64,000 nucleotides of DNA from Ruania alba (GTDB taxonomy: Bacteria; Actinomycetota; Actinomycetes; Actinomycetales; Beutenbergiaceae), in assembly GCF_900105765.1 (NCBI RefSeq), contig NZ_FNTX01000002.1:2108001-2172000 (forward strand), given 5' to 3'. Shown piece by piece: positions 1-64,000 of the stretch; the first letter of the stretch is position 1; every line of letters begins with the position of its first letter. The translations under genes and the position numbers were made by a program. A model generated the notes under the pieces. That model was given only the letters and a program-made list of their open reading frames with translations, did not search any database and was not told the DNA's origin.

Positions 1-41
1 CCCATGCTCTCACCAGCACCAGGAAGGAACGGTGATCGCGC

Positions 42-1844
42 GTGAGCACCCAGGCACCGGAGTCGGTACGCACCGACGATCCGATCATCAGCGTGCGCGA
101 CCTCAGCATCGACTTCTTCGTCGAGGGGGAATGGTTCCCGGCTGCCTCGAACGTGTCCTATGACGTGCACCCGGGGGAGGTGCTCGCCATCGTGGGCGAG
201 TCCGGCTCAGGGAAGTCGCAGTCCTCGATGTCCCTGCTCGGCCTGCTGCCCGCGAATGGGCGCGCCACCGGGAGCGCCAAGCTCGGGGACACCGAGCTGA
301 TCGGTCTCACCGGTGCGCCGATGCGGAAGATCCGCGGCAACGACGTCGCGGTGATCTTCCAGGAGCCGATGACGGCGCTGAACCCGGTGTACCCGGTGGG
401 TTTCCAGATCGTGGAGACCCTGCGCACCCACTTCGACATGGGGCCGACGGCGGCGAAGAAGCGCGCGATCGAGCTGCTCACCATGGTGGAGATGCCGGAT
501 CCGGTCACCCGGTACAACTCCTACCCGCACCAGCTCTCCGGCGGGCAGCGTCAGCGCGCGATGATCGCCCAGTCACTGGCGTGCGAGCCGAAGCTGCTCA
601 TCGCCGATGAGCCCACCACAGCCTTGGACGTGACGGTACAGGCAGAGATCCTGAAACTGATGCGGGACCTGCGCAACCGGATCGACGCCGGGATCATCCT
701 GATCACCCACGACATGGGCGTGGTGGCGGACATGGCCGACAAGCTCGTGGTGATGCGCCGCGGTGAGGTGGTCGAGCGCGGATCCGCCGATGAGATCTTC
801 AACCGGCCGCAGCACGAGTACACCCGGGAGCTGCTCACCTCGGTGCCGCACCTGGGTGGCACGCTCAGCCGTGCCGCTGGCGTGGTCGACGACGCTGCGC
901 GCCGGCCGCCGCAGGCACGCCCGACTGGAGCCGAAGCCGCGTCGATCGGCGGCGAGCCAGTGCTGGAGGCCGTGGACCTGGAGATCGAGTACCCCAAGCG
1001 GGGGCGTACCCCGGCGTTCAAGGCGGTGGACCAGGTGAGCCTGACCATCGCACCCGGCGAGGTGGTGGGCCTGGTCGGTGAGTCCGGGTCGGGCAAGACC
1101 ACCATCGGCCGCGCCGTGGTGGGGCTGCTCCCGGTCTCCGGTGGGCATTTGAAGATCGACGGGCAGGACATGGTGGGCATCGGGCCCAAGGAGCTGCGTG
1201 CCCTGCGCAAGCGGGTCGGCATCGTGTTCCAGGACCCGGGATCCTCGCTGAACCCGCGGCTCCCGATCGGGGAGTCGATCGGGGAGCCGCTGTACCTGAA
1301 CACCGGTATCAAGGGGCCCGAGCTCACCAAGAAGATCGATGTGCTGCTGGACCAGGTGGAGCTGCCGCGGTCGATGCGCAACCGCTACCCACACGAGCTC
1401 TCCGGCGGGCAGCGCCAGCGCGTGGGTATCGCCCGGGCGCTTAGCCTGGAGCCGAGCATCCTGGTGGCCGATGAACCGACCTCCGCCCTGGACGTCTCGG
1501 TGCAGGCGCACGTGCTGGAACTGTTCCAGGAGCTGCAACGTGAGCACGGCTTCGCCACCTTGTTCATCAGCCACGACCTGGCGGTGGTGGAGATGCTCGC
1601 CACCCGGATCGCGGTGATGCACCACGGCAAGCTCGCCGAGATCGGGCCCACCGACCAGATCGTGCAGAATCCGCAGGACCCGTACACCCAGCGGCTCATC
1701 GCCGCTGTGCCGGTGCCGGACCCTGCCGAGCAGAAGATGCGGCGGGAGCGCCGGGACGTGCTACTCGCCGAGGCGGCTGCCGAGCTCGCCGCGGAGGAAC
1801 AGTACGAGGTGGAGCACCGCAAGGATCCGCGCTCGGAACTGTAG
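42..1844 (+). CDS. ABC transporter ATP-binding protein, fused oligopeptide type (DppD-DppF-like)
   Basis: This protein of 600 residues carries two complete ABC ATPase domains and would power a peptide- or nickel-type importer at the inner face of the membrane. The first domain has Walker A GESGSGKS near residue 52, the signature LSGGQRQR near 164 and Walker B LLIADEPTTALD near 185. The second has GESGSGKTT near 345, LSGGQRQR near 452 and ILVADEPTSALD near 473. Each domain ends with the C-terminal extension typical of DppD/DppF proteins (for example PYTQRLIAAVP). The GTG start at 42 follows AGGAAGGAA at 21-29. The 41 bases upstream are too short to assign but may be the end of a co-transcribed permease gene, since open frames end at 33-35 or 43-45. 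The substrate cannot be told from the ATPase. Confidence 0.93.
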   Translation: MSTQAPESVRTDDPIISVRDLSIDFFVEGEWFPAASNVSYDVHPGEVLAIVGESGSGKSQSSMSLLGLLPANGRATGSAKLGDTELIGLTGAPMRKIRGNDVAVIFQEPMTALNPVYPVGFQIVETLRTHFDMGPTAAKKRAIELLTMVEMPDPVTRYNSYPHQLSGGQRQRAMIAQSLACEPKLLIADEPTTALDVTVQAEILKLMRDLRNRIDAGIILITHDMGVVADMADKLVVMRRGEVVERGSADEIFNRPQHEYTRELLTSVPHLGGTLSRAAGVVDDAARRPPQARPTGAEAASIGGEPVLEAVDLEIEYPKRGRTPAFKAVDQVSLTIAPGEVVGLVGESGSGKTTIGRAVVGLLPVSGGHLKIDGQDMVGIGPKELRALRKRVGIVFQDPGSSLNPRLPIGESIGEPLYLNTGIKGPELTKKIDVLLDQVELPRSMRNRYPHELSGGQRQRVGIARALSLEPSILVADEPTSALDVSVQAHVLELFQELQREHGFATLFISHDLAVVEMLATRIAVMHHGKLAEIGPTDQIVQNPQDPYTQRLIAAVPVPDPAEQKMRRERRDVLLAEAAAELAAEEQYEVEHRKDPRSEL

Positions 1845-2110
1845 CGCCGGCGGCCCCGAGCATCGGATGGGCGTGCCCCGAATGTCTGACATACCGTCGA
1901 CAGACTGACCGATCTCCGGTGGTGAGTCGGACTGCCGACGATCTGTCAGACGCGGTACCGGCGTGGTGGTGACGGTCGTTACTGGCCCTGCCCCTGGGGC
2001 GATCGGCTCCGGGCCAGTAGACTGATGGTCAGCGCCCCGGCCGAGCGCGCGTCACCCGCGCGCCCATCTGCGAGTTCTGGCGCGTTCCCACCGACAGAGA
2101 TGACCTTCGA
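1845..2110 (+). promoter_or_regulatory. Intergenic region upstream of typA with GTCTGAC inverted repeat and possible promoter
   Basis: This 266-base gap holds GTCTGAC at 1884-1890 and its reverse complement GTCAGAC at 1945-1951, with a related CAGACTGAC at 1901-1909 between them. A TAGACT hexamer at 2018-2023 could be a -10 element for typA; the same hexamer occurs at 6149-6154 upstream of the VanW gene. No convincing -35 element is visible and no strong terminator follows the ABC gene. The assignments rest on pattern only. Confidence 0.3.
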
Positions 2111-4024
2111 ATGAGTGTGCCCACCCTGGCGTTGCGCAGCGACCTGCGCAACGTGGCGATCGTCGCCCACGTCGACCACGGCAAGACCACCCTGGTGGAC
2201 GCCATGCTGTGGCAGTCCGGTGCCTTCGGCGCCCACGACCACGTGGACGAACGGGCGATGGACTCCGGCGACCTCGAACGCGAGAAGGGCATCACCATCC
2301 TCGCCAAGAACACGGCAGTGGCCTACTCCGGCCCCTCTGCCGCGGCCGCCGGGCACGAGCGCGTCATCATCAACGTGATCGACACCCCCGGGCACGCCGA
2401 CTTCGGCGGCGAGGTGGAGCGCGGTCTGTCCATGGTGGACGGTGTAGTGCTGCTGGTGGACTCCTCCGAGGGGCCGCTGCCGCAGACCCGGTTCGTGCTC
2501 CGCAAGGCGCTCGCGGCGCACCTTCCGGTGATCCTCGTGGTCAACAAGGTCGACCGGCCCGACTCGCGCATCTCCGAGGTGGTCTCGGAGTCGCAGGACC
2601 TGCTCCTCTCCCTCGCCTCGGACATGTCCGACGACGTCCCGGACCTTGATCTGGACGCCGTGCTGGACGTGCCGGTGGTGTACGCCTCCGCGAAGGCCGG
2701 CCGAGCCTCGACCACTCAGCCGGCTGACGGCGAGCTCCCGGACTCCGAGGACCTCGAGCCGCTCTTCGCCACCATCCTGGAGAAGATCCCCGCTCCCAGC
2801 TACGACGAGAACGCCCCGCTGCAGGCACATGTGACGAACCTGGACGCCTCGCCGTTCCTGGGCCGGCTCGCGCTGCTGCGCATCCGTGGCGGCACGATCC
2901 GCAAGGGCCAGACCGTGGCATGGGCGCGCAAGGACGGCACCCTGAAGAACGTGCGGATCAGCGAGCTGCTGCGCACCCAGGCGCTGGACCGGGTACCGGC
3001 CGAGTCCGCGAGCGCGGGTGACATCGTGGCCGTCGCCGGGATCGAGGAGATCACGATCGGGGAGACCCTCACCGACCCGGACAACCCGCAACCGCTGCCA
3101 CTGATCACCGTGGACGACCCGGCCATCTCGATGACCATCGGGATCAACACCTCTCCGCTGGCCGGTCGCGTCAAGGGGGCGAAGGTCACCGCTCGCCAGG
3201 TCAAGGACCGGCTGGACCGGGAGCTGATCGGTAACGTCTCCCTGAAGGTGCTGCCCACCGAGCGTCCCGACGCCTGGGAGGTGCAGGGGCGTGGCGAGCT
3301 GGCCCTGGCCATCCTGGTGGAGCAGATGCGCCGCGAGGGCTTCGAGCTCACCGTGGGCAAGCCCCAGGTGGTCACCAAGGAGGTCGACGGCAAGCTGCAC
3401 GAGCCGATGGAGCGGATGACCATCGACGTGCCGGAGGAGTACCTGGGTGCGGTCACCCAGCTGCTCGCCTCCCGCCGGGGCCGGATGGAGACGATGACGA
3501 ACCATGGCACCGGCTGGGTCCGGATGGAGTTCGTGGTGCCGGCCCGCGGGCTGATCGGTTTCCGCACCCGGTTCCTCACCGACACTCGTGGCACCGGGAT
3601 CGCCCACTCGATCTCGGAGGGCTTCGAGCCGTGGGCCGGGGACATCGAGTTCCGCACCTCCGGGTCGTTGGTCGCCGACCGGGCCGGGGCGGCGACCCCG
3701 TTCGCGATGCTCAACCTGCAGGAGCGTGGCTCGTTCTTCGTCCAGCCCACCTCCGAGGTGTACGAGGGCCAGATCGTCGGGGAGAACTCCCGAGGTGATG
3801 ACATGGACGTCAACATCACCAAGGAGAAGAAGCTCAACAACATCCGCTCGGCCACGTCGGAATCGTTCGAGAACCTGACCCCGCCGCGCACGCTGACGCT
3901 GGAGGAGTCCCTGGAGTTCGCCCGCGAGGACGAGTGCGTGGAGGTCACGCCCGAGTCGGTGCGGATCCGCAAGGTGATCCTGGACCAGCACGAGCGCACC
4001 AAGGCGGCCCGCCGCAAGGTCTGA
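2111..4024 (+). CDS. typA: Translational GTPase TypA/BipA
   Basis: TypA is a ribosome-associated GTPase of the elongation factor family, involved in ribosome assembly and stress adaptation. The 637-residue length is normal for the family. G1 is AHVDHGKT at residues 19-26, G3 is DTPGHADF near residue 91 and G4 is NKVD near residue 143. The EF-G-like domains and the TypA-specific C-terminal part follow, including [21 protein letters not shown]-like and [17 protein letters not shown]-like stretches. The ATG at 2111 is preceded only by a weak AGAGATG, so translation initiation is not strongly marked. The gene is followed immediately by the 60-nt stem-loop repeat at 4042-4101. Confidence 0.97.
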
Positions 4025-4041
4025 GACCTCCTCCCCCCCCT

Positions 4042-4101
4042 GCCGAACGCAACCTGGTGCGGCTTCTGCCGCCGAAAACGCCGCACGGGGTTGCGTTCGG
4101 C
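4042..4101. repeat. 60-nt palindromic stem-loop repeat, copy 1
   Basis: Perfect 13-bp arms GCCGAACGCAACC (4042-4054) and GGTTGCGTTCGGC (4089-4101) enclose a second 7-bp stem GTGCGGC (4057-4063) with GCCGCAC (4080-4086) and a 16-nt loop containing GCCGAAAA. A second copy of the same length lies at 11607-11666. The two copies agree at 42 of 60 positions when aligned without gaps, and one outer-stem base pair differs in a compensatory way. It sits 17 bases after the typA stop, behind a pyrimidine-rich tract, so it may act as a terminator or belong to a dispersed REP-like family. Confidence 0.75.
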
Positions 4102-4131
4102 GGTGGGTCGGGGTGGGAGAGGATGGATGGG

Positions 4132-5610
4132 GTGAGCACCATGGAGCCTGCAGAGACCGGTGTGAGCGAGTCTGCGCCGTCAGAGGAGTTGCGTGTGCTC
4201 GGCGCGTTCGCGCACCCGGACGACGAGACCCTCGTGGCCGGCGGCCTGCTCGCCTGGCTCGCCCGGAGTGCCGAGGTGCACCTCGTCACCGCGACCCGTG
4301 GCGAGCGTGGTGAGGTGATCCCTGGTGACATCGCCCACCTGGAGGGCGATGGTCCCGCGCTGGCGGCCGTGCGGGAGGCCGAGTTGGCTGAGGCGCTCGC
4401 AGCGCTGGGGGTGGGCTCGCACCACTTCCTGGACGCCCTGCCCGGACTCACCGACCGCCGTCCGGCGAGGTATGTGGACTCGGGCATGCAGTGGGACGGC
4501 GACTCGCGGGTGCGAGCCGTGCCCGACCCGAGCTCCGGCCGCGACGCGTTCTCCCGAACCGACGCCGAGGTGGCCGCCGGCGTACTCGCGGCGCACCTGC
4601 GCCAGGTGCGCCCGCACCTGGTGCTCATCGACGAGCCCGACGGCGGGTACGGCCACCCCGACCACGTGCGCATGCACGAGGTGATGATGCGCGCGGTGGG
4701 AGTCGCCGCCGAGCAGGAGAGTTTCAAGCAGGAGACCGAGCCCTGGCGGGTCCCGGTGGTCGCGTGGGTGGTGCGCCCCGAATCGGCGGTCCGGGCGGCC
4801 GAGCAGTGGTTGGCGCGCACACCGCACCGGCCCTTTCTGACCACGCTGGGCCGGCCGCTGGCCCTGCCAGAGCCGGACGGGATGCTGGCGAGCATCGTCA
4901 AACCCGACGCTGCGGTGGACCTGGTGGTGGATACGACCGCTGTCGCCGACCAGGTGGTGGCCGCCTTGCGCGCGCACCGCAGTCAGGTGCAGGACGCCAC
5001 GTTGCTCGCTGAGGTGGCAGGGCCCGACGGCGCAGCGCCGGCGGACGAGAGGGGCGGCGCCGTGGGGTGGTTCGCCTTGAGCAACGAGATCCTGCAGCCG
5101 CTGCACGCGCGGATCGGCCTTCGGGTGGCGCCCGGGTGGGGGAGCCCCGCGGCACTGCGAGGTGCGCTGGCCGCTGCCGAGGCGCACCGAGCCGGTGCGA
5201 CCGGTGCGGTCAGTGCCGGGTCTATTGCCGGCGACGAGGGAGCCGACGAGCTCGGTGATCCGCCGGGCTGGTACCTGGTGCTGATGCGCGCTTTCACCGG
5301 CTTGATGGGGGTGGTGGTCACTGCTGCCGCCACCGCCTTCCACCGGTGGGAGCCCCCGTTCGGGGTGATGATCGCGTTGCTGGTGGTCCTCAGTTCGGGC
5401 GTGCTGGCCCGCAGCTTCGCGGACCGGATCGGGGTGCTCGTGCACGGGCTCGCCGTGGCCGCGACGGTGCTCGCGATCGCCTACCTGCGGCCCGGCGGCG
5501 ACGTGGTCGTCACCGATGAGGCGATCGGGACGGTGTGGTTGCTGGGCGCGCTGGTCGCCGCAGTGACGCCCACTGTGCTGCCGGGGAGTTGGTTCCGTGA
5601 CGGACGTTGA
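4132..5610 (+). CDS. PIG-L family deacetylase (MshB-like) with C-terminal membrane domain
   Basis: The N-terminal half is a zinc-dependent N-acetylglucosaminyl deacetylase of the PIG-L/LmbE family. It shows the metal motif AHPDDE at residues 27-32 and GGYGHPDH near residue 172. Stretches such as TRGERGEVIPG and YVDSGMQWDGD resemble MshB, which deacetylates GlcNAc-inositol in mycothiol synthesis. The last ~120 residues contain about four hydrophobic segments, for example VLMRAFTGLMGVVVTAAATA and MIALLVVLSSGVLARSF, so the enzyme is probably membrane-tethered; ordinary MshB proteins are soluble and near 300 residues. The open frame reaches back into typA, but GTG 4132 has GAGAGG at 4117-4122 at good spacing; ATG 4123 and ATG 4141 are alternatives. 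The stop overlaps the next gene by 14 bases. The family is clear; a true mycothiol role is inferred. Confidence 0.85.
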   Translation: MSTMEPAETGVSESAPSEELRVLGAFAHPDDETLVAGGLLAWLARSAEVHLVTATRGERGEVIPGDIAHLEGDGPALAAVREAELAEALAALGVGSHHFLDALPGLTDRRPARYVDSGMQWDGDSRVRAVPDPSSGRDAFSRTDAEVAAGVLAAHLRQVRPHLVLIDEPDGGYGHPDHVRMHEVMMRAVGVAAEQESFKQETEPWRVPVVAWVVRPESAVRAAEQWLARTPHRPFLTTLGRPLALPEPDGMLASIVKPDAAVDLVVDTTAVADQVVAALRAHRSQVQDATLLAEVAGPDGAAPADERGGAVGWFALSNEILQPLHARIGLRVAPGWGSPAALRGALAAAEAHRAGATGAVSAGSIAGDEGADELGDPPGWYLVLMRAFTGLMGVVVTAAATAFHRWEPPFGVMIALLVVLSSGVLARSFADRIGVLVHGLAVAATVLAIAYLRPGGDVVVTDEAIGTVWLLGALVAAVTPTVLPGSWFRDGR

Positions 5611-6085
5611 CGTCGAGGGGTTCCGGACCGCGATGGCGCACCTGGCGGCCGGGGTGAGTGTGGTGGCCCTGCGGGACCGGCACGATCTTGCGATCACCGC
5701 CAACTCCGTGGTGTCGGTCTCGCTGGAGCCGCCCACGGTGCTGTTCTGCGTGCACGAGGACTCCCGCATCAGAGAGGGCCTGGAGACCACGGATCGCTGG
5801 GCAGTGAGCATCATGAGCGCTGCTGGGAGCGCGGCCGTCGAGTGGCTCGCCAGCCCGGGCCGGCCCACGCGCGGCCAGCTGGACCGGGTACCGCACTGGC
5901 GGGGTGAGCACAGTGGAGCCGCCATTCTCGACGCGGCGAGCGCCTGGGTCGAGTGCGAGACCGAGTGGATCCGCGATGCCGGGTCTCATGCGGTGGTGGT
6001 CGGCCGGGTGCTCGCGTCGGGGACGAACCCGCAGAACTCCGGGGCGATCGTGCATCGGCTCAGCCGCATGCTGCCGTTGCAGTGA
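5597..6085 (+). CDS. Flavin reductase family protein
   Basis: This 162-residue protein matches the flavin reductase-like FMN-binding domain (HpaC/RutF type), which reduces flavin with NAD(P)H or binds FMN as a small oxidoreductase. Family-like stretches are FRTAMAHLAAGVSVVAL at the start, ITANSVVSVSLEPPTVLFCV in the FMN-binding core, and VVVGRVLASG near the end. The GTG start at 5597 overlaps the end of the deacetylase gene by 14 bases, so the two are probably translationally coupled. No partner monooxygenase gene is nearby, so the physiological acceptor is unknown. Confidence 0.85.
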   Translation: MTDVDVEGFRTAMAHLAAGVSVVALRDRHDLAITANSVVSVSLEPPTVLFCVHEDSRIREGLETTDRWAVSIMSAAGSAAVEWLASPGRPTRGQLDRVPHWRGEHSGAAILDAASAWVECETEWIRDAGSHAVVVGRVLASGTNPQNSGAIVHRLSRMLPLQ

Positions 6086-6201
6086 ACGTGATGGGATCGT
6101 GACCGGGTACAGGGGCCCTTCAGCGCCGAATGCCAGGGTGGCCGTGGATAGACTGCGCGGGGGTCATATCGGTGGACAGGGGCAACCGAAAGGGCAGTTG
6201 C

Positions 6202-8277
6202 GTGCGTGAGGAAGAGACTCCGACACCGGATGAGGTGACGGACGCCGAGGGCGTGCCCGCCGATTCCGAGGAGTCGAGTTCCGGCGCCGCTGAGGCGACC
6301 GATCAGTCGGGTGAATCGGTGGACGAGACCGAGCCGGCAGAGCCTGCTCATGGCACAGAGTCAGCCGACGCGGCAGAGTCAGCCGACGAACTGGCGGCCG
6401 CGGCGCAGCCGGATCCGTTCGATGAGCCCGAGGCGATTGAGCCGACCGTAGGCCCCGATGAGGGCGAGCCCGCCGAACCCGAGACCATCGTGCTCCCTGC
6501 CACGCCGGAGCCACCTGCGGATGAGGATGCCGTGACACCCAGCAAGAAGAAGCGTCGGCGCGGACGTCGTGCGGTACTGATCGCCGCCGGTGCGCTGGTG
6601 CTGCTCGGTGGTGCGTACGTGGCGGGCGCCTGGTATCTCGGCGACCGCGTGCCGGGGGAGACGACCGTGGCCGGCGTGAACCTCTCCGGTCTGCCCGCCG
6701 ACGAGGCCGAGCGGGTGCTCACCGACGGGCTCGCCGAGGCCACCACGGAGCCGATCGACGTGCATTTCGGCGACCTCTCCGCCGAGGTGGACCCGCAGGC
6801 CGCCGGTCTCGCACTGGACGCGGAGGCCACCGTGGCCTCGTTCACTGGATTCACCCTCGACCCCCAGGTGGTCTTCGGGCACGTCTTCGGTCTCGGTGAG
6901 CAGGACCCGGTCACCACCGTGGACTCGGAAGCGCTGGAGGCGACCCTCAGTTCGATCGCCGAGGACCTGGATGTCCCACCCGTGGAGGGTGCGATCGCGT
7001 TCGAAGACGGGCAGGCCGTGGTCACCGAACCGGTGGACGGCACCAGCCTGGACGTGCCGGGTGCTGCCGACGTGATGGCCGAGGGGTGGCTGACCGCCAC
7101 CGGCACGCTCGAGCTGCCCGCCATGGTGGCGCCCCCCACCGTCGATGCGGAGGTGATCGAGGAGACGATGTCGACCATCGTGGACCCGATGCTCTCCGGC
7201 CCGGTGACCGTGGCCGTGAACGACGAGTCCACGGAGATCACCCCGGCCGAGCTCGCCGCCGCTGCCACGATCGAGGCCGACGGCGCGAACCTCACCCTCA
7301 CCCTGGACGGTGCGCAGCTCGCCGGTCTGGTGACCGAACGGGCGTCCTCGGTGGGGGAGAGCCCGCGGGACGCGCGGATCGAGCTCAGGGACGGCGAACC
7401 GCGGATCGTCCCGGCTGTCACCGGCACCGGCCTCGACCCGGACGCGCTGGCGGAGGCGGTGGCCACCAGTGCGGTCGCCACGGACGAGGAGGGGCGCACG
7501 GCTGCCGTCGAGCTGACGCAGACCGACCCGGAGTTCTCTACCGAGGACGCCGAGGCGCTCGGGGTGACCGAGGTGATCGGTACCTTCCGCACCCCGTACC
7601 CGTACGATCCGGTACGCACGGCGAACCTGCGCGCCGGGACCGGGCACATCAACGGGACCCTGGTGATGCCAGGGGAGCAGTTCTCTTTGCTCGACGCGCT
7701 GCGCCCGATCAGTACTGCGAACGGCTACACCGTCTCGGGCGTGGTGGTGAACGGATTCCACAGCGAGGCGATCGGCGGCGGGCTCTCCCAGGTGGCGACC
7801 ACCAGCTTCAACGCCGCGTACGAATCCGGGTTCACCGATATCACCCACCAGCCGCACTCGCGCTGGTTCGACCGGTACCCGATGGGCCGCGAGGCCACCA
7901 TCTTCGACCCGAGCATCGACATGGTGTTCGAGAACAACACCGGGTACGGCGTCCTCATCCAGTCCTACGTCACCGATTCGCACGTGGTGGTGACCATGTG
8001 GGGCACCGACGTCTTCGACGTCAACATCAGCACCAGCGACAAGTACAACTTCACCTCGCCGCAGACGGTGTACAACCCGGACCCGGAGTGTCACGCCGAG
8101 GCTGGCGGGCAACAGGGTTTCACCGTGGACGTCACCCGCACGGTGTCCAGGGGCGGTGAGGTGGTCGAACACGACGCCTACAGCCACACCTACTCCCCGT
8201 GGAACCGCGTGATCTGCGGTGAGGAACCCAGTGACGAACCGAGCGAGGACGCCAGCGAAAGTTCCGGGGACGACTAG
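6202..8277 (+). CDS. Membrane-anchored VanW family protein
   Basis: The protein has about 691 residues. An acidic, low-complexity cytoplasmic part of ~115 residues is followed by a basic stretch (KKKRRRGRR) and one membrane segment at about 124-147. Two putative peptidoglycan-binding repeats (PG_binding_4-like) follow, then a VanW domain at about 460-605 with the characteristic VMPGEQFSLLDALRP and GGGLSQVATTSFNAAYESG stretches. The C-terminus is acidic. It should face the cell wall; the molecular function of VanW domains is not established. GTG 6202 was chosen because AAAGGG lies at 6189-6194; the open frame begins earlier, at 6130. TAGACT at 6149-6154 may be the -10 element. Its stop codon shares the CTAG at 8274-8277 with the stop of the convergent gene. 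Confidence 0.88.
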   Translation: MREEETPTPDEVTDAEGVPADSEESSSGAAEATDQSGESVDETEPAEPAHGTESADAAESADELAAAAQPDPFDEPEAIEPTVGPDEGEPAEPETIVLPATPEPPADEDAVTPSKKKRRRGRRAVLIAAGALVLLGGAYVAGAWYLGDRVPGETTVAGVNLSGLPADEAERVLTDGLAEATTEPIDVHFGDLSAEVDPQAAGLALDAEATVASFTGFTLDPQVVFGHVFGLGEQDPVTTVDSEALEATLSSIAEDLDVPPVEGAIAFEDGQAVVTEPVDGTSLDVPGAADVMAEGWLTATGTLELPAMVAPPTVDAEVIEETMSTIVDPMLSGPVTVAVNDESTEITPAELAAAATIEADGANLTLTLDGAQLAGLVTERASSVGESPRDARIELRDGEPRIVPAVTGTGLDPDALAEAVATSAVATDEEGRTAAVELTQTDPEFSTEDAEALGVTEVIGTFRTPYPYDPVRTANLRAGTGHINGTLVMPGEQFSLLDALRPISTANGYTVSGVVVNGFHSEAIGGGLSQVATTSFNAAYESGFTDITHQPHSRWFDRYPMGREATIFDPSIDMVFENNTGYGVLIQSYVTDSHVVVTMWGTDVFDVNISTSDKYNFTSPQTVYNPDPECHAEAGGQQGFTVDVTRTVSRGGEVVEHDAYSHTYSPWNRVICGEEPSDEPSEDASESSGDD

Positions 8278-8504
8278 CGGCGACTCCGTGGCGGCGGCGG
8301 CACCCGCTTCGCGTGCACGATGTCGGCGGCAGCCACGTCGATCGGGCCACGCCGGGTATCCACTCGCACCCCGGCGGCGTCGATGGTGAGCAGTTCCCCG
8401 AGCGCGTCGCTGAAGCCGCCCTCGGGGAGCCGGAACCGCACCACGACGCGTTCGCCGGGCTGCCAGGACCGCCACAGGTGCGGATCAGGCGGGGGCACAG
8501 GCAT
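8274..8504 (-). CDS. Small conserved actinobacterial protein (possibly DUF6725-like)
   Basis: This gene encodes 76 residues with proline-rich ends and a compact beta-rich core (GERVVVRFRLPEGGFSDALGELL, then a VDTRRGPIDVAAADIVHAKRV-like stretch). I recall similar small proteins next to fdxA in Micrococcales and similar modules at the N-terminus of some actinobacterial GNAT proteins, but the family name is not certain and no function can be assigned. It is convergent with the VanW gene: both stop codons lie in one CTAG palindrome. It diverges from fdxA, with about 150 bases between the two starts. Confidence 0.65.
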   Translation of the reverse strand: MPVPPPDPHLWRSWQPGERVVVRFRLPEGGFSDALGELLTIDAAGVRVDTRRGPIDVAAADIVHAKRVPPPPRSRR

Positions 8505-8653
8505 CGATGTGTCTCATTCCTCGGAGCGGACCGGGGTCGAGATCGCTCGACACCGGGTACATGCTGGATACTAGACACAGAGCATGGTGGTGCACTCGGT
8601 GCCCACCCGGTCTGGCCACGGTCAGTACCACCCCGTGATGGAAGGAATCGCTC

Positions 8654-8974
8654 GTGACGTACGTGATCGCACAGCCGTGCGTGGATGTCAAGGACAAGGC
8701 CTGCATCGACGAATGCCCCGTCGACTGTATCTACGAAGGCGAACGCTCGCTGTACATCCACCCCGACGAGTGCGTGGACTGCGGGGCGTGCGAACCGGTC
8801 TGCCCGGTGGAGGCGATCTACTACGAGGACGACGTGCCCGAGCAGTGGTCGGAGTACTACCGGGCGAACGTCGACTTCTTCGACGACATCGGTTCTCCGG
8901 GCGGGGCCGCGAAGGTCGGCCTGATCCCCAAGGACCACCCGGTCATCTCCGCCCTGCCGCCCCAGGCGGACTAA
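8654..8974 (+). CDS. fdxA: Seven-iron ferredoxin FdxA
   Basis: This is a small electron carrier of 106 residues with one [3Fe-4S] and one [4Fe-4S] cluster. Cysteines at 9, 17, 21 and 25 and the second motif [12 protein letters not shown] (cysteines 40, 43, 46 and 50) match the FdxA pattern, and the acidic C-terminal extension is typical of the family. The GTG start follows GGAAGG at 8640-8645. Upstream, TCGACA at 8547-8552 and an AT-richer stretch around 8567-8574 may form a promoter. The dapC gene follows after only three bases, a pairing widely seen in actinobacteria. Confidence 0.96.
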
Positions 8975-8977
8975 GCA

Positions 8978-10114
8978 GTGGGCTTTGTCCAACTGGCTGA
9001 CGCCTACCCCTGGGACAAGGTCGCACCGTACGCCGAGCGTGCCCGCGCGCACGCCGACGGCATCGTGGACCTGTCCATCGGCACCCCCGTCGACCCCACC
9101 CCGGCCGTCGTGCAGGAGGCGCTGAGCGGTGCCGCCGACGCCCCCGGATACCCGACGGCGCACGGCACCCTGGCCTTGCGCGAGGCGGTGGCCGCCTGGT
9201 TCGCCGAGCGCCGCGGGGTGGCAGCGCTCGACCCCGACGGGGTGCTGCCGACCGTGGGGTCGAAGGAGCTGGTGGCCCAGCTGCCGTCGCTGCTGGGGCT
9301 GGGCCCGGACGACATCGTGGTGGTGCCGTCGGTGGCCTACCCGACCTACGCCGTCGGGGCCCGCCTGGCCGGGGCACAGGTGCTGGTGGCCGACGACGTG
9401 CAACTGTGGGCAGGAAACCCGGCCGTGCGCCTGGTCTGGGTCAATTCCCCGTCCAACCCCACCGGTGCGGTGCTCGGCTCCGAGCAGCTGCGCCAGGTGG
9501 TGACGGCGGCCCGTGAGATCGGGGCGCTGGTCGCCTCGGACGAGTGCTATGCCGAGCTCGCCTGGTCACCCGCGTTGACCGACCCGGCCGGTGACGGCGT
9601 CCCGTGCCTGCTGCAGGAGAGTGTCAGCGGTGGGGATCACACGGGGCTGCTGGTGGTGTACTCGTTGTCCAAGCAGTCGAACCTGGCCGGCTATCGGGCA
9701 GCGTTCGCCGCAGGCGATGCCGCGCTGGTGCATCGGATCCTGCAGTTGCGCCGGCACATGGGGATGATGGTCCCCGCACCGGTGCAGGCGGCGACCATCG
9801 CGGCGCTGGCCGACCACGCACACGTGCGGCAGCAGCGCGAACGATACGGCCGCCGTCGGGAATCTCTGCTCGGGGCGCTCGGCGAGGCCGGGTACGCCGT
9901 GGACCACTCCGAAGCCGGCCTGTACCTGTGGATCCGGCCGGCGGACGGGGCAGAACCTGCCGACTGCTGGTCGATGCTGAGCGACTTCGCCGACCGGGGG
10001 ATCTTGGTAGGCCCAGGGGAGTTCTACGGCAACGACAGCGGCGATCATGTGCGGGTGGCACTGACCGCCTCCGACGATCGGATCGCGCGCGCGGTGGAAC
10101 GGCTCCGGGTGTGA
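8978..10114 (+). CDS. dapC: Succinyldiaminopimelate transaminase DapC
   Basis: This PLP-dependent fold-type I aminotransferase of 378 residues forms N-succinyl-LL-diaminopimelate in the succinylase branch of lysine and peptidoglycan synthesis. It has the aminotransferase I/II pattern NSPSNPTG, an SDECYAEL segment and the PLP lysine in YSLSKQSNLAGYR near residue 232. The start is GTG directly after the fdxA stop, without its own ribosome-binding site, which suggests translational coupling. The next enzyme partner in the pathway, dapD, lies about 34 kb away at 43886-44830. The succinyl-DAP assignment rests on the fdxA context and on dapD in the same window. Confidence 0.93.
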   Translation: MGFVQLADAYPWDKVAPYAERARAHADGIVDLSIGTPVDPTPAVVQEALSGAADAPGYPTAHGTLALREAVAAWFAERRGVAALDPDGVLPTVGSKELVAQLPSLLGLGPDDIVVVPSVAYPTYAVGARLAGAQVLVADDVQLWAGNPAVRLVWVNSPSNPTGAVLGSEQLRQVVTAAREIGALVASDECYAELAWSPALTDPAGDGVPCLLQESVSGGDHTGLLVVYSLSKQSNLAGYRAAFAAGDAALVHRILQLRRHMGMMVPAPVQAATIAALADHAHVRQQRERYGRRRESLLGALGEAGYAVDHSEAGLYLWIRPADGAEPADCWSMLSDFADRGILVGPGEFYGNDSGDHVRVALTASDDRIARAVERLRV

Positions 10115-10239
10115 CAAGTCATACCCGCCAGAATTTCCCCAACCGCGCGATCCGCGGGTACGTTGTGTAGAGATTCTTTGCCTTCGGACTCGTTGGGGAG
10201 CCCGAGAAACGTTCTTCTTGACGCTAGGAAGGGACACTC

Positions 10240-11535
10240 ATGTCCGACGCCACCCTCACCCCCGCCACGTTCCGTGTGGACGACCACGAGCTCGAGTTCG
10301 CGCGTGTCCCGGCAGTGGAGGGCAATGACGGCGTCCATATCTCCAACCTGCTCAAGGAGACGGGGCTGGTCACGCTCGACTCCGGCTTCATGAACACCGC
10401 GAGCTGCGAGTCGAAGATCACCTACATCGACGGCGACGCCGGCATCCTGCGCTACCGCGGGTACCCGATCGAGCAGCTCGCCGAGCAGTCCTCCTTCCTC
10501 GAGGTGGCCTACCTGCTCATCAAGGGCGAGCTGCCGACGGCGACCGAGCTCTCCGCGTTCACCGAGCGGGTGGAACGGCACACCCACCTGCACGACAACT
10601 TCAAGGCCCTGATAGGCGCCTTCCCGCAGGACGCGCACCCGATGGCGGTGCTCTCCTCCGCGGTCTCCGCACTGCCGGGCTACTACCCGGAGAGTGTGGA
10701 CCCGTTCGACGAGAACGCCGTGGAGCTCGCCACCGTGCTGCTGCTCGCGAAGCTCCCGACGATCGCCGCCTACGCTTTCCGCCGGTCCCGCGGCGAGGAG
10801 ATGATCGGCCCGGACCAGTCCTTGGGCTACGTGCCGGACTTCCTGCGGATGAGCTTCGCCAACGGCGGCGGGTATGAGACGGACCCGGAGCTGGTCAAGG
10901 CGCTCAACCTGCTGCTCATCCTGCACGCCGATCACGAGCAGAACTGCTCCACCTCCACGGTGCGGATCGTCGGGTCCGCGCACGCGAACCTGTACGCGAG
11001 CGTCTCCGCGGGTATCGGCGCACTCTCCGGCCCGCTGCACGGTGGGGCGAACGAGGCGGTGCTCGCGATGCTGAACGACATCCAGTCCAGCGATGACGAC
11101 GTCGACACGTTCATGACGCGGGTGAAGAACAAGGAGCAGGGCGTGCGCCTGATGGGCTTCGGCCACCGGGTGTACAAGAACTACGACCCCCGTGCGGCCA
11201 TCGTCAAGGGGGTGGCGCACACAGTGCTGGAGAAGCTCGGCAAGAGCGACGAGCAGCTCGAGATCGCCATGCGCCTGGAGGAGATCGCGCTCTCCGACGA
11301 GTACTTCATCCAGCGCAAGCTCTACCCGAACGTGGACTTCTACACCGGCCTGATCTACAAGGCCATGGGCTTCCCGACGAACATGTTCACCCCGCTGTTC
11401 GCGGTGGGCCGCGCCCCGGGCTGGATCGCCCAGTGGCGCGAGATGATGAACGACCCGACCACGAAGATCGGCCGTCCGCGTCAGGTCTACACCGGGCACG
11501 CGGAGCGGGAGTACGTGGGCGTCGACGCACGCTGA
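10240..11535 (+). CDS. gltA: Citrate synthase
   Basis: Citrate synthase condenses oxaloacetate with acetyl-CoA at the entry of the TCA cycle. The 431-residue protein has the hexameric-type layout: an N-terminal beta domain (TYIDGDAGILRYRGYPIEQL), LILHADHEQNCSTSTVR, the GPLHGGANE stretch, and GFGHRVYKNYDPRA with a catalytic-type histidine near 309. The ATG at 10240 follows AGGAAGGGA at 10226-10233 at ideal spacing. The 125-base upstream gap contains GTACGTTGTGTAGAG, which may include a -10 element. A methylcitrate synthase role is less likely because no prp genes accompany it. A 60-nt stem-loop repeat lies downstream. Confidence 0.96.
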   Translation: MSDATLTPATFRVDDHELEFARVPAVEGNDGVHISNLLKETGLVTLDSGFMNTASCESKITYIDGDAGILRYRGYPIEQLAEQSSFLEVAYLLIKGELPTATELSAFTERVERHTHLHDNFKALIGAFPQDAHPMAVLSSAVSALPGYYPESVDPFDENAVELATVLLLAKLPTIAAYAFRRSRGEEMIGPDQSLGYVPDFLRMSFANGGGYETDPELVKALNLLLILHADHEQNCSTSTVRIVGSAHANLYASVSAGIGALSGPLHGGANEAVLAMLNDIQSSDDDVDTFMTRVKNKEQGVRLMGFGHRVYKNYDPRAAIVKGVAHTVLEKLGKSDEQLEIAMRLEEIALSDEYFIQRKLYPNVDFYTGLIYKAMGFPTNMFTPLFAVGRAPGWIAQWREMMNDPTTKIGRPRQVYTGHAEREYVGVDAR

Positions 11536-11606
11536 CCGGGCCACCGCGGCGTCCGGCACCCCACCCCGCCCCACCCCACCCCGCCGAGCGCACCACCCCG
11601 CCTCCC

Positions 11607-11666
11607 GCCGAGCGCAACCCTGTGCGGGATTTCCTCGCCGAAAAGCCGCGCAAGATTGCGCTCGGC
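11607..11666. repeat. 60-nt palindromic stem-loop repeat, copy 2
   Basis: Perfect 11-bp outer arms GCCGAGCGCAA (11607-11617) and TTGCGCTCGGC (11656-11666) enclose an inner stem that pairs TGTGCGG at 11621-11627 with CCGCGCA at 11646-11652 through one wobble, and a loop with GCCGAAAA. Length and layout equal copy 1 at 4042-4101. At stem position 6/55 the A-T pair of copy 1 is a G-C pair here. A truncated half copy (CCGCCGAGCGCA) lies at 11581-11592 in a C-rich tract. It follows the gltA stop by 71 bases. Confidence 0.75.
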
Positions 11667-11764
11667 GCTAGCGTGTGTGCATGGGGAACGCCGGGTTGAG
11701 GGTCGCGCCCGGTGGTGTGCCGGGTGACGTTCCGACGGCGGAGGAGCGTGTCGGTCAGTCGGCA

Positions 11765-12433
11765 ATGAGACTCGTATCGGTGCGGGTGGTGCTCCTCGTC
11801 GCACTGCTGCTGGCCGCGGTGCCGGCAGCCACCCAGGCTTACGACGAGCCGCTGCACCAGTTGCGTGCGGACCTGGAAACGGGACGGGTCACCTCGATGG
11901 AGATCGAGCGACCCGAGCCGGGGATGGGTGCTGAAGGGCAGTTCGCCGTGCGTTGGGACGCGGGTCTTTTCGACTCCATCACACGGTACGAGTACTCCTC
12001 CGAACGTGACATCGACGAGGGCGCCGAGCTCGTCGCTCAGGCTCGGGCCGCCGGGGTGGATGTCGCACTCGTTGATCTGGACAACGACGTCGTCGCGATC
12101 GACGGACTCTTCGCCCGGCAACTGGCCCCGGTCGTCCTGCTGGGGTGGATCGGTGCCCTGGTATTCCTCGCCAAGGGACCGCAGCCCTGGTTCGCCACGA
12201 AATGGGCATGGTTCTGGTTGACTGCGGCGATTCCGGCGCTGTGGTTGGTCTTTCTGCTCGCGGAGCCGCGCCCATTGTGGCTGAGCGCCCGCCTGGCCCG
12301 GGCCGGGCGGGAGCCGGTGCAGCTGCTCCAGCAGCGAGACGCGCGGCTCACCGGCGGATGGGCCTTCCTCATCGGCTGTGTCGCGTCCTCGATCCTGGCG
12401 TGGTCGGGGCTGCCGATGCTGTCCGGCTGGTAA
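11765..12433 (+). CDS. Putative membrane protein of unknown function
   Basis: The predicted product has about 222 residues. It has an N-terminal hydrophobic segment (SVRVVLLVALLLAAVPAATQA) and a soluble region of ~85 residues that would face outside. Three further hydrophobic stretches follow: LAPVVLLGWIGALVFLA, WFWLTAAIPALWLVFLLA and GWAFLIGCVASSILAW. I do not recognise the family. The start is uncertain: ATG 11765 gives the best signal-anchor, but ATG 11681 in the same frame also works and neither has a good ribosome-binding site. The gene ends 35 bases before the left inverted repeat of the island. Confidence 0.6.
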   Translation: MRLVSVRVVLLVALLLAAVPAATQAYDEPLHQLRADLETGRVTSMEIERPEPGMGAEGQFAVRWDAGLFDSITRYEYSSERDIDEGAELVAQARAAGVDVALVDLDNDVVAIDGLFARQLAPVVLLGWIGALVFLAKGPQPWFATKWAWFWLTAAIPALWLVFLLAEPRPLWLSARLARAGREPVQLLQQRDARLTGGWAFLIGCVASSILAWSGLPMLSGW

Positions 12434-12468
12434 TCGTTCGGTCCCTGACCGACATACCTTCCACGCGA

Positions 12469-12487
12469 CTAGGGCGTGTTGAACAAG
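12469..12487 (+). repeat. Left terminal inverted repeat of the island
   Basis: CTAGGGCGTGTTGAACAAG matches the inverted right end at 24811-24829 in the first 14 positions and again in CAA after one mismatch. It lies 35 bases after the stop of the membrane protein gene. The motif resembles the ends of IS5-type insertion sequences in general form; that relation is from memory and untested. Confidence 0.7.
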
Positions 12488-12859
12488 TGGATTCGGCTAG
12501 GTGCGTCTTGAACGGTGACGCAGTAGGAGATCTCCGACGACGTGTGGGCTGTGATGGAGCCGTTGATGCCGACGGTATCGGACCGGTCGTGGTGGTGCTC
12601 CGGCATGCGGCCAGCTCCACCGAGGCGCCGGTGAAGATCTTCACTCTCGGAACCCCGGCGGATGTCGCCGGGGTGTGGGTGGCGGGCGAGCAACTGGACG
12701 CGTGGACGCTCGGGCAGTGGATACCCCCGCCTGAAGGTGGAGCGGTTCGCCGCCCACAGCCGGTCCACCCACGGATCCAGTGCTACTGCCACGTCTGCCG
12801 GTTGAAAGCGCACCGCCACTGTCCGACGGACACCCGCACCCTCGGACGGGTGTCCACGA
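12488..12859. other. Non-coding stretch inside the left end of the island
   Basis: These 372 bases between the inverted repeat and the stop codon of the large phosphoesterase gene hold no gene I can support. A minus-strand frame of 116 residues (12469-12819) and a plus-strand frame both stay open, but neither shows a recognisable motif or a start signal. It could be a decayed transposase or the ordinary 3' flank. No strong terminator hairpin was found for the gene ending at 12860. Confidence 0.4.
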
Positions 12860-15800
12860 TCAGCCGCTGCAGACGGCGTCCTCAGGAGCGACCGTCACAT
12901 CGACGTGACCACCACCCGGGCTGAAGGCGATGCAACGGGTCTCCTCGGCGGCGCCGTCCGGACTGGTAGCGCGGTACTGCAGCAGTTGACGATCGGACCG
13001 CTTCAGGTCGAACGGGCCGGAGTACACCTCCCAGTCGCTCTCGTCGCCGAACCGGTACTCGATGTGACCGATACCGGCTCCAGCATCCTCGGCAGTCAGC
13101 GTGACCGTGACCCGATTGCCACCCGTGTAACTGGCCGTCGTGGTCGGCTCCTCGACGACTGTCACTACCCGCGATCCGATCGCTTGGTTGCCATTGGTGT
13201 CTTCGACGACATAGGTGAGTGCGTACACGCCAGGAGAGGTGGTGTCGACACCGCCGATGACTTCGATGCGGTCACTCACATCACCGTCGGTGCTGTCCAC
13301 GGCGCTGACGCCCTCGAGCACATCGAACGCCGTGCCCACGGTGACAGTCGTAGCCTCCGGGATCGTCAACACCGGCGGCTGGGTGTCCGTGCCGGCGGGC
13401 GTCGCCACGAAGGTGCCGCCGAACTGGCTGATCACGCCCGTGGGTTCGGCCGCCTCCCTGCTCACCGCGATCCAGGCATATCGCTGCCCTTCCGTCAGAC
13501 CGCTCCACGTCACGGTCGCCGGGAAGCCGGACGCCACCGTCTGCGTACCGATGACGTTCTCGGTCGGCGCGGCCACCGCAAGACCGTCCGTGGCGAACGA
13601 CGTCTGGCGGGTGGTCAAGTTGACCGGCACGGTGAGGTTGTCCTCGGCGCCGTTGTAACGGTCGATGGGCTCCGGTGTCGTCTTGGGCGAGCTGCCGTGA
13701 TCGTATTCGGTGGCTCCGAAGTCATCGAGGAACGGTGAGTAGGTGTCGACCGACATCGTGTTCTCCTCGGTGTCGAACTGCAGCATGCGCAGGAAGCTTG
13801 CGCCGAGGGCGAGCTTGTCTGTCGCGAGGTGATCCCACAAGCCGTCGCCGTCGACGTCGATCTTTCCCGCGTCAGCTCCGGTTCCGACGATGCACTGCGT
13901 CGCGGGGTCGAGCCCGGCTGCGGCGCAGCGCTCGGGTGTGAACACGCGCTCTGCCGGAACCAGGTACCCCTGGTAATCGGCGAGCATCTGTACCACGCGG
14001 GTGGTCCCGTCAGAACTACGGACCGTCTCGACGTTCGTGCCCACGCCGTGGAAGTGACCGCCGAGCACCAGGAAGACGTTCTCGTTGTTCCTGATCACCT
14101 GGTCGTACAGTCTGCCTCCGTCGGCGCCCCGCGCTGCGTTCCGTCCGTCAGGCTGGCTCGAGGCGCCGAGGTAGCCGTGAGTGGTAAGGATTCCGTTGCG
14201 GTCACTGAACCGTTCGAAAACAGAATCGGCCCAATCGACTTCCTCGTCCGTCGCGCCGTAGGACAGGCCGACTGCGACGAAGTCGAGGCCACCGGCAGAG
14301 AAGAGTACGTAGCTGTTCGAACTGTCCTCGCCGCGGGCGGTCACTTCACCGGTATCGGGATCGGTGACCTCGTCGATGGCGTGGTATGAGGCGTCCTCCG
14401 GCCACAGTGTCTCCGCTTGCTCGTAGTAGGCCGATGCCGGGAAGAACTGGGCGAATGGAGACAGGGGACCGTTGTGGTTGCCGTTGTGGTTGTCGTGGTT
14501 CCCTGCCACGGTCTGGTTCGGAATGCCGGTGCTCCATAGCGACTCGTGGACCTCGCGTGCGATCTCGTATTCGCTCCGCACCTGTTCCTGGATGCCCGGG
14601 ACCTCGCCGTCTGCGGTGGTGTAGTCATAGACGGACGACCCGTCCATCGGGTCCTCGGCCTCCGGATCGAACTGCAGGTCGTTGATCGACACTTCGCTGT
14701 TGATGACGTCTCCGGTGTTGGCCACGTAGCTGATGCTGCGTTCCTCCTGGTTCGCCGCGATCCACTCGTTCTGGGCCAGGAGGGCCTCGCGGAAGACCGC
14801 GGATTCCTCCGGGGTGTTTGTAGCGCCGTCGATGTGCTGCCAGGGCAGGCTGCTCGGCCAGCCGTGGTCGCTGCCGGAGGCGACCTCGGTCGTGTACTGC
14901 TGGTCGGTGTAGTGCACGAAGGAGAAGTCGTAGTCCTCCGGGTCCTCGAACCTGTCCCTCGCTTCTGGCAAGCCCGCGGAGGCGTCCCGCGGTGACAGGT
15001 TGTCGAGGAACGGATCCTCTGCGGTGACCAGCACGTGCGCCACGGGGCGCTCAGCATTGCTGGTGTCGATCATGCGTGGCTGTAGCTCTCCCTGCAGGTG
15101 CGTGTCATCATCAGCCACGCCCGATGCCACATCGATCATGTCCCACTGCTCGCTGTTGACGTCCCAGGTCCACAGCCGCGCCATGCGGGCCGGGTCCACC
15201 TGGCCGTTCCACAGCAACTGCTGACCACGCTCGCTGCTGGGCAGCTCGACGTCGTAGCGCTGGAACGGGTAACCGCTGCCGGTGGCGGGCGTCTCGACGA
15301 CTTCGCCGTCATCGGGCGTCAGCGAGCCGGTGATCTCGGTGAGATCGTCGATGTCGCTGGTGAAGTCGAGTCCCAGATGCTCCGGCGAGTCGCCGACAGT
15401 TCCCTGCACGCCGCCGGACGCTTCGGTGATCTCGGCCTCCTGGAAGGTGGTCGTGACCTGCTCGCTTGAGCCGGTCGCGATCGCCGAGAGGGTCACGGCA
15501 CCGCTGCCCTGACCGGTGTCAGTGCCCCCACCGGCCGGGATGTTCGGCGAAGTGAACGGGATCGTCCAGTCCAGCGGGCGTCCGAACACATCAACAGTGG
15601 TGATGGCGATCTCGTGGTCGCCGGCGGCCATGCCTGCACCGATGACGTCACCGAGCTCGATCGGCTCACCGTCGAGCAGGTACTGCCATCCCGTCGCAAG
15701 CGTTCGATCGCTGACCCGGACGTCGAATTCCTCGGGTGTGGTCAGGTGCGACCCAGCAGCCGGGTTGGAGGCGATGAGCTCAGGAGAGCCGATCCGATCG

Positions 15801-17442
15801 CCGAACGAATCCCGGTCCAGCTGTGCGGCTTGGTCAGCGCTGAGCGCCGAGCTCCAGATTCGAGCGTGACCGACCGTGACCGCCGCCGGGCTCTCGATGT
15901 CGCCACGGCCCTTCACGTCGGATCCGATGGCGAAGTAGCGCACGTAGGGCTCGATGCTCGAGCCGGCTGTCGGCGCTTTGACGTTTCCGACCGTGTTCGA
16001 GGAGTTGACGGCCTGGAGCGTGCCATCGACATAGAGCGCGACTTGGGTGCCGTCGAACGTTGCAACGACGCTGTGCCAGACTCCGCTATCGATCGGTGCC
16101 GAGGTCACGCTCCGGTAGCCGCCGTTGATGTGGAACGAGGCCACGATCGACGAATCGCTCAGGTGCAGTCCGAAGCCGCCCGCACTCTTGCCGGCACAGA
16201 AGTGCGCGGCGCTGTCCATAGGGAGATCCTCGTGCACCATCACGTCGCACTGCAGGGTGATGCCCTCGCCCGCCCAGGTGTCATCCGACCAGGTCGAGAT
16301 GTCATCAGTGCGCGGCATGCCGGTGTCAGCCCACGCACTCTGGAGAGGGTAGAAGGCATGGTCGTTCGCGCCGTCTGTGGTGTATGCGTAACTGGGCTGG
16401 CTCGCGAACGCGGTGCTGCGTGCGATGTCTGCCGAGCCCGTCACCTGCGGTTCGCGAGCAGCGGGCGAGTGGTCGTGGAACGGGGCATCCGGGTCGGAGA
16501 AGTCGACGTCAAGGACGTCGGCGTGCGGCAGGTCGACGTCAGGGATCGCCGGTCGCTCAGCCCGCCACAGATCCAGTACCTGCTCTTCGGTGAGCACGCT
16601 GCTCCATGCGCGTGAAGCCGCGATGTCGACGTTCCCGGGAGTTGAGAAACCGTCGGCGGTCGGCTGCCCTCCGATACCCCACTTCGGGACCGAATCGACT
16701 CGCAGTTGCGTGTACGGGCCGAGATGATTACGACCGGTTCCGGAACCATTGCCGGGTTCGACCGGAAGCTCCCAGGCGGGCTGACCGTCGAGGTAGAGCT
16801 TGATCTCACCGTCGCCCACGGTCGCTACCGCGTGCACCCATTCGCCGGGCTGCACCGGGATCGGTGCAGTTGCCGTGTTCCGGTGGGCCGACGTCGATGT
16901 GGCCTGGAACCGGAGGAACTCACCCGTTGCCGGCAGGTAGAACCCGTAGCCCTCCGGGCCGCCCGAGCAGATCCGGTTGGTCTGACCCGAGGGAACCGGG
17001 ATGTCGCCGTCATAGCGGAAGAAGCACTCGAAGGTGCCGCCGTCGAGCACGTCTGCTCCGTCGACGTGTCCTGGGTCGCTGGTCGACCAGGCGTCGGGAA
17101 TGTCGACGACGAGGGCACCCGTGCCAGTGCTGGTCCTGTCGTCGTCGGGCGCGAAGTCCGCGACATGACGCTGCACGGACTCGTCGTACTCGATCGACGG
17201 CGCGACGCCCTGAGTGGTCACGGTGCGGTCCCGCGTGTGCTCGACCGGGCCCTCGGAGGTGAAGTCGATGCTGAAGATGTCGGGCTCAGGCACTGTGGCG
17301 CTCGCGGTCTCAGCGACCGTCGGCTGTGTATCCGGGCTCGCAAGAGCCGGAGTGCTCACCCCCCGATCGCAAGGACCGTGAACGCAGTCACCCCCGCGAC
17401 CACCTTTCGACGGCTGGCTCTGCTCACTTTCCACGTCGTCAT
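12860..17442 (-). CDS. Large secreted LamG/metallophosphoesterase protein, frameshifted in the signal peptide
   Basis: The mature frame encodes about 1,500 residues (numbered here from GTG 17434). Two LamG-like jelly-roll domains lie at about 50-290 and 310-545, and a calcineurin-like metallophosphoesterase domain at about 840-1235 with YTDQQ, NTGDV, GNHDNHNG, TTHGYLG and GGHFHG metal-site motifs. A DUF5011-type domain (about 1350-1431) and an OmpL47-like C-terminal domain follow. The ATG at 17442 has AGGAG at ideal spacing and opens a signal peptide (MTTWKVSRASRRKVVAGV...), but that frame stops after 28 residues. One extra G in the six-G run (C run 17359-17364) would join it to VSTPALA|SPDTQ, a good cleavage site. 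Either the gene is out of frame, the run is a sequencing error, or the length varies. It probably hydrolyses a phosphodiester or phosphomonoester of an extracellular glycan or lipid. Confidence 0.85.
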
Positions 17443-17466
17443 TGGCGTGCTCCTATTAAGTGTCTG

Positions 17467-17495
17467 CATATCGACATTTGTATCGCACTTGTCAA
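17467..17495 (-). promoter_or_regulatory. Sigma-A-type promoter of the LamG/phosphoesterase gene
   Basis: On the minus strand TTGACA (17490-17495) is followed after 17 bases by GATATG (17467-17472), 25 bases before the ATG at 17442 with its AGGAG. The -35 element is a perfect consensus, unusual in this GC-rich window. The surrounding ~100 bases are clearly richer in AT than the neighbouring genes. Confidence 0.6.
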
Positions 17496-18014
17496 GAGGA
17501 AACGGATCTATCGGCTCGTGTTCATGGCGCGTTAACACAGATTTAATTGTCGGCACCACGATTTACTGGGAAGTGGCCAACACGTGATGTCAGGTTTCGT
17601 TGAATCTCTGGAGGTGCAATTGGCTTTGTCGGTCCCGTGCGTGGCGCTTTGGATCTCCTTCTCCGTGCGGTGGCCGAGCCGGGCCAGGCAGGACCGCAGG
17701 CCGGCGTCTGGGCAGGTAACAGTGCCCTCGCTGGCAGTCTGAAGGTAGGCGGTGATGTCAGCGAGTGATCGAGCAGGCGTTCTATCACTGGGTGGTGCGT
17801 GCAGATGATGGGCCGCCGCTGTCTGCCTTTGAATATGATGAGTTCTGCCGGTTGATATAAGAGGGCAGGGAGTAGCGACAGGAGCACCATTCTGGCGAAT
17901 GGTCGCAACCTGAAGATGGTCGGCGATGGTGTCTACATTTCAACCTCGCAGGGTGGCTGTACCCGGCTACCGCTGGCCGGGGTTCTATCGGAAATGGCGG
18001 GCAGTGGCGTACGG
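17496..18014. other. Intergenic region with possible decayed coding sequence
   Basis: No gene can be supported here. A minus-strand frame of 121 residues (17543-17908) lacks motifs and a good start. A short plus-strand stretch at about 17764-17860 reads VIEQAFYHWVVRADDGP in frame and looks protein-like, but is closed by stops on both sides, as a gene relic would be. The region is lower in GC than the flanking genes. Confidence 0.35.
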
Positions 18015-18797
18015 TCAGGTCGACATGCGATCGAGCGCGGCCATCGCGTCAGGAACCCAACCGGCGTCCCACCGGTGCTCGTGCTTGGAGTCGTTGGCGT
18101 AGACGTGCGGAATATCGAGGTCGTCCATGAGGTCATGGGCTGCGGTCAGGTGGTCGTACGTCCACGCGGGCGCGTTCTTGCCGAAGTTGGCGTACCCGTA
18201 CAGGCCGATCCGCGGGGCGGGCCCGAGGCTCTGGCCTCGAGTCCGGAGCAGGTGCGGGATCGCGAAGTCCTGGAAGTGCTCCGCGTTCGGCCAGAAGTAG
18301 GGCATCTCCCACTGGTCGGGCTGTTCCTTCATGATCGGCGCGTCGTGGGCGGCAGCAGCGGTGAACAGGTCCGGGTACCGGAGCAGCAGTTGTAGCGCAG
18401 CCGAGCCTGCCTTGCTGTGGCCGATCAGGAGCCTGGTGGCACCTGGGTACAACCCGTTGATGAACGGCACCACGTCCTCGATGAAGTACAGAACCTGCTG
18501 GAACATCTGCTGGTCCGGTAGGTCCGTCATCCACGGCCAGTCCGAGTAGCTCGGGGCCACGGCCACCATGCCGTACCTGTTGTGCAGATCGTTCCTGAGA
18601 ATCTCATCGAGGCCGTCACCCGAGCGGTGGCTGAGTTCCGGGCTGGACGGCAGCACGAACGTGACACGGCGCGGCGCCGCGGCGTCCGCCGCGTCGGGTT
18701 CGAGTACCCTGATGATCGTCTCGAACATCTGCCGATCCGACTTGACGGTGTACTGCAGGTAGTTCAGCCGCAGGGGGCCGGAGTAGTTCGCAGGCAC
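18015..18797 (-). CDS. Alpha/beta hydrolase (esterase-like)
   Basis: This predicted cytoplasmic hydrolase of 260 residues has the nucleophile elbow GHSKAG near residue 128 inside RLLIGHSKAGSAALQLLLRY, preceded by a typical strand-helix segment and followed by DAP and a C-terminal KHEHRW region that may supply the acid and histidine. It resembles the esterase D / dienelactone-type branch of the alpha/beta hydrolase fold. GTG 18797 is chosen because GAGAGG lies at 18804-18809; an in-frame GTG at 18842 would overlap the permease gene. It is the last gene of a four-gene minus-strand operon with the sugar transporter, so it probably removes an acyl or ester group from the imported compound. The substrate is unknown. 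Confidence 0.8.
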   Translation of the reverse strand: MPANYSGPLRLNYLQYTVKSDRQMFETIIRVLEPDAADAAAPRRVTFVLPSSPELSHRSGDGLDEILRNDLHNRYGMVAVAPSYSDWPWMTDLPDQQMFQQVLYFIEDVVPFINGLYPGATRLLIGHSKAGSAALQLLLRYPDLFTAAAAHDAPIMKEQPDQWEMPYFWPNAEHFQDFAIPHLLRTRGQSLGPAPRIGLYGYANFGKNAPAWTYDHLTAAHDLMDDLDIPHVYANDSKHEHRWDAGWVPDAMAALDRMST

Positions 18798-18825
18798 TGG
18801 CTTCCTCTCAAGGTCTCGAACTTCG

Positions 18826-19680
18826 CTAGGACTTGAGGCCACCGGCGGTGAGCCCGGAGACGACGTGCCGTTGGGCGATCAGAAACAGGATCAGGACCGG
18901 CAGCACCGACAGTGTCGTGGCCGCCATCTGCACGTTCCAGCGCGGCCCTGCCAGCGGATCCTCGAAGAGCGTGAGTGCGACCGGCACGGTCAGGTTCGTC
19001 TGCGAACGCAGGTAGACCAGCGGCTCGAGGAACTGGTTCCAGCTGAACCACGCGGTGAAGACCACGGCTGAGGCGATCGCGGGCCGCACGAGCGGGAGGA
19101 AGATCTGTACCATCGTGCGTCCTCGGCTTGCGCCGTCAAGGGTCGCTGCTTCCTCGAACTCAGCCGGGAGCGTCACGAAGGCTTGACGCAGGATGAACAT
19201 CGCGACCGGCGCAGTAGACAGCAGCGATGTGAACAGCACCAGCGGGAGGTAGGTGTCGATCCACCCGAGCTGTGCCGCCTGTTCGAAGAGCGGCACAATG
19301 ACCGCCTCCGGAGGAATGAAGATGCCACTCAGCAGCACGACGAAGATGATCGCCGCACCCGCAGGACGTACCCGTCCGAGGGCGTAGCCGGCAGGGATCG
19401 CGACCACAAGCGTCAGCGTGCACACCAGAACCATCACGACGACCGAGTTGAGGAGCTGTCGGCCGAAGGGTTGCAGCGTGAAGACCTCGACGTAGTTGCT
19501 CCACTGGAAGAATTCAGGCAGGATCGTCGGCGGATAGCGCAAGATTTCGCTGATCGACTTCAACGACCCGCTGAGCATCCACAGGATGGGGCCGATGAAC
19601 AGGAACGAAATCACGCTGAGCAGCAGGTAGCTCGGCATTCGGCGCAACGCGGCCGAACGGCGTCGATCAGTCTTCTTCAT
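18826..19680 (-). CDS. Carbohydrate ABC transporter permease, MalG-like
   Basis: This inner-membrane subunit of a CUT1 importer has 284 residues and about six membrane segments. It carries the EAA motif (EEAATLDGASRGRTMVQIFLP) that docks to the ATPase. The C-terminal signature WNVQMAATTLSVLPVLILF and the GLTAGGLKS tail fit the MalG side. It overlaps the partner permease gene by 14 bases. The protein is very similar in layout to the permease at 54647-55480: both share EILxxPPTI, VFxLQPF and LEPxVYL. No ATPase gene is present in the island. Confidence 0.93.
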   Translation of the reverse strand: MKKTDRRRSAALRRMPSYLLLSVISFLFIGPILWMLSGSLKSISEILRYPPTILPEFFQWSNYVEVFTLQPFGRQLLNSVVVMVLVCTLTLVVAIPAGYALGRVRPAGAAIIFVVLLSGIFIPPEAVIVPLFEQAAQLGWIDTYLPLVLFTSLLSTAPVAMFILRQAFVTLPAEFEEAATLDGASRGRTMVQIFLPLVRPAIASAVVFTAWFSWNQFLEPLVYLRSQTNLTVPVALTLFEDPLAGPRWNVQMAATTLSVLPVLILFLIAQRHVVSGLTAGGLKS

Positions 19681-20590
19681 GGAAGACCAGCCTCCTTCGG
19701 ATCAACCAGACGATTCCGATGAGCACGAGGACGAGCGCGAACAGGAAGACGGCGAGTGCGGCGGCGTATCCGATGTCGTTGAGCCGGAACGCCTGACGGT
19801 AGATCTCGAAGGCCAGCACCGAGGTCTGCACGCCCGGTCCGCCGTTGGTGAGCAGCAGGACAAGTTCGAACACCTTGAAAGAGCCGCTGATCATCAGCAT
19901 GAACACCATCAAGACTGCTGCCGAGATCTGCGGCAGAACCACGTGGCGGAACCGCGCCCAGCGGCCCGTGCCGTCGACGCGCGCCGCGTCAATCAGGTCC
20001 TGCGGCACCCCTTGCAGAGCCCCCAGGAAGATCATCACGTTGATGCCGACGTTCTTCGTGACCTGGATGACGGCGAAGACCGCCAACGTAAGCCAACCGC
20101 CGCGCAGCCACGGTATCGGCCCGAGGCCGAATACCCCCACGATCCCGTCGAAGATTCCCTGCGGCTGCAGGATGAATCGCCAGACAAGAGTCCAGGCCAC
20201 CGTGGTGATCAGGGCCGGGATGAAGATCGCCGAGCGGAAGATGTTGATACCCGGGAGCGGTTGGTTGAGCAGCATCGCCAGGGCCAACGCCAGGACGGTC
20301 CCGACGACGCTGAGCACAATGACCAAGAAGAAGGTATTCGAGAGGATGATCGACATCTCTGGATCGCTCACGATCCGGAGATAGTTCTCCCACCCGATGA
20401 ACTCTCGCGTCCCGGCGAGAACGTTGACTCGGGTTGCGCTGAGCTGGATGACGCCGCCCACGGCAACGAGTCCGATGATGAGCAGGCCCAGCGTCTGCGG
20501 TGCGAGCAGTAGGTACCCGAAGGTGTTCCGCCCGGCGTCGCGACTGCTGCGACGACGCCGGGCGGAACCCTGCTGGAGCGATAAGGCCAC
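19667..20590 (-). CDS. Carbohydrate ABC transporter permease, MalF-like
   Basis: This first permease subunit of the island importer has 307 residues. A basic N-terminus is followed by the first membrane segment (FGYLLLAPQTLGLLIIGLVA), a periplasmic-type loop around a conserved YLRIVSDPEM, and the EAA motif (DAARVDGTGRWARFRHVVLP). The conserved VLLLTNGGPGVQTSVLAF segment marks the MalF/UgpA subgroup. It follows the binding-protein gene by 18 bases and overlaps the MalG-like gene. Confidence 0.93.
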   Translation of the reverse strand: MALSLQQGSARRRRSSRDAGRNTFGYLLLAPQTLGLLIIGLVAVGGVIQLSATRVNVLAGTREFIGWENYLRIVSDPEMSIILSNTFFLVIVLSVVGTVLALALAMLLNQPLPGINIFRSAIFIPALITTVAWTLVWRFILQPQGIFDGIVGVFGLGPIPWLRGGWLTLAVFAVIQVTKNVGINVMIFLGALQGVPQDLIDAARVDGTGRWARFRHVVLPQISAAVLMVFMLMISGSFKVFELVLLLTNGGPGVQTSVLAFEIYRQAFRLNDIGYAAALAVFLFALVLVLIGIVWLIRRRLVFHEED

Positions 20591-20608
20591 GTTCTGATCC
20601 CCTGCCTG

Positions 20609-21907
20609 TCAGCCCAGGAGCGGGTCGATGTCTCCACAGACACTGGTCAGCGCTTCCTGCACGTCTGCCCCCGGCTGGTAGAGGTTGAGGTCCAACGACG
20701 AGTTCAGTGCGTCGGCGACCGCTGAGTTGTCCTCGGCAACCGGGAACACCTGACCGTTGGTCGTGATGCCGTCGATGATCGGCTGCACCAATTCGGCGGT
20801 GAGCACGTCCGAGTTCTCGACGAAGGTCCCCGGCACCAACAGACTTTCTCGGATCGGCGGAAAGGCACCGGAGTACTCTGCCATCGCGTCCTTGGTCGCA
20901 AGGAAGGTAACGAACTCGGCGGACTCCGCGGTGTGGTTCCCAGCAGCGAGCGCGACGATCGCCGCCTGTCCGGTGGCCACCACGTCGCCGGCAGGGCCGG
21001 CAGGGGTCGGGGCGATGCCCCACTCGAAATCCACCTCGCTGAGGTTCCCACTCGAGCCGAGGAACGCCGAGGTTGCCCCGACCTGACCGCCCCAGAAGTC
21101 GACCTGCCTGCCGGGGACGGGCATCGAGCCATCCTCGAACGTCATGCCGTGGAACATCGACATCGCTTCCACCATCTCCGGCGAATCCATAGTGCAAGTG
21201 GTCGCATCCTCGTTCCAGGGGGAGGCGCCATAGGCCTCCATGTACGGCAGCAGTCGTGTCCAGTTCTGGAAGTCAAAGTCGTTGAGCGCGTAGCCGGGCA
21301 CCTCGAGCGCATCTCTCAGCTGCTGGGACGTTTCTCGAAACGCCTCCCAGGTCCAATTGCCTTCGGCGATGAGTTCCTCCGGATCCTTCACGCCGGCCTC
21401 GGCGTAGAGGTCCTTGTTGAAGTACATGATCAGTGGACCGGTGGAGAACGGGACCCCGTAGACCGCCTCGCCGTCCACCCAGTTCTCCAGCAGAGACGGG
21501 ACGAGGTCGGGAAAGTCGAAGTCGGGTGTGGCGTCGATCGCCTCGCTGAGGTCGACGAGTGCACCCGCGCTGACATACTCGCGGCTGCTCTCGACCGGAA
21601 GCCAGCTCACGTCCGGCGGGTCACCTGCTGCGATCTGAGTCGTAAACAGCGTGTCGAGGTCCGCGAGGTTGAAGCTTTCGATTGTGACGCTGGAGACTCG
21701 AGGGCTGGCCTCGGCGAACTCGTCGCCGAGAGATTGGAACATCCCGACATGGTCGGGACTGGCCGACCAGATGGTCATCCGGAGTTCGACATCATCGCCA
21801 GTCGACTCCTCGGTGGTGCCACCGTCCGACGTGCCCGTGCACGCCGCTACCAGGCTCATGGTCGCGAGCGACGCGGCCATGAGCAGTGCGCGGGAGTGCT
21901 TACGCAT
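20609..21907 (-). CDS. Sugar-binding lipoprotein of CUT1 ABC transporter
   Basis: This extracellular solute-binding protein (family 1) of 432 residues captures the substrate for the two permeases behind it. The signal peptide MRKHSRALLMAASLATMSLV ends in the lipobox LVAAC, so it is anchored as a lipoprotein. LRMTIWSASPDH, QIAAGDPPDVSWLP and WTWEAFRETSQQL are typical of the family. ATG 21907 has AAGGAGGA at ideal spacing; the open frame extends upstream without a start signal. The protein has exactly the same length as the binding protein at 56421-57719, and both end in a similar C-x-x-x-D-P-L-L tail. Confidence 0.94.
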   Translation of the reverse strand: MRKHSRALLMAASLATMSLVAACTGTSDGGTTEESTGDDVELRMTIWSASPDHVGMFQSLGDEFAEASPRVSSVTIESFNLADLDTLFTTQIAAGDPPDVSWLPVESSREYVSAGALVDLSEAIDATPDFDFPDLVPSLLENWVDGEAVYGVPFSTGPLIMYFNKDLYAEAGVKDPEELIAEGNWTWEAFRETSQQLRDALEVPGYALNDFDFQNWTRLLPYMEAYGASPWNEDATTCTMDSPEMVEAMSMFHGMTFEDGSMPVPGRQVDFWGGQVGATSAFLGSSGNLSEVDFEWGIAPTPAGPAGDVVATGQAAIVALAAGNHTAESAEFVTFLATKDAMAEYSGAFPPIRESLLVPGTFVENSDVLTAELVQPIIDGITTNGQVFPVAEDNSAVADALNSSLDLNLYQPGADVQEALTSVCGDIDPLLG

Positions 21908-22000
21908 GGTGATCCTCCTTGATTGGGTAGCTGGGTGCAGCGTTGCCGAGAGCTGGTGAAACGTGCGGGCCGAGTCAGCGGCGTGCATCAGTGCGAGACG

Positions 22001-22031
22001 AGTATAACGCTGAACCAGAATCGGAAGTCAA
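22001..22031 (-). promoter_or_regulatory. Promoter of the island ABC transporter operon
   Basis: On the minus strand TTGACT (22026-22031) is followed after 19 bases by TATACT (22001-22006); an 18-base spacing to TTATAC is also possible. The element lies about 95 bases upstream of the binding-protein start, back to back with the plus-strand promoter at 22069-22096. Confidence 0.55.
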
Positions 22032-22068
22032 CCCCTCGAGTCCGTTCGCCTGCTCCGAGTCTGACTTG

Positions 22069-22096
22069 TTGACATAGCAGTCAGTGGAGGCATAAT
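22069..22096 (+). promoter_or_regulatory. Promoter of the 309-residue protein gene
   Basis: TTGACA (22069-22074) and CATAAT (22091-22096) are separated by 16 bases, giving a near-consensus housekeeping promoter about 80 bases before ATG 22176. Immediately before that start, CAGAA (22162-22166) and TTCTG (22171-22175) form a small inverted repeat across the ribosome-binding site, which could influence initiation or be an operator half-site pair. Confidence 0.55.
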
Positions 22097-22175
22097 CTCC
22101 CCTAGAACTACCCGAGGTGTGGCGCCAGTATCGCCCGTAGCGCGTCACTTTAGCGATTTACCAGAAGGGATTCTG

Positions 22176-23105
22176 ATGAGGCGAGTCGTCGCCTATGGCC
22201 ATGAGCTCGAGCGCTTCGACCCGTTGGCACGGGTCGTGACGCTCGACGACTTCGACACCGGCTTCAACGGATGGATGGATCTGACTCCGAACTTCGTGAA
22301 CGCCGACTACGAGTCGTTCGACAGTGCGGTCGACCTGACCAGTTGGGCGCCGGCCATGCTCAGCTCGGCGCCGATGCGCTTCGCCGCCTCGAACGGTTCG
22401 ATGGACGGCACCTACTCTCTGAAGCTGACGACGGCGCCAGCGGCTGCCCCGCACACCGAACCGCCGGCCGACGGCAGCATGGGGGTCGTTGTCAAACGGC
22501 TGTCCCGGTACGGCGATCCGAGTCAGATCCAGATCGAGGCGTGGTACTCCTACACCCCGGCACAGGATCGGGTCGGGATCGGTGAAGACGACATCCGGGC
22601 ATTCGGCTTCTACTTCGACGTTCAGGACCCGCAGCACCGCTACATGCCAGGGGTGCGCTACGTCAATTCGCTCGGCGGCAAACTTGTCAAGCGCTGGCAG
22701 TACTGGAAGGCAACCGACGGCGTCACGCATGAGAGCTGGAACTACGGAGTCTCCCGCGGGTGGTGCAAGCCGGGTATCGACAATCTCTGGTACGGCCAGC
22801 GCTACGAGGACGGCTCGTCCGACGGCTACCAATGGGTGCCCGACGGCGAGCAGGACCTGCTGTACAACGAGAGCCCGGACAAGCTGAACTGGCTCTACTT
22901 CCGGCTCACAGTCGACGTGCGCAAACGCGAGTACATCGAGCTGCAGAGCATGGACCGGGTCTTCGACCTGCGGGGGATCGCTCCGACTCTGTCCGCCCCG
23001 TACCGGGCGATCGACAATCTCATCAACCCGATTTTCTACGTCGAGGCGGACACGAACCGCTCCGTGCACCTGTTTCTCGACTCCGTCCTGTACTCGACCC
23101 AGTGA
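22176..23105 (+). CDS. Conserved hypothetical protein of sugar-transport context
   Basis: The product has 309 residues without a signal peptide. It begins MRRVVAYGHELERFDPLARV and soon shows VTLDDFDTGFNGWMDLTP, a beta-rich segment like those opening carbohydrate-binding or jelly-roll domains. Aromatic residues are abundant in the second half (RWQYWKATDG, ESWNYGVSRGWCKPGIDNLW, LNWLYFRLTVDVR), consistent with a sugar-binding surface. I do not recognise the family with confidence; a DUF6772-like protein is a possibility. ATG 22176 has AGAAGGGA at good spacing; the frame opens earlier, at 22119. It diverges from the ABC operon and is followed 29 bases later by another unknown gene, so they probably form one transcript. 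Confidence 0.7.
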   Translation: MRRVVAYGHELERFDPLARVVTLDDFDTGFNGWMDLTPNFVNADYESFDSAVDLTSWAPAMLSSAPMRFAASNGSMDGTYSLKLTTAPAAAPHTEPPADGSMGVVVKRLSRYGDPSQIQIEAWYSYTPAQDRVGIGEDDIRAFGFYFDVQDPQHRYMPGVRYVNSLGGKLVKRWQYWKATDGVTHESWNYGVSRGWCKPGIDNLWYGQRYEDGSSDGYQWVPDGEQDLLYNESPDKLNWLYFRLTVDVRKREYIELQSMDRVFDLRGIAPTLSAPYRAIDNLINPIFYVEADTNRSVHLFLDSVLYSTQ

Positions 23106-23134
23106 CACCGGTCCCAAATCGAAGGCGCGACATC

Positions 23135-23461
23135 GTGCAGACGACACACACATCCGTCCTGGCCCGCCGAGTGTGGATCCGCGGCCCCCATGCCACGCTG
23201 CCGTACGAGGCGGGCTGGGCAACCGAGGCGCTGTTCTTCACCCAGGTTGAGGGCGACCACCCTGAGCTCACCATCAGTACCGAGATCTCGCCGGACGGGA
23301 TCACCTGGGTGCCCTGGGGCGAGCCGGTCACGTTAGCGGAGCCGGACGCGATCGCCGCCACCGCACTGACCCGCTTCGGAAGTTGGGTACGGCTCGTGCT
23401 CACCGGTGCGAGCGAGAGCAGACCGGCACGGGTGCTCGTCCACATCTCCCTCAAGGGGTAA
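23135..23461 (+). CDS. Small conserved hypothetical protein, beta-rich
   Basis: This gene encodes 108 residues with alternating hydrophobic strands (ELTISTEISPDGITWVPWG, SWVRLVLTG, ARVLVHISLKG), as in a single beta-sandwich domain. No signal peptide, membrane segment or known catalytic motif is visible. GTG 23135 has GAAGG at 23121-23125. It follows the 309-residue protein closely and precedes the LacI regulator. It may be a partner of the preceding protein; the function is unknown. Confidence 0.6.
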   Translation: MQTTHTSVLARRVWIRGPHATLPYEAGWATEALFFTQVEGDHPELTISTEISPDGITWVPWGEPVTLAEPDAIAATALTRFGSWVRLVLTGASESRPARVLVHISLKG

Positions 23462-23492
23462 GGCATGCCTCCCAACCGCGGTCCGGAGTTCG

Positions 23493-23502
23493 GAAGATCT
23501 TC
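23493..23502. promoter_or_regulatory. Palindrome upstream of the island LacI gene
   Basis: GAAGATCTTC is a perfect 10-bp palindrome, with TTCGAA nearby at 23510-23515, in the 146-base gap before the LacI start at 23608. It is a plausible operator for autoregulation, but no second copy was found at the transporter promoter, so the assignment is weak. Confidence 0.3.
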
Positions 23503-23607
23503 TCTCGTTTCGAACGTGCCGCACCATCGGTCGATACTGTCAAGAACGCGGCGTTCAGCATCATCGACCGATGTGGCCGATGGCTAGAAGCGAGAGAGGG
23601 AGACCTA

Positions 23608-24633
23608 ATGGGTAGCACTGCGAGGCGGGCGCCTCGGCTCGCGGAGGTCGCGAAGCTCGCCCAGGTCTCCACCGGCCTCGTGTCGCGCGTCGTCAACGAC
23701 GACCCGACCCTCCGGGTGCGCGCAGAGACCCGTCAGCGGGTCCTCGACGCGGTCAAGATGCTGAACTACACGCCGGACATGTCGGCGAGAGCGTTGCGCA
23801 ACGCCCACACCGGGATGCTGGGCTTCGCGCTCCACCACGCGAACGACCCGATCTACATGCAACTCGTGGACGAGGCCCAGACGCGGGCGTCGGAACGGAA
23901 CTATTCGTTGTTCCTCCTCAACACCGCTGAACTAGCAGACCGGGGGGATGCCTTCCGGGCAATAGTGCTCGGCCGACGCGTGGACGGGCTCCTGATCCAG
24001 CTCGGTGTCGATGCTGACGAGAGTCCGTTGCGAGAGGTCGCGCGTGCCGTGCCCTCTATCGTGTTCGGTGCGGACAGGGCCGATGATCTCCGCACGATTC
24101 GCCTCGATGATGTGGCTGCAGCACGGATGGCGACCCAGCACCTGATCGACGCCGGTCACACGGCCATTGCCTACCTCGGTGGCGGGGGGTCATCGTCGCG
24201 CCGCCGGTATGACGGCTACTGTGCGGCGCTTGCCGATGCCGGCCTGCCGGCGCAGGCCCCGACCGAGGCTGGCTGGATGCCGGACACCGCACACGATGCG
24301 ACAGTGAGGCTGTTGCGCGCCCAGCACGGCATCACGGGGATCGTGGCGGTCACCACCACCACGGCGCTCGGTGTGCACTCCGGCATCGTCGCCGCCGGGT
24401 ACACGATCCCCGATGACATCTCGTTGGTCTCCGTGCACGACACCTGGTTCGCAGGGCACTTGAACCCGCCACTGACAGCGGTGGCGTTGCCACTGCCCGA
24501 CGTCGGCCGGCTGGCCGTGGATCTGTTGATCAAACAGATCGACGCCCCGAGCCCGGGCGAGGTCGTGGTCGACGTCCCAGCGCCCCGGCTGATCGTCCGC
24601 GGATCGACCGGTGCACCTCGGGCAGCCCGGTAG
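23608..24633 (+). CDS. LacI family transcriptional regulator (island)
   Basis: This DNA-binding repressor of 341 residues is expected to control the island catabolic genes in response to their sugar ligand. The N-terminal LacI helix-turn-helix lies at about 10-35 (RLAEVAKLAQVSTGLVSRVV) and is followed by the hinge helix and a periplasmic-binding-protein-like sensor domain (MLGFALHHANDP, GRRVDGLLIQLG, RLDDVAAARMATQHLIDAGH). ATG 23608 follows GAGAGGGAG, and the frame opens upstream at 23383 without a better start. It is the last gene before the right end of the island. Confidence 0.93.
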   Translation: MGSTARRAPRLAEVAKLAQVSTGLVSRVVNDDPTLRVRAETRQRVLDAVKMLNYTPDMSARALRNAHTGMLGFALHHANDPIYMQLVDEAQTRASERNYSLFLLNTAELADRGDAFRAIVLGRRVDGLLIQLGVDADESPLREVARAVPSIVFGADRADDLRTIRLDDVAAARMATQHLIDAGHTAIAYLGGGGSSSRRRYDGYCAALADAGLPAQAPTEAGWMPDTAHDATVRLLRAQHGITGIVAVTTTTALGVHSGIVAAGYTIPDDISLVSVHDTWFAGHLNPPLTAVALPLPDVGRLAVDLLIKQIDAPSPGEVVVDVPAPRLIVRGSTGAPRAAR

Positions 24634-24765
24634 TCCTCGCGCTGGGCGCGCCCCGCTGCCCGACCATCTGCAGTGCTCCTCCATGTCTGAAGGTCCCAGG
24701 AGGGCATTCAGGTACCGATCTGCACGTCAGACACGGTTGTCTGCACGCGTGGCGGCGCAGGGCCA

Positions 24766-24787
24766 GGGACTCCTGGCATAGAGTCCC
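24766..24787. terminator. Short hairpin downstream of the island LacI gene
   Basis: GGGACTC (24766-24772) and GAGTCCC (24781-24787) form a perfect 7-bp stem with an 8-base loop. There is no T run behind it on the plus strand apart from TTCCTTT about 15 bases on, so terminator activity is uncertain. Another small palindrome, CAGACA/TGTCTG, lies at 24728-24743. Confidence 0.35.
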
Positions 24788-24810
24788 AGCCTGAGTGCTG
24801 ATTCCTTTGT

Positions 24811-24829
24811 GTTGATCAACACGCCCTAG
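24811..24829 (-). repeat. Right terminal inverted repeat of the island
   Basis: Read inward on the minus strand this is CTAGGGCGTGTTGATCAAC, 17 of 19 positions identical to the left end at 12469-12487. It contains the 14-bp perfect palindrome GTGTTGATCAACAC. The outermost CTA is also the complement of the TAG stop codon of the neighbouring nucleoside hydrolase-like gene. Confidence 0.7.
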
Positions 24830-25878
24830 CGCCGCGGAGCGTGCGGCACCCGGGTCGAGGCCGGCAGGGCGCCCCAGCGGGCCGTCGGCCCATCCATCGA
24901 CCGGAGTGCGTCCGCACGCTCAGAAGAGACCACCGGGAGGCGTCGGAGCCATCCGTCCAGCTCACGGGCGAGCTGCTCCGGCCCTACGCGGGGGATCGCG
25001 TACTTGTGCGGCCCGCCGGGTTCGGGGTGGAAGTGGTTCGTGCCGTCGTCGTCCAGGGTGAGCCGGCCGGGCTCGCTCCATTCGACCAGCTCGCACTCAC
25101 CGAAGGCAGCCAGGTACACCGTCAGCGGATCCCAGCTCGGGCGCCCCGTGCGCCCGGCGAACTCCTCGAACAGCCGGAACGCGAGCGCCACCGGGCTCTC
25201 CTGGCCGAGATCGTCGGCGAGGTCGCGCCCGATCACCACCTGATCGGCCGCCTCGAAACCCACGAGCTCGATCGGGCCCGGCCACCGCTCCAGCACGCTG
25301 CGCGTCAGGGCCGGCCGCCAGGCCAGGTTGTGCTCGCGCCCGCTGGGGAACACGCCGCCCATCATCACCGTGCGACCGACGGAGCGGCGGATCAGATCGA
25401 CCCCGGCCAGGTCGCTGTGCTCGTCCGGTCCGGAGTCGAGCAGACCCACCAGGTTGTCCATGAACCCCACCGACGCGACCGTCACGCTCCCGGGCGCGGC
25501 CGCTGCCAGCGCACGCCGTAGTGCCGCGGTGCCGTCCGACGGGTGCCGTCGGGGCACCTCGGAATAACTCTCGCACAGGGTGCGCGAGTGGTCGTAGGGG
25601 CGCCGGTCCGGCTCCTCCATGATCCCGCCACGCACCCCCACGGGCAGGTCGACGTCATACGGGTAGGTGACCACCTCGGCACATCGCGCCCCCCACTCGT
25701 TGTCCGCGTTCACGCCGAAGCCGATCAGGTCGATCTTTCCGGCCGTGTGCAGGGTGAGCGCGATGGCCAGGGCGGCGACGTCGTCGACGTCCATGTAGAA
25801 GTCGCTCTCCAGATAGAGCGACGGCGCGTCATCTCGGTGTGGGGCCTCGCCCTCGCGAACATCGACAGCGAGATCCAT
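24826..25878 (-). CDS. Nucleoside hydrolase-like protein
   Basis: This 350-residue protein belongs to the inosine-uridine-preferring nucleoside hydrolase fold, which cleaves N-ribosides with a bound calcium. The metal-binding start of the fold is seen in ESDFYMDVDDVAALAIAL, which has the DVDD cluster but a longer spacing than the classical DxDxxxDD. MMGGVFPSGREHNLAWRP matches the family GG(x)nEWN-type region, with N and E retained. Substrate preference cannot be predicted and some relatives are not nucleosidases. ATG 25878 has AGGAGG upstream; the longer frame to 26163 has no start signal. Its TAG stop lies inside the right inverted repeat of the island, so the insertion kept or supplied the stop. 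It diverges from the giant Tat-exported protein gene. Confidence 0.8.
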   Translation of the reverse strand: MDLAVDVREGEAPHRDDAPSLYLESDFYMDVDDVAALAIALTLHTAGKIDLIGFGVNADNEWGARCAEVVTYPYDVDLPVGVRGGIMEEPDRRPYDHSRTLCESYSEVPRRHPSDGTAALRRALAAAAPGSVTVASVGFMDNLVGLLDSGPDEHSDLAGVDLIRRSVGRTVMMGGVFPSGREHNLAWRPALTRSVLERWPGPIELVGFEAADQVVIGRDLADDLGQESPVALAFRLFEEFAGRTGRPSWDPLTVYLAAFGECELVEWSEPGRLTLDDDGTNHFHPEPGGPHKYAIPRVGPEQLARELDGWLRRLPVVSSERADALRSMDGPTARWGALPASTRVPHAPRR

Positions 25879-25971
25879 CGCTCCTCCTAGGAATCGTTCC
25901 GGCCGGCCGTGCCCCGGATTCTGCCAGCCCACCCGTCCCGCCGCGCCGCCGCGCGCGGTGCGCAGCCGGAC

Positions 25972-26022
25972 CTGTCCGGTACCGGCCACGCGATGCGTGG
26001 ATACCTGACCGGTTCCGGACAG
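25972..26022. promoter_or_regulatory. Nested palindrome between divergent genes
   Basis: CTGTCCGGTACCGG (25972-25985) and CCGGTTCCGGACAG (26009-26022) are inverted repeats with 13 of 14 matches. Between them CCACGC (25986-25991) and GCGTGG (25995-26000) form a second perfect inverted repeat around GAT. The element lies about 95 bases from the nucleoside hydrolase start and 170 from the Tat-protein start, a position suited to an operator that controls both. The 316-base gap holds no gene. Confidence 0.45.
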
Positions 26023-26194
26023 ATCACCTCCGACCGCTGGCTGAGACCACGACCCACCTGGCAGCGTCGAAACGATTCGTGGTGGCGGGAGAGCACGGGT
26101 CGATGACGACACCACCGTCGGCACCGGACACGACGTCCGTGCCGTACGTGTTCCGCACCGCACCGCGACCGACCCCCAGTGAATGGAGAGACAG

Positions 26195-29100
26195 ATGGTC
26201 CCCGGAACCGATCACCAGGTCCTCGACGCCACGATGAGACGACGGTCCTTCCTCACTCTGGCGGGTGCGTCCGCCGTCGCAGTGGCAGGCAGCGGCTACG
26301 TGCAGACGCTGCCGGCGGCCGCCGACACTCACGACGGCGCCCTGGGCAGCTGGACCTCGGAACGCATCATCACCAGTGGTACCGCTCGTTCCTGGACCTT
26401 CGACGACGATGCCGGCGGTTGGCTGGTCGAGAACGGGTTCGCACCGGTGCAGACTGGCGACGGTGTGCTGCGCACCACGGTGACCGGCAGCGATCCGACC
26501 CTCGCGCTCGACGAGATCGAGCTGCACGGACCGCACGCGAGGTACATCCGGGTGCGGATGCGTGTGCGCCCCGAGGATGCCGAGGTCTCCGACCCCAAGC
26601 TCGTGGTGGTCTTCGCCACCCGCGAGTCGGAGGGTCTGGACGAGCTGAAGACCGTGGCATTGCCCGTGACGGCGGACGGTGAGCTGCACGAGTACCAGAG
26701 CGACCTCACCCTCAACCCGCTGTGGCGCGCCGGCAACGTGAACCAGCTGCGCCTGCGGCTGGATGGGGTGGGCGAAGGCGCCCAGGTCGAGATCGAGGAG
26801 CTGCGGTTCGAGCTGCAGATCTATTCCGACGCGCACTGGTTCGTCGAGCCACTGACCGAGGGCGAGACCGCGCTGGAGTGGCGCGCCGGGCCACCGGTGC
26901 GGACCGAGCTGGACGGGATGCACGATCGGATCCTGCGGGTGCGGGTACGCCTCACCCAACCCGCACCCCCGGCCGAACCATGGCCGGACCCCCGGCTCGG
27001 GCTGGCCTTCGAGACCGCGGAGTCCCCCGGGTTCAACGGATCGAAGATCATCTGGCTGCACGTCCCGCCCTTCGACGGCGAGTACCACGACATCGTCGTC
27101 GACCTCGGTGCCGAGCACGGGCTGTGGCGCAACGGCACCGTCACCCGCGTGCAGCTGCGGGCCACCACGCCACCGGTAGGAAGCAGTGCCTGGGACTTCG
27201 AGACGGTCCGGATCGAACGGATGGGCAGCCGCCTCGCTGTCCGAGCGCTCACCCTGGACGCCGGCGCCCTGCACCAGGGCGACACCTTGACGCTCAATTC
27301 CGCCGTGGTCAACGTGGGTGCGCAGGCCTCCACCGAGCTCGGTGCGAACCTGACCCTCCCGGCGGATGTGACGCCGTCGGGGGAGACCACCCGCACCGTG
27401 CCGCCCCTGCAGCCGTTCGCCGAGGCGCACCCGCTCACCTGGGAGGCCGAGGCCGGCGGCGAGACCCCTGACGTGGCCACGCTCGACGTGCCCGACATCG
27501 GCTTCCGGAGCGGTGCAGTGGTGCCGATGGCGGCCCTACCGGACTCCGCCGCGATCGATGCCTGGCGAGGGAGCCGGGTGTTCGCCCACGAGGACGGGAA
27601 CGTCGTGGTGCTCAGCAACGCCGCCGTTCAGGCGATCTTCGTGCGGTCAGCGCGCGGATTCACCCAGTTGCTGTTCCGGGCACGCGTCGGGGACACCTGG
27701 CAGCAGGTGGCGACGTCCCAGCCGCTCTCCACACTGGTGGTCGCCGGTCCCGGCGGTGCCGAAGTCCTTCCGGTGGTTCCCGACTCGGTGCAGTTCGACG
27801 TCGGAAGTGAACGGGTGGCGAGCTTCACCGGATCGGTCACCGACTCCGGTGGAACCACCTGGGACGTGAACCTGGCGTTCTCGCTGCGGGTCGGCCGGGC
27901 CACCGATGCTCTCGAGGTGACCTATCAGGTGACCCCGGACTCCGACGCCGAGCTGGTCTCCTTCCAGGGCCCGTCGCTGACGGCCGGGGAGGGGTCCTTC
28001 GGCGGGTCGAAGTCGGCCGCTCTCGTTCCTGGTGTGGAGTGGCTCATCGACGACGAGCACTCCTCGAACACGCTGGACATCTTCCCCCGGCCGCCCATCG
28101 GGTGGGGGAGCGACCTACGAGTCGTGCCGCATCCGCTGAACGTGACCATCCCGCTGATGGCCGTGGCCGCCGACGGTGTGGTGGTGGGCGTGCAGTGGGA
28201 CACCACCCAGGAGTGGGACGGGGAGCACCGCTATCCGAGCGCCATGTTCGCCTCCCCGAACTGGGTGGCAGGGCAAGACAACCACGTCATGGCCCTGTCC
28301 CTGCCGACCAACGACGACCTGCCGCCACTGGCGGCACACCCGGGCGCACCGTATGCGGCCACGGCAGGACGCACGCTCACGGCGACCGCCCACTACACCG
28401 CCACGGTCTCCGACGACGTGCTCTCCGCCGTCGACACCTGGCACCGCCTGTACGGGGTTCCTGAGCCGGCGGAGAAGCCGTTCTCGTTCACCGACGAGCT
28501 GGCCCTGATCCGTGACTCCTACCTCACCTCCTACTGGGTGGAGGCGTCCGAGGACTTCCACGGTGTGCACGGGCGAGGCACGAACTACAACGTGCTGCCG
28601 GCGATCGCGCTGCTCGTGGCCAGCCACCTCTCCGACGATGAGGAGGCGCGTGCCCTCGCCCTGGAGTGCCTCGACCGCTACCGGCGCCGGGTCGTGGCCG
28701 AGAAAGGGCCGCAGGGTCTGTCCAATGCCGACAACGTCAACGTGGCGGGGTGGATGCACACCGGAGCGTTCTATTTCGGCCACCTCGAGGAGGCGCTGCC
28801 CGAGTGGGCTCAGCTCGCTGCCAACCTCATCGACACCCAGCAGGACGGTGGCAGCTGGGGCTTCACCCAGCGCAACTGGCACGATCCGATGCTCGGCCCG
28901 CTCGACTCGCCCATCCTGGGGCGGTCGGCGCGCAATGCCGCGCACCTGCTGCGCTACGCCCGGCTCGTCGGTGATGCTGAGGCCGAGGACGCCGGTCTGC
29001 GTGGTGTGGAGTTCGTGAACCGCGCGCAGGTGCCGCGCGCGGCGCAAGGGTGGGAGGTTCCGCTGCACGCCCCTGACGTGCTTGCCGCGGCCTACGGAGT

Positions 29101-29893
29101 GCTCGCCTGCAGCGAGGCATACCGGCTCACCGGCGACGAGGCGTACGCCGATCGAGGGCGCCACTGGGTGCGGGCGGCGCTGCCGTTCCTGTACCACTGG
29201 CAGCACCCGGACCTGCCGCTGCTCACGTACGCCTCCCAGGCGGTGATGGGAGGGAGCCGGTACCGGAACTCGTGGTTCATGCGCCCGGTGCAGTGGAACG
29301 GCCTGATCCACGCCCACCACCTGGCCGAGTTCGCCGACGCGCTCACCGACCCGCGCGGGGTGGAGCCGTTCCGGCTCGACTGGGACCTGGTGGGGGAGGG
29401 TGCCGGCCGCGTGGCCGAGGGACTCGTGGTCAGTGCGATGCACCAGCAGCACCTCGAGGGTGCGGCTCGAGGTGGCTACCCGGACAACTGGTACCTGATC
29501 GGGAACAAGCCCTCACGCAACCTGAACCTGGGGTCGGTGCGGATCGCCAACCCGCTGTTCATGGTCGGCGCCACCGGGGGAGGCGGGCGTCCGATCGACG
29601 CCCAGACCGCACTGCTCGATGACGGCGTCCGCGTCAGTACCGCAGCGGACGTCCGGTCCGCCACGCTCACCGAGCAGAGCCTGACGGCGGAGCTCGGCTT
29701 CTTCGCCGGCCTCACCTCGCAGCTGTTGGTCACCGGGCTCGATGCTGCCAGCGGGGTCAGTGTGGACGGGACCGCACTCGCCGAGGTGGCGTCCCTGGAC
29801 GAGGTGGATGAGGGCTGGAAGCAGCTCGCGGACGGCACGGTCCTGGTGGCGTTGCGTCACCAGGAGGTCTCCACCGTGGTGGTGCAGCGGTAG
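26195..29893 (+). CDS. Giant Tat-exported protein with C-terminal helical-toroid-like region
   Basis: The product has about 1,232 residues. A twin-arginine signal is visible (MRRRSFLTLAGASAVAVAGS, cleavage near PAAAD), so it is folded before export. The first half is beta-rich and contains two repeated segments of carbohydrate-binding type (WLVENGFAPVQ..., WFVEPLTEGETALEWRAG...). From about residue 760 to 1100 the sequence turns helical, with repeated aromatic/His motifs (DFHGVHGRGTNYN, GWMHTGAFYFGHLEEALPEW, GGSWGFTQRNWHDPM). This is like the (alpha/alpha) toroids of polysaccharide lyases and glycoside hydrolases. I infer a secreted glycan-degrading enzyme, given the sulfatases next door, but no named family is recognised. 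ATG 26195 has GGAGAG upstream; ATG 26183 and ATG 26234 are alternatives. A strong terminator follows. Confidence 0.75.
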   Translation: MVPGTDHQVLDATMRRRSFLTLAGASAVAVAGSGYVQTLPAAADTHDGALGSWTSERIITSGTARSWTFDDDAGGWLVENGFAPVQTGDGVLRTTVTGSDPTLALDEIELHGPHARYIRVRMRVRPEDAEVSDPKLVVVFATRESEGLDELKTVALPVTADGELHEYQSDLTLNPLWRAGNVNQLRLRLDGVGEGAQVEIEELRFELQIYSDAHWFVEPLTEGETALEWRAGPPVRTELDGMHDRILRVRVRLTQPAPPAEPWPDPRLGLAFETAESPGFNGSKIIWLHVPPFDGEYHDIVVDLGAEHGLWRNGTVTRVQLRATTPPVGSSAWDFETVRIERMGSRLAVRALTLDAGALHQGDTLTLNSAVVNVGAQASTELGANLTLPADVTPSGETTRTVPPLQPFAEAHPLTWEAEAGGETPDVATLDVPDIGFRSGAVVPMAALPDSAAIDAWRGSRVFAHEDGNVVVLSNAAVQAIFVRSARGFTQLLFRARVGDTWQQVATSQPLSTLVVAGPGGAEVLPVVPDSVQFDVGSERVASFTGSVTDSGGTTWDVNLAFSLRVGRATDALEVTYQVTPDSDAELVSFQGPSLTAGEGSFGGSKSAALVPGVEWLIDDEHSSNTLDIFPRPPIGWGSDLRVVPHPLNVTIPLMAVAADGVVVGVQWDTTQEWDGEHRYPSAMFASPNWVAGQDNHVMALSLPTNDDLPPLAAHPGAPYAATAGRTLTATAHYTATVSDDVLSAVDTWHRLYGVPEPAEKPFSFTDELALIRDSYLTSYWVEASEDFHGVHGRGTNYNVLPAIALLVASHLSDDEEARALALECLDRYRRRVVAEKGPQGLSNADNVNVAGWMHTGAFYFGHLEEALPEWAQLAANLIDTQQDGGSWGFTQRNWHDPMLGPLDSPILGRSARNAAHLLRYARLVGDAEAEDAGLRGVEFVNRAQVPRAAQGWEVPLHAPDVLAAAYGVLACSEAYRLTGDEAYADRGRHWVRAALPFLYHWQHPDLPLLTYASQAVMGGSRYRNSWFMRPVQWNGLIHAHHLAEFADALTDPRGVEPFRLDWDLVGEGAGRVAEGLVVSAMHQQHLEGAARGGYPDNWYLIGNKPSRNLNLGSVRIANPLFMVGATGGGGRPIDAQTALLDDGVRVSTAADVRSATLTEQSLTAELGFFAGLTSQLLVTGLDAASGVSVDGTALAEVASLDEVDEGWKQLADGTVLVALRHQEVSTVVVQR

Positions 29894-29899
29894 GCCGTG

Positions 29900-29938
29900 G
29901 ATGACCGCATGTGGCCACTGTGGCCGCATGCGGTCATC
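29900..29938. terminator. Strong hairpin terminator after the Tat-exported protein gene
   Basis: GATGACCGCATG (29900-29911) pairs perfectly with CATGCGGTCATC (29927-29938). After one mismatch, GGCCA (29913-29917) pairs with TGGCC (29921-29925) over a 3-base loop. The 17-bp stem begins 7 bases after the stop codon. It would separate this gene from the sulfatase gene that starts at 30016. Confidence 0.75.
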
Positions 29939-30015
29939 TCCGCGCCGGGGTGTCGTCGTCGCGGCCCGGCTGTGGCAGCCTCGAGCGTGGGTGGCGTGGG
30001 CCGCTGGGACGGGAG

Positions 30016-31752
30016 ATGAACGGGCAGATGAAGCACCGGCCGAACGTGGTGGTCGTCCTCGTGGACGACCAAGGATACGGAGACCTGAGCTGTCACGGCC
30101 ATCCGGTGCTGCGCACCCCAGAGCTGGACAGGTTGCACGGCGACAGCGTCTGCCTGACCGACTTCCATGTCTCCCCGATGTGCACGCCGACCCGGGGCAG
30201 TCTGCTCACCGGACTGGACGCGCTGCGCCACGGCGCCGTCAACGTCTCCTCCGGCCGGGCGATGCTGCGCACCGACCTGCCGCTGCTGCCCGAGGTGCTC
30301 ACCGAGTCCGGCTACCGCACCGCCCTGTTCGGCAAGTGGCACCTCGGGGACACTTACCCCTACCGGCCGCAGGACCGCGGTTTCGAACATGTCGAGTGGT
30401 TCCCGTCCTCGCACATCGGCTCGGCGCCGGACCACTGGGAGGCCGACTACTTCGACCCGTGGCTGAAGACCACCGACGGGGAGATCCGCACCCGTGGCTA
30501 CTGCACCGACGTCTTCACGGACCGGGCGATCGACTGGATGGGCGAGCGGGTCGAGGAGGGGGAGAGCTTCTTCGCCTACCTCGCCCTGAACGCGCCGCAC
30601 ATTCCCCGGCTGGTCCCGGACTCCTACCGCGAGCCCTATCGGCAGCACGGCAGCCCCGAGCAGGTCTCGCACTTCGCGATGGTCGCGAGCATCGATGAGA
30701 ACATCGGCAAGCTTCGCGCGGCGCTCACCGACTGGGGCATCGCCGAGGACACGATCGTCATCTTCGCTTCCGACAACGGCGGTGCCGCGGAGACGGTCCG
30801 CGCCTACGACGCGGGGATGCGGGGCACCAAGACACAGCTGTGGGAGGGAGGCCACCGGGTCCCGTTCCTGATCCAGTGGACCGGTGGCGGTATCGGTGGC
30901 CCCGGCCAGGGCCGGGAGGTGGGCACGCTGAGCGTCGCCACCGACGTTCTGCCCACTCTGCTGAACCTCTGCGACCTGCCCGTCGATGCGATCGAGGGCG
31001 ACGGCACTGACATCTCGCCGCTGCTGCGCAACCCGTCCGAGGGCGATGCCACGAGGCTCATCGCGGAGCTGGACGAACGGGTCTCGGTGATCCAGTACAG
31101 CCGGATGAACACCGAGCGTCCCGAGTACGGTGACGCCGCCGTGCTCCAGGGTCCGTGGCGCCTCCTCGACGATCGAGAGCTGTACCACGTCGGCCGCGAT
31201 CCCGGGCAGACCGAGGACGTGGCCAGCGCCCACCCTGAGGTGGTCACCAGGCTGCGGCAGCACTACCGGCAGTGGTGGGACGGCCTCGGGGAGGATGCCC
31301 TGGACTTCCTCGACGTCGTCGTCGGTACCGACCACGAACCCCACCTGCTCCTCTCACCCGCGGAATGGCGCGGTGTGGCCCTGGACCGGCAGCTGCACAT
31401 CCGCGCCGGCGTGCGCCGTAACGGCGTCTGGGGTGTGCACGTGGCCACGCCAGGGCGGTACCGGTTCACCCTGCGCCGCTGGCCGGCCGAGTCCGGTCTG
31501 CCCATGCGTGCGGCTGCCCCCGAGGTGATCGGCGGCGACTGCGTGTTCGAGGCGGGGGTGGCGCTCCCGATCGCCGAGACCACGATCCGCATCGGTGACC
31601 ACACACAGACCCACGCCGTGGGGGACCAGGACCAGGCGAGCGTCGTCGAGGTCGACCTCCCGGCCGGGTCCACCACGATGCAGACCTGGCTGAAGGACAG
31701 TGCCGGGAACGAGCTCAGCGGCGCCTACTACGCCTACGTGCAGCGGGTCTGA
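30016..31752 (+). CDS. Sulfatase (first of three)
   Basis: This alkaline-phosphatase-superfamily sulfatase of 578 residues removes sulfate esters from an organic substrate, probably a sulfated sugar. It opens with RPNVVVVLVDDQGYGDLSCHG, which supplies metal-binding aspartates, and has the formylglycine motif CTPTR with the cysteine at 56, FGKWHLGD and the FASDNGG segment. The C-terminal ~110 residues form an extra beta-rich region. No signal peptide is present, so it should act in the cytoplasm on imported oligosaccharides. ATG 30016 follows GGGACGGGAG. Maturation needs a formylglycine-generating enzyme, none of which is encoded in this window. Confidence 0.93.
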   Translation: MNGQMKHRPNVVVVLVDDQGYGDLSCHGHPVLRTPELDRLHGDSVCLTDFHVSPMCTPTRGSLLTGLDALRHGAVNVSSGRAMLRTDLPLLPEVLTESGYRTALFGKWHLGDTYPYRPQDRGFEHVEWFPSSHIGSAPDHWEADYFDPWLKTTDGEIRTRGYCTDVFTDRAIDWMGERVEEGESFFAYLALNAPHIPRLVPDSYREPYRQHGSPEQVSHFAMVASIDENIGKLRAALTDWGIAEDTIVIFASDNGGAAETVRAYDAGMRGTKTQLWEGGHRVPFLIQWTGGGIGGPGQGREVGTLSVATDVLPTLLNLCDLPVDAIEGDGTDISPLLRNPSEGDATRLIAELDERVSVIQYSRMNTERPEYGDAAVLQGPWRLLDDRELYHVGRDPGQTEDVASAHPEVVTRLRQHYRQWWDGLGEDALDFLDVVVGTDHEPHLLLSPAEWRGVALDRQLHIRAGVRRNGVWGVHVATPGRYRFTLRRWPAESGLPMRAAAPEVIGGDCVFEAGVALPIAETTIRIGDHTQTHAVGDQDQASVVEVDLPAGSTTMQTWLKDSAGNELSGAYYAYVQRV

Positions 31753-31781
31753 CCCTGCCGGGTGAGGGCCGCCGTCGGGAA

Positions 31782-33059
31782 TCAGTTCCCGGGGAGCGAC
31801 AGCCCCCGGGTCCACCACGACTGCGGTGAGCGCACGTGCTCGGGCAGGTGCTGGACCATGACGCACCAGCTGCCGATCCCCGGGGCGGCGAGCGGCTCAC
31901 CGGTCTCGGAGTGGTAGTTCTCGTGGAAGCATCCGTCCCGGCGTACCCCTGCCGCGTGCAGGCGCACGCTGGTGCGGGCGAGCTGGGCCGCTTCGTCGCG
32001 GTAGCCGTACCGGGCGAGCGCACCGGCCACCAGATAGTTCGCCACCGACCACACCGGGCCCTGCCAGTTCGAGGAGATCGCCGAGCCGAGCGCCGGTCCG
32101 CGCAGGTTCGCCGCGTTCATCGGCTGGGTGATGCTGCGGCGGGCGTTGTTGAAGTGATCCTCGGCCGCGGAGAGGGACCGGATGCCCCACGGGCCCCAGT
32201 AGTGCTCCGGCGCCAGCACATAGCGATCGATCACCCGCCGGGCACGTTCGGGCGCGGCCAGTCCGTAGAACAGCGGCCACAGGTTCACATACTGCTGGCA
32301 GCGGATTGGCCTGGAGCGTTCGTGGCGCGCAGGCGGGACGTACCGGCTGTAGTAGCAACCGTCGGTCTCGTCCCACAGGAACTGCTCGATGCGTTCGGCC
32401 AGGGTGCGGGCATAGTCGGCGTGCCGAGCGCTCATCTCGGCATCGCCCAGGCGGTCAGCGAGCCAGCTCGTCGCAGCGTGCTCGAGGACCAGCTGAGCGT
32501 TCAGGTCGGCCGCTTGGACGGCGTGCTCCTCCCAGGCCCAGTTCGCCAGGCCATTGTCCGCAAAGCCTTCGTCCACGTGCCGCCAGGTGAGCAGCCCTTG
32601 AGCACCCGTGCCTCGTTCGTGCCGGTAGCGCAGGTAGGCGTCCAGGCGGGCGAGGCCGCGGGTGCCCAACCAGGTGACGTCGTCGGTCTCCCGGGCGAGC
32701 ACGAAGCAGCCGGCCGCGAGGAAGGGCCGGAGCTGGAACGCGGGTGCGTTGTACCCCTCGGCGCCGATCCGGCGCTGACCTTTCCCGTCCGGGCCGATGT
32801 GGTCCAGCAGGTTCAGCAGACTGGAGCGCAGCGGTTCGGCGTCACCGTCGATCAAGTAGGCCGCCCCGGCCCAGACGGCGTCCCAGTCCGTCAGGTCTGG
32901 ATAGGTCGCCCCGGCCCCGGCGGAGAGATAGGGCAGGCGCAGCATTCCTGCGGCAGGGCGGAGCAGGTCCTTGCGCAACGACGCTGTGTACGTGCGCAGC
33001 GTGGACACGTCCTCGGCCAACGACGGCGGCCGGTCGCCCTCGGTCGGTCCCTCACCCAT
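31782..33059 (-). CDS. Glycoside hydrolase with (alpha/alpha)6 fold, MGH1/GH63-GH37-like
   Basis: The 425-residue protein has the alternating helical layout of trehalase/glucosidase-type enzymes. Diagnostic-looking stretches are PDLTDWDAVWAGAAYLIDG, NWAWEEHAVQAADLNAQLVLEH, WGIRSLSAAEDHFNN, NWQGPVWSVANYLVAG and FHENYHSETGEP, which match the mannosylglycerate-hydrolase/GH63 group. It probably splits an oligosaccharide in the cytoplasm; there is no signal peptide. ATG 33059 overlaps the end of the sulfatase gene by 8 bases and has AAGGAG upstream. It is the last gene of the operon that starts with the ABC transporter and converges with the first sulfatase gene. Confidence 0.85.
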   Translation of the reverse strand: MGEGPTEGDRPPSLAEDVSTLRTYTASLRKDLLRPAAGMLRLPYLSAGAGATYPDLTDWDAVWAGAAYLIDGDAEPLRSSLLNLLDHIGPDGKGQRRIGAEGYNAPAFQLRPFLAAGCFVLARETDDVTWLGTRGLARLDAYLRYRHERGTGAQGLLTWRHVDEGFADNGLANWAWEEHAVQAADLNAQLVLEHAATSWLADRLGDAEMSARHADYARTLAERIEQFLWDETDGCYYSRYVPPARHERSRPIRCQQYVNLWPLFYGLAAPERARRVIDRYVLAPEHYWGPWGIRSLSAAEDHFNNARRSITQPMNAANLRGPALGSAISSNWQGPVWSVANYLVAGALARYGYRDEAAQLARTSVRLHAAGVRRDGCFHENYHSETGEPLAAPGIGSWCVMVQHLPEHVRSPQSWWTRGLSLPGN

Positions 33060-34602
33060 GCACGGGCTCCTTCGTCTCGGGGGCTCGCAGTGTGTCATCC
33101 GGCACGGACAGGGGCGGGAATCCCTCGACCCCACGGGAGCGGTCGAACTGGTAGATCCGCTCCCGGGGCCAGATGGCATAGGGGAAGGTCAGCAGGGACC
33201 CGTCGCTGAGCGCGGCGGTGACGCCCTCGTCGATCAGCTCCTGGGTGAGGGCCTGCTCGAGCCGGTCGCACACCTCGGGGTGCTCGTCCTGGATCGGATG
33301 CTGCTCGTGCGGGTCCGTGACAACGTCGAAGAGTAGCCGCCGGCCACCGTTCGCCATCCAGATGAGCTTGTGCCGGCCCTCGCGGACCATCGCTTTGAAG
33401 CGGACGGTGCCGGGGCGCCCGTGGTAGCCGAACAGGCGCTCCCTCGGAGCCTTGGACCCGGCCAGCAGGCCGAGCACGTCGGAACCCTGGCGCAGGTCCT
33501 GACCACCTGCCGCGGTGGTGGCGATGCCGAACAGATCGGTGAGCGCAACCAGCGCGTCGCTGCGTTCGCCCGCCGGGATCCGATCCGGCCAGCTCACCAG
33601 GAACGGCACCCGGGTGGAGGCCTCGAAGAAGCTCTCCTTCTGCCAGCCCTGGTGGTCTCCGAGGAGCTCGCCGTGATCGGAGTAGAAGCAGATGATCGTG
33701 TTGCCTGAGTCGGCACGCGCGTCCACGGCGTCGAGCAGGCGCCCGATGCAGCCGTCGATGTAGGTGATCTCGGCGTAGTAGCGCGCTTTCAGGGTGCGGG
33801 CACGGACGTCGTCCACCTCGTCGGCGAACACCGCGTAGTTCATCCAGGGGATGTGCTGGTCGAGGTGGTCCACCTCCTCCTTGCCCGTCACGGGTGAGGG
33901 CATCCGGTCGGGGTCGTACTGGCGATTGAACGGCAGCGGGGGAGCGAATGGCGGGTGCGGGCCGATATAGGAGACGAGGCCGAACCAGGGGCGGTCGTCG
34001 TCGGCGTCGATGAGCTCGATCGCGCGGTCGGTGGCCCACGACTCCACCGTGAGCTCGGGTGGCAACGGGCTCATCTGTGGCATGTAGTACATCTCGGTGC
34101 GCTCACCCATCAGCGCCTCGATCCAGTCGAACTGGGGGTGCTCGCGGGCGATCCAGGATGCGTAGGCGTCTCCGGTCCGCTGCGCCGCCGAGTCGTAGAG
34201 CTCCTCGCTGTACAGGACGGTCTCGTAGCCCAGCTCCCCGTTCCAGGGAATCGTGTGGAACTTACCGACCCCGAACGTGCGGTACCCGCGTTGGGTCATC
34301 GCCGCACCCAGGTACGGACCGCACCGGGCCTCGACCGCCTCGTGCCCGCCTGGGGGGACGGCGTTGTCGTAGATGTCGGTCCGGGTGGGTTCGGAGCCGG
34401 ACTGGAACGTGTAGCGCGCCGGTACGCAGACCGGGCAGGTGGAGTAGGCATTGGTGAACGTGACACCGCGCTCGACGAGGCGATCCAGGTTCGGGGTGTC
34501 GATCAGGTCGTTGCCGAGTGAGCGGATCGTGTCGAAGCGCTGCTGATCGGTCATCACGAACAGGATGTTCGGTCGCTCGTTCGTCAGTGGTGGGGAGGTC
34601 AC
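33052..34602 (-). CDS. Sulfatase (second of three)
   Basis: This sulfatase has 516 residues. RPNILFVMTDQQRFD opens the metal site, and the formylglycine motif is CVPAR with the cysteine at 59, in the context YSTCPVCVPARYTFQSG. GVGKFH, YSDHGELLGDHQGWQKESF and RVPFLVSWP complete the family pattern. This subtype resembles choline-sulfatase-like and glycan sulfatases with a QQR start. No signal peptide is seen. GTG 34602 with AAAGGA upstream is preferred over the longer open frame. It lies downstream of the binding-protein gene behind a strong hairpin and overlaps the glycoside hydrolase gene. Confidence 0.93.
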   Translation of the reverse strand: MTSPPLTNERPNILFVMTDQQRFDTIRSLGNDLIDTPNLDRLVERGVTFTNAYSTCPVCVPARYTFQSGSEPTRTDIYDNAVPPGGHEAVEARCGPYLGAAMTQRGYRTFGVGKFHTIPWNGELGYETVLYSEELYDSAAQRTGDAYASWIAREHPQFDWIEALMGERTEMYYMPQMSPLPPELTVESWATDRAIELIDADDDRPWFGLVSYIGPHPPFAPPLPFNRQYDPDRMPSPVTGKEEVDHLDQHIPWMNYAVFADEVDDVRARTLKARYYAEITYIDGCIGRLLDAVDARADSGNTIICFYSDHGELLGDHQGWQKESFFEASTRVPFLVSWPDRIPAGERSDALVALTDLFGIATTAAGGQDLRQGSDVLGLLAGSKAPRERLFGYHGRPGTVRFKAMVREGRHKLIWMANGGRRLLFDVVTDPHEQHPIQDEHPEVCDRLEQALTQELIDEGVTAALSDGSLLTFPYAIWPRERIYQFDRSRGVEGFPPLSVPDDTLRAPETKEPVHG

Positions 34603-34629
34603 GTGCCTTGTCCTTTCGGCTGGCGGCGG

Positions 34630-34670
34630 CGGTCGAGGTGCCGGTGGGTGCTCTGCCGGCACCTCGACCG
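34630..34670 (-). terminator. Strong hairpin between binding-protein and sulfatase genes
   Basis: CGGTCGAGGTGCCGG (34630-34644) and CCGGCACCTCGACCG (34656-34670) form a perfect 15-bp stem with an 11-base loop. The pairing can extend by about six more pairs through one G-T wobble. It lies 34 bases after the binding-protein stop in the minus-strand operon. It could act as a partial terminator or mRNA end-protector that keeps binding-protein mRNA more abundant than the enzymes downstream. Confidence 0.7.
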
Positions 34671-34703
34671 TCGCCGTGGCGCTGGTCGTGCGATGCAGCG
34701 GGG

Positions 34704-36161
34704 TCAGCCCTGGGCCCAGTCCTCGTCCCAGCCGCCTTGCTCGGCCTGCTCGAGTGCCCAGGCGTCCCAGTCGGCGTCGAGGTCAGCCAGGTGCTCCTCA
34801 AGGGTGGATGACTCGAGGAGGTAGCCGTCGAACGGGGGCTGACCACGCTGATCGCTCGGCACGTAGTTCGTCCTGTTGATGACCGGGGTCTCCGCCCACG
34901 AGCCGCTCATCAATGACTCCAGGCCCGGAGCGGGCTCGGCATCGTTCGTGGCGGGCAGCCCGCCTGAGGCATCCAGCCACGGCTGGCCGCCCTCAGGGCT
35001 GGTGACGAACTGCAGGAACTTGATGGCGGCCTCGAGCTGGGCGCCTTCAGTCGTCGACGGGATCATGTAGTTCGTCCCACCGATGCCGGCGCCGAACTGG
35101 GCCGGCCGACCGGTGGAGTATTCGCTGTCCTCTTCGGAGATGGTCGGGAACGGCATCGTGGACCACTCCCAGTCGACGTCGTCCAGGTTGGTGGTGGCGA
35201 AGTTCGTCCCGAGGGTCATGGCAGCGCGCCCGCCGACGAAGTCGTCGTGGCCGATGAAGGCGGCTCCACCGGAGATTCCGGACCAGTTGGGGGTGGCGCA
35301 CTCGTCGTAGATGCGCTTCATCATCTGCAGCGATTCCGCGATCTCTGGCGTGTCAATCGGGTCGAGCTCGCCCGTGAGAATGGCCTGTGCGAGGCTCTTC
35401 GGGGTGAGCTGGCGCGCCGTCCCCGGCTCGTTGTCCGGGGTGTAGCGGTTCCACTCCTCGGTGTACTTGTCCAGCAGCTGCGGGCTGATCATGCGGTACA
35501 GCCAGTTCTGGGCCAGTCCGCTCTGGTCCATGGCCAACGGGATGTAGCCGGCGTCGCTGATGTCCGCGCACGCCTGGAGGAAGTCGCCGTAGGACTCGAT
35601 GGGAGCCTCCACGCCGGCCTCGGCGAGGATGTCGGCGTTGAAGTAGATTCCCACGATCACCAGGTTGAACGGGACGAACTCGTAGTTGCCCTCGGCGTTG
35701 ATGGCACGTGCGGACTCCGGGCCGAAGTAGTCGTCGTCGAACAGGTCGAGCCAGCGCTCGTTGCCCTCGGCGTAGGGGTTCGGCTCATCGAGGTACTCAT
35801 CGAGGGCGACCGCCTGGTCCGGCGTGTGCGGTGTTTGCTCGAAGATGAGCTCCGGGGCGGTCCCTGCGCCCAGCTGCGTCGCCAGGGTCTGCCCGAACTG
35901 TGCCACGGGTAGCACCGTGGTCTCTACGTTGATCGACGGTTCCTCGGCCTCGAAGCGTTCCACGAGGTCTTCCCAGGCGGGACCGAAGCTCTGCGGGTCG
36001 TTGTTCCACTGGTTCGGGCCGGAGATGGTGATGGTGACCTGGTCGTCACCGTCACCGTCGCCGCCTTCTCCGCCACCGCCGCACGCTGTGGCGAGCAGTG
36101 TGGTGGCAGCGACTCCGGCGACGGCAAGGCTGTAGCGCCTGGTGCGGGAGGTCGGATACAT
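34704..36161 (-). CDS. Sugar-binding lipoprotein of the sulfated-glycan ABC transporter
   Basis: This family-1 extracellular binding protein of 485 residues belongs to a different subfamily from the other two in this window. The signal peptide MYPTSRTRRYSLAVAGVAAT ends in the lipobox LATAC, followed by a Gly/Asp-rich linker. TITISGPNQWNNDP and LGAGTAPELIFEQTPHTP are family-typical, and WLYRMISPQLLDKYTEEWN lies in the ligand-binding half. ATG 36161 has GAGGAG at good spacing. It follows two permease genes, the reverse of the order in the other transporter operons here. Confidence 0.93.
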   Translation of the reverse strand: MYPTSRTRRYSLAVAGVAATTLLATACGGGGEGGDGDGDDQVTITISGPNQWNNDPQSFGPAWEDLVERFEAEEPSINVETTVLPVAQFGQTLATQLGAGTAPELIFEQTPHTPDQAVALDEYLDEPNPYAEGNERWLDLFDDDYFGPESARAINAEGNYEFVPFNLVIVGIYFNADILAEAGVEAPIESYGDFLQACADISDAGYIPLAMDQSGLAQNWLYRMISPQLLDKYTEEWNRYTPDNEPGTARQLTPKSLAQAILTGELDPIDTPEIAESLQMMKRIYDECATPNWSGISGGAAFIGHDDFVGGRAAMTLGTNFATTNLDDVDWEWSTMPFPTISEEDSEYSTGRPAQFGAGIGGTNYMIPSTTEGAQLEAAIKFLQFVTSPEGGQPWLDASGGLPATNDAEPAPGLESLMSGSWAETPVINRTNYVPSDQRGQPPFDGYLLESSTLEEHLADLDADWDAWALEQAEQGGWDEDWAQG

Positions 36162-36176
36162 CTGTTTCTCCTCTCG

Positions 36177-36207
36177 GGTCAGCCGTTCGACGTCGAGCGG
36201 GCTGACC
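36177..36207 (-). promoter_or_regulatory. Hairpin in front of the binding-protein gene
   Basis: GGTCAGCC (36177-36184) pairs with GGCTGACC (36200-36207), and the loop itself holds the palindrome TCGACGTCGA. It lies in the 95-base gap between permease and binding-protein genes, just upstream of the ribosome-binding site. An mRNA-processing or stability role is possible. Confidence 0.4.
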
Positions 36208-36256
36208 ATGCGGGGTGATGGAAGGGATCGGGATGGGACTCGGGGCCGACGGGTTG

Positions 36257-37123
36257 TCAGTGCGAACCGGGGAGACCTCCTTGGACGCCGGCGAGGAAGT
36301 ACTTGGACAAGAAGACGAACAGCAGCAACAACGGCAGGCTGGCCAGCAGGTAGCCGGCGAACATGGGTCCGTACTCGGTGCCTGACTGTCCGTTGAAGAA
36401 GAGCAGTCCGACCGACACGGTTCGCAGGTTGTCCTCGGTGATCGTCAGCAACGGCCAGAAGAAGTCGTTCCACACACCGTTGATCGTGATGAGGGAGACC
36501 GTCCCGATCACGGGCAGTGACAGCGGCAGCATGATCGAGGCGAACAGGCGGGACGAGCCCGCGCCATCGACCCGCGCCGCGTCGAAGAGCTCCTGCGGGA
36601 TGCCTTCGATGAAGGTCTTCATCAGGATGGTGCCGATCACCACGCCGTTGGCGATCTGCGGGATGATCAAGACGGCGTAGGTGTTGAGCAGCTCCAGGTC
36701 ACGCATCATCACGAACAGGGGAATCAAGCTCGTGATGTTCGGCACCATCATCAGGGACGCGATCAGTGCGAAGAAGAAGCGTCGACCGGGGAACGAGTAC
36801 CGGGCGATGATGAACCCGGCGACCAGGGAGAGCAGGATGATGCCGGCGATCGAGAGGGCAGCCACCACGATCGAGGCGATCATGTAGGGCTGGATCTGTT
36901 GCCAGGCCGTCGCGTAGTTCTCGAAGTGGAACGGCAGCGTCGGGACCCAGTAGCTCTCGGAGAACTGCAGGTTGTCCTTGACGGATGTGCCGAGCACGAA
37001 CAGGAACGGGAACATGCTCACGAAGACGAGCACGCTCAGCGCGGACTTGACGCCCCACTGGCGGTGGGAGCGGTTGCCTCGCATCCGGAGGGGTGCAGGT
37101 GCGGTGGGTGCGGTAGTCGTCAT
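36257..37123 (-). CDS. Carbohydrate ABC transporter permease, MalG-like
   Basis: This second permease of the sulfated-glycan transporter has 288 residues and six likely membrane segments. It carries the EAA motif FDAARVDGAGSSRLFASIMLP and the MalG-type tail LSKYFLAGVQGGLPGSH. Its conserved SVGLLFFNGQSGTEYGP segment differs from the island and DUF4127-locus permeases, so this transporter belongs to another subgroup. ATG 37123 is preceded by GAGGG. It lies 11 bases after the MalF-like gene. Confidence 0.93.
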   Translation of the reverse strand: MTTTAPTAPAPLRMRGNRSHRQWGVKSALSVLVFVSMFPFLFVLGTSVKDNLQFSESYWVPTLPFHFENYATAWQQIQPYMIASIVVAALSIAGIILLSLVAGFIIARYSFPGRRFFFALIASLMMVPNITSLIPLFVMMRDLELLNTYAVLIIPQIANGVVIGTILMKTFIEGIPQELFDAARVDGAGSSRLFASIMLPLSLPVIGTVSLITINGVWNDFFWPLLTITEDNLRTVSVGLLFFNGQSGTEYGPMFAGYLLASLPLLLLFVFLSKYFLAGVQGGLPGSH

Positions 37124-37134
37124 GGCAGCGGCCC

Positions 37135-38097
37135 TCACAGACTCTTGACGTTGGTCGACGAATCGGACCGCTTCACGAAGACCACGACCAGGCTCAGCAC
37201 GAGAGTGAACAGGAACAACGTGGTGGACAGGGTGGCGGCGTAACCCCAGTCCTGACCCTGGAACGCGACGTTGAGCATCCTCAGTACCGGAACCATGGTG
37301 GAGCCGGCAGGTCCGCCGGCGGTGACGATGTAGGCCATGAAGCCGTACTGCAGCGTGTGGATCACCGCCAGGAAGAACAGCAGTTTCACCTGCCGGGCCA
37401 TCAGGGGCAGATCGATGGCCCAGAACCGGCGGACGCGGCCCACCCCATCGAGAGAGGCCGCCTCGAAGAGCTCGGGAGGAATGTTCTGCAGGGTGGAGTA
37501 GAAGATCAGGAACGGCAGTCCGGCGATGAACGGGAAGCCGATGAACAGCAGGGACCAGAGCGCGAAGGTCGGATCGCCGGCCCAGTTCTGCGCCAGGGAC
37601 TCGAGCCCGACGGCGCTCAGCGCGTTGTTGATGACCCCGTTGTTGGGGTGGTACATGAACGACCACACCAGCGCCGTCACCACGCCGGGGAACGCCATCG
37701 GAACGATCAGCAGGGTGCGGAAGATCATCTGGGAGCGCTGGTTGCGCAGGGTGATCAACAGCTCGGCAGCGGTCAACGGGATCACCCAGGCGACCACACC
37801 GAAGACGAAGATGAAGCCGAGATTCCGGAAGGACAGCCACCAGACCTCATCGGCCATCATGCGGGTGAAGTTGTCCAGCCCGACGAAGGGGGAGACGCCA
37901 CCCGGGTTCCAGTCGAAGAACGAGCGGAAGATCCCGCTGGCTGCGGGGTAGTACTGGAACACCAGCAGCACGGCCAGCAGCGGGAAGAGTGCGATGTAGA
38001 CCAGCCAGGGGATCCGGCGCCTGCGCCTGGTCCTGCCCGTCGGGGCGGACGTGCTGGCTGGGGTGTGATCGGTACGCACCCCGGTCGTGGTCGTCAT
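37135..38097 (-). CDS. Carbohydrate ABC transporter permease, MalF-like
   Basis: The permease has 320 residues, with a basic Thr-rich N-terminus, a first membrane segment (IPWLVYIALFPLLAVLLVF), and the EAA motif (FEAASLDGVGRVRRFWAIDLP). VLVWSF-type and VIHTLQYGFMAYIVTAGGPA segments match the UgpA/MalF group. ATG 38097 has AAGGA upstream. It is the first transporter gene, 65 bases after the small LuxR-type regulator gene, and is probably co-transcribed with it. Confidence 0.93.
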   Translation of the reverse strand: MTTTTGVRTDHTPASTSAPTGRTRRRRRIPWLVYIALFPLLAVLLVFQYYPAASGIFRSFFDWNPGGVSPFVGLDNFTRMMADEVWWLSFRNLGFIFVFGVVAWVIPLTAAELLITLRNQRSQMIFRTLLIVPMAFPGVVTALVWSFMYHPNNGVINNALSAVGLESLAQNWAGDPTFALWSLLFIGFPFIAGLPFLIFYSTLQNIPPELFEAASLDGVGRVRRFWAIDLPLMARQVKLLFFLAVIHTLQYGFMAYIVTAGGPAGSTMVPVLRMLNVAFQGQDWGYAATLSTTLFLFTLVLSLVVVFVKRSDSSTNVKSL

Positions 38098-38162
38098 GGA
38101 AGGGTCCTTCTGCTCGGAGGCTGAGTGGCCCGCGGCGCGGGGGTGGGAGGGTGGGGCGGTCA

Positions 38163-38459
38163 TCAGATCAACCCTCGCCGGGCTGCCCACGCGACCACCT
38201 GGATGATGCTGCTGGCGTTCAGCCGGTCGCACAGCATCCGGGAGCGGCGTCGGACGGTCCGGTCGGACATGCTGAGCCGGCGCGCGATGGTCGTCACGCA
38301 CCACCCCTCAGCGAAGAGGCTGAGCATCGCGAGCTCGTCCCGGCTGAACAATGCCGTGGTGATGTCGTGGCTGTGCCGCTGGCCCGGTACGTCCGGGGTC
38401 AGTTGCCGGGTCCCTGCCATCGCGGGTCGATGCATGGTCGCCGCCCACACGGTTCTCAC
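38163..38459 (-). CDS. Small LuxR-type helix-turn-helix protein
   Basis: This predicted DNA-binding protein has about 98 residues. The C-terminal part (FSRDELAMLSLFAEGWCVTTIARRLSMSDRTVRRRSRMLCDRLNA in pieces) is a LuxR/GerE-type helix-turn-helix followed by IIQVVAWAARRGLI. There is no receiver or ligand-binding domain, so it may need a partner or respond through its short N-terminal part. GTG 38459 has GAAAGG just upstream; ATG 38435 is another choice. The open frame continues to 38894, but that part is antisense to the LacI gene. It heads the transporter operon and diverges from the LacI gene, suggesting local control of transport. Confidence 0.7.
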   Translation of the reverse strand: MRTVWAATMHRPAMAGTRQLTPDVPGQRHSHDITTALFSRDELAMLSLFAEGWCVTTIARRLSMSDRTVRRRSRMLCDRLNASSIIQVVAWAARRGLI

Positions 38460-38558
38460 CTCGCCTTTCGAAGACCTTGCGCCATTGGTTGGTGGTCGAT
38501 CGGGGCATCCGCTGCCCACCGTGCGTCGTTGACGGTGGGGGAGTCGGATGCGGTAATA

Positions 38559-38668
38559 ACGTTTTAATGCATCGTGGTCGATGCGATCAAGGCTGTCAAG
38601 GTCCGGCGGCAGAAGTGCTGCAAATACCTGCAAATATCGCCGTCTGCTGCTATCGTGACGTTTTAATA
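38559..38668. promoter_or_regulatory. LacI operator pair and promoter in the divergent intergenic region
   Basis: The decamer ACGTTTTAAT occurs twice in direct orientation, at 38559-38568 and 38658-38667, 99 bases apart. The first is within an imperfect palindrome TAATAACGTTTTAAT with a central CG, as is usual for LacI-family sites. CTGCAA (38628-38633) and TATCGT (38651-38656), 17 bases apart, may be the promoter of the LacI gene, which puts the second site at its start point. GCAAATA is also repeated at 38620-38626 and 38630-38636. Confidence 0.5.
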
Positions 38669-38703
38669 GCACCCTCGTTCTCAGTACCGGAAGGACCCGA
38701 ACG

Positions 38704-39747
38704 TTGTCGGCAGTCGGCATCCGCGAGGTAGCGGCGCAGTCCCAGGTCTCACCTGGGACGGTGTCCAACTTCCTGAACCATCCGGACAAGGTGGCGCCCG
38801 AGACTGCGGCCAGGATCCGAGCGGCGATTGCCGCTCTCGGGTATGTGGGCAACAGTGCGGCTCGGCAGCTCCGGATCGGTGCCAGCACCACCATCGCTCA
38901 TCTCGCTCTGGAGGTCGGGACGCCCGGTTTCGCGGACTTCGCCCAAGGGGTCGAGGAGCGAGCCAGCGAGATCGGCTACTCCGTGCTGATCGCGAACAGT
39001 GGTGGTTCCACCGCCCGCGAGGCCTCGTACCTCGACCTGTTCGAGTCCCAGCGGGTTCGGGGGATTCTCCTCTCCGCCGTCGGTGCGCACACCGATCGGG
39101 TGGTTCGGCTCGCCGAGCGAGGTATCCCGACCGTAGCGGTGGGGCGGCGCGCGGACACCGCGACCTGCTCGTCGGTCTCCATCGATGACGAGGAAGGGGG
39201 CCGGCTCGCCGTCGAGCACCTCCTCCAGATCGGCTGTCGTCGGATCATGGTGATCGGTGGTCCGTTCGATATCGAGACCATCGCTGATCGTCTCGAGGGT
39301 GCACAACAGGCCGTCTCGGCCGTCTCCGGCGCCGAGATCGAAATCGTCGAGGTCGGCGCTCGGTCGATCACCGCCGGCCGTGCGGCCGGGGAGATGCTCC
39401 GGAGCCGTCCGGCCGAGGATCGGCCGGACGGGGTCTTCGCCGTCAATGACCTGCTTGCCGTCGGGATCCTGCACGCTCTGACCGAGGAGGGGAGCGTGCG
39501 CGTGCCGGAGGATGTAGCGCTGGTCGGATATGGCGACATCGAGTTCGCCGCGGACGCGGTCATCCCGCTCACCTCCATCCGACGCCAGTCCGACATGTTC
39601 GGACGCACTGCACTGGACCTGCTGCACCAGGAGATCGCTCAGGGGCCAGGCGGGCGGCACCACCGCGTGGCGTTCCACCCCGAACTGGTCGTCCGGCAGA
39701 GCACGGTCGGCCGCACGGGAGAACAGCCGGGGGTGTCGAACCGGTGA
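38704..39747 (+). CDS. LacI family transcriptional regulator (sulfated-glycan locus)
   Basis: This repressor-type regulator has 347 residues. The helix-turn-helix (IREVAAQSQVSPGTVSNFLN) begins almost at the first residue, and a full sugar-sensing domain follows (IAHLALEVGTPGFADF, SVSIDDEEGGRLAVEHLL, PDGVFAVNDLLAVGILHAL, VPEDVALVGYGDIEFA). The start is TTG 38704 behind GGAAGG. Its stop overlaps the third sulfatase gene by four bases, so regulator and enzyme are co-expressed. Control of the divergent transporter operon through the ACGTTTTAAT sites is inferred. Confidence 0.93.
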   Translation: MSAVGIREVAAQSQVSPGTVSNFLNHPDKVAPETAARIRAAIAALGYVGNSAARQLRIGASTTIAHLALEVGTPGFADFAQGVEERASEIGYSVLIANSGGSTAREASYLDLFESQRVRGILLSAVGAHTDRVVRLAERGIPTVAVGRRADTATCSSVSIDDEEGGRLAVEHLLQIGCRRIMVIGGPFDIETIADRLEGAQQAVSAVSGAEIEIVEVGARSITAGRAAGEMLRSRPAEDRPDGVFAVNDLLAVGILHALTEEGSVRVPEDVALVGYGDIEFAADAVIPLTSIRRQSDMFGRTALDLLHQEIAQGPGGRHHRVAFHPELVVRQSTVGRTGEQPGVSNR

Positions 39748-41396
39748 CGACCAGTACCGAAGAGCGCCGACCCAATGTCCTGCTCATCCTTGCCGACGAC
39801 CTCGGCTTCTCCGACCTCGGATGCTACGGCGCCGAGATCCGTACCCCGCACCTGGACGCCCTGGCGGAGAACGGTGTGCGGATGTCGCAGTTCTGCAACA
39901 CGGCTCGGTGCTCACCGGCCCGCGCCTCGTTGCTCACCGGACTGCACCCGCACCAGACCGGGATCGGGATTCTCACCGGTGACAGCGGGCCGGCCGGTTA
40001 CCCAGGCACGCTGAACGACCGATGCGTCACCATGGCCGAGGTGCTGCGCGAGCACGGCTACGTCACTGCGATGCGCGGGAAGTGGCATCTCTCCGCGCAG
40101 ATGCACATACCGGACGACGCCTGGCCCACCCGCCGGGGTTTCGACTCCTTCGTCGGTACGCTCGCCGGCGCCGCGGACTACTACCAGCCCGCCACGCTGA
40201 CCCGCGACGAGATCCCTGAACCGCCACCGGAAGCCGGCTTCTATTACACGACGGAGCTGGGCCGGCAGGCCGCGGAGTTCGTGCACGAGCACTCTGCGAA
40301 CCACGCCGACCGGCCCTTCTTCCTCTACCTCCCTTTCACTGCCCCGCACTGGCCATTGCACGCGCCCGAGGATGTGGTTGCCACGTACCGGAGCGTGTAC
40401 GACGACGGGTGGGACGAGGCGCGGCAACGCCGCTACGACCGACTCATCGAGCTCGGTCTGATCGACGGTTCCTGGCCCCTCAGTGAACGCGACGACGGCG
40501 TGGTGGCCTGGGACGAGGTGGCCGACCGGGAGTGGCAGGCGCGGCGGATGGAGGTCTACGCCGCCCAGGTCGAGCTGATGGATGCCGCCATCGGGACCGT
40601 GATCGAGGAGATCCGCGCGGCCGGCGAGCTGGACGATACCCTCGTGCTCTTCCTCAGCGACAACGGTGGTTGCGCCGAGGAGATCCCGCTCGCCTGGGTG
40701 GACGAGCTGAGCAGGAAGCCGCTGCACGCTCCGGAGCGGACATTGGGTGGTGCGCGGGTCCGCCGCGGGAACGACCCGGCCGTGCGGCCCGGCGGGCCGG
40801 AGACCTTCGCCTCCTACGGCCGGCCCTGGGCGAACGTCTCGAACGCCCCGTTCCGGGAGTACAAGCACTGGGTGCACGAGGGAGGGATCGCGACCCCGTT
40901 CATCGCGCATTGGCCGGCCGGGGAACTGCGCGTGGGTATCGACCACGACCCGCATTTTCTGCCGGATGTGCTCGCCACGGTCCTCGAGGCCACGGGGGCC
41001 GAGTATCCGCGGACCTATCCGGGGCGCGACCTGCTCCCGTTGGAGGGGGTCTCGATGCTGGAATCATGGCGTGGGGAACCTGCGCCGGAGCGGCCGCTGT
41101 GCTTCGAGCACGAGGGGAACGCTGCCCTCCGCCACGGCCGGTGGAAACTGGTGCGCAAGTACGGCGGCGACTGGGAGCTGTATGACCTCATCCGCGACCG
41201 GACCGAGGTGAACGACCTGGCCGGTGCGCACCCCGATCGGGTGGAGCAGATGGCCCGCACGTGGCAGGAATGGGCCGACCGCTGCGGGGTGCGCCCACGG
41301 GATGCGTTGCTGGCCGCGCAGGAGCGAGCAGGGATGGTCCCGGCCGGGCACGTCAGCGACGACCTCCGCTCCAGCCGCCGGGTACCCCGGGCCTGA
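39744..41396 (+). CDS. Arylsulfatase-type sulfatase (third of three)
   Basis: The sulfatase has 550 residues and the complete arylsulfatase pattern: RPNVLLILADDLGFSDLGCYG, formylglycine motif CSPAR with the cysteine at 56, RGKWHLS, and LFLSDNGGCAEE. No signal peptide is seen. The GTG start overlaps the LacI stop (GTGA). It differs from the other two sulfatases in the region around the active site, which suggests that the three remove sulfate from different positions of one substrate. It ends the locus on the right side. Confidence 0.94.
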   Translation: MTTSTEERRPNVLLILADDLGFSDLGCYGAEIRTPHLDALAENGVRMSQFCNTARCSPARASLLTGLHPHQTGIGILTGDSGPAGYPGTLNDRCVTMAEVLREHGYVTAMRGKWHLSAQMHIPDDAWPTRRGFDSFVGTLAGAADYYQPATLTRDEIPEPPPEAGFYYTTELGRQAAEFVHEHSANHADRPFFLYLPFTAPHWPLHAPEDVVATYRSVYDDGWDEARQRRYDRLIELGLIDGSWPLSERDDGVVAWDEVADREWQARRMEVYAAQVELMDAAIGTVIEEIRAAGELDDTLVLFLSDNGGCAEEIPLAWVDELSRKPLHAPERTLGGARVRRGNDPAVRPGGPETFASYGRPWANVSNAPFREYKHWVHEGGIATPFIAHWPAGELRVGIDHDPHFLPDVLATVLEATGAEYPRTYPGRDLLPLEGVSMLESWRGEPAPERPLCFEHEGNAALRHGRWKLVRKYGGDWELYDLIRDRTEVNDLAGAHPDRVEQMARTWQEWADRCGVRPRDALLAAQERAGMVPAGHVSDDLRSSRRVPRA

Positions 41397-41751
41397 CGCC
41401 ACATATACCGGCACCGTCCCACACGCCCGAGAACACGTGCAGCTGCCGCTCGCTGGAGTGCCACAGGAAGTCGTCGACGAGGGGGTCGTCGGAGCGGACG
41501 GCCTGCGCCCCGCCGTCGCAGGCGGCAGGTCATGCACACCACGATCCGGCAGGCACCTGCGGCACTCGTGCAGTCCTCAACCTTTCGCGCGTGAGTAGGG
41601 AAGGAGTCCCACTCAAGGTTCCACCGGCCAGTATTGGCGCGTAAGAGGTAGCGTTGAGGATCCGTGAGAGGTAGCGCATCAATGCCGTGAACAGTAGCGT
41701 AGATGCAGGGAGTGTCTGCCTCGCACGTTCGATCGTGAGCTCGACGAGCTG
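41397..41751. other. Intergenic region with possible minus-strand gene remnant
   Basis: No intact gene is present. On the minus strand, about 41400-41530 reads SDDPLVDDFLWHSSERQL in one frame, and about 41530-41640 reads LEWDSFPTHARKVEDC in another, as a frameshifted relic might. GC-rich chance frames can look like this, so support is weak. The right part carries the 23-bp-spaced repeats and leads into the DUF4143 ATPase gene. Confidence 0.3.
41641..41699. repeat. Three 13-bp direct repeats with 23-bp period
   Basis: GTAAGAGGTAGCG (41641-41653), GTGAGAGGTAGCG (41664-41676) and GTGAACAGTAGCG (41687-41699) are direct repeats whose starts are exactly 23 bases apart. The first two differ at one base. 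They lie just upstream of the DUF4143 ATPase gene. The even spacing, close to two helical turns, suits cooperative binding of a regulator on one DNA face. Confidence 0.6.
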
Positions 41752-42954
41752 TTGCCGGTCGCGCCAGCCATCGCGCTCGACGGTCCCAAAGGTGTCGGGA
41801 AGACCGACACGGCGAGGCGCCGGTCGGATGCCGTCTGGTACTTGGACGACCCCGCCCAACGAGAGGTCGCGCGTGCAGACTTCGAGCTTGCGTCGTCGCC
41901 GGACGGAACTCTCCTGCTCGACGAGTGGCAGAGGCTCCCGCAGGTCTGGGACTCGGTGCGGCGCCGCGTCGACGCCGGGGCCGCTCCGGGTCGGTTCCTG
42001 CTGACCGGCTCGGCGACCCCAGAGACGCCGGCGGGGACGCATAGCGGAGCAGGCCGGATCCTGTCGTTGCGGATGCGGCCGATGGGTCTGCACGAACGTG
42101 GCCTGGTGACACCCACGGTGTCACTGTCGGCCCTCCTTGCTGGCCGGGCCGAGCCGGTCGAAGGCACCACGACGTTCGCGTTGCCCGATTATGCGGACGC
42201 TGTGGTCGATAGCGGCCTTCCCGGGATCATGGCAGCGTCACCGCGTTTGCGTCGCGGCCTCCTCGATGCCTATCTCCACCGTGTCATCGATCGTGACCTG
42301 CCCGATCAGGGCTTCCAGGTACGACGGCCGCAGACCCTTCAACGGTGGTTGTCGGCGTATGCGGCAGCCACATCGACCACGACCGCTTACTCGAAGATCC
42401 TTGACGCGACCACCGCGGGTGACGGCTCCCAGCCTGCCAAGACGACGATTGCGTACCGCGACCACCTCAGTCAGCTCTGGCTGCTCGATCCGGTCCCCGG
42501 GTGGATTCCCGCCAACAACCCGATCCGACGGCTTCAGCAGGCGTCCAAGCACCAGTTGGCCGATCCGGCGCTGGCAGCGCGACTGCTCAACCTCTCGGCC
42601 ACGGCGCTGCTCGGGGCGACAGGATCGCACATGGCGGGTCCGCTCTTCGAGGCTCTCGTGACCTTGGGTGTTCGGGTGATCGCACAGGCAGCCGAGGCGA
42701 GGGTGAGTCATCTCCGGCTGCTCGGAGGAGATCGCGAGGTCGACCTGGTCGTGGAGGGGATCGATGGTCAGGTGCTCGGGATCGAGGTCAAGCTGGCACC
42801 GGAGGTGACCGGGTCTGACGTACGGCACCTGACGTGGTTGCGTGAGCAGATTCCTGACCGGGTCGTGGACCTCATGGTGATCACGACCGGGAAGAACGCT
42901 TACCGCCGAGCCGACGGTGTCGCGGTGGTGCCGCTGGCTCTGCTGGGCCCATGA
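41752..42954 (+). CDS. AAA-type ATPase with DUF4143 C-terminal domain
   Basis: This ATP-binding protein of about 400 residues has the Walker A motif GPKGVGKT, Walker B LLLDEWQRLP and sensor-like LLTGSA. The C-terminal DUF4143 part includes an HLRLLGGDREVDLVVEG/EVKLAP segment like a PD-(D/E)xK nuclease fold (D, V-D, E-V-K). These ATPases are common accessory genes with unknown role. The start is doubtful: the family's usual beginning, LPRTFDRELDELLPVAPAI, lies in frame upstream from 41716, but no ATG, GTG or TTG precedes it before the stop at 41695. Either a CTG at 41716 behind AGGGAG is used, or the 5' end carries a mutation; TTG 41752 is the first standard start. Confidence 0.8.
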   Translation: MPVAPAIALDGPKGVGKTDTARRRSDAVWYLDDPAQREVARADFELASSPDGTLLLDEWQRLPQVWDSVRRRVDAGAAPGRFLLTGSATPETPAGTHSGAGRILSLRMRPMGLHERGLVTPTVSLSALLAGRAEPVEGTTTFALPDYADAVVDSGLPGIMAASPRLRRGLLDAYLHRVIDRDLPDQGFQVRRPQTLQRWLSAYAAATSTTTAYSKILDATTAGDGSQPAKTTIAYRDHLSQLWLLDPVPGWIPANNPIRRLQQASKHQLADPALAARLLNLSATALLGATGSHMAGPLFEALVTLGVRVIAQAAEARVSHLRLLGGDREVDLVVEGIDGQVLGIEVKLAPEVTGSDVRHLTWLREQIPDRVVDLMVITTGKNAYRRADGVAVVPLALLGP

Positions 42955-42984
42955 GCGTGCAGAGTAGTGGCTGGCCAGCCCTGT

Positions 42985-43896
42985 CTAGCCGATGCGCACC
43001 GTGCCGACCGGGTCGCCGGCTGCCGGGTGGTCCTCGGGCACCGGCTGCCAGGCGGCATTGGCACCGTCGGCGCGATCCCACTGCTGACCTGCCACGCTCA
43101 CCTCGGAGACCCCGGTGAGCTCCGCCGTCATGACGGCCCAGGAGGCCACGGCCCAGGCCGACCGTCCCGGCTCGGCACCCCCGAGCGGGGTGACGTCGAT
43201 ACGCAGGTGCGTTGCGCCGTCGTGCTCCTCCTGCTCGGCAGCGAGGCTGGGCAGGTCCAGGGCCAGGCGTTCCTGCACAGCCTCGGGCATCTCGGCCCGC
43301 TCCACCTCGGTGGCTGCACCGAGCCGGCACACCACGGATGCTTCGCTGTAGCCGGTGAGACCAGAGGCGAACAGGCGCGCCAGCGTCTCGTGCTGGGCGT
43401 AGGCGTCCGGGAAGCCGGAGCGCTGCACCTCCTGCGCAGCCACCGTGATCTCCATGTCCTGGTAGCCGTCCACCTGGACGAGCGCGTCGTAGAAGGCGTT
43501 CGTGGCGTAGTGGGGGTCCTGCACCTGCTCCTCGGTGCCCCAGCCCTGCGACGGGCGCTGCTGGAAGATGCCGAGCGAGTCGCGGTCGCCGTAGTCGATG
43601 TTGCGGATCTTCGACTCCTGCATCGCCGTGGCCAGGGCGATGGTGAGTGCCCGGGCGGGGAGCCCTCGCTCCGTGGTGATCGCTGCGATCAGTGCCGCAT
43701 TCCCGGCCTGTTCCGGGTCCAGCGCGGCCGCGGTCTCGGCGTCGGCCGAGGCGATACACCGCTGCACGATCGGCGGCCCTGACCGGCCGACATGGTTCCA
43801 CACCAGCACCCCGGCGGTGATCACCAGGGCCAATGCTCCGAGCAACGCGACAGCCCGCCGCAGCGGGCTTTTCCGACGCCGCCGGCTACTGGGCAT
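42985..43896 (-). CDS. Membrane-anchored protein of unknown function, next to dapD
   Basis: The product has 303 residues: a basic N-terminus ([14 protein letters not shown]), one membrane anchor ([20 protein letters not shown]) and an outside domain. The core [42 protein letters not shown] and [17 protein letters not shown] is well known in actinobacterial genomes and recalls lysozyme-like folds (a possible catalytic Glu in QESK), but no activity is established. It overlaps dapD by 11 bases, so the two are co-transcribed, and a cell-wall role is inferred from that link. Confidence 0.8.
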
Positions 43897-44830
43897 GCAG
43901 CGCGGAGTTCAGCTGGATCCCCGCGCCGCTGCGTTCGATGGCCTCGACCACACCGGTGGTGGAGTTCCGCCGGAACAGCAGGTTCGGCGTGCCGGAGAGG
44001 TCGCGAGCGCTGACTACCTGACCCTCGCCAAGGGTGATCTTCGTGCCCGCGGTCACGTACAGGCCGGCTTCCACCACGCAGTCGTCGCCGAGGGAGATGC
44101 CGATCCCGGCGTTCGCGCCGAGCAGGCAGCGGGCACCGATGGAGATCTTGTGGCTACCGCCCCCGGAGAGGGTGCCCATGATGGAGGCACCGCCGCCGAT
44201 GTCGGACCCATCCGCGACCACCACACCTTGGGAGATCCGGCCCTCCACCATGGAGGCACCGAGGGTGCCGGCGTTGAAGTTCACGAACCCCTCGTGCATC
44301 ACCGTGGTGCCCTCGGCGAGGTGAGCACCCAGGCGCACCCGGTCGGCATCGGCGACGCGCACCCCGGAGGGGACGACGTAGTCGGTCATCCGGGGGAACT
44401 TGTCCACCCCGTAGACGGTCACGGTGGCGCCCTTGTGCGCGGCCCGGAGCGAGAGCCGCGTCTTCTCGAAGTTGGCGACGGCGCACGGGCCGGCCGAGGT
44501 CCACACCACGTTCGGCAGCACGGCGAACAGGCCGTCCAGGTTGATGCTGTTCGGCTGCACGAGCCGGTGGGAGAGCAGGTGCAGCCGCAGGTAGGCGTCC
44601 GCGGTGTCGGTGGGGGCGGCGTCCAGGTCGATGGTGCGGTGCTCGACCACCTGGCGGGTCTTGCGCGCCGTATCGGTCACGGCCAGGGACGCGAGATCGG
44701 CGGGCACGCCGTACGGTCCGGTGCTCTGCGCCGGCTGGTCACCCAGGGCCGGGCTCGGGTACCAGATGTCGAGCATCTGATCCTCGGCGGTGAGTGTGGC
44801 GAGTCCGATTCCCCAGGCAGTGCGTGTCAT
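43886..44830 (-). CDS. dapD: Tetrahydrodipicolinate N-succinyltransferase DapD
   Basis: DapD transfers succinyl from succinyl-CoA to tetrahydrodipicolinate, the step before DapC in diaminopimelate and lysine synthesis. The 314-residue protein shows the left-handed beta-helix repeats in its C-terminal half ([60 protein letters not shown]) and the actinobacterial N-terminus [20 protein letters not shown]. The ATG at 44830 has GGAG close upstream. Its pathway partner dapC is on the other side of the accessory region. Confidence 0.96.
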
Positions 44831-44894
44831 GGCTCCAGCGTACCGACCGCTGTCGGCCCGGCGGACCCGGTGGCGCCGATACCGCCGGCGCGAC

Positions 44895-45809
44895 TCACAC
44901 AGTGCGTGGTCCGGTGTGCCCGGCCCCGAGTGCGCTCACCCGGGCGATCAGCTCGCGGTCCGCGGTGGCCACGACCACGGGCTCCGCACCGGTCTCCCGC
45001 AGCGCCCGTACCTGGGCGACGATCTCGTCATCCCCCTCCCCGGGCGCTGCCACCACGCGTACCCGCTCCCCGGCTCCCGCAGCCCGCGCCGCTCCCTCGG
45101 TGACCAGCACGATGTCCGGCCACCAGAGGTCGCCGGGCAGGCCGAGGACGGCCGAGGGGACGCCGTCGAGAACCGCTTTCTCCAGGCGTGCCAGCAGCCG
45201 GCGGGTGGCTCCTGCGCGGTCCTTCCACCACCCGTCCGGACGGGAGCCGACCACGTTCGCCGCATCCACCACGAGGGTGGGGCGCTGCGTGAGCATGTGC
45301 TGAAGTCTGGGCCAGGCGTCAGCGAAGGCAGGCAACAGGGGCAGTCGCTCCACGTCGGCGGCGTTCACCCACTCGATCGCGGCGCTCTCGGCGTCGGTGG
45401 GTCGGGCGGTGAGTGGGCCGGTGGCGCGGGCGAGCACCGTGGTGTAGCTCCAGTCGGGATGGGTGAGCACCGAGGTGGCCAGTGGGGCGAGGGCATCGCC
45501 GTCCACGCCGGCCTCCTCGATCGCCTCCCGGACCGCCCCCTCCCAGGCGCTCTCGCCGGGCCGCAGGGCCCCGCCGGGAACGCCCCAGGTGTCGCCGTGG
45601 TGGGTCCAGGTGGCCCGGTGCTGCAGGAGCACCCGCCCGACGGCGTCGCTCCTGTTCCCGCTCCCGTCACCGTCGTCCAGGATCAGCAGGCCGGCCGCGC
45701 CGCTGCGCCCCCAATGGCGAGCGCCGCATCCGCACTCCACCCAGCTTTCCCAGGGCCCCTCGGGTCGCCAGTCGGCCGGGCGGCGGCTGGGATCGGGCTG
45801 GTCGGGCAC
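44895..45809 (-). CDS. NUDIX hydrolase fused to a NYN/PIN-like domain
   Basis: The protein has 304 residues. The N-terminal half is a NUDIX domain with the Nudix box [23 protein letters not shown] at about 95-117, preceded by a zinc-ribbon-like CGCGARHW. The C-terminal half, from about residue 180, starts [20 protein letters not shown], continues with [13 protein letters not shown] and ends with [14 protein letters not shown]. This is the layout of NYN/PIN-type nuclease domains (DxxN at the start, late acidic residues). The combination suggests a housekeeping or RNA-related enzyme that hydrolyses a nucleoside diphosphate derivative and an RNA; the substrate is unknown. The start is GTG. The gene lies 64 bases upstream of dapD on the same strand. 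Confidence 0.8.
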
Positions 45810-45909
45810 GTGGTCAGCCTACGGCGGAGTCCGTGGCCGGACCTATCCCACCGCCGTCCCGCCCACCGTTCCCACCGGGGGTGAGCTGGGCGTCGGTAGG
45901 CCGCGATTC

Positions 45910-45957
45910 GGTGAAGTTGACGTCGATTATCGGCGCATCACCGACGTCAACTTCACC
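45910..45957. terminator. Perfect 16-bp inverted repeat after the carboxylase gene
   Basis: GGTGAAGTTGACGTCG (45910-45925) and CGACGTCAACTTCACC (45942-45957) are perfect inverted repeats over a 16-base loop that can pair further with two mismatches. It lies 78 bases after the stop of the acyl-CoA carboxylase gene and about 100 bases before the NUDIX gene start, so a terminator between the two is likely. The arms contain TTGACGTC, so a protein-binding role is also possible. Confidence 0.65.
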
Positions 45958-46034
45958 CCCGGTGACGTGGCGGGCGGTGACGTGGCCTGCAGCGAGGGGC
46001 GGGATGTGGGGGAGTGCGGCGGTGGATCCGCAGG

Positions 46035-47876
46035 TCAGTCGCCGCTCTCGGGCATCTCGTCGATCTGGCAGATCACCGTGCCGGAGCTGACCGTCTGCCC
46101 CACGGCCGCGCTCAGCCCGTGCACGCGCCCGGCCCGGTGGGCCACCAGCGGCTGCTCCATCTTCATCGCCTCGAGGACCACCACCAGGTCCCCCTCGGCG
46201 ACCAGTTCTCCGTCGGCCACGGCGACCTTCACGATGGTGCCCTGCATCGGTGAGGCGAGCGAGTTGCCTCCGGCGGGAGCCCCGGCGGAACGCCCGTTGC
46301 GGCGACTCGGCCGGCTGGTGCGACGTCCGCGGCCTCCGCCGGCACCGCCGATGCTCAACCCTGCGGGCAGCACGACCTCCAGGCGCTTACCACCGACCTC
46401 CACCACGACACGCTCGACCCCACCCTCGGGCTCGGCCGGCGGGGCCGCCGGAGCTGCCGGCGCCTCCGGTGCGCGACCGGCCGCGAGCCGTGCCGCGAAC
46501 TCGTTCTCGATCCAGGTGGTGTAGACCCGGAAGTTCTCGAGCTGGTCGGCGGCGAACTCCTCGTCGGCGAGCACGGCACGGAAGAAGGGGAGCACGGTCG
46601 GGATGCCGACCACCTCGGTCTCGCCGATCGCACGCCGGGCCCGCTGTAGTGCTTCGGTGCGCGTGGCGCCGGTGACGATCACCTTGGCGAGCATCGAGTC
46701 GAAGGCACCGGAGATGGTGTCCCCGGCCACCACCCCGGAGTCCACCCGCACCCCGGGACCGGCGGGCCAGCGCAGCGTGGAGATGGTGCCTGGAGCCGGA
46801 AGGAAGTTGTGGTGCGGGTCCTCGCCGTTGATGCGGAACTCGAAGGAGTGGCCACGGGTGGTCACCTCGGTGTACCCGAGCTCCTCGCCCGCAGCGATCC
46901 GGAACTGCTCACGTACCAGGTCGATCCCGGCGACCTCCTCGGTGACGCAGTGCTCCACCTGCAGGCGTGTGTTCACCTCGAGGAAGGAGATGGTGCCGTC
47001 GGTACCGATGAGGAACTCGCAGGTGCCGGCGCCGCGGTAGCCGGCCTCTTCCAGGATCGCGATCGAGGACTCTCGCAGCTGGGCATCCTGCTCGGGCGTG
47101 AGGAACGGCGCGGGCGCCTCCTCCACGAGCTTCTGGTGACGGCGCTGGAGTGTGCAGTCGCGGGTGGAGACGACCACCACGGTGCCGTGATTGTCGGCCA
47201 GGCACTGGGTCTCCACGTGCCGGGGGCGGTCCAGGAACCGCTCCACGAAGCACTCGCCGCGGCCGAACGCCGCGGTGGCCTCGCGCACGGCCGACTCGAA
47301 CATGCCGTCGATCTCGTCGGCAGTGCGGGCCACCTTGAGCCCGCGGCCACCGCCACCGAAGGCCGCCTTGATCGCGATGGGCAGGCCGTGCTCGGCGGCG
47401 AAGGCGTGCACCTCGCTCGCGTCCGAGACCGGGTCCGGGGTGCCGGCCACCAACGGTGCGCCGGCGCGCTGGGCGATGTGCCGGGCGCTGACCTTGTCCC
47501 CGAGGGCGTCGATGGCGTCCGGCGGGGGGCCGATCCAGGTGAGGCCCGCGGCGATCACCGCGCGAGCGAACTCCGCGTTCTCGGAGAGGAACCCGTATCC
47601 GGGGTGCACCGCGTCCGCCCCGGAACGGCGGGCAACATCGAGGATCTTGCCCATGTCGAGATAGGTCTCGGCGGCGCGGGATCCGTGCAGGGCGAACGCC
47701 TCATCGGTGAGGAGCACGTGCTGGGCGTCCCGGTCCGAGTCCGCATAGACACCGACCGAGGTCAGACCGGCGTCACGGCAGGCACGGGCCACCCGGACGG
47801 CGATCTCGCCACGGTTGGCGATGAGCACTTTGCCGGGCGGGTGGGGTGATACGTCCGGCGCTGCGCTCGTCGACAT
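46035..47876 (-). CDS. Acetyl/propionyl-CoA carboxylase alpha subunit (biotin carboxylase with BCCP)
   Basis: This 613-residue subunit carboxylates its own biotin with bicarbonate and ATP and feeds acyl-CoA carboxylase for malonyl-CoA or methylmalonyl-CoA synthesis. The biotin carboxylase part (residues 15 to ~450) has [29 protein letters not shown] and [17 protein letters not shown] Gly/Ala-rich linker leads to the biotinyl domain with EAMKM near residue 572. ATG 47876 has AGAGGAGAG upstream; the longer frame is rejected. The carboxyltransferase beta subunit is not in the window. The arrangement matches AccA3-type subunits of actinobacteria. Confidence 0.95.
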
Positions 47877-48017
47877 GCACTCTCCTCTAGGTCCTCGCAC
47901 TGCCGCGGCCCTGGAGCGGCCGCGACGGTTCACGCTAGTACGCCGGGTTCGTCCTACCCAACCACCGCACCGGTTCGCCCGGAAGTCTGTTCGCCCCAGC
48001 AACCGGCTCGGCACTTG

Positions 48018-48036
48018 TTTGTAGATATCCCACAAA
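48018..48036. promoter_or_regulatory. Palindrome upstream of the carboxylase gene
   Basis: TTTGT (48018-48022) and ACAAA (48032-48036) flank a central GATATC, an AT-rich dyad that stands out in this GC-rich gap. It lies about 140 bases upstream of the carboxylase start, between that gene and the stop of the tricorn gene, and could be an operator or part of the promoter. No known binding site is matched. The rest of the 278-base gap holds no gene. Confidence 0.35.
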
Positions 48037-48154
48037 TCGACGCCATGAACCGCAGGTTCTGTGCCTCGACCATAGTCCGAGCCGCACAAAGGCGACGTCT
48101 GCTGTTGGTCATCAGGTCTTTACCTGCGCGCCGCGCCCCTCGCGCGTGACCCGC

Positions 48155-51100
48155 TCAGCGCACCCGTGGCTCGGGCAGCGGTGGCCCGCTCGCCGCCGGG
48201 TTCGACTCGAGCCGGCCCAGCGCCTCGGCGATCGCCCGATCCAGCTGCGGGTCGTCCTCGGCGAACAGGTCGGCCGGTGTGTGCTGCACCTCGATGTCCG
48301 GATCGACCCCGTAGTTCTCCACGCCCCACCCCTTGCCGGCCAGCCAGGTCGCGTATCGAGGCTGGGTCACGCTGGTTCCGTCCACCAGGTCGTAGCGTCC
48401 GTCGATACCGATCACTCCGCCCCAGGTGCGCACGCCCACGACCGGGCCCAGCTCGAGTGCCTGAGCGGCAGCATTGACGATGTCACCGTCGGAGCCGGAG
48501 AACTCGTTCGCCACCAGTACCACCGGCCCGCGCGGTGCCGCGTCCGGATAGCTCATCGGCTCGTCCTCGTGCCTCGCGGTGCCCCAGCCGACCACCCGCG
48601 CGGCCAATTTGGCTACCACGAGCTGGCTGGTGTGCCCGCCACGGTTGTAGCGAACATCGGCGACGATGCCCTCAGCACGGCTGGCCACCCGCAAGTCGCG
48701 GTGCAGCTGCGCCCACCCGTTGCTCATCATGTCCGGCACGTGCAGGTAGCCGAGCCGTCCGCCACTGCGGGCACGGACGTACTCCCGGCGGGAGCGCACC
48801 CAGTCCTGGTACCGCAGCACTTCCTCGCTCGCGAGCGGCACCACCACCACGCGGCGGTCCTCGGTGCCGCGCCGCAAGGTCAGCTCCACCGGTTTGTCCG
48901 CCGCGCCTACCAGCAGCGGGCCCGGTCCGGCTGCCACGTCCACCGACTGGCCGTCCACGGCCACCACCAGGTCCCCGACCGCCGCGTCCACCCCGGCCGC
49001 ACGCAGCGGCGAACGAGCCTGCGGGTCGCTCGACTCCCCGGGCAGGATCCGGGTGATCTGCCAGCCGGAGTCGGTGCGGGCCAGGTCGGCTCCGAGCAGC
49101 CCCAGCCGACGGGCGGCTCGGTCCCGGTCGCCGTTCTCGGCGGGGATCACATAGGCGTGCGAGGTGTTCAGCTCGCCGACCGTCTCCCAGAGCAGGTCCA
49201 CGAGCTCGTCGTGGCTGCGTACCTGGTCCACCACCGGTCGCCACCGATCCACGACGGCGTCCCAGTCCACGCCGTTCATGTCCTCGCGCCAGTAGTGGTC
49301 GGCCATCAGGCGGGTGGTCTCGTTGAACATCTGCCGCCACTCGGCGGTCGGGTTCATCGGCACCCGCAGCCGGCTCAGGTCCACGGTGACCACGCCCGGG
49401 TCCTCGTCCTCGGGCTTGCGCGTGGCGGGCGTGACCGTGACGGTGGGCGTTTCGTTGCCGTTGCTGTGCAGGACGACCAGCTGGATGCCGTCCCCGCTGA
49501 CTGTGTAGGAGGTGGCCTTGTCCACGATGGTGGTCAGGGTGCGTTCGGCGAAGGACCACCGGTGGATCGCGTCGGCGGCGGGCTCACCCTCCACGCCGGC
49601 GCGCCGGGTGCCGAGCACGCCGGCGTCGTCCGTCTCGGCGATCCACACCACGCCACCGTCGACCACCCGCAGGTCCCGGTACCGCGCGGACGGCACCGGG
49701 AAGGGGGTGATCCGTTCCTCCGCACCCTCGGCGTCCACGTCCGGACTGGCAGGTGCTGGCTGCTCGCCGTCGGCCCCGGCGTTCGCCGAACCGGAGCTCG
49801 AGTCCGGGGCGATCGGCCGGCCGGTCAGGCTCGGGCCGAACGGTGCGGCCTCGCGCGCCGCGAGGGGGATGAGCCAGGGCCGGGTGGCCCCGGAGAACGC
49901 GAGCGCGAAGGCGTGCGCGTCGTACTGCGGGTCGAAGGTGCGGTCCGAGAGGAACACCACGTGCTTGCCGTCGGAGGTGATCGCGGGGCACCGGTCGTGG
50001 AACTGGCCGGAGGTGAGCGCCACGGGTGCGGCCTCGCCAGCCGTGTCCAGCAGCATCACCCGGTGGCAGCCGGACTCGCCGTCGGTCGGCTCGGACCAGA
50101 CCAGGTAGCGCCCGTCGGGAGAGAACGACGGCGTGAGCGACTCACCGAACGCGGATCGGGTGACGTCCCGGACCAGGGGCTGCCCGCCGCCGTCGGCCAG
50201 CGTGATCAACCGGACCCACCCATCGTGGGAGATCGCCGCCAGGCGAGCACCGGCCGGGTCGGCGGCCAGGTGGAGTACCCGGCCGAGCCGACCGGCGAGC
50301 ATCCGCTGCGGGGGTGCGGAACCGTCCGTGCTGTGCACCTCGAGGGCGTCGGGCCCGGCCGCATCGGTGACCACGGCGACCCTGCCGGTGCGGCCCAGCA
50401 CCACCGGTTCACGGGTGCGCACGGCGGCATCGCCCACGAGGGTGCGGGCCGGGCCGTCCCGGTGTGCCAACCAGGCGGCCTTGCCGCGCCAGGTCACCAC
50501 ACTGTGATCACCGGTGTGGTCCACAGCCAGCGCATCCAGCCGCGTCACGGGCGTGCTGACGGCGGCCGGTGCGGTGCCAGGGAGCGTCACCTGCACCCGC
50601 CGAGCCTCGCCGTCGAGGCTCTCCAACAGCCACAGGCGACCGCGGGAGTGCCAAGCGAGCCGGGCGCCGTCGGTGCTCGCATCGCGCACGTACCCCGCCT
50701 CGGGGCCCTGATGGGTGAGCTGGCGCGGCGCGCCAGCGGTGTCGGCCGCGTCGGCTGTGAGTGCGTCCCACACCCACAGGTTCGCCTGCGCCTCGGTGCG
50801 GTCGGGGAACGCCGCGGCCCGGTCAGAGGTGAACAGCAGCCGGTCGCCGACCCACAGGGGGTCCACCATCCCGGCATGCTCCTCGGGCAGCAGCCGCTGC
50901 CAGGAGCCGTCGTCGAAGAGCCAGAGCCGAGATGCAGTCCCGCCGCGATACCGCTTCCACATCGCCGGACCGCGGGCGTTGAACGTGCTCAGCGCGATCG
51001 CGCCACCCGGGTGCAGGGCAAGCCCGGAGGCGGCGCCGATGGTGAGTCGTTCGGTGTCGCCGTCGATCCGGACCGCCTTGACCACCGTGTGCCGGATGCT

Positions 51101-51427
51101 CGCCTCACCGGCGTTCGAGGCCACCAGGATCGTCTCGGCGTCCCGCCAGCCGAGCACGATCGTGACAGTGCCGGCCCACCAGGTCAGCCGCCGGGACTGG
51201 CCGGTCTCGACGTCGGCCACCATCAGCTCGGGATGGCCGTCGCGCGTGGAGACGAAGGCCACGTGCAGCCCGTCCGGGGAGAACCGGGGCCGCCGCACCG
51301 GGGCGGAGTCGTGGGTGAGCCGCCAGGCGCGGCCGCCATCGGTCGGGGCCAGCCACACGTCGTCAGCGGCGACGAAGGTGACCAGATCGGCGTGCAGATG
51401 CGGATCGCGCAGGTATCCAGACGTCAT
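48155..51427 (-). CDS. Tricorn protease homologue (S41 family)
   Basis: This large cytosolic peptidase of 1,090 residues degrades peptides released by the proteasome or other proteases. The N-terminal ~680 residues hold WD40-like beta-propeller repeats (RRPRFSPDGLHVAFVSTRDG, PSFSPDGRYLVWSEP). A C1 helical domain (about 700-760) follows with the catalytic pair SH in LNTSHAYV near 756, then a PDZ-like domain (about 765-850), and the C2 protease core with the nucleophile in NEFSGSDGD near 978. The length and order match characterised tricorn proteins. ATG 51427 is preceded only by GGTGAG. It lies 33 bases after the Maf gene. Confidence 0.95.
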   Translation of the reverse strand: MTSGYLRDPHLHADLVTFVAADDVWLAPTDGGRAWRLTHDSAPVRRPRFSPDGLHVAFVSTRDGHPELMVADVETGQSRRLTWWAGTVTIVLGWRDAETILVASNAGEASIRHTVVKAVRIDGDTERLTIGAASGLALHPGGAIALSTFNARGPAMWKRYRGGTASRLWLFDDGSWQRLLPEEHAGMVDPLWVGDRLLFTSDRAAAFPDRTEAQANLWVWDALTADAADTAGAPRQLTHQGPEAGYVRDASTDGARLAWHSRGRLWLLESLDGEARRVQVTLPGTAPAAVSTPVTRLDALAVDHTGDHSVVTWRGKAAWLAHRDGPARTLVGDAAVRTREPVVLGRTGRVAVVTDAAGPDALEVHSTDGSAPPQRMLAGRLGRVLHLAADPAGARLAAISHDGWVRLITLADGGGQPLVRDVTRSAFGESLTPSFSPDGRYLVWSEPTDGESGCHRVMLLDTAGEAAPVALTSGQFHDRCPAITSDGKHVVFLSDRTFDPQYDAHAFALAFSGATRPWLIPLAAREAAPFGPSLTGRPIAPDSSSGSANAGADGEQPAPASPDVDAEGAEERITPFPVPSARYRDLRVVDGGVVWIAETDDAGVLGTRRAGVEGEPAADAIHRWSFAERTLTTIVDKATSYTVSGDGIQLVVLHSNGNETPTVTVTPATRKPEDEDPGVVTVDLSRLRVPMNPTAEWRQMFNETTRLMADHYWREDMNGVDWDAVVDRWRPVVDQVRSHDELVDLLWETVGELNTSHAYVIPAENGDRDRAARRLGLLGADLARTDSGWQITRILPGESSDPQARSPLRAAGVDAAVGDLVVAVDGQSVDVAAGPGPLLVGAADKPVELTLRRGTEDRRVVVVPLASEEVLRYQDWVRSRREYVRARSGGRLGYLHVPDMMSNGWAQLHRDLRVASRAEGIVADVRYNRGGHTSQLVVAKLAARVVGWGTARHEDEPMSYPDAAPRGPVVLVANEFSGSDGDIVNAAAQALELGPVVGVRTWGGVIGIDGRYDLVDGTSVTQPRYATWLAGKGWGVENYGVDPDIEVQHTPADLFAEDDPQLDRAIAEALGRLESNPAASGPPLPEPRVR

Positions 51428-51460
51428 CGACTCACCGTAGCCCCGGGTGCCGACGTCCGG

Positions 51461-52120
51461 TCAGGCCTTTTTCACGGCCTGCCGGTCCCAGAGATCCACC
51501 CAGGCCACACCGAGATCGGCGAGCATCGTGCGCAGCAGCGGCAGGCTCAGGCCCACCACCCCGTGCGGGTCGCCCTCGACCCCGGTCACGAAAGCGCCAC
51601 CGAGCCCGTCGATCGTGAACGCACCGGCCACCGACAGCGGCTCACCGGTGGCCACGTAGGCGTGGATCTCGGCGTCGGTGAGGTTCGCGAAATGCACCGT
51701 AGTGCTGGACACCGCCGACGCCGTGGCACCGGTCTCCACGCAGATCAGGTGGTGCCCAGTGTGCAGCTCCCCGGTGCGGCCCCGCATCCGCCGCCACCGG
51801 TCCCGAGCCCGCTCGGCGGTGTGCGGCTTGCCGAGGCCCTCGCCGTCCAGCTCGAGCAACGAGTCGCTCCCCAGCACGAGGGCGCCGCGACCGGCGCGCC
51901 CGAGGTCGGTGGACGCGACCGCCTCGGCCTTGGCGGCAGCGAGCAGCGCCACCCCGTCGGGGACGGGCAGCGCTGCCACACCCGCGGTAGCCGCCGCGTC
52001 GGCGAGGATCGCCTCCTCGTCGACGTCGGCGGGCCGGATGTCGGGCTCCACCCCGGCCGAGCGGAGCAGGGCCGCTCGGGCCGGGGAGGCGGACGCGAGG
52101 ATCAGGGTCGGTGCAGACAC
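51461..52120 (-). CDS. Maf family nucleoside triphosphate pyrophosphatase
   Basis: Maf proteins hydrolyse non-canonical or canonical NTPs to NMP and pyrophosphate and are linked to cell-division control. The 219-residue product has the N-terminal signature LILASASPARAALLRSAGV, the conserved SDSLLELDGEGLGKP, and DPHGVVGLSLPLL near the end. The GTG start follows the stop of the upstream DUF4127 gene by 16 bases. It is probably housekeeping rather than part of the DUF4127 locus. Confidence 0.92.
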   Translation of the reverse strand: MSAPTLILASASPARAALLRSAGVEPDIRPADVDEEAILADAAATAGVAALPVPDGVALLAAAKAEAVASTDLGRAGRGALVLGSDSLLELDGEGLGKPHTAERARDRWRRMRGRTGELHTGHHLICVETGATASAVSSTTVHFANLTDAEIHAYVATGEPLSVAGAFTIDGLGGAFVTGVEGDPHGVVGLSLPLLRTMLADLGVAWVDLWDRQAVKKA

Positions 52121-52136
52121 GGGGCCGACCCTACGC

Positions 52137-54566
52137 TCAGCAGCTGCGGCAGGTGACCTCCACCTCGTACAGGCGGACCCGTCCGTCGGCGGTGGCTGTC
52201 ACGTCCAGGCGGATCGCAGTGGCCTCGACCGGGTCGAACCGGTGCAGCGGGGTGACCTCGGAGTTTGCGGTCACCTCGTTGACCACCTGCCACTGACCGT
52301 CCACCTCGGCGGAGATCGTGTAGTCGTGGAGCAGGTAGCCGGCGTACTGGTGCAGCTGCACCGCGTCGATCGTCTCCGGTGCGGCGAAGGTCACCTCGAG
52401 CCAGTGGGGCGGTGTGGCCTCGGTGAGCCACCGGCTCCCCGTGCTCGTGGTGTTGCCGTCGATCGCGAGATCCGGGGTGTAGCGGCTCCACGAGCCGGAG
52501 GCCGCCACGGTGGCGCCGTTGGAGGCGAGGGCCACGTTGCGCCACACCGCCATCACCGTGGAGGTGGCGCTGGTCGGTTCCCCCGAGGCCGGGGTGACCA
52601 CCACCTCCACGGTGGCCGGCTGCTCCGGGGCGAGGGCCGCCGTCGTGACTTCTGCGGCCAGCTCGCGGACCTCGAACGGATCGAGCGAGACCGTGCTGGG
52701 CTCCGCCGTCGTCCATCCCTGCGGTGCCGCCACGGTGACCTCGACCTCACGGGTGGCAGCCGTGTCGTTGCGCAGCACGGCCGCCAGGTCGAGGGAGACC
52801 TCCGTCTCGGGCCGGATCTCGCTGGATGCGGGGAGGACCGCGACCGCGACCGGCGCGGCGGCCTCACCCTCGGTGAGGGTGATCTCGGGGAAGACGTCCA
52901 GCTCCTGGTACCGCGGCCAGCCCAGGTGCAGGTCGAGGGAGTCCAACGAAGCCACGACGGCGGTGCGTTCGGTGGTGCCGTCGCTGCCCAGACGTACGGG
53001 GGTACCCGTGAACTCCTCGGCGAACCACGGTGTGGCCAGTGCTGCGGTGCGGTCGGTGGCGAGGGCGTTCGCGCCCTCGAACGCGGTGGTGAAGTGCTGC
53101 GGGTCGTCGCCCTCGGCCACCGCATAGTTGCGGACGGCGGTCCGTACGTGGTTGCGGTACAGGTCGGTGTGCACCAGCTCCTGCACGAGAAGCCGCTGGT
53201 GCGCCGTGGCCGACTCCAGCAGCAGCGCCTGCCGGGCGTCCAGGACCGGGGCTCCCTGGGTATCGGCGTCCCCGGCGAGCAGGGGAGCCTGGCGACTCGC
53301 CTCCAGGAATGCTGCCCGGACGACTGCCTGGGAGAGGGAGATGCCGACGTTCCAGCCGGACCAGCCGCCGAGTCGGGCCAGGTCGATGCGAGGGGCGAGC
53401 AGGTTCCGCAGCTCCGGATCGACCACACCGGCTACCGCGTCGTCACCGACGGCCACGAGCCGACCGCGGGCCACCGCTTCGTGGATCCGGTCCACGAACG
53501 GGTCGAGCGATCCGGCGCCGGCCGTGTTCGCCATCAGCAGCACGTCGGACTCGGCGGCCGGGGCGTGCTCGGCACCGAGGGTGGCGATGTATTCGTCCAC
53601 GAGATCGGCGTAGGGGATGTCCTGGTAGGGCGCCACCCAGTCCTCGCCCGGGGTGCGGGACCACTCGACCGCGACGCTGGGCTGAACGTCCAGGCGCTCC
53701 ACCACCAGCTTGGCGGTGAGCAGTGCTCCCAGCACGTCCGCGCCCGGGTAGATCTTCACCCGGTCCTCGACGCCCAGCTCCGCGATCAGCGCCGCCAGCG
53801 CCTCCTTCTCGGCGCGGTGCGGGCCGAACTCGCTCGCATCGTCCTGCCCGAGCACGAGGACGTCGATGGTGCCCGCGGCGGCGAGATGGATCATGTCCTG
53901 GTTGATCTGGTGGTTGCGCTCCCGGGCACACAGGTAGTCGCTCTTGATCTCCTCCGGGATCTCGGCCGCGACCTCCTCGTACTCGGCGCGGAGGTCCTCC
54001 CGGCCCAGGTTCTCCACCTGGTCCATCAGCTCCGCCCACTGGCGGACGGGCCCGGAGTACATGCCGGGGTAGCCGGAGGTGGGGGCGATGGTGAGCCGCT
54101 GGATCACGTCGAAGGCGTAGATCGGCTGGTCCGGATTCGCGGCCGCGACCTCCTCGACCACCTGCAGGCGTTCGCGGGCGGTGGCCAGGTCCGTGGCGCA
54201 CGTCCGGGAGGCCACGAGTCCGCCGTAGGCCAGCATCGGCAGGGCCAGCACGGAGGCGTCCGCCTCCGGTGCCGTGGCCGCCCACCAGTCCCCGACGGCG
54301 TCCGCATCCCCGTGGTCGAAGAACTCACCCAGGAGGTCGGTCTCCGGGGTGAGGGCGGAGTGGCCGCCGATGGCGGCCATCTCCACAGGTGTCATGGCAG
54401 GGAAGGGGCGGTCGTCGAGGGGCACGACGGCGATGTCACCGAGCGACGTCGGTGGTCCAGCATCGGCGGGTGGAGTAGCCGGTCTGTCGGCATGCGCGGG
54501 AGCCGCTGCGGTCAGTGAGGCAGCGAGGAGGCTCGCGGTGGTCAGGAGTGCGGTGAGGTGACGCAT
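52137..54566 (-). CDS. Secreted DUF4127 protein with C-terminal discoidin (F5/8-type C) domain
   Basis: The product has 809 residues. A Sec signal peptide (MRHLTALLTTASLLAASLTA, cleavage after AHA) is followed by a DUF4127 domain (about 40-510) that opens with the family hallmark IAVVPLDDRPFP and contains VLALPMLAYGGL, AFDVIQRLTIAP, ERNHQINQDMIHLAA and LGQDDASEFGPH. An NPCBM-associated/NEW3-like beta domain follows at about 560-670, and a discoidin-type carbohydrate-binding domain (NVALASNGATVAASGSWSRY, YTISAEVDGQWQVV) ends the protein. The catalytic role of DUF4127 is unknown; the fused sugar-binding domains suggest an extracellular glycan. ATG 54566 has AAAGGA upstream. It is the last gene of the transporter operon, and its paralogue is at 60781-62520. 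Confidence 0.88.
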   Translation of the reverse strand: MRHLTALLTTASLLAASLTAAAPAHADRPATPPADAGPPTSLGDIAVVPLDDRPFPAMTPVEMAAIGGHSALTPETDLLGEFFDHGDADAVGDWWAATAPEADASVLALPMLAYGGLVASRTCATDLATARERLQVVEEVAAANPDQPIYAFDVIQRLTIAPTSGYPGMYSGPVRQWAELMDQVENLGREDLRAEYEEVAAEIPEEIKSDYLCARERNHQINQDMIHLAAAGTIDVLVLGQDDASEFGPHRAEKEALAALIAELGVEDRVKIYPGADVLGALLTAKLVVERLDVQPSVAVEWSRTPGEDWVAPYQDIPYADLVDEYIATLGAEHAPAAESDVLLMANTAGAGSLDPFVDRIHEAVARGRLVAVGDDAVAGVVDPELRNLLAPRIDLARLGGWSGWNVGISLSQAVVRAAFLEASRQAPLLAGDADTQGAPVLDARQALLLESATAHQRLLVQELVHTDLYRNHVRTAVRNYAVAEGDDPQHFTTAFEGANALATDRTAALATPWFAEEFTGTPVRLGSDGTTERTAVVASLDSLDLHLGWPRYQELDVFPEITLTEGEAAAPVAVAVLPASSEIRPETEVSLDLAAVLRNDTAATREVEVTVAAPQGWTTAEPSTVSLDPFEVRELAAEVTTAALAPEQPATVEVVVTPASGEPTSATSTVMAVWRNVALASNGATVAASGSWSRYTPDLAIDGNTTSTGSRWLTEATPPHWLEVTFAAPETIDAVQLHQYAGYLLHDYTISAEVDGQWQVVNEVTANSEVTPLHRFDPVEATAIRLDVTATADGRVRLYEVEVTCRSC

Positions 54567-54646
54567 GGTGTCCTTTCCTGGGCGGCGACGGTGCGGCCCG
54601 GTCCATTGGTCGGCGACGATGCTCGGAGATGGGAGTGGGTCGGACG

Positions 54647-55480
54647 TCAACCCTTGAGCCCGGTCTGGGCGAGCCCTTGGATGAACTGACGTTGGGCGAA
54701 GATGAAGACGATCAGCACCGGGATGACGGTCAGTGTGGTGGCGGCGAGCTGGACGTTCCAGATCGGGCCGCCGTAGGCGTCGACGTACTGGGTGAGTGCC
54801 TGCGGGAGGGTGAAGTTCTCGCGGCTGGACAGGTACACGATCGGTTCCAGGTACATGTTCCATGACTTCAGGAAGGTGAAGATCGAGACGGCGGCGATCG
54901 CGGGTCCGGCCAGCGGGAATGCGATCTTGGCGAACATGCCCCAGCGCCCTAGCCCGTCCATCCGACCGGCCTCCTCGAGCTCGTGCGGGAGCGTGATGAA
55001 GAACTGCCGCATGATGAACGTGGCCAGCACGCTGGGTGCGCCGAGGATCGGGATGACGATCAACGGCCAGTGTGTGTCGATCAGGCCGAGGGTGTTGACC
55101 ATCCGAAAAAGGGGCACGATCGTGACCTCGGAGGGCACCAGCATCCCGGCGAGCACCACGAGGAACAACAGGTTCGCTCCCTTGAACGGGATGCGCGCGA
55201 AGGCGTACCCGGCCAGTGCTGCCACGAAGATGGTGCCCACGGTGACCAGGGCCGCGATGTAGAGCGAGTTCCAGTACTGCTGCGCGAACGGCTGCAGTGC
55301 GAAGACCTCACCGTAGGGTGCCCCCGAGGGGGCCTCGGGCCAGATCGTCGGAGGTCGCTGCAGGATCTCGCTGGTGGTCTTCAGCGACGAGGTGGCCATC
55401 CACCAGGTGGGGAACAGGAACGGCAGCGCCAGCAGCGCCAGCACGACCACCAGGATCCCACGCAGGAACTTAGGCTTCAT
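54647..55480 (-). CDS. Carbohydrate ABC transporter permease, MalG-like
   Basis: The permease of 277 residues serves the DUF4127-locus importer. The N-terminal membrane segment is followed by WWMATSSLKTTSEILQRPPT, the EAA motif is ELEEAGRMDGLGRWGMFAKIAFP, and the tail reads WNVQLAATTLTVIPVLIVF and FIQGLAQTGLKG. It shares many stretches with the island permease at 18826-19680, so the two transporters are close paralogues. It overlaps the MalF-like gene by 11 bases. Confidence 0.94.
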   Translation of the reverse strand: MKPKFLRGILVVVLALLALPFLFPTWWMATSSLKTTSEILQRPPTIWPEAPSGAPYGEVFALQPFAQQYWNSLYIAALVTVGTIFVAALAGYAFARIPFKGANLLFLVVLAGMLVPSEVTIVPLFRMVNTLGLIDTHWPLIVIPILGAPSVLATFIMRQFFITLPHELEEAGRMDGLGRWGMFAKIAFPLAGPAIAAVSIFTFLKSWNMYLEPIVYLSSRENFTLPQALTQYVDAYGGPIWNVQLAATTLTVIPVLIVFIFAQRQFIQGLAQTGLKG

Positions 55481-56417
55481 GGTGCACCCACCGCTTTCGG
55501 GTCTGCCACTGCACGAGGGTGAGGGCGAGGACGATCAGGAACAGCAGCACCGCGATGGCGCTGGCGTAGCCGAACTCGTTGAACTGGAACGCTTGGCGGT
55601 ACAGGTAGTACACGAGCACGGTCGTGGAATTGCCCGGTCCGCCCTGGGTGAGCACGTCGATGAGTGCGAACGTCTCCAGAGAGCCCACCACGGTGAGGAT
55701 CGAGACCAGCAGGATGGTGGGGCTGATCATCGGGACGGTGACCGACCAGAACCGCCGCCAAGCGCCCGCTCCGTCGAGAGTGGCGGCCTCCTGGATCTCC
55801 TCCGGCACACCTTGGAGCGCGGAGAGGAACAGGATCATGTTCAGCCCGACGTTCTTGAAGACCTGCACCACGACCACCGCGATCATCGCGGTGATGGAGG
55901 TGCGCAGCCAGTTCGGTCCCGTGATGCCGAAGGTGGCGAGGAATGAGTTGATCCCACCGTCGACCTGGAGCAGGAATCCCCACACGATCGTCCAGGCGAC
56001 CAGTGAGACCACCACGGGGGAGAAGAAGGCCACGCGGAAGAATGTCGTCCCGGGCAGGCGCTGGTTGAGCAGCACGGCGAGGCCGAGCGCGAGCGAGATG
56101 TTCAGGACGAGCACGCCGAGGGAGAACCACGCGCTCGCCGTGAGCGAGTCGTGCAGCGCAGTATCAGCGAGCATCCGTTCGTAGTTGCCGGCGCCTTCGA
56201 ACGTGAACGTGCTGGCGAGCACGTTCCACTCGTGCAGGCTGTACCAGACCACTGCGATCAGCGGTGCGATGACGAAGGCGAGCGACCCGACCACGGCCGG
56301 GGCAGCGAAAAGGTAGCCGGCGATGGCATCGCGGCGGCGCCAGGTAGACGGGCGCGTGCGCCGCCCGGGCGCGGCTGTGGTCACACGCCCGGGCCCGGCC
56401 GTGGTCAGATCGGTCAT
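55470..56417 (-). CDS. Carbohydrate ABC transporter permease, MalF-like
   Basis: The permease has 315 residues, with an N-terminal Arg-rich leader, GYLFAAPAVVGSLAFVIAPL as first membrane segment, and the EAA motif IQEAATLDGAGAWRRFWSVTVP. ALIDVLTQGGPGNSTTVLVY and YRQAFQFNEFGYASAIAVLL correspond closely to segments of the island MalF-like protein. The gene starts four bases after the binding-protein stop, so translation is probably coupled. Confidence 0.94.
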   Translation of the reverse strand: MTDLTTAGPGRVTTAAPGRRTRPSTWRRRDAIAGYLFAAPAVVGSLAFVIAPLIAVVWYSLHEWNVLASTFTFEGAGNYERMLADTALHDSLTASAWFSLGVLVLNISLALGLAVLLNQRLPGTTFFRVAFFSPVVVSLVAWTIVWGFLLQVDGGINSFLATFGITGPNWLRTSITAMIAVVVVQVFKNVGLNMILFLSALQGVPEEIQEAATLDGAGAWRRFWSVTVPMISPTILLVSILTVVGSLETFALIDVLTQGGPGNSTTVLVYYLYRQAFQFNEFGYASAIAVLLFLIVLALTLVQWQTRKRWVHHEA

Positions 56418-56420
56418 GGC

Positions 56421-57719
56421 TCAGTCCTGCAGGAGCGGGTCGGCGGCCGAGCACACGTTCGCGAGGACAGCCTCGACGTCGGCGTCTGCGGTCCACAGGG
56501 CGTCCAGCTCGCCGCGGATGGTGGTCTGCAGTTGCGCGAAGTTCGGGTGCGCCGGCTTCGTGATGGCGTCGGTGATACCGCCGACGACGACGGATTCCAG
56601 CTGGTCCTCGCTCAGCAGTGGGTTCGCGTCGGCGAGGGTCTGTGCGTTCAGCAGCGACTCCCGTGGCGGCGGAAAGTACGTGGCGAGCTGCTCCGCGCTC
56701 TCCGGCGAGGTGAAGTGGGCCAGGAAGTCGGCCGCGATCTCGGGGTTCTCGCCATTCTCGAAGACGCCGACACCTGCCTGCCCGATGATGTTCTGCTGAC
56801 CTGCCGGTCCGGCGGGCAGCGGCAGGACGTCCCACTCGAAACTGCCGTCGAGGGCTGCCGCGCGGGAGATCTGGGTGACAGTCATGGTCACATCGCCGGC
56901 GAAGAAGTCGGCGCTCGTCCCCGGGCCGGGCATGGCCCCGTCGGCGAATGCAGCATCGTGGATCCAGGTCATCGCGTCGACCATGGCCGGGTCGGTGAAG
57001 GTGCAGGTGGTCCCGTCCTCCGACCACGGTGCGGCGTCCCAGCCGCCCCACACGGTGGCGAGGTTGCCCCAGTCGCTGTAGTCGAAGTCACGAACGACGA
57101 GGCCGGCACCGCCGAGCTGCTCGGCGCTCGCAGCGGAGATGTCGCGCGCGCTGTCCCAGGTCCACTCGTCGGAGGAGACCAGGTCCGCGGGGTCGTCCTG
57201 CCCGGACTCGGCGATCCGGTCGGTGTTCACGAACATGACGAAGGGCGAGTTCGAGAACGGGTAGGCGTACAGCCCCTCACCCTCGGACCACAGGTCGAGC
57301 GCGCTGGGCACGATGTCGTCGAACTCGTACCCCTCGCTGCCAGCGAGGGCCGGCCGCACGTCCGTGAGAGCACCGGAGGAGACGAACTCGGGCGCATTGG
57401 ACTCGAAGACCCAGCCCAGGTCTGGGGTGTTCCCGCCGGCGAGTTGGGTGGTGAGCGTGCTCGTGTAGTCGTCGAAGGGCACGGTCTCGAACGTGACCGA
57501 GGAGACGAGCTCCGGGTTCTCCTCGATGTAGCCGTCGGCGATCTCGTCGAACAGGGCGAGGTGTCCCTCGTCGGAGGTCCAGACGGTCATCCGCAGGTCG
57601 ACGCTACCGTCGGCCGGGTCAGGGGTTGCGCCGTCGGTTCCGCCCGACGTGCAGGCGGCGAGCGCAAGGCCCGCGAGCGCGAGTGAGGCGAGAGCGGGGA
57701 CGGATCTACGGTGAACCAT
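56421..57719 (-). CDS. Sugar-binding lipoprotein of the DUF4127-locus transporter
   Basis: This family-1 solute-binding protein has 432 residues. The signal peptide MVHRRSVPALASLALAGLAL ends in the lipobox LAAC. LRMTVWTSDEGHLALFDEI, QLAGGNTPDLGWVFES and EWTWDSARDIS align with the island binding protein (LRMTIW, QIAAGDPPDVSW, WTWEAFR). Other shared pieces are TTCT and PPPRESLL against PPIRESLL. ATG 57719 has GAGGAG upstream. The gene lies 59 bases after the FAD-dependent oxidoreductase gene in the same direction. Confidence 0.94.
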   Translation of the reverse strand: MVHRRSVPALASLALAGLALAACTSGGTDGATPDPADGSVDLRMTVWTSDEGHLALFDEIADGYIEENPELVSSVTFETVPFDDYTSTLTTQLAGGNTPDLGWVFESNAPEFVSSGALTDVRPALAGSEGYEFDDIVPSALDLWSEGEGLYAYPFSNSPFVMFVNTDRIAESGQDDPADLVSSDEWTWDSARDISAASAEQLGGAGLVVRDFDYSDWGNLATVWGGWDAAPWSEDGTTCTFTDPAMVDAMTWIHDAAFADGAMPGPGTSADFFAGDVTMTVTQISRAAALDGSFEWDVLPLPAGPAGQQNIIGQAGVGVFENGENPEIAADFLAHFTSPESAEQLATYFPPPRESLLNAQTLADANPLLSEDQLESVVVGGITDAITKPAHPNFAQLQTTIRGELDALWTADADVEAVLANVCSAADPLLQD

Positions 57720-57778
57720 GGTGACTCCTCTTCTGGGTGACCGTTGCGCGTGCGACGGCCGGGTCGGGATGGGAACTG

Positions 57779-59392
57779 TCAGTAGCCCTGGACGCCGTCG
57801 GGCCAGTGCAGCTCGACGCCATCGGTCACGAGTGCGGCCTGCAGGTCGTCGGTGAGGGTGCGGCTGCCATGCACCTGGTGCGGCGTGGTGCCCTGCTTGA
57901 GGCACTCGGCGGCGAGTAGTCCGGCAACTTCACCGATGTTCCACTCCACCGGGTGCAGGCGGTAGCAGCCGTTGGTGATGTGGGTGGTGCCGATGTTCTT
58001 GCAGCCCGCGAGCAGGTTCGTGGTGGACTGGGGGATCAGCGCACCGAGCGGGATCTCGAACGGCTCGGCGCCGACGTCGATGTAGTTGTCGCCGCCGGTG
58101 GAGGGGTGCAGATCGATGCGGTACATGCCGATGCCCACACTGTCCGGGTAGCGGCGCGCGCCACGGTCGCCGCGGACGGCGAGCGAGACGTCCTGCTCGC
58201 AGACCGTTTCCAGGGCGCGGATGCGCCGGCTCTCCCGGTGGTATGGCGCCATCGCCAGCCCGTCGTCGGTTCCGACGACATCGCCGCGCAGCCGCAGGCC
58301 GGGCCATCCGGTACCGCCGTCGGGCCGGGGCGCCTCGGTCTGCATCCAGTACAGCATCGACAGGCTCAGCTGCTTGGCGGCGTGCAGCCGCTGGGCCGCG
58401 ACGTCGGCGGGGACGTCGATGAGCGGCCCGTCGAAGTAGTCGATGCTCGGCCAGTTCACGAGCGTGATGTCGCTGTCGTAGGAGCCGGGGGTGAACATGT
58501 CCCGGGCGAGGATCCGGCGGAACGTCCACAGGTTCCCGTCCCCGGCATTGACCGCTTGGTCGGCCACCACGGTGAGCGGGTCATCGCCAGGGTTCGGGGA
58601 GAAGTGCCGGTGCGTGATCTCGAGGGTGCGCGGGTTCGGGGCGCTCCAGCTGAGCAAGTTCGCGCCCCAGTAGTGCGTGGTGTAGGTGCGCCAGTAGTCG
58701 TACTGCTCGGGGCGGTCGATGGTGTGATCGCCGTCCACGTGGTCGACCGCGAAACACACGCTCATCGCCTGCACGTTCTCCGGCTGGGCCACCTCCGGTG
58801 CACTCGGTTCGCCGGTCTCGGCGCGCGACTCGAAGCCGAGCACGTACTCGGTACCGGTCAGCGGCAGCAGTTCGCCGGTCTCCGTCGCGTCCACGACGTA
58901 ATCGGCGACCACCGTGGTGCGCGTACCGGTGCCCACGTCCTCCAGCTCGACGGTGCGCACGCGGTGACCGTCCATGGTGGCGGCGATCGGCCGCACCGGT
59001 TGGATCACCTGAATCTTGCCGGTCCCGCGATGCGCGGCGAGCATCTCCTCGATCACAGCGACTGCGACACGCGGTTCGTGGCAGAGCTTCGAGACCCAGC
59101 CCGCCCCGGGGTTCAGGTCTGTGCGTCCCCGCGCGGCGTCGGTGAGCGGGTAGTGCCGGCGGTAGTGGTCGCGGATCCCGTCGCGGAAGCGCCGGTAGCG
59201 CGCTGTGCACCCGAAGTCCTCGATCCAGGAGTGCTCGTCGGGGGGCACCGCTTGGGAGGTGGACTGGCCGCCGAGCCAGTCGAACTCATCGGTCAGGATC
59301 ACATCGGCTCCGTGGTCCGCTGCGGCCAGCGCTGCGGCGACCCCTCCGAGTCCGCCGCCGACGACGAGGATCTGTGTCTGTGCTTCGGGCAC
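57779..59392 (-). CDS. FAD-dependent oxidoreductase (FAD_oxidored type)
   Basis: The protein has 537 residues and an N-terminal Rossmann motif for FAD (ILVVGGGLGGVAAALAAADHG), followed by DEFDWLGGQSTSQAVPPDE, which matches the FAD-dependent family related to glucose-inhibited division and sugar-oxidising enzymes (Pfam FAD_oxidored). VVADYVVDATETGELLPL and the C-terminal NLLAGCKNIGTTHITNGCYR with HPVEWNIGE are typical. It is presumably cytoplasmic and may oxidise an imported sugar or its derivative. GTG 59392 has AAAGG upstream. It starts 31 bases after the LacI stop and is probably the first structural gene of the operon. Confidence 0.9.
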   Translation of the reverse strand: MPEAQTQILVVGGGLGGVAAALAAADHGADVILTDEFDWLGGQSTSQAVPPDEHSWIEDFGCTARYRRFRDGIRDHYRRHYPLTDAARGRTDLNPGAGWVSKLCHEPRVAVAVIEEMLAAHRGTGKIQVIQPVRPIAATMDGHRVRTVELEDVGTGTRTTVVADYVVDATETGELLPLTGTEYVLGFESRAETGEPSAPEVAQPENVQAMSVCFAVDHVDGDHTIDRPEQYDYWRTYTTHYWGANLLSWSAPNPRTLEITHRHFSPNPGDDPLTVVADQAVNAGDGNLWTFRRILARDMFTPGSYDSDITLVNWPSIDYFDGPLIDVPADVAAQRLHAAKQLSLSMLYWMQTEAPRPDGGTGWPGLRLRGDVVGTDDGLAMAPYHRESRRIRALETVCEQDVSLAVRGDRGARRYPDSVGIGMYRIDLHPSTGGDNYIDVGAEPFEIPLGALIPQSTTNLLAGCKNIGTTHITNGCYRLHPVEWNIGEVAGLLAAECLKQGTTPHQVHGSRTLTDDLQAALVTDGVELHWPDGVQGY

Positions 59393-59423
59393 GTGATGAC
59401 GCCTTTCGTTGTGGTGATGGCCC

Positions 59424-60491
59424 TCAGGCCGAAGGTGCGAGGGGACCTGCGGTGGAACCGTCGACGAGGGTGCACGGGATGAAGACCTGGGCGTCGGTGT
59501 CCTCGTCGCCGGCCAGTCGGCGGGCGACGATGCGCAGTGCCTCAGCGCCCATCTGCATCCGCGGGATGAGGAAACCGGTCCAGTCCACGTCCGCGTCTTC
59601 GCGGATCTCGGGGTCGCCGAGCCGGGCGAGGGAGAGGTCACCGGGGACCGTGAGGCCGCGGTCCAGCGCTGCACGTCGGAGCCTCCCGACGACGTCGGAG
59701 GAGACAGCCGCGGCGGTCATGCCGCTGGCGCGGAGGGCATCGAGCAGGTCGCCCGCGTCGCGATCGCCCTGGTCGAAGGTGACGGGCTGGAGCCCCGCCG
59801 CGGCCATCGCGCGGCGGTACCCGCGGGCACGGTCCTCGACCGACTCGTGGCCGGTGTACTCGTTCACGAGCGCGATGCGCCGATGCCCCAGCTCGAGCAG
59901 GTGCTCGACGACACTCGCGGTGGCATCCTGGTACGCCGCACCCGCGAACGGGACCTCCCCGGCCGGGGTCTCCCGACGCCCGACGAACGCGAACGGGAAC
60001 TCCTGCCGGACGAGCTCGGCGAGATCGTCGGGCGAGCTGTGGCGTCCGAGCAGCACACAGCCGTCGGCCACCCGCAGGCGCCGGATCCCGGACCCGCCGG
60101 TGAGCCCGCGGTGTGACGGTGCCATCGAGGTGAAGAGCAGCAGGTCCACGCCGAGGCGCTGCGCCTCGTCCTCCATCCCCTCGAGGAAGGGGTAGTAGAA
60201 GTTGCCCGCATCGTGCGGGAACACGGGCTCATAGGTGTAGACGCCGATGATCGATGTGCGTCCACCCGCGAGCGACTGCGCCACGGGGTTCGCGACGTAG
60301 CCGGTGAGCTCGATGGCGCGCAGGACGCGCTCGCTCACCTCCTCGCCGACCCGGCGCTGCGCGGCACCGGAGCCGCTGAGCACCAGGGAGACGGTGGTCT
60401 GGCTGACACCGGCCAGGCGGGCCACATCGGCCTGGGTGGGCCGACGAGACGAGCCTGAGCGGCGGCCGCTCTCGTGGCGTGTCGTCGTCAT
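59424..60491 (-). CDS. LacI family transcriptional regulator (DUF4127 locus)
   Basis: The regulator has 355 residues. A Ser/Arg-rich leader precedes the helix-turn-helix (PTQADVARLAGVSQTTVSLVLS), and a sensor domain follows (IIGVYTYEPVFPHDAGNFYY, ADGCVLLGRHSSPDDLAELV, GHRRIALVNEYTGHESVEDR). ATG 60491 is the first codon of the frame with sense. It lies at the head of the minus-strand operon and diverges from the second DUF4127 gene. A copy of CGTAAAACTGCAAGAG lies 25 bases upstream of its start, so autoregulation is likely. Confidence 0.93.
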   Translation of the reverse strand: MTTTRHESGRRSGSSRRPTQADVARLAGVSQTTVSLVLSGSGAAQRRVGEEVSERVLRAIELTGYVANPVAQSLAGGRTSIIGVYTYEPVFPHDAGNFYYPFLEGMEDEAQRLGVDLLLFTSMAPSHRGLTGGSGIRRLRVADGCVLLGRHSSPDDLAELVRQEFPFAFVGRRETPAGEVPFAGAAYQDATASVVEHLLELGHRRIALVNEYTGHESVEDRARGYRRAMAAAGLQPVTFDQGDRDAGDLLDALRASGMTAAAVSSDVVGRLRRAALDRGLTVPGDLSLARLGDPEIREDADVDWTGFLIPRMQMGAEALRIVARRLAGDEDTDAQVFIPCTLVDGSTAGPLAPSA

Positions 60492-60515
60492 GGTCGCCCA
60501 CTGAATAGCGTTTTG

Positions 60516-60672
60516 CGTAAAACTGCAAGAGGTCGAGCCGTTGATTCTCGATGACTCTGCGATCTTCGGCTCGCGTACTGCGTCAAGGAGTGTGCTGATA
60601 ACTCCCGTGCTGAGCCACGATCTCGCCCTGCGGCGCCGACGAGACGGCCGAGCAATCTCTTGCAGTTTTACG
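60516..60672. promoter_or_regulatory. Pair of inverted 16-bp candidate operators between LacI and DUF4127 genes
   Basis: CGTAAAACTGCAAGAG lies at 60516-60531 and its exact reverse complement CTCTTGCAGTTTTACG at 60657-60672. One copy is next to the LacI gene start, the other about 108 bases before the DUF4127 start at 60781. The left copy is also part of a local palindrome of the form GTTTTGCGTAAAAC at 60510-60523. The AT-rich core stands out from the GC-rich gap. Two sites about 141 bases apart fit LacI-type DNA looping. Confidence 0.6.
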
Positions 60673-60780
60673 AATGACTCTGTTTGATGCGAACGGTCGC
60701 GGCGGGCGGCCATCACCGCCGGTGGTCCCTCGCAGCGACAGTACCCGTACCGACACCGCTGTCCAACGCGAGGAGTTCTG

Positions 60781-62520
60781 ATGAAGCTTCGATCGAGACG
60801 ACCCGTCCGTACGTTCGCCGGCCGCGCCCTGGGGATAGCGCTGGCCGCATCGCTGGTGGTTGCCGCGGCGCCGGCCGCGGCAACGCCGGTTCCGGACTCG
60901 CGAACGGTCTGGGAGGGAGACGGGCGCCCAGCCGGGAACAACAGCCTCGGCGAGGTCGCCCTGCTCCCGCTCGACGACCGCCCCTACACCTGGTACGCCC
61001 CGCTGAAGCTGGGCGGTGGCGCCGGGTACGAGGTCACCACGCCCGAGTCGGACGTGCTCGGGCGCCACTTCACCCCGGGCGACGGAGCGCAGGCCGGCCA
61101 ATGGCTGACCCGCGCGGCCGAGCAGGCCGACGACACGATCGTCGCACTGCCGATGCTCGCCTACGGGGGACTGCTGCACTCCCGGGACAGCGCGGTCAGT
61201 GAAGACCAGGCGATGGCGAACCTGGAGGCGGTACGGCAGGTCCGCGAGGAGAACCCGGACGAGCGCCTGTACGCCTTCGACACCATCATGCGACTCACCC
61301 CGGAAGGGCCCTGGCGCACCGAGATCCGGCACTGGGCGACCGTGCTGTCCGAGGTGGAGAACCTCGGACAGGAGGAGAAGCGCCCCCGACTCGAGGAGCT
61401 CGAGGCACAGATTCCCGAGGAGGTGCGCACCGACTACCTGGAGACCCGGGCGCGCAACCACCGGATCAACCTGCGGATGATCGAGTGGGCGGCCGAAGGA
61501 ATATACGACTACCTGATCATCGGCCAGGACGACGCCTCAGGGACCGGGCTGCACCGGCCGGAGGCCGAGGCACTCGCGGCGCGCATCGCCGAGCTGGGCG
61601 TGCAGGATCGGGTGGTGCTCTACCCGGGTGCTGACGTCGTCTCCTCCCTGCTGCTGGCGAAGATCGCCGTCGAGGAGGCCGGGACGGAACCCGCCGTCTA
61701 CGTGGAGTACTCCCGCGTGCACGGTGCAGACTGGACGGCCCCATACCAGAACATCCGCTACCAGGACCTGATCCACGGATACGTGCACACCATCGGGGGC
61801 CGGATCACCGGGGATGTCGACGACGCCGACCTCGTGCTGATGGCCAACACAGGAGGCAATCAGGATTCGGTCGCACCGTTCGCCGACCGAGTGGCGGACT
61901 ATCTCGAGGACGGGCACACGGTCGCACTCGGGGACGACGCCATCGCCGGCCACACCGATCTGCGCCTGATGAACCTGCTCGACGAACAGATCCAGCGGGG
62001 GAGTCTCGACTCCTACTCCGGGTGGAACATCGGCATCCCGATCTCCCAGTCGCTGAGCCGCCATGCCCTGCTGCAGCGCGCCGAGGCCGGTGACCTCGGG
62101 CCGGGCGGTGCGCAGTCCTCAGCAGGCCCGATCGCCGCGTGGCGCACGGCGCTGCTCCGTGAGGCGGCCGAGCACACCGTGGAGCTGACCCTCTCCGAGT
62201 GGGTGCAGACGAACGCCTACCGGAACTATGTGCGGGCCGACACCACGGCCTACGCTTCCGCGCTCGGGGAGCCGAACCCGCAGATCATCGCCACCTACTA
62301 CGACAAGATCGACGCCTACGCGCGTGAGCACACCACGCCGTACGCGCAGATGATCTTCGACGACCATTTCGCCGACGTCCCGCGTCCGGTCGGCACGGTC
62401 GACGGTCAGCCCCTGACCCTCAGCGCCCGCGAGGTGGGCGAATGGAACATCTTCCTGCCCTGGCTGCGCACCGGTGAGCTCGCCGCGGAGCCGGAGCTGA
62501 TCACGGAGACCGGACGATGA
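60781..62520 (+). CDS. Secreted DUF4127 protein
   Basis: The product has 579 residues. A Sec signal peptide (RALGIALAASLVVAAAPAAA) leads to a DUF4127 domain with VALLPLDDRPYTWYAPL, IVALPMLAYGGLLHSR, AFDTIMRLTPEG, ARNHRINLRMIEWAA and IIGQDDASGTGLHRPE. These align in order with the larger paralogue at 52137-54566, which has extra carbohydrate-binding domains; this one ends after the core. The enzyme activity of the family is unknown. ATG 60781 has GAGGAG at ideal spacing. The stop overlaps the next gene (ATGA), so the two are translationally coupled. Confidence 0.92.
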   Translation: MKLRSRRPVRTFAGRALGIALAASLVVAAAPAAATPVPDSRTVWEGDGRPAGNNSLGEVALLPLDDRPYTWYAPLKLGGGAGYEVTTPESDVLGRHFTPGDGAQAGQWLTRAAEQADDTIVALPMLAYGGLLHSRDSAVSEDQAMANLEAVRQVREENPDERLYAFDTIMRLTPEGPWRTEIRHWATVLSEVENLGQEEKRPRLEELEAQIPEEVRTDYLETRARNHRINLRMIEWAAEGIYDYLIIGQDDASGTGLHRPEAEALAARIAELGVQDRVVLYPGADVVSSLLLAKIAVEEAGTEPAVYVEYSRVHGADWTAPYQNIRYQDLIHGYVHTIGGRITGDVDDADLVLMANTGGNQDSVAPFADRVADYLEDGHTVALGDDAIAGHTDLRLMNLLDEQIQRGSLDSYSGWNIGIPISQSLSRHALLQRAEAGDLGPGGAQSSAGPIAAWRTALLREAAEHTVELTLSEWVQTNAYRNYVRADTTAYASALGEPNPQIIATYYDKIDAYAREHTTPYAQMIFDDHFADVPRPVGTVDGQPLTLSAREVGEWNIFLPWLRTGELAAEPELITETGR

Positions 62521-64000
62521 GCCGGCGGCGGTGGCACGCAGCGGCGGCCACCGGACTGCTCGCGGCACTGCTGGGTGTCGCGAGCGGCACGCCCACGGAC
62601 GGGCCGGCGAATGCCGCGGCCGCACCAGCGTCCTCCGGGAGCTCCACGTTCGAGACCACAGACCTCGAGGCCACCTCCTCGAGTGGTCCGGCGTTGGACG
62701 CCTATGCCAGCTGGATCCTGCGCCGGGACGACGGGGAGAACCGCAATGGTCTGATGCGCAAGCTGCGGTATGTGTACGGCGAGTCGATCGGCTCCTGCAC
62801 CGAGAGCGACCCGTGCCTGGAGGTGGACGTGCAGCAGAGCACGGCGGCGTGCGCCTCGCTGGAGTTCCTCTCCCGGTACTTCCCGGCACGTGCCGCATGG
62901 CAGGGCCGGACCTCGCTGTACTTGGACGAGCGCAACGCGATCGCCGAGTTCGCAGACGCCGTGCTGGCCTACCAGGTCGATCCGAACCCGGACCGCGACG
63001 ATCTGTTCGACGGCGCCGTGGCGAGCTCGCTCGGCGGCAGCCAGTTGTACTACACCACTTTCGGCAACGCCTCCTGCGGACGTGCCCTGCTCGCCGCTCA
63101 CGAGCTGACCGACGAGCCGGCGTACGCGAGTGCCGCCGTCGAGATCGGTGAGTTCCTGCGACGGATGCAGGATCCCCGGGACTACTACGAGCCCTACGGA
63201 GCGCACCCGTTCCTGGACGACGCCGGGCAGCCGACCACACCTCCCGGTGGCTTCTTCGACCAGGTGTCCAGCTGGAACAACCTGTTCGCCACGATGTCGC
63301 TGTGGAACATGACCGCCGTGGAGTTCCTCGCCGAGCTGGAGAGCACGGTGGGCAGCACCGACGGCCGCTATGCGGCGGCCGCCGCGGACGGTCGGGCGTT
63401 CCTCGAGACAGGTCTGGACCTGGGCACCGACTGGTACACCGCGGACTTCGACTCGCCGGCCACGGCGCAGAACCGGATCGTGGCGATGTCGGCGAACAGC
63501 GCGGACTGCCAGGACAACCGCTGGCACCGGAAGGGATCCTGCGACTACGTCGACGGCCTGCCCTCCGAAGGCTCCCTCGGAACGGACATGATCGAGTACG
63601 CGATGGCCTCCCTGTACCGCTATGAGCGAGACCTGCATGACGACGAGGGCGCGGGCGCAGCCGCCGTCGGCGATCACTACGTGCGTTACACGAGCATCCC
63701 CGGCGAACACACGGCATCCCGGACCGACCCGCTCGAGTGCGAGGGCGGCGGTGAGACACACCTCGTGGACCCGTACTACTCGGACGACAACCAGGGCTCC
63801 GACGTCTCCGGCACCTTCTCCGACTACGACTCACACCTGTCCTTCGGTGGGTACGTCCGCTCCTCCGGCACCGAGCTGACGACGGCGGAGGTCAAGTACT
63901 ACGACATCGTCGGCTTCGGCATCCTGGCCGAGGTGCGCGCCCGCCTCGTCTCGACGAAGTTCGCCAACGCCTACGAGCGGCTAATCTCCGCCGAGGACTA
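62517..64000 (+). CDS. Secreted protein of unknown function, runs off the window
   Basis: Translation from ATG 62517 stays open to the end of the window, about 494 residues, without a stop. The start is a signal peptide (MSRRRWHAAAATGLLAALLG) followed by an Ala/Ser-rich linker. The mature part has helical, aromatic-rich segments such as LDAYASWILRRDDG, LEFLSRYFPARAAWQG, AAVEIGEFLRRMQDPRDYYE, FFDQVSSWNNLFATMSLWN and GSLGTDMIEYAMASLYRY, like helical-toroid glycan-active enzymes. Several cysteines are spaced for disulfides (CTESDPC, CQDN...GSC). I do not recognise the family. The ATGA overlap with the DUF4127 gene implies a shared function on the same extracellular substrate. Confidence 0.8.
   Translation, partial: MSRRRWHAAAATGLLAALLGVASGTPTDGPANAAAAPASSGSSTFETTDLEATSSSGPALDAYASWILRRDDGENRNGLMRKLRYVYGESIGSCTESDPCLEVDVQQSTAACASLEFLSRYFPARAAWQGRTSLYLDERNAIAEFADAVLAYQVDPNPDRDDLFDGAVASSLGGSQLYYTTFGNASCGRALLAAHELTDEPAYASAAVEIGEFLRRMQDPRDYYEPYGAHPFLDDAGQPTTPPGGFFDQVSSWNNLFATMSLWNMTAVEFLAELESTVGSTDGRYAAAAADGRAFLETGLDLGTDWYTADFDSPATAQNRIVAMSANSADCQDNRWHRKGSCDYVDGLPSEGSLGTDMIEYAMASLYRYERDLHDDEGAGAAAVGDHYVRYTSIPGEHTASRTDPLECEGGGETHLVDPYYSDDNQGSDVSGTFSDYDSHLSFGGYVRSSGTELTTAEVKYYDIVGFGILAEVRARLVSTKFANAYERLISAED

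Follow-up and report, generated by a model that had tools for sequence, protein, structure and literature searches.

Mobile insertion cassettes (MICs) consist of passenger genes enclosed by IS-type terminal repeats without a working transposase, and a transposase in trans would be needed, as set out in the passages on them in PMC3129680 and PMC4133298. MIC231 of Bacillus cereus, which has IS231 ends, is a named example cited in a passage of PMC2266710. Transporter ISs are covered in part of PMC3129680, and composite transposons or transposable modules, in which a segment is bounded by ends of the same IS, in part of PMC3281130; a section of PMC6304161 holds a parallel among Tn3-type elements. 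Here, we analysed a stretch of 64,000 nucleotides from Ruania alba, hereafter the window, which contains a block of about 12.35 kb (12473-24825). We estimate at roughly 0.6 the probability that this block is a decayed, immobile element with IS5-family ends that moved to a CTAG site as a whole segment.

The block has outward-facing, matching IS repeats around genes that do not serve transposition and, like a MIC, it would need a transposase in trans, the only transposase sequence inside being about 25 codons with a stop. The genome holds a single copy of the element and, for the cognate transposase, only this relic. The block therefore appears to work like a decayed MIC, probably derived from a transporter-IS-like group, and does not qualify as a working MIC. 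It differs from MIC231 in its IS5-family ends, its 12-kb cargo cluster and the decayed transposase start in its left end. Three plasmid relatives of its ends (loci L097, L099 and L100) are of the transporter-IS kind and have the same bare right repeat, whereas the block has no transposase and a cargo more than ten times larger. With composite transposons it shares the ends of one IS around a segment and CTAG outside them; however, complete flanking ISs, of which a composite transposon has two, are lacking, since only 120 bp remain on the left and 15-18 bp on the right. The source of the ends shows transposase homology to the IS5 family and CTAG at both borders. No description of this element was noticed in the literature searched. 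The features of the block are as follows.

12469-12472, no strand: left CTAG, flank or target-site copy (five of six complete IS copies have CTAG on both sides)
12473-12592, plus strand: IS5-family left end, with inverted repeat GGCGTGTTGAACAAG and about 25 transposase codons containing an in-frame TAG
12588-12692, plus strand: 3' end (last ~35 codons) of a guanine deaminase gene, joined to the IS relic (by comparison with R. albidiflava)
12860-17434, minus strand: large secreted protein with LamG and Ig-like domains and metallophosphoesterase-like motifs (motifs by eye)
18015-18842, minus strand: esterase (PF00756)
18826-19680, minus strand: ABC transporter permease (PF00528)
19667-20590, minus strand: ABC transporter permease (PF00528)
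20609-21988, minus strand: ABC extracellular solute-binding protein (PF01547)
22119-23105, plus strand: DUF6772 protein (Pfam)
23084-23461, plus strand: small protein with a putative start (weak DUF6385 match, 25.6 bits against a cut-off of 26.8)
23608-24633, plus strand: LacI-family regulator (Pfam; start set by the R. albidiflava ortholog)
24643-24810, no strand: stretch between the end of R. albidiflava homology and the right repeat, no significant match
24811-24825, minus strand: right inverted repeat GGCGTGTTGATCAAC, read inward, with no IS sequence recognised inside
24826-24829, no strand: right CTAG flank, containing the stop codon of the gene at 24826-26163 (minus strand)

The preliminary description, made from the window alone, reported 19-bp terminal inverted repeats with CTAG outside both ends, lying between two convergent genes, and these observations were all confirmed. 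In direct reading the two ends agree at 17 of 19 positions. The exact 14-bp core, CTAGGGCGTGTTGA, occurs without mismatches at 12469-12482 (+) and 24816-24829 (-), and CTAG occupies 12469-12472 and 24826-24829. The left gene stops at 12433 (+); the right gene, 24826-26163 (-), has its stop codon TAG within the flanking CTAG. Many scattered copies of the end sequence, which the same description had named as evidence against its reading, were not seen: in the whole genome of 4,830,506 bp, these two sites, 12.35 kb apart and facing outward, are the only ones with at most one mismatch. A reversed-pattern control also gave two genome sites at this threshold, none of them exact, a result that counts against the reading favoured here.

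The left end is recognisable as part of an IS. The left 122 bp were searched against 72,556 plasmid records and matched IS5-family elements with a best E of 9e-27. There were ten matching records, every one with at least 80% query coverage; eight of them carry an IS5 family transposase annotation, and the four from Microbacterium are 80.3-82.5% identical to the left end. In a complete copy of the IS (locus L098), positions 3-126 correspond to window positions 12475-12592 with 79.8% identity. The frame from 12470 reads VTQ*EISDDVWAVMEPLMPT, the broken start of an IS5-type transposase. Thus, the earlier statement that the block has no transposase stands as regards a functional one, but the left end does carry a decayed transposase start with an in-frame stop.

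The right end is an exact 18-bp copy of the same IS terminus, CTAG included; 2.7e-7 copies of a match of this length, which was chosen post hoc, are expected in 64 kb. No IS sequence was found beyond the repeat on its inner side. The right end was at first considered a proven right terminus (IRR), an assignment that was dropped, as the sequence beyond the repeat resembles neither the left nor the canonical right IS end. Since the repeat alone is kept, left and right IS termini are indistinguishable there. Both ends belong to one IS5-family group. It is this homology to IS termini, and not the repeat statistics, that makes the ends real.

Complete copies of the IS, with both ends, were found in six of the 35 loci scanned. 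They measure 938-939 bp (L098, L101 and L060), 1307 bp (L097 and L099) and 1647 bp (L100). The transposase of the L098 copy (P0002) scores 278 bits against the NCBIfam IS5 transposase model NF033580 (cut-off 110) and also matches PF13340 and PF01609. CTAG stands on both sides of five of the six copies, and the sixth, L099, has ATCAG on the left and CTGAT on the right; we take YTAR to be the border target of the IS5 family. The L099 copy (1993-3318) is flanked by inverted rather than direct sequence (CCCATATCAG...CTGATATGGG). In L097, L099 and L100, of which the first two are near-identical to each other, the IS runs to position 923-927 and is followed by other DNA and a bare right repeat of about 15 bp, a form shared by the right end in the window. 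At locus L175 (2517-8003), a complete IS occupies the CTAG at the stop codon of a gene that is presumably PIN-like, which makes a stop-codon CTAG a natural target; 4.5 kb downstream of this copy lies an isolated right IS end of 58 bp, again with CTAG after it.

An IS5-family transposase with matching ends elsewhere in the genome, as the preliminary description envisaged, was not detected. When a complete transposase of the group was searched against eight Ruania genomes, the only match in the host was the relic in the window (residues 2-27, 81%, one TAG), so that this search found no present source of a matching transposase in the host genome. Other IS5-type transposases, with 39-54% identity, occur in R. 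albidiflava (G001) and in G004, and a 41% fragment in G003; another IS5-type element has left a short DUF4096 fragment, below the cut-off, elsewhere in the host genome. The seven other Ruania genomes yielded no further left end of the IS. Among 396 genomes of the order, the window's own excluded, five hold a single exact copy of CTAGGGCGTGTTGA; matches to the reversed-pattern control, counted by hand, occur in five as well. Of these single copies, one (L054, genome G290) represents a genuine left IS end whose transposase is truncated, and inspection by eye of three frames over 1.3 kb revealed no transposase at the other four. Conserved, truncated MITE-like relatives were also considered on account of nine hits to the first 23-26 transposase residues (G446, G440 and G420). 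This lead was dropped because all nine hits lie at contig ends and represent assembly breaks.

The genes inside the block would serve the use of a sugar or phosphosugar polymer. The large secreted protein, called a phosphoesterase in the preliminary description, matched no Pfam phosphoesterase model at E 0.001, whereas its LamG and Ig-like domains were found with Pfam. Matches to the solute-binding protein occur in 918 of the 72,556 plasmid records, all below 60% identity, and positions 24640-24832 matched none of these records. The DUF6772 protein has matches in nine of 59 related genomes, a count that includes the window's own; identity is 79-91% in three other Ruania genomes.

The same genes occur in the same order in the sister species Ruania albidiflava DSM 18029 (NZ_ATWL01000022.1), where two collinear pieces align with the window, 13144-17618 at 86% and 18021-24642 at 88%. 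In that genome, which has no exact copy of CTAGGGCGTGTTGA, the cluster is an ordinary part of the chromosome, next to a guanine deaminase gene of full length. The preliminary description had held that relatives with these genes inside a larger syntenic block lacking the repeats would speak against it, and R. albidiflava is in part such a case. As it has the genes without the repeats, the cargo and these ends did not evolve together as a standing module.

The left part of the block retains a trace of that neighbourhood. Segment 12588-12690 matches the 3' end of the R. albidiflava guanine deaminase gene (NCBIfam PRK09228) at 81%, and this stub is the only match to that gene in the host genome. 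The junction between IS and deaminase is abrupt and falls at about 12588-12592, within a few shared bases. The block thus carries a scar of the donor neighbourhood, fused to the IS relic. For the LytR-like gene at the opposite border of the R. albidiflava cluster, the best host match is 35%, compared with 73-82% in G004 and G007; a close ortholog is missing in the host and likewise in four other Ruania genomes. The 3' end of the gene for the large secreted protein (12693-13143) is unlike that of R. albidiflava, which has a membrane-anchor-like tail, and segment 12857-13113 matches two places in G002 at 73%.

Divergence at four-fold degenerate sites sets the cargo apart from its surroundings. 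Identity to R. albidiflava at these sites is 0.676-0.761 for seven cargo genes and 0.494-0.572 for seven flank genes on the right side of the window. The cargo is thus closer to R. albidiflava than the flanks are, which points to horizontal acquisition from a lineage close to that species. In this comparison, a gene with matches in two loci entered the count only once, 52137-54863 yielded no row, and two antisense shadow ORFs (48146-52156 + and 57953-59482 +; 0.90-0.91) were excluded, the coding gene being on the opposite strand. The flank DNA at 43001-63000 is 69-81% identical to R. albidiflava in its eight strongest pieces. The G+C content is 64.5% in the cargo, 69.2-70.4% in the conserved flanks and 65.5% in the R. 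albidiflava cluster; low G+C is therefore a trait of the cluster and no evidence of recent transfer.

The insertion site lies in a variable region. The left gene, 11675-12433 (+), is present in six of the eight Ruania genomes, the window's own included, and the right gene in the window's own genome only, being absent from the seven others. Accordingly, an exact empty site was found in none of these seven, all of which are without the right gene. Mapping of the site in the five relatives that have the left gene placed its end at a distance of about 90 bp (G006), 220 bp (G004), 0.8 kb (G007), 5 kb (G002) and 17 kb (G005) from the counterpart of 42985-43022, and in G004 the stretch missing after the left gene is larger than the block alone. 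The short distances show that the adjoining sulfatase cluster is accessory too; the 30.5 kb between the left gene and the gene at 42985, comprising block and adjacent cluster, are accessory. This second cluster (24826-41396) directly adjoins the block and contains a nucleoside-hydrolase-like first gene (below the Pfam cut-off), a large secreted protein, three sulfatases, an MGH1-like glycoside hydrolase, a sugar ABC importer and a LacI regulator.

In the history that we favour, a LacI-regulated cluster encoding an ABC importer, an esterase and a secreted protein, from a lineage near R. albidiflava, would have ended up between an IS5-family left end and a solo right repeat. A transposase recognising both ends, produced by the left IS or by another copy, could then have moved the whole segment, which would have inserted at CTAG between the two convergent genes. 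The transposase would have been lost, afterwards or at formation, through a deletion that begins near codon 25 and extends into the gene for the deaminase, and the element would since have stayed fixed in place. The transposase may have come from the left IS or acted in trans, and the deletion may have preceded or followed insertion. The earlier proposal of a passenger module moved as one unit is thus supported in part, by the ends of one IS5 group, the CTAG flanks and the foreign-looking cargo, but the transposase source that it presupposed was not found in the host genome. That the block went in as a single unit is likely rather than proven.

The strongest competing account is that an ordinary IS5 copy landed at CTAG and that the cargo entered it later by illegitimate or IS-homologous recombination, with deletion of most of the transposase, so that the cargo itself never transposed. 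Flanks and ends would be no different, and a short IS that landed at CTAG and then gained cargo would indeed give an identical sequence. The abrupt junction between IS and deaminase, with its few shared bases, is what illegitimate joining would give, and the failure to find a matching transposase elsewhere in the genome fits as well. On the other hand, a foreign 12-kb fragment would have to be captured separately within a target of at most a few kilobases, and the IS copies that hold passengers before a bare right repeat of this form indicate that carrying extra DNA is a habit of the group. We regard this account as rather unlikely.

Two separate insertions of the IS, one to the left and one to the right of the cargo, both of which then decayed from their inner side, make a distinctly improbable alternative. 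Solo, degraded ends do exist near an IS copy (L175), so ends can arise separately, a point that also counts against movement of the whole segment. The right end retains only about 15-18 bp, and CTAG would be expected outside any copy of this IS. But the genome holds these two ends only, and two random sites in 4.83 Mb would fall within 12.4 kb of each other in about 0.5% of cases and face outward in a quarter of those. Moreover, the deaminase stub places the left boundary within donor-type DNA, into which it cuts.

Taken alone, the 14-bp inverted repeat is weak and not significant. With up to three mismatches, CTAGGGCGTGTTGA has nine matches in the window against 4.76 expected, and five of 100 shuffles reach nine. 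Exact inverted 14-mer pairs 0.5-20 kb apart number 43 in the window against a mean of 23.1 (range 11-32) in 20 first-order Markov sequences; a pair starting with CTAG occurs once in the window and in none of the 20. Exact pairs of this length being so common, the repeats might have been coincidental around an ordinary genomic island, a reading already refuted by the match of both ends to real IS termini (E 9e-27 on the left, 18 bp exact on the right). CTAG is strongly depleted in the window as a whole, with 16 occurrences against 77 expected from dinucleotides.

As a relic of mobile DNA, the element is large but of an ordinary type; in a broad sense it belongs to a known kind, IS-bounded cargo elements whose transposase is no longer encoded. 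Here, minimal IS5 ends bracket a whole catabolic cluster, together with a fragment of the donor's neighbouring gene, in a different Ruania species. Such scars are easily missed because no transposase is annotated in them. The comparison also draws attention to an IS5-family group of Micrococcales with varied passengers, among them a CAT-family acetyltransferase gene in one genome. A tentative and, in our view, doubtful extension is that this group specialises in passengers placed between the transposase and a bare right repeat, and has carried up to a 12-kb regulated cluster between Ruania lineages. In that case, the block would be among the larger cargo elements with minimal IS ends. The copy with the acetyltransferase gene (PF00302) lies at 2673-4365 of locus L179 and belongs to the same IS group; its right border is an inverted left end of the IS, about 60 bp long.
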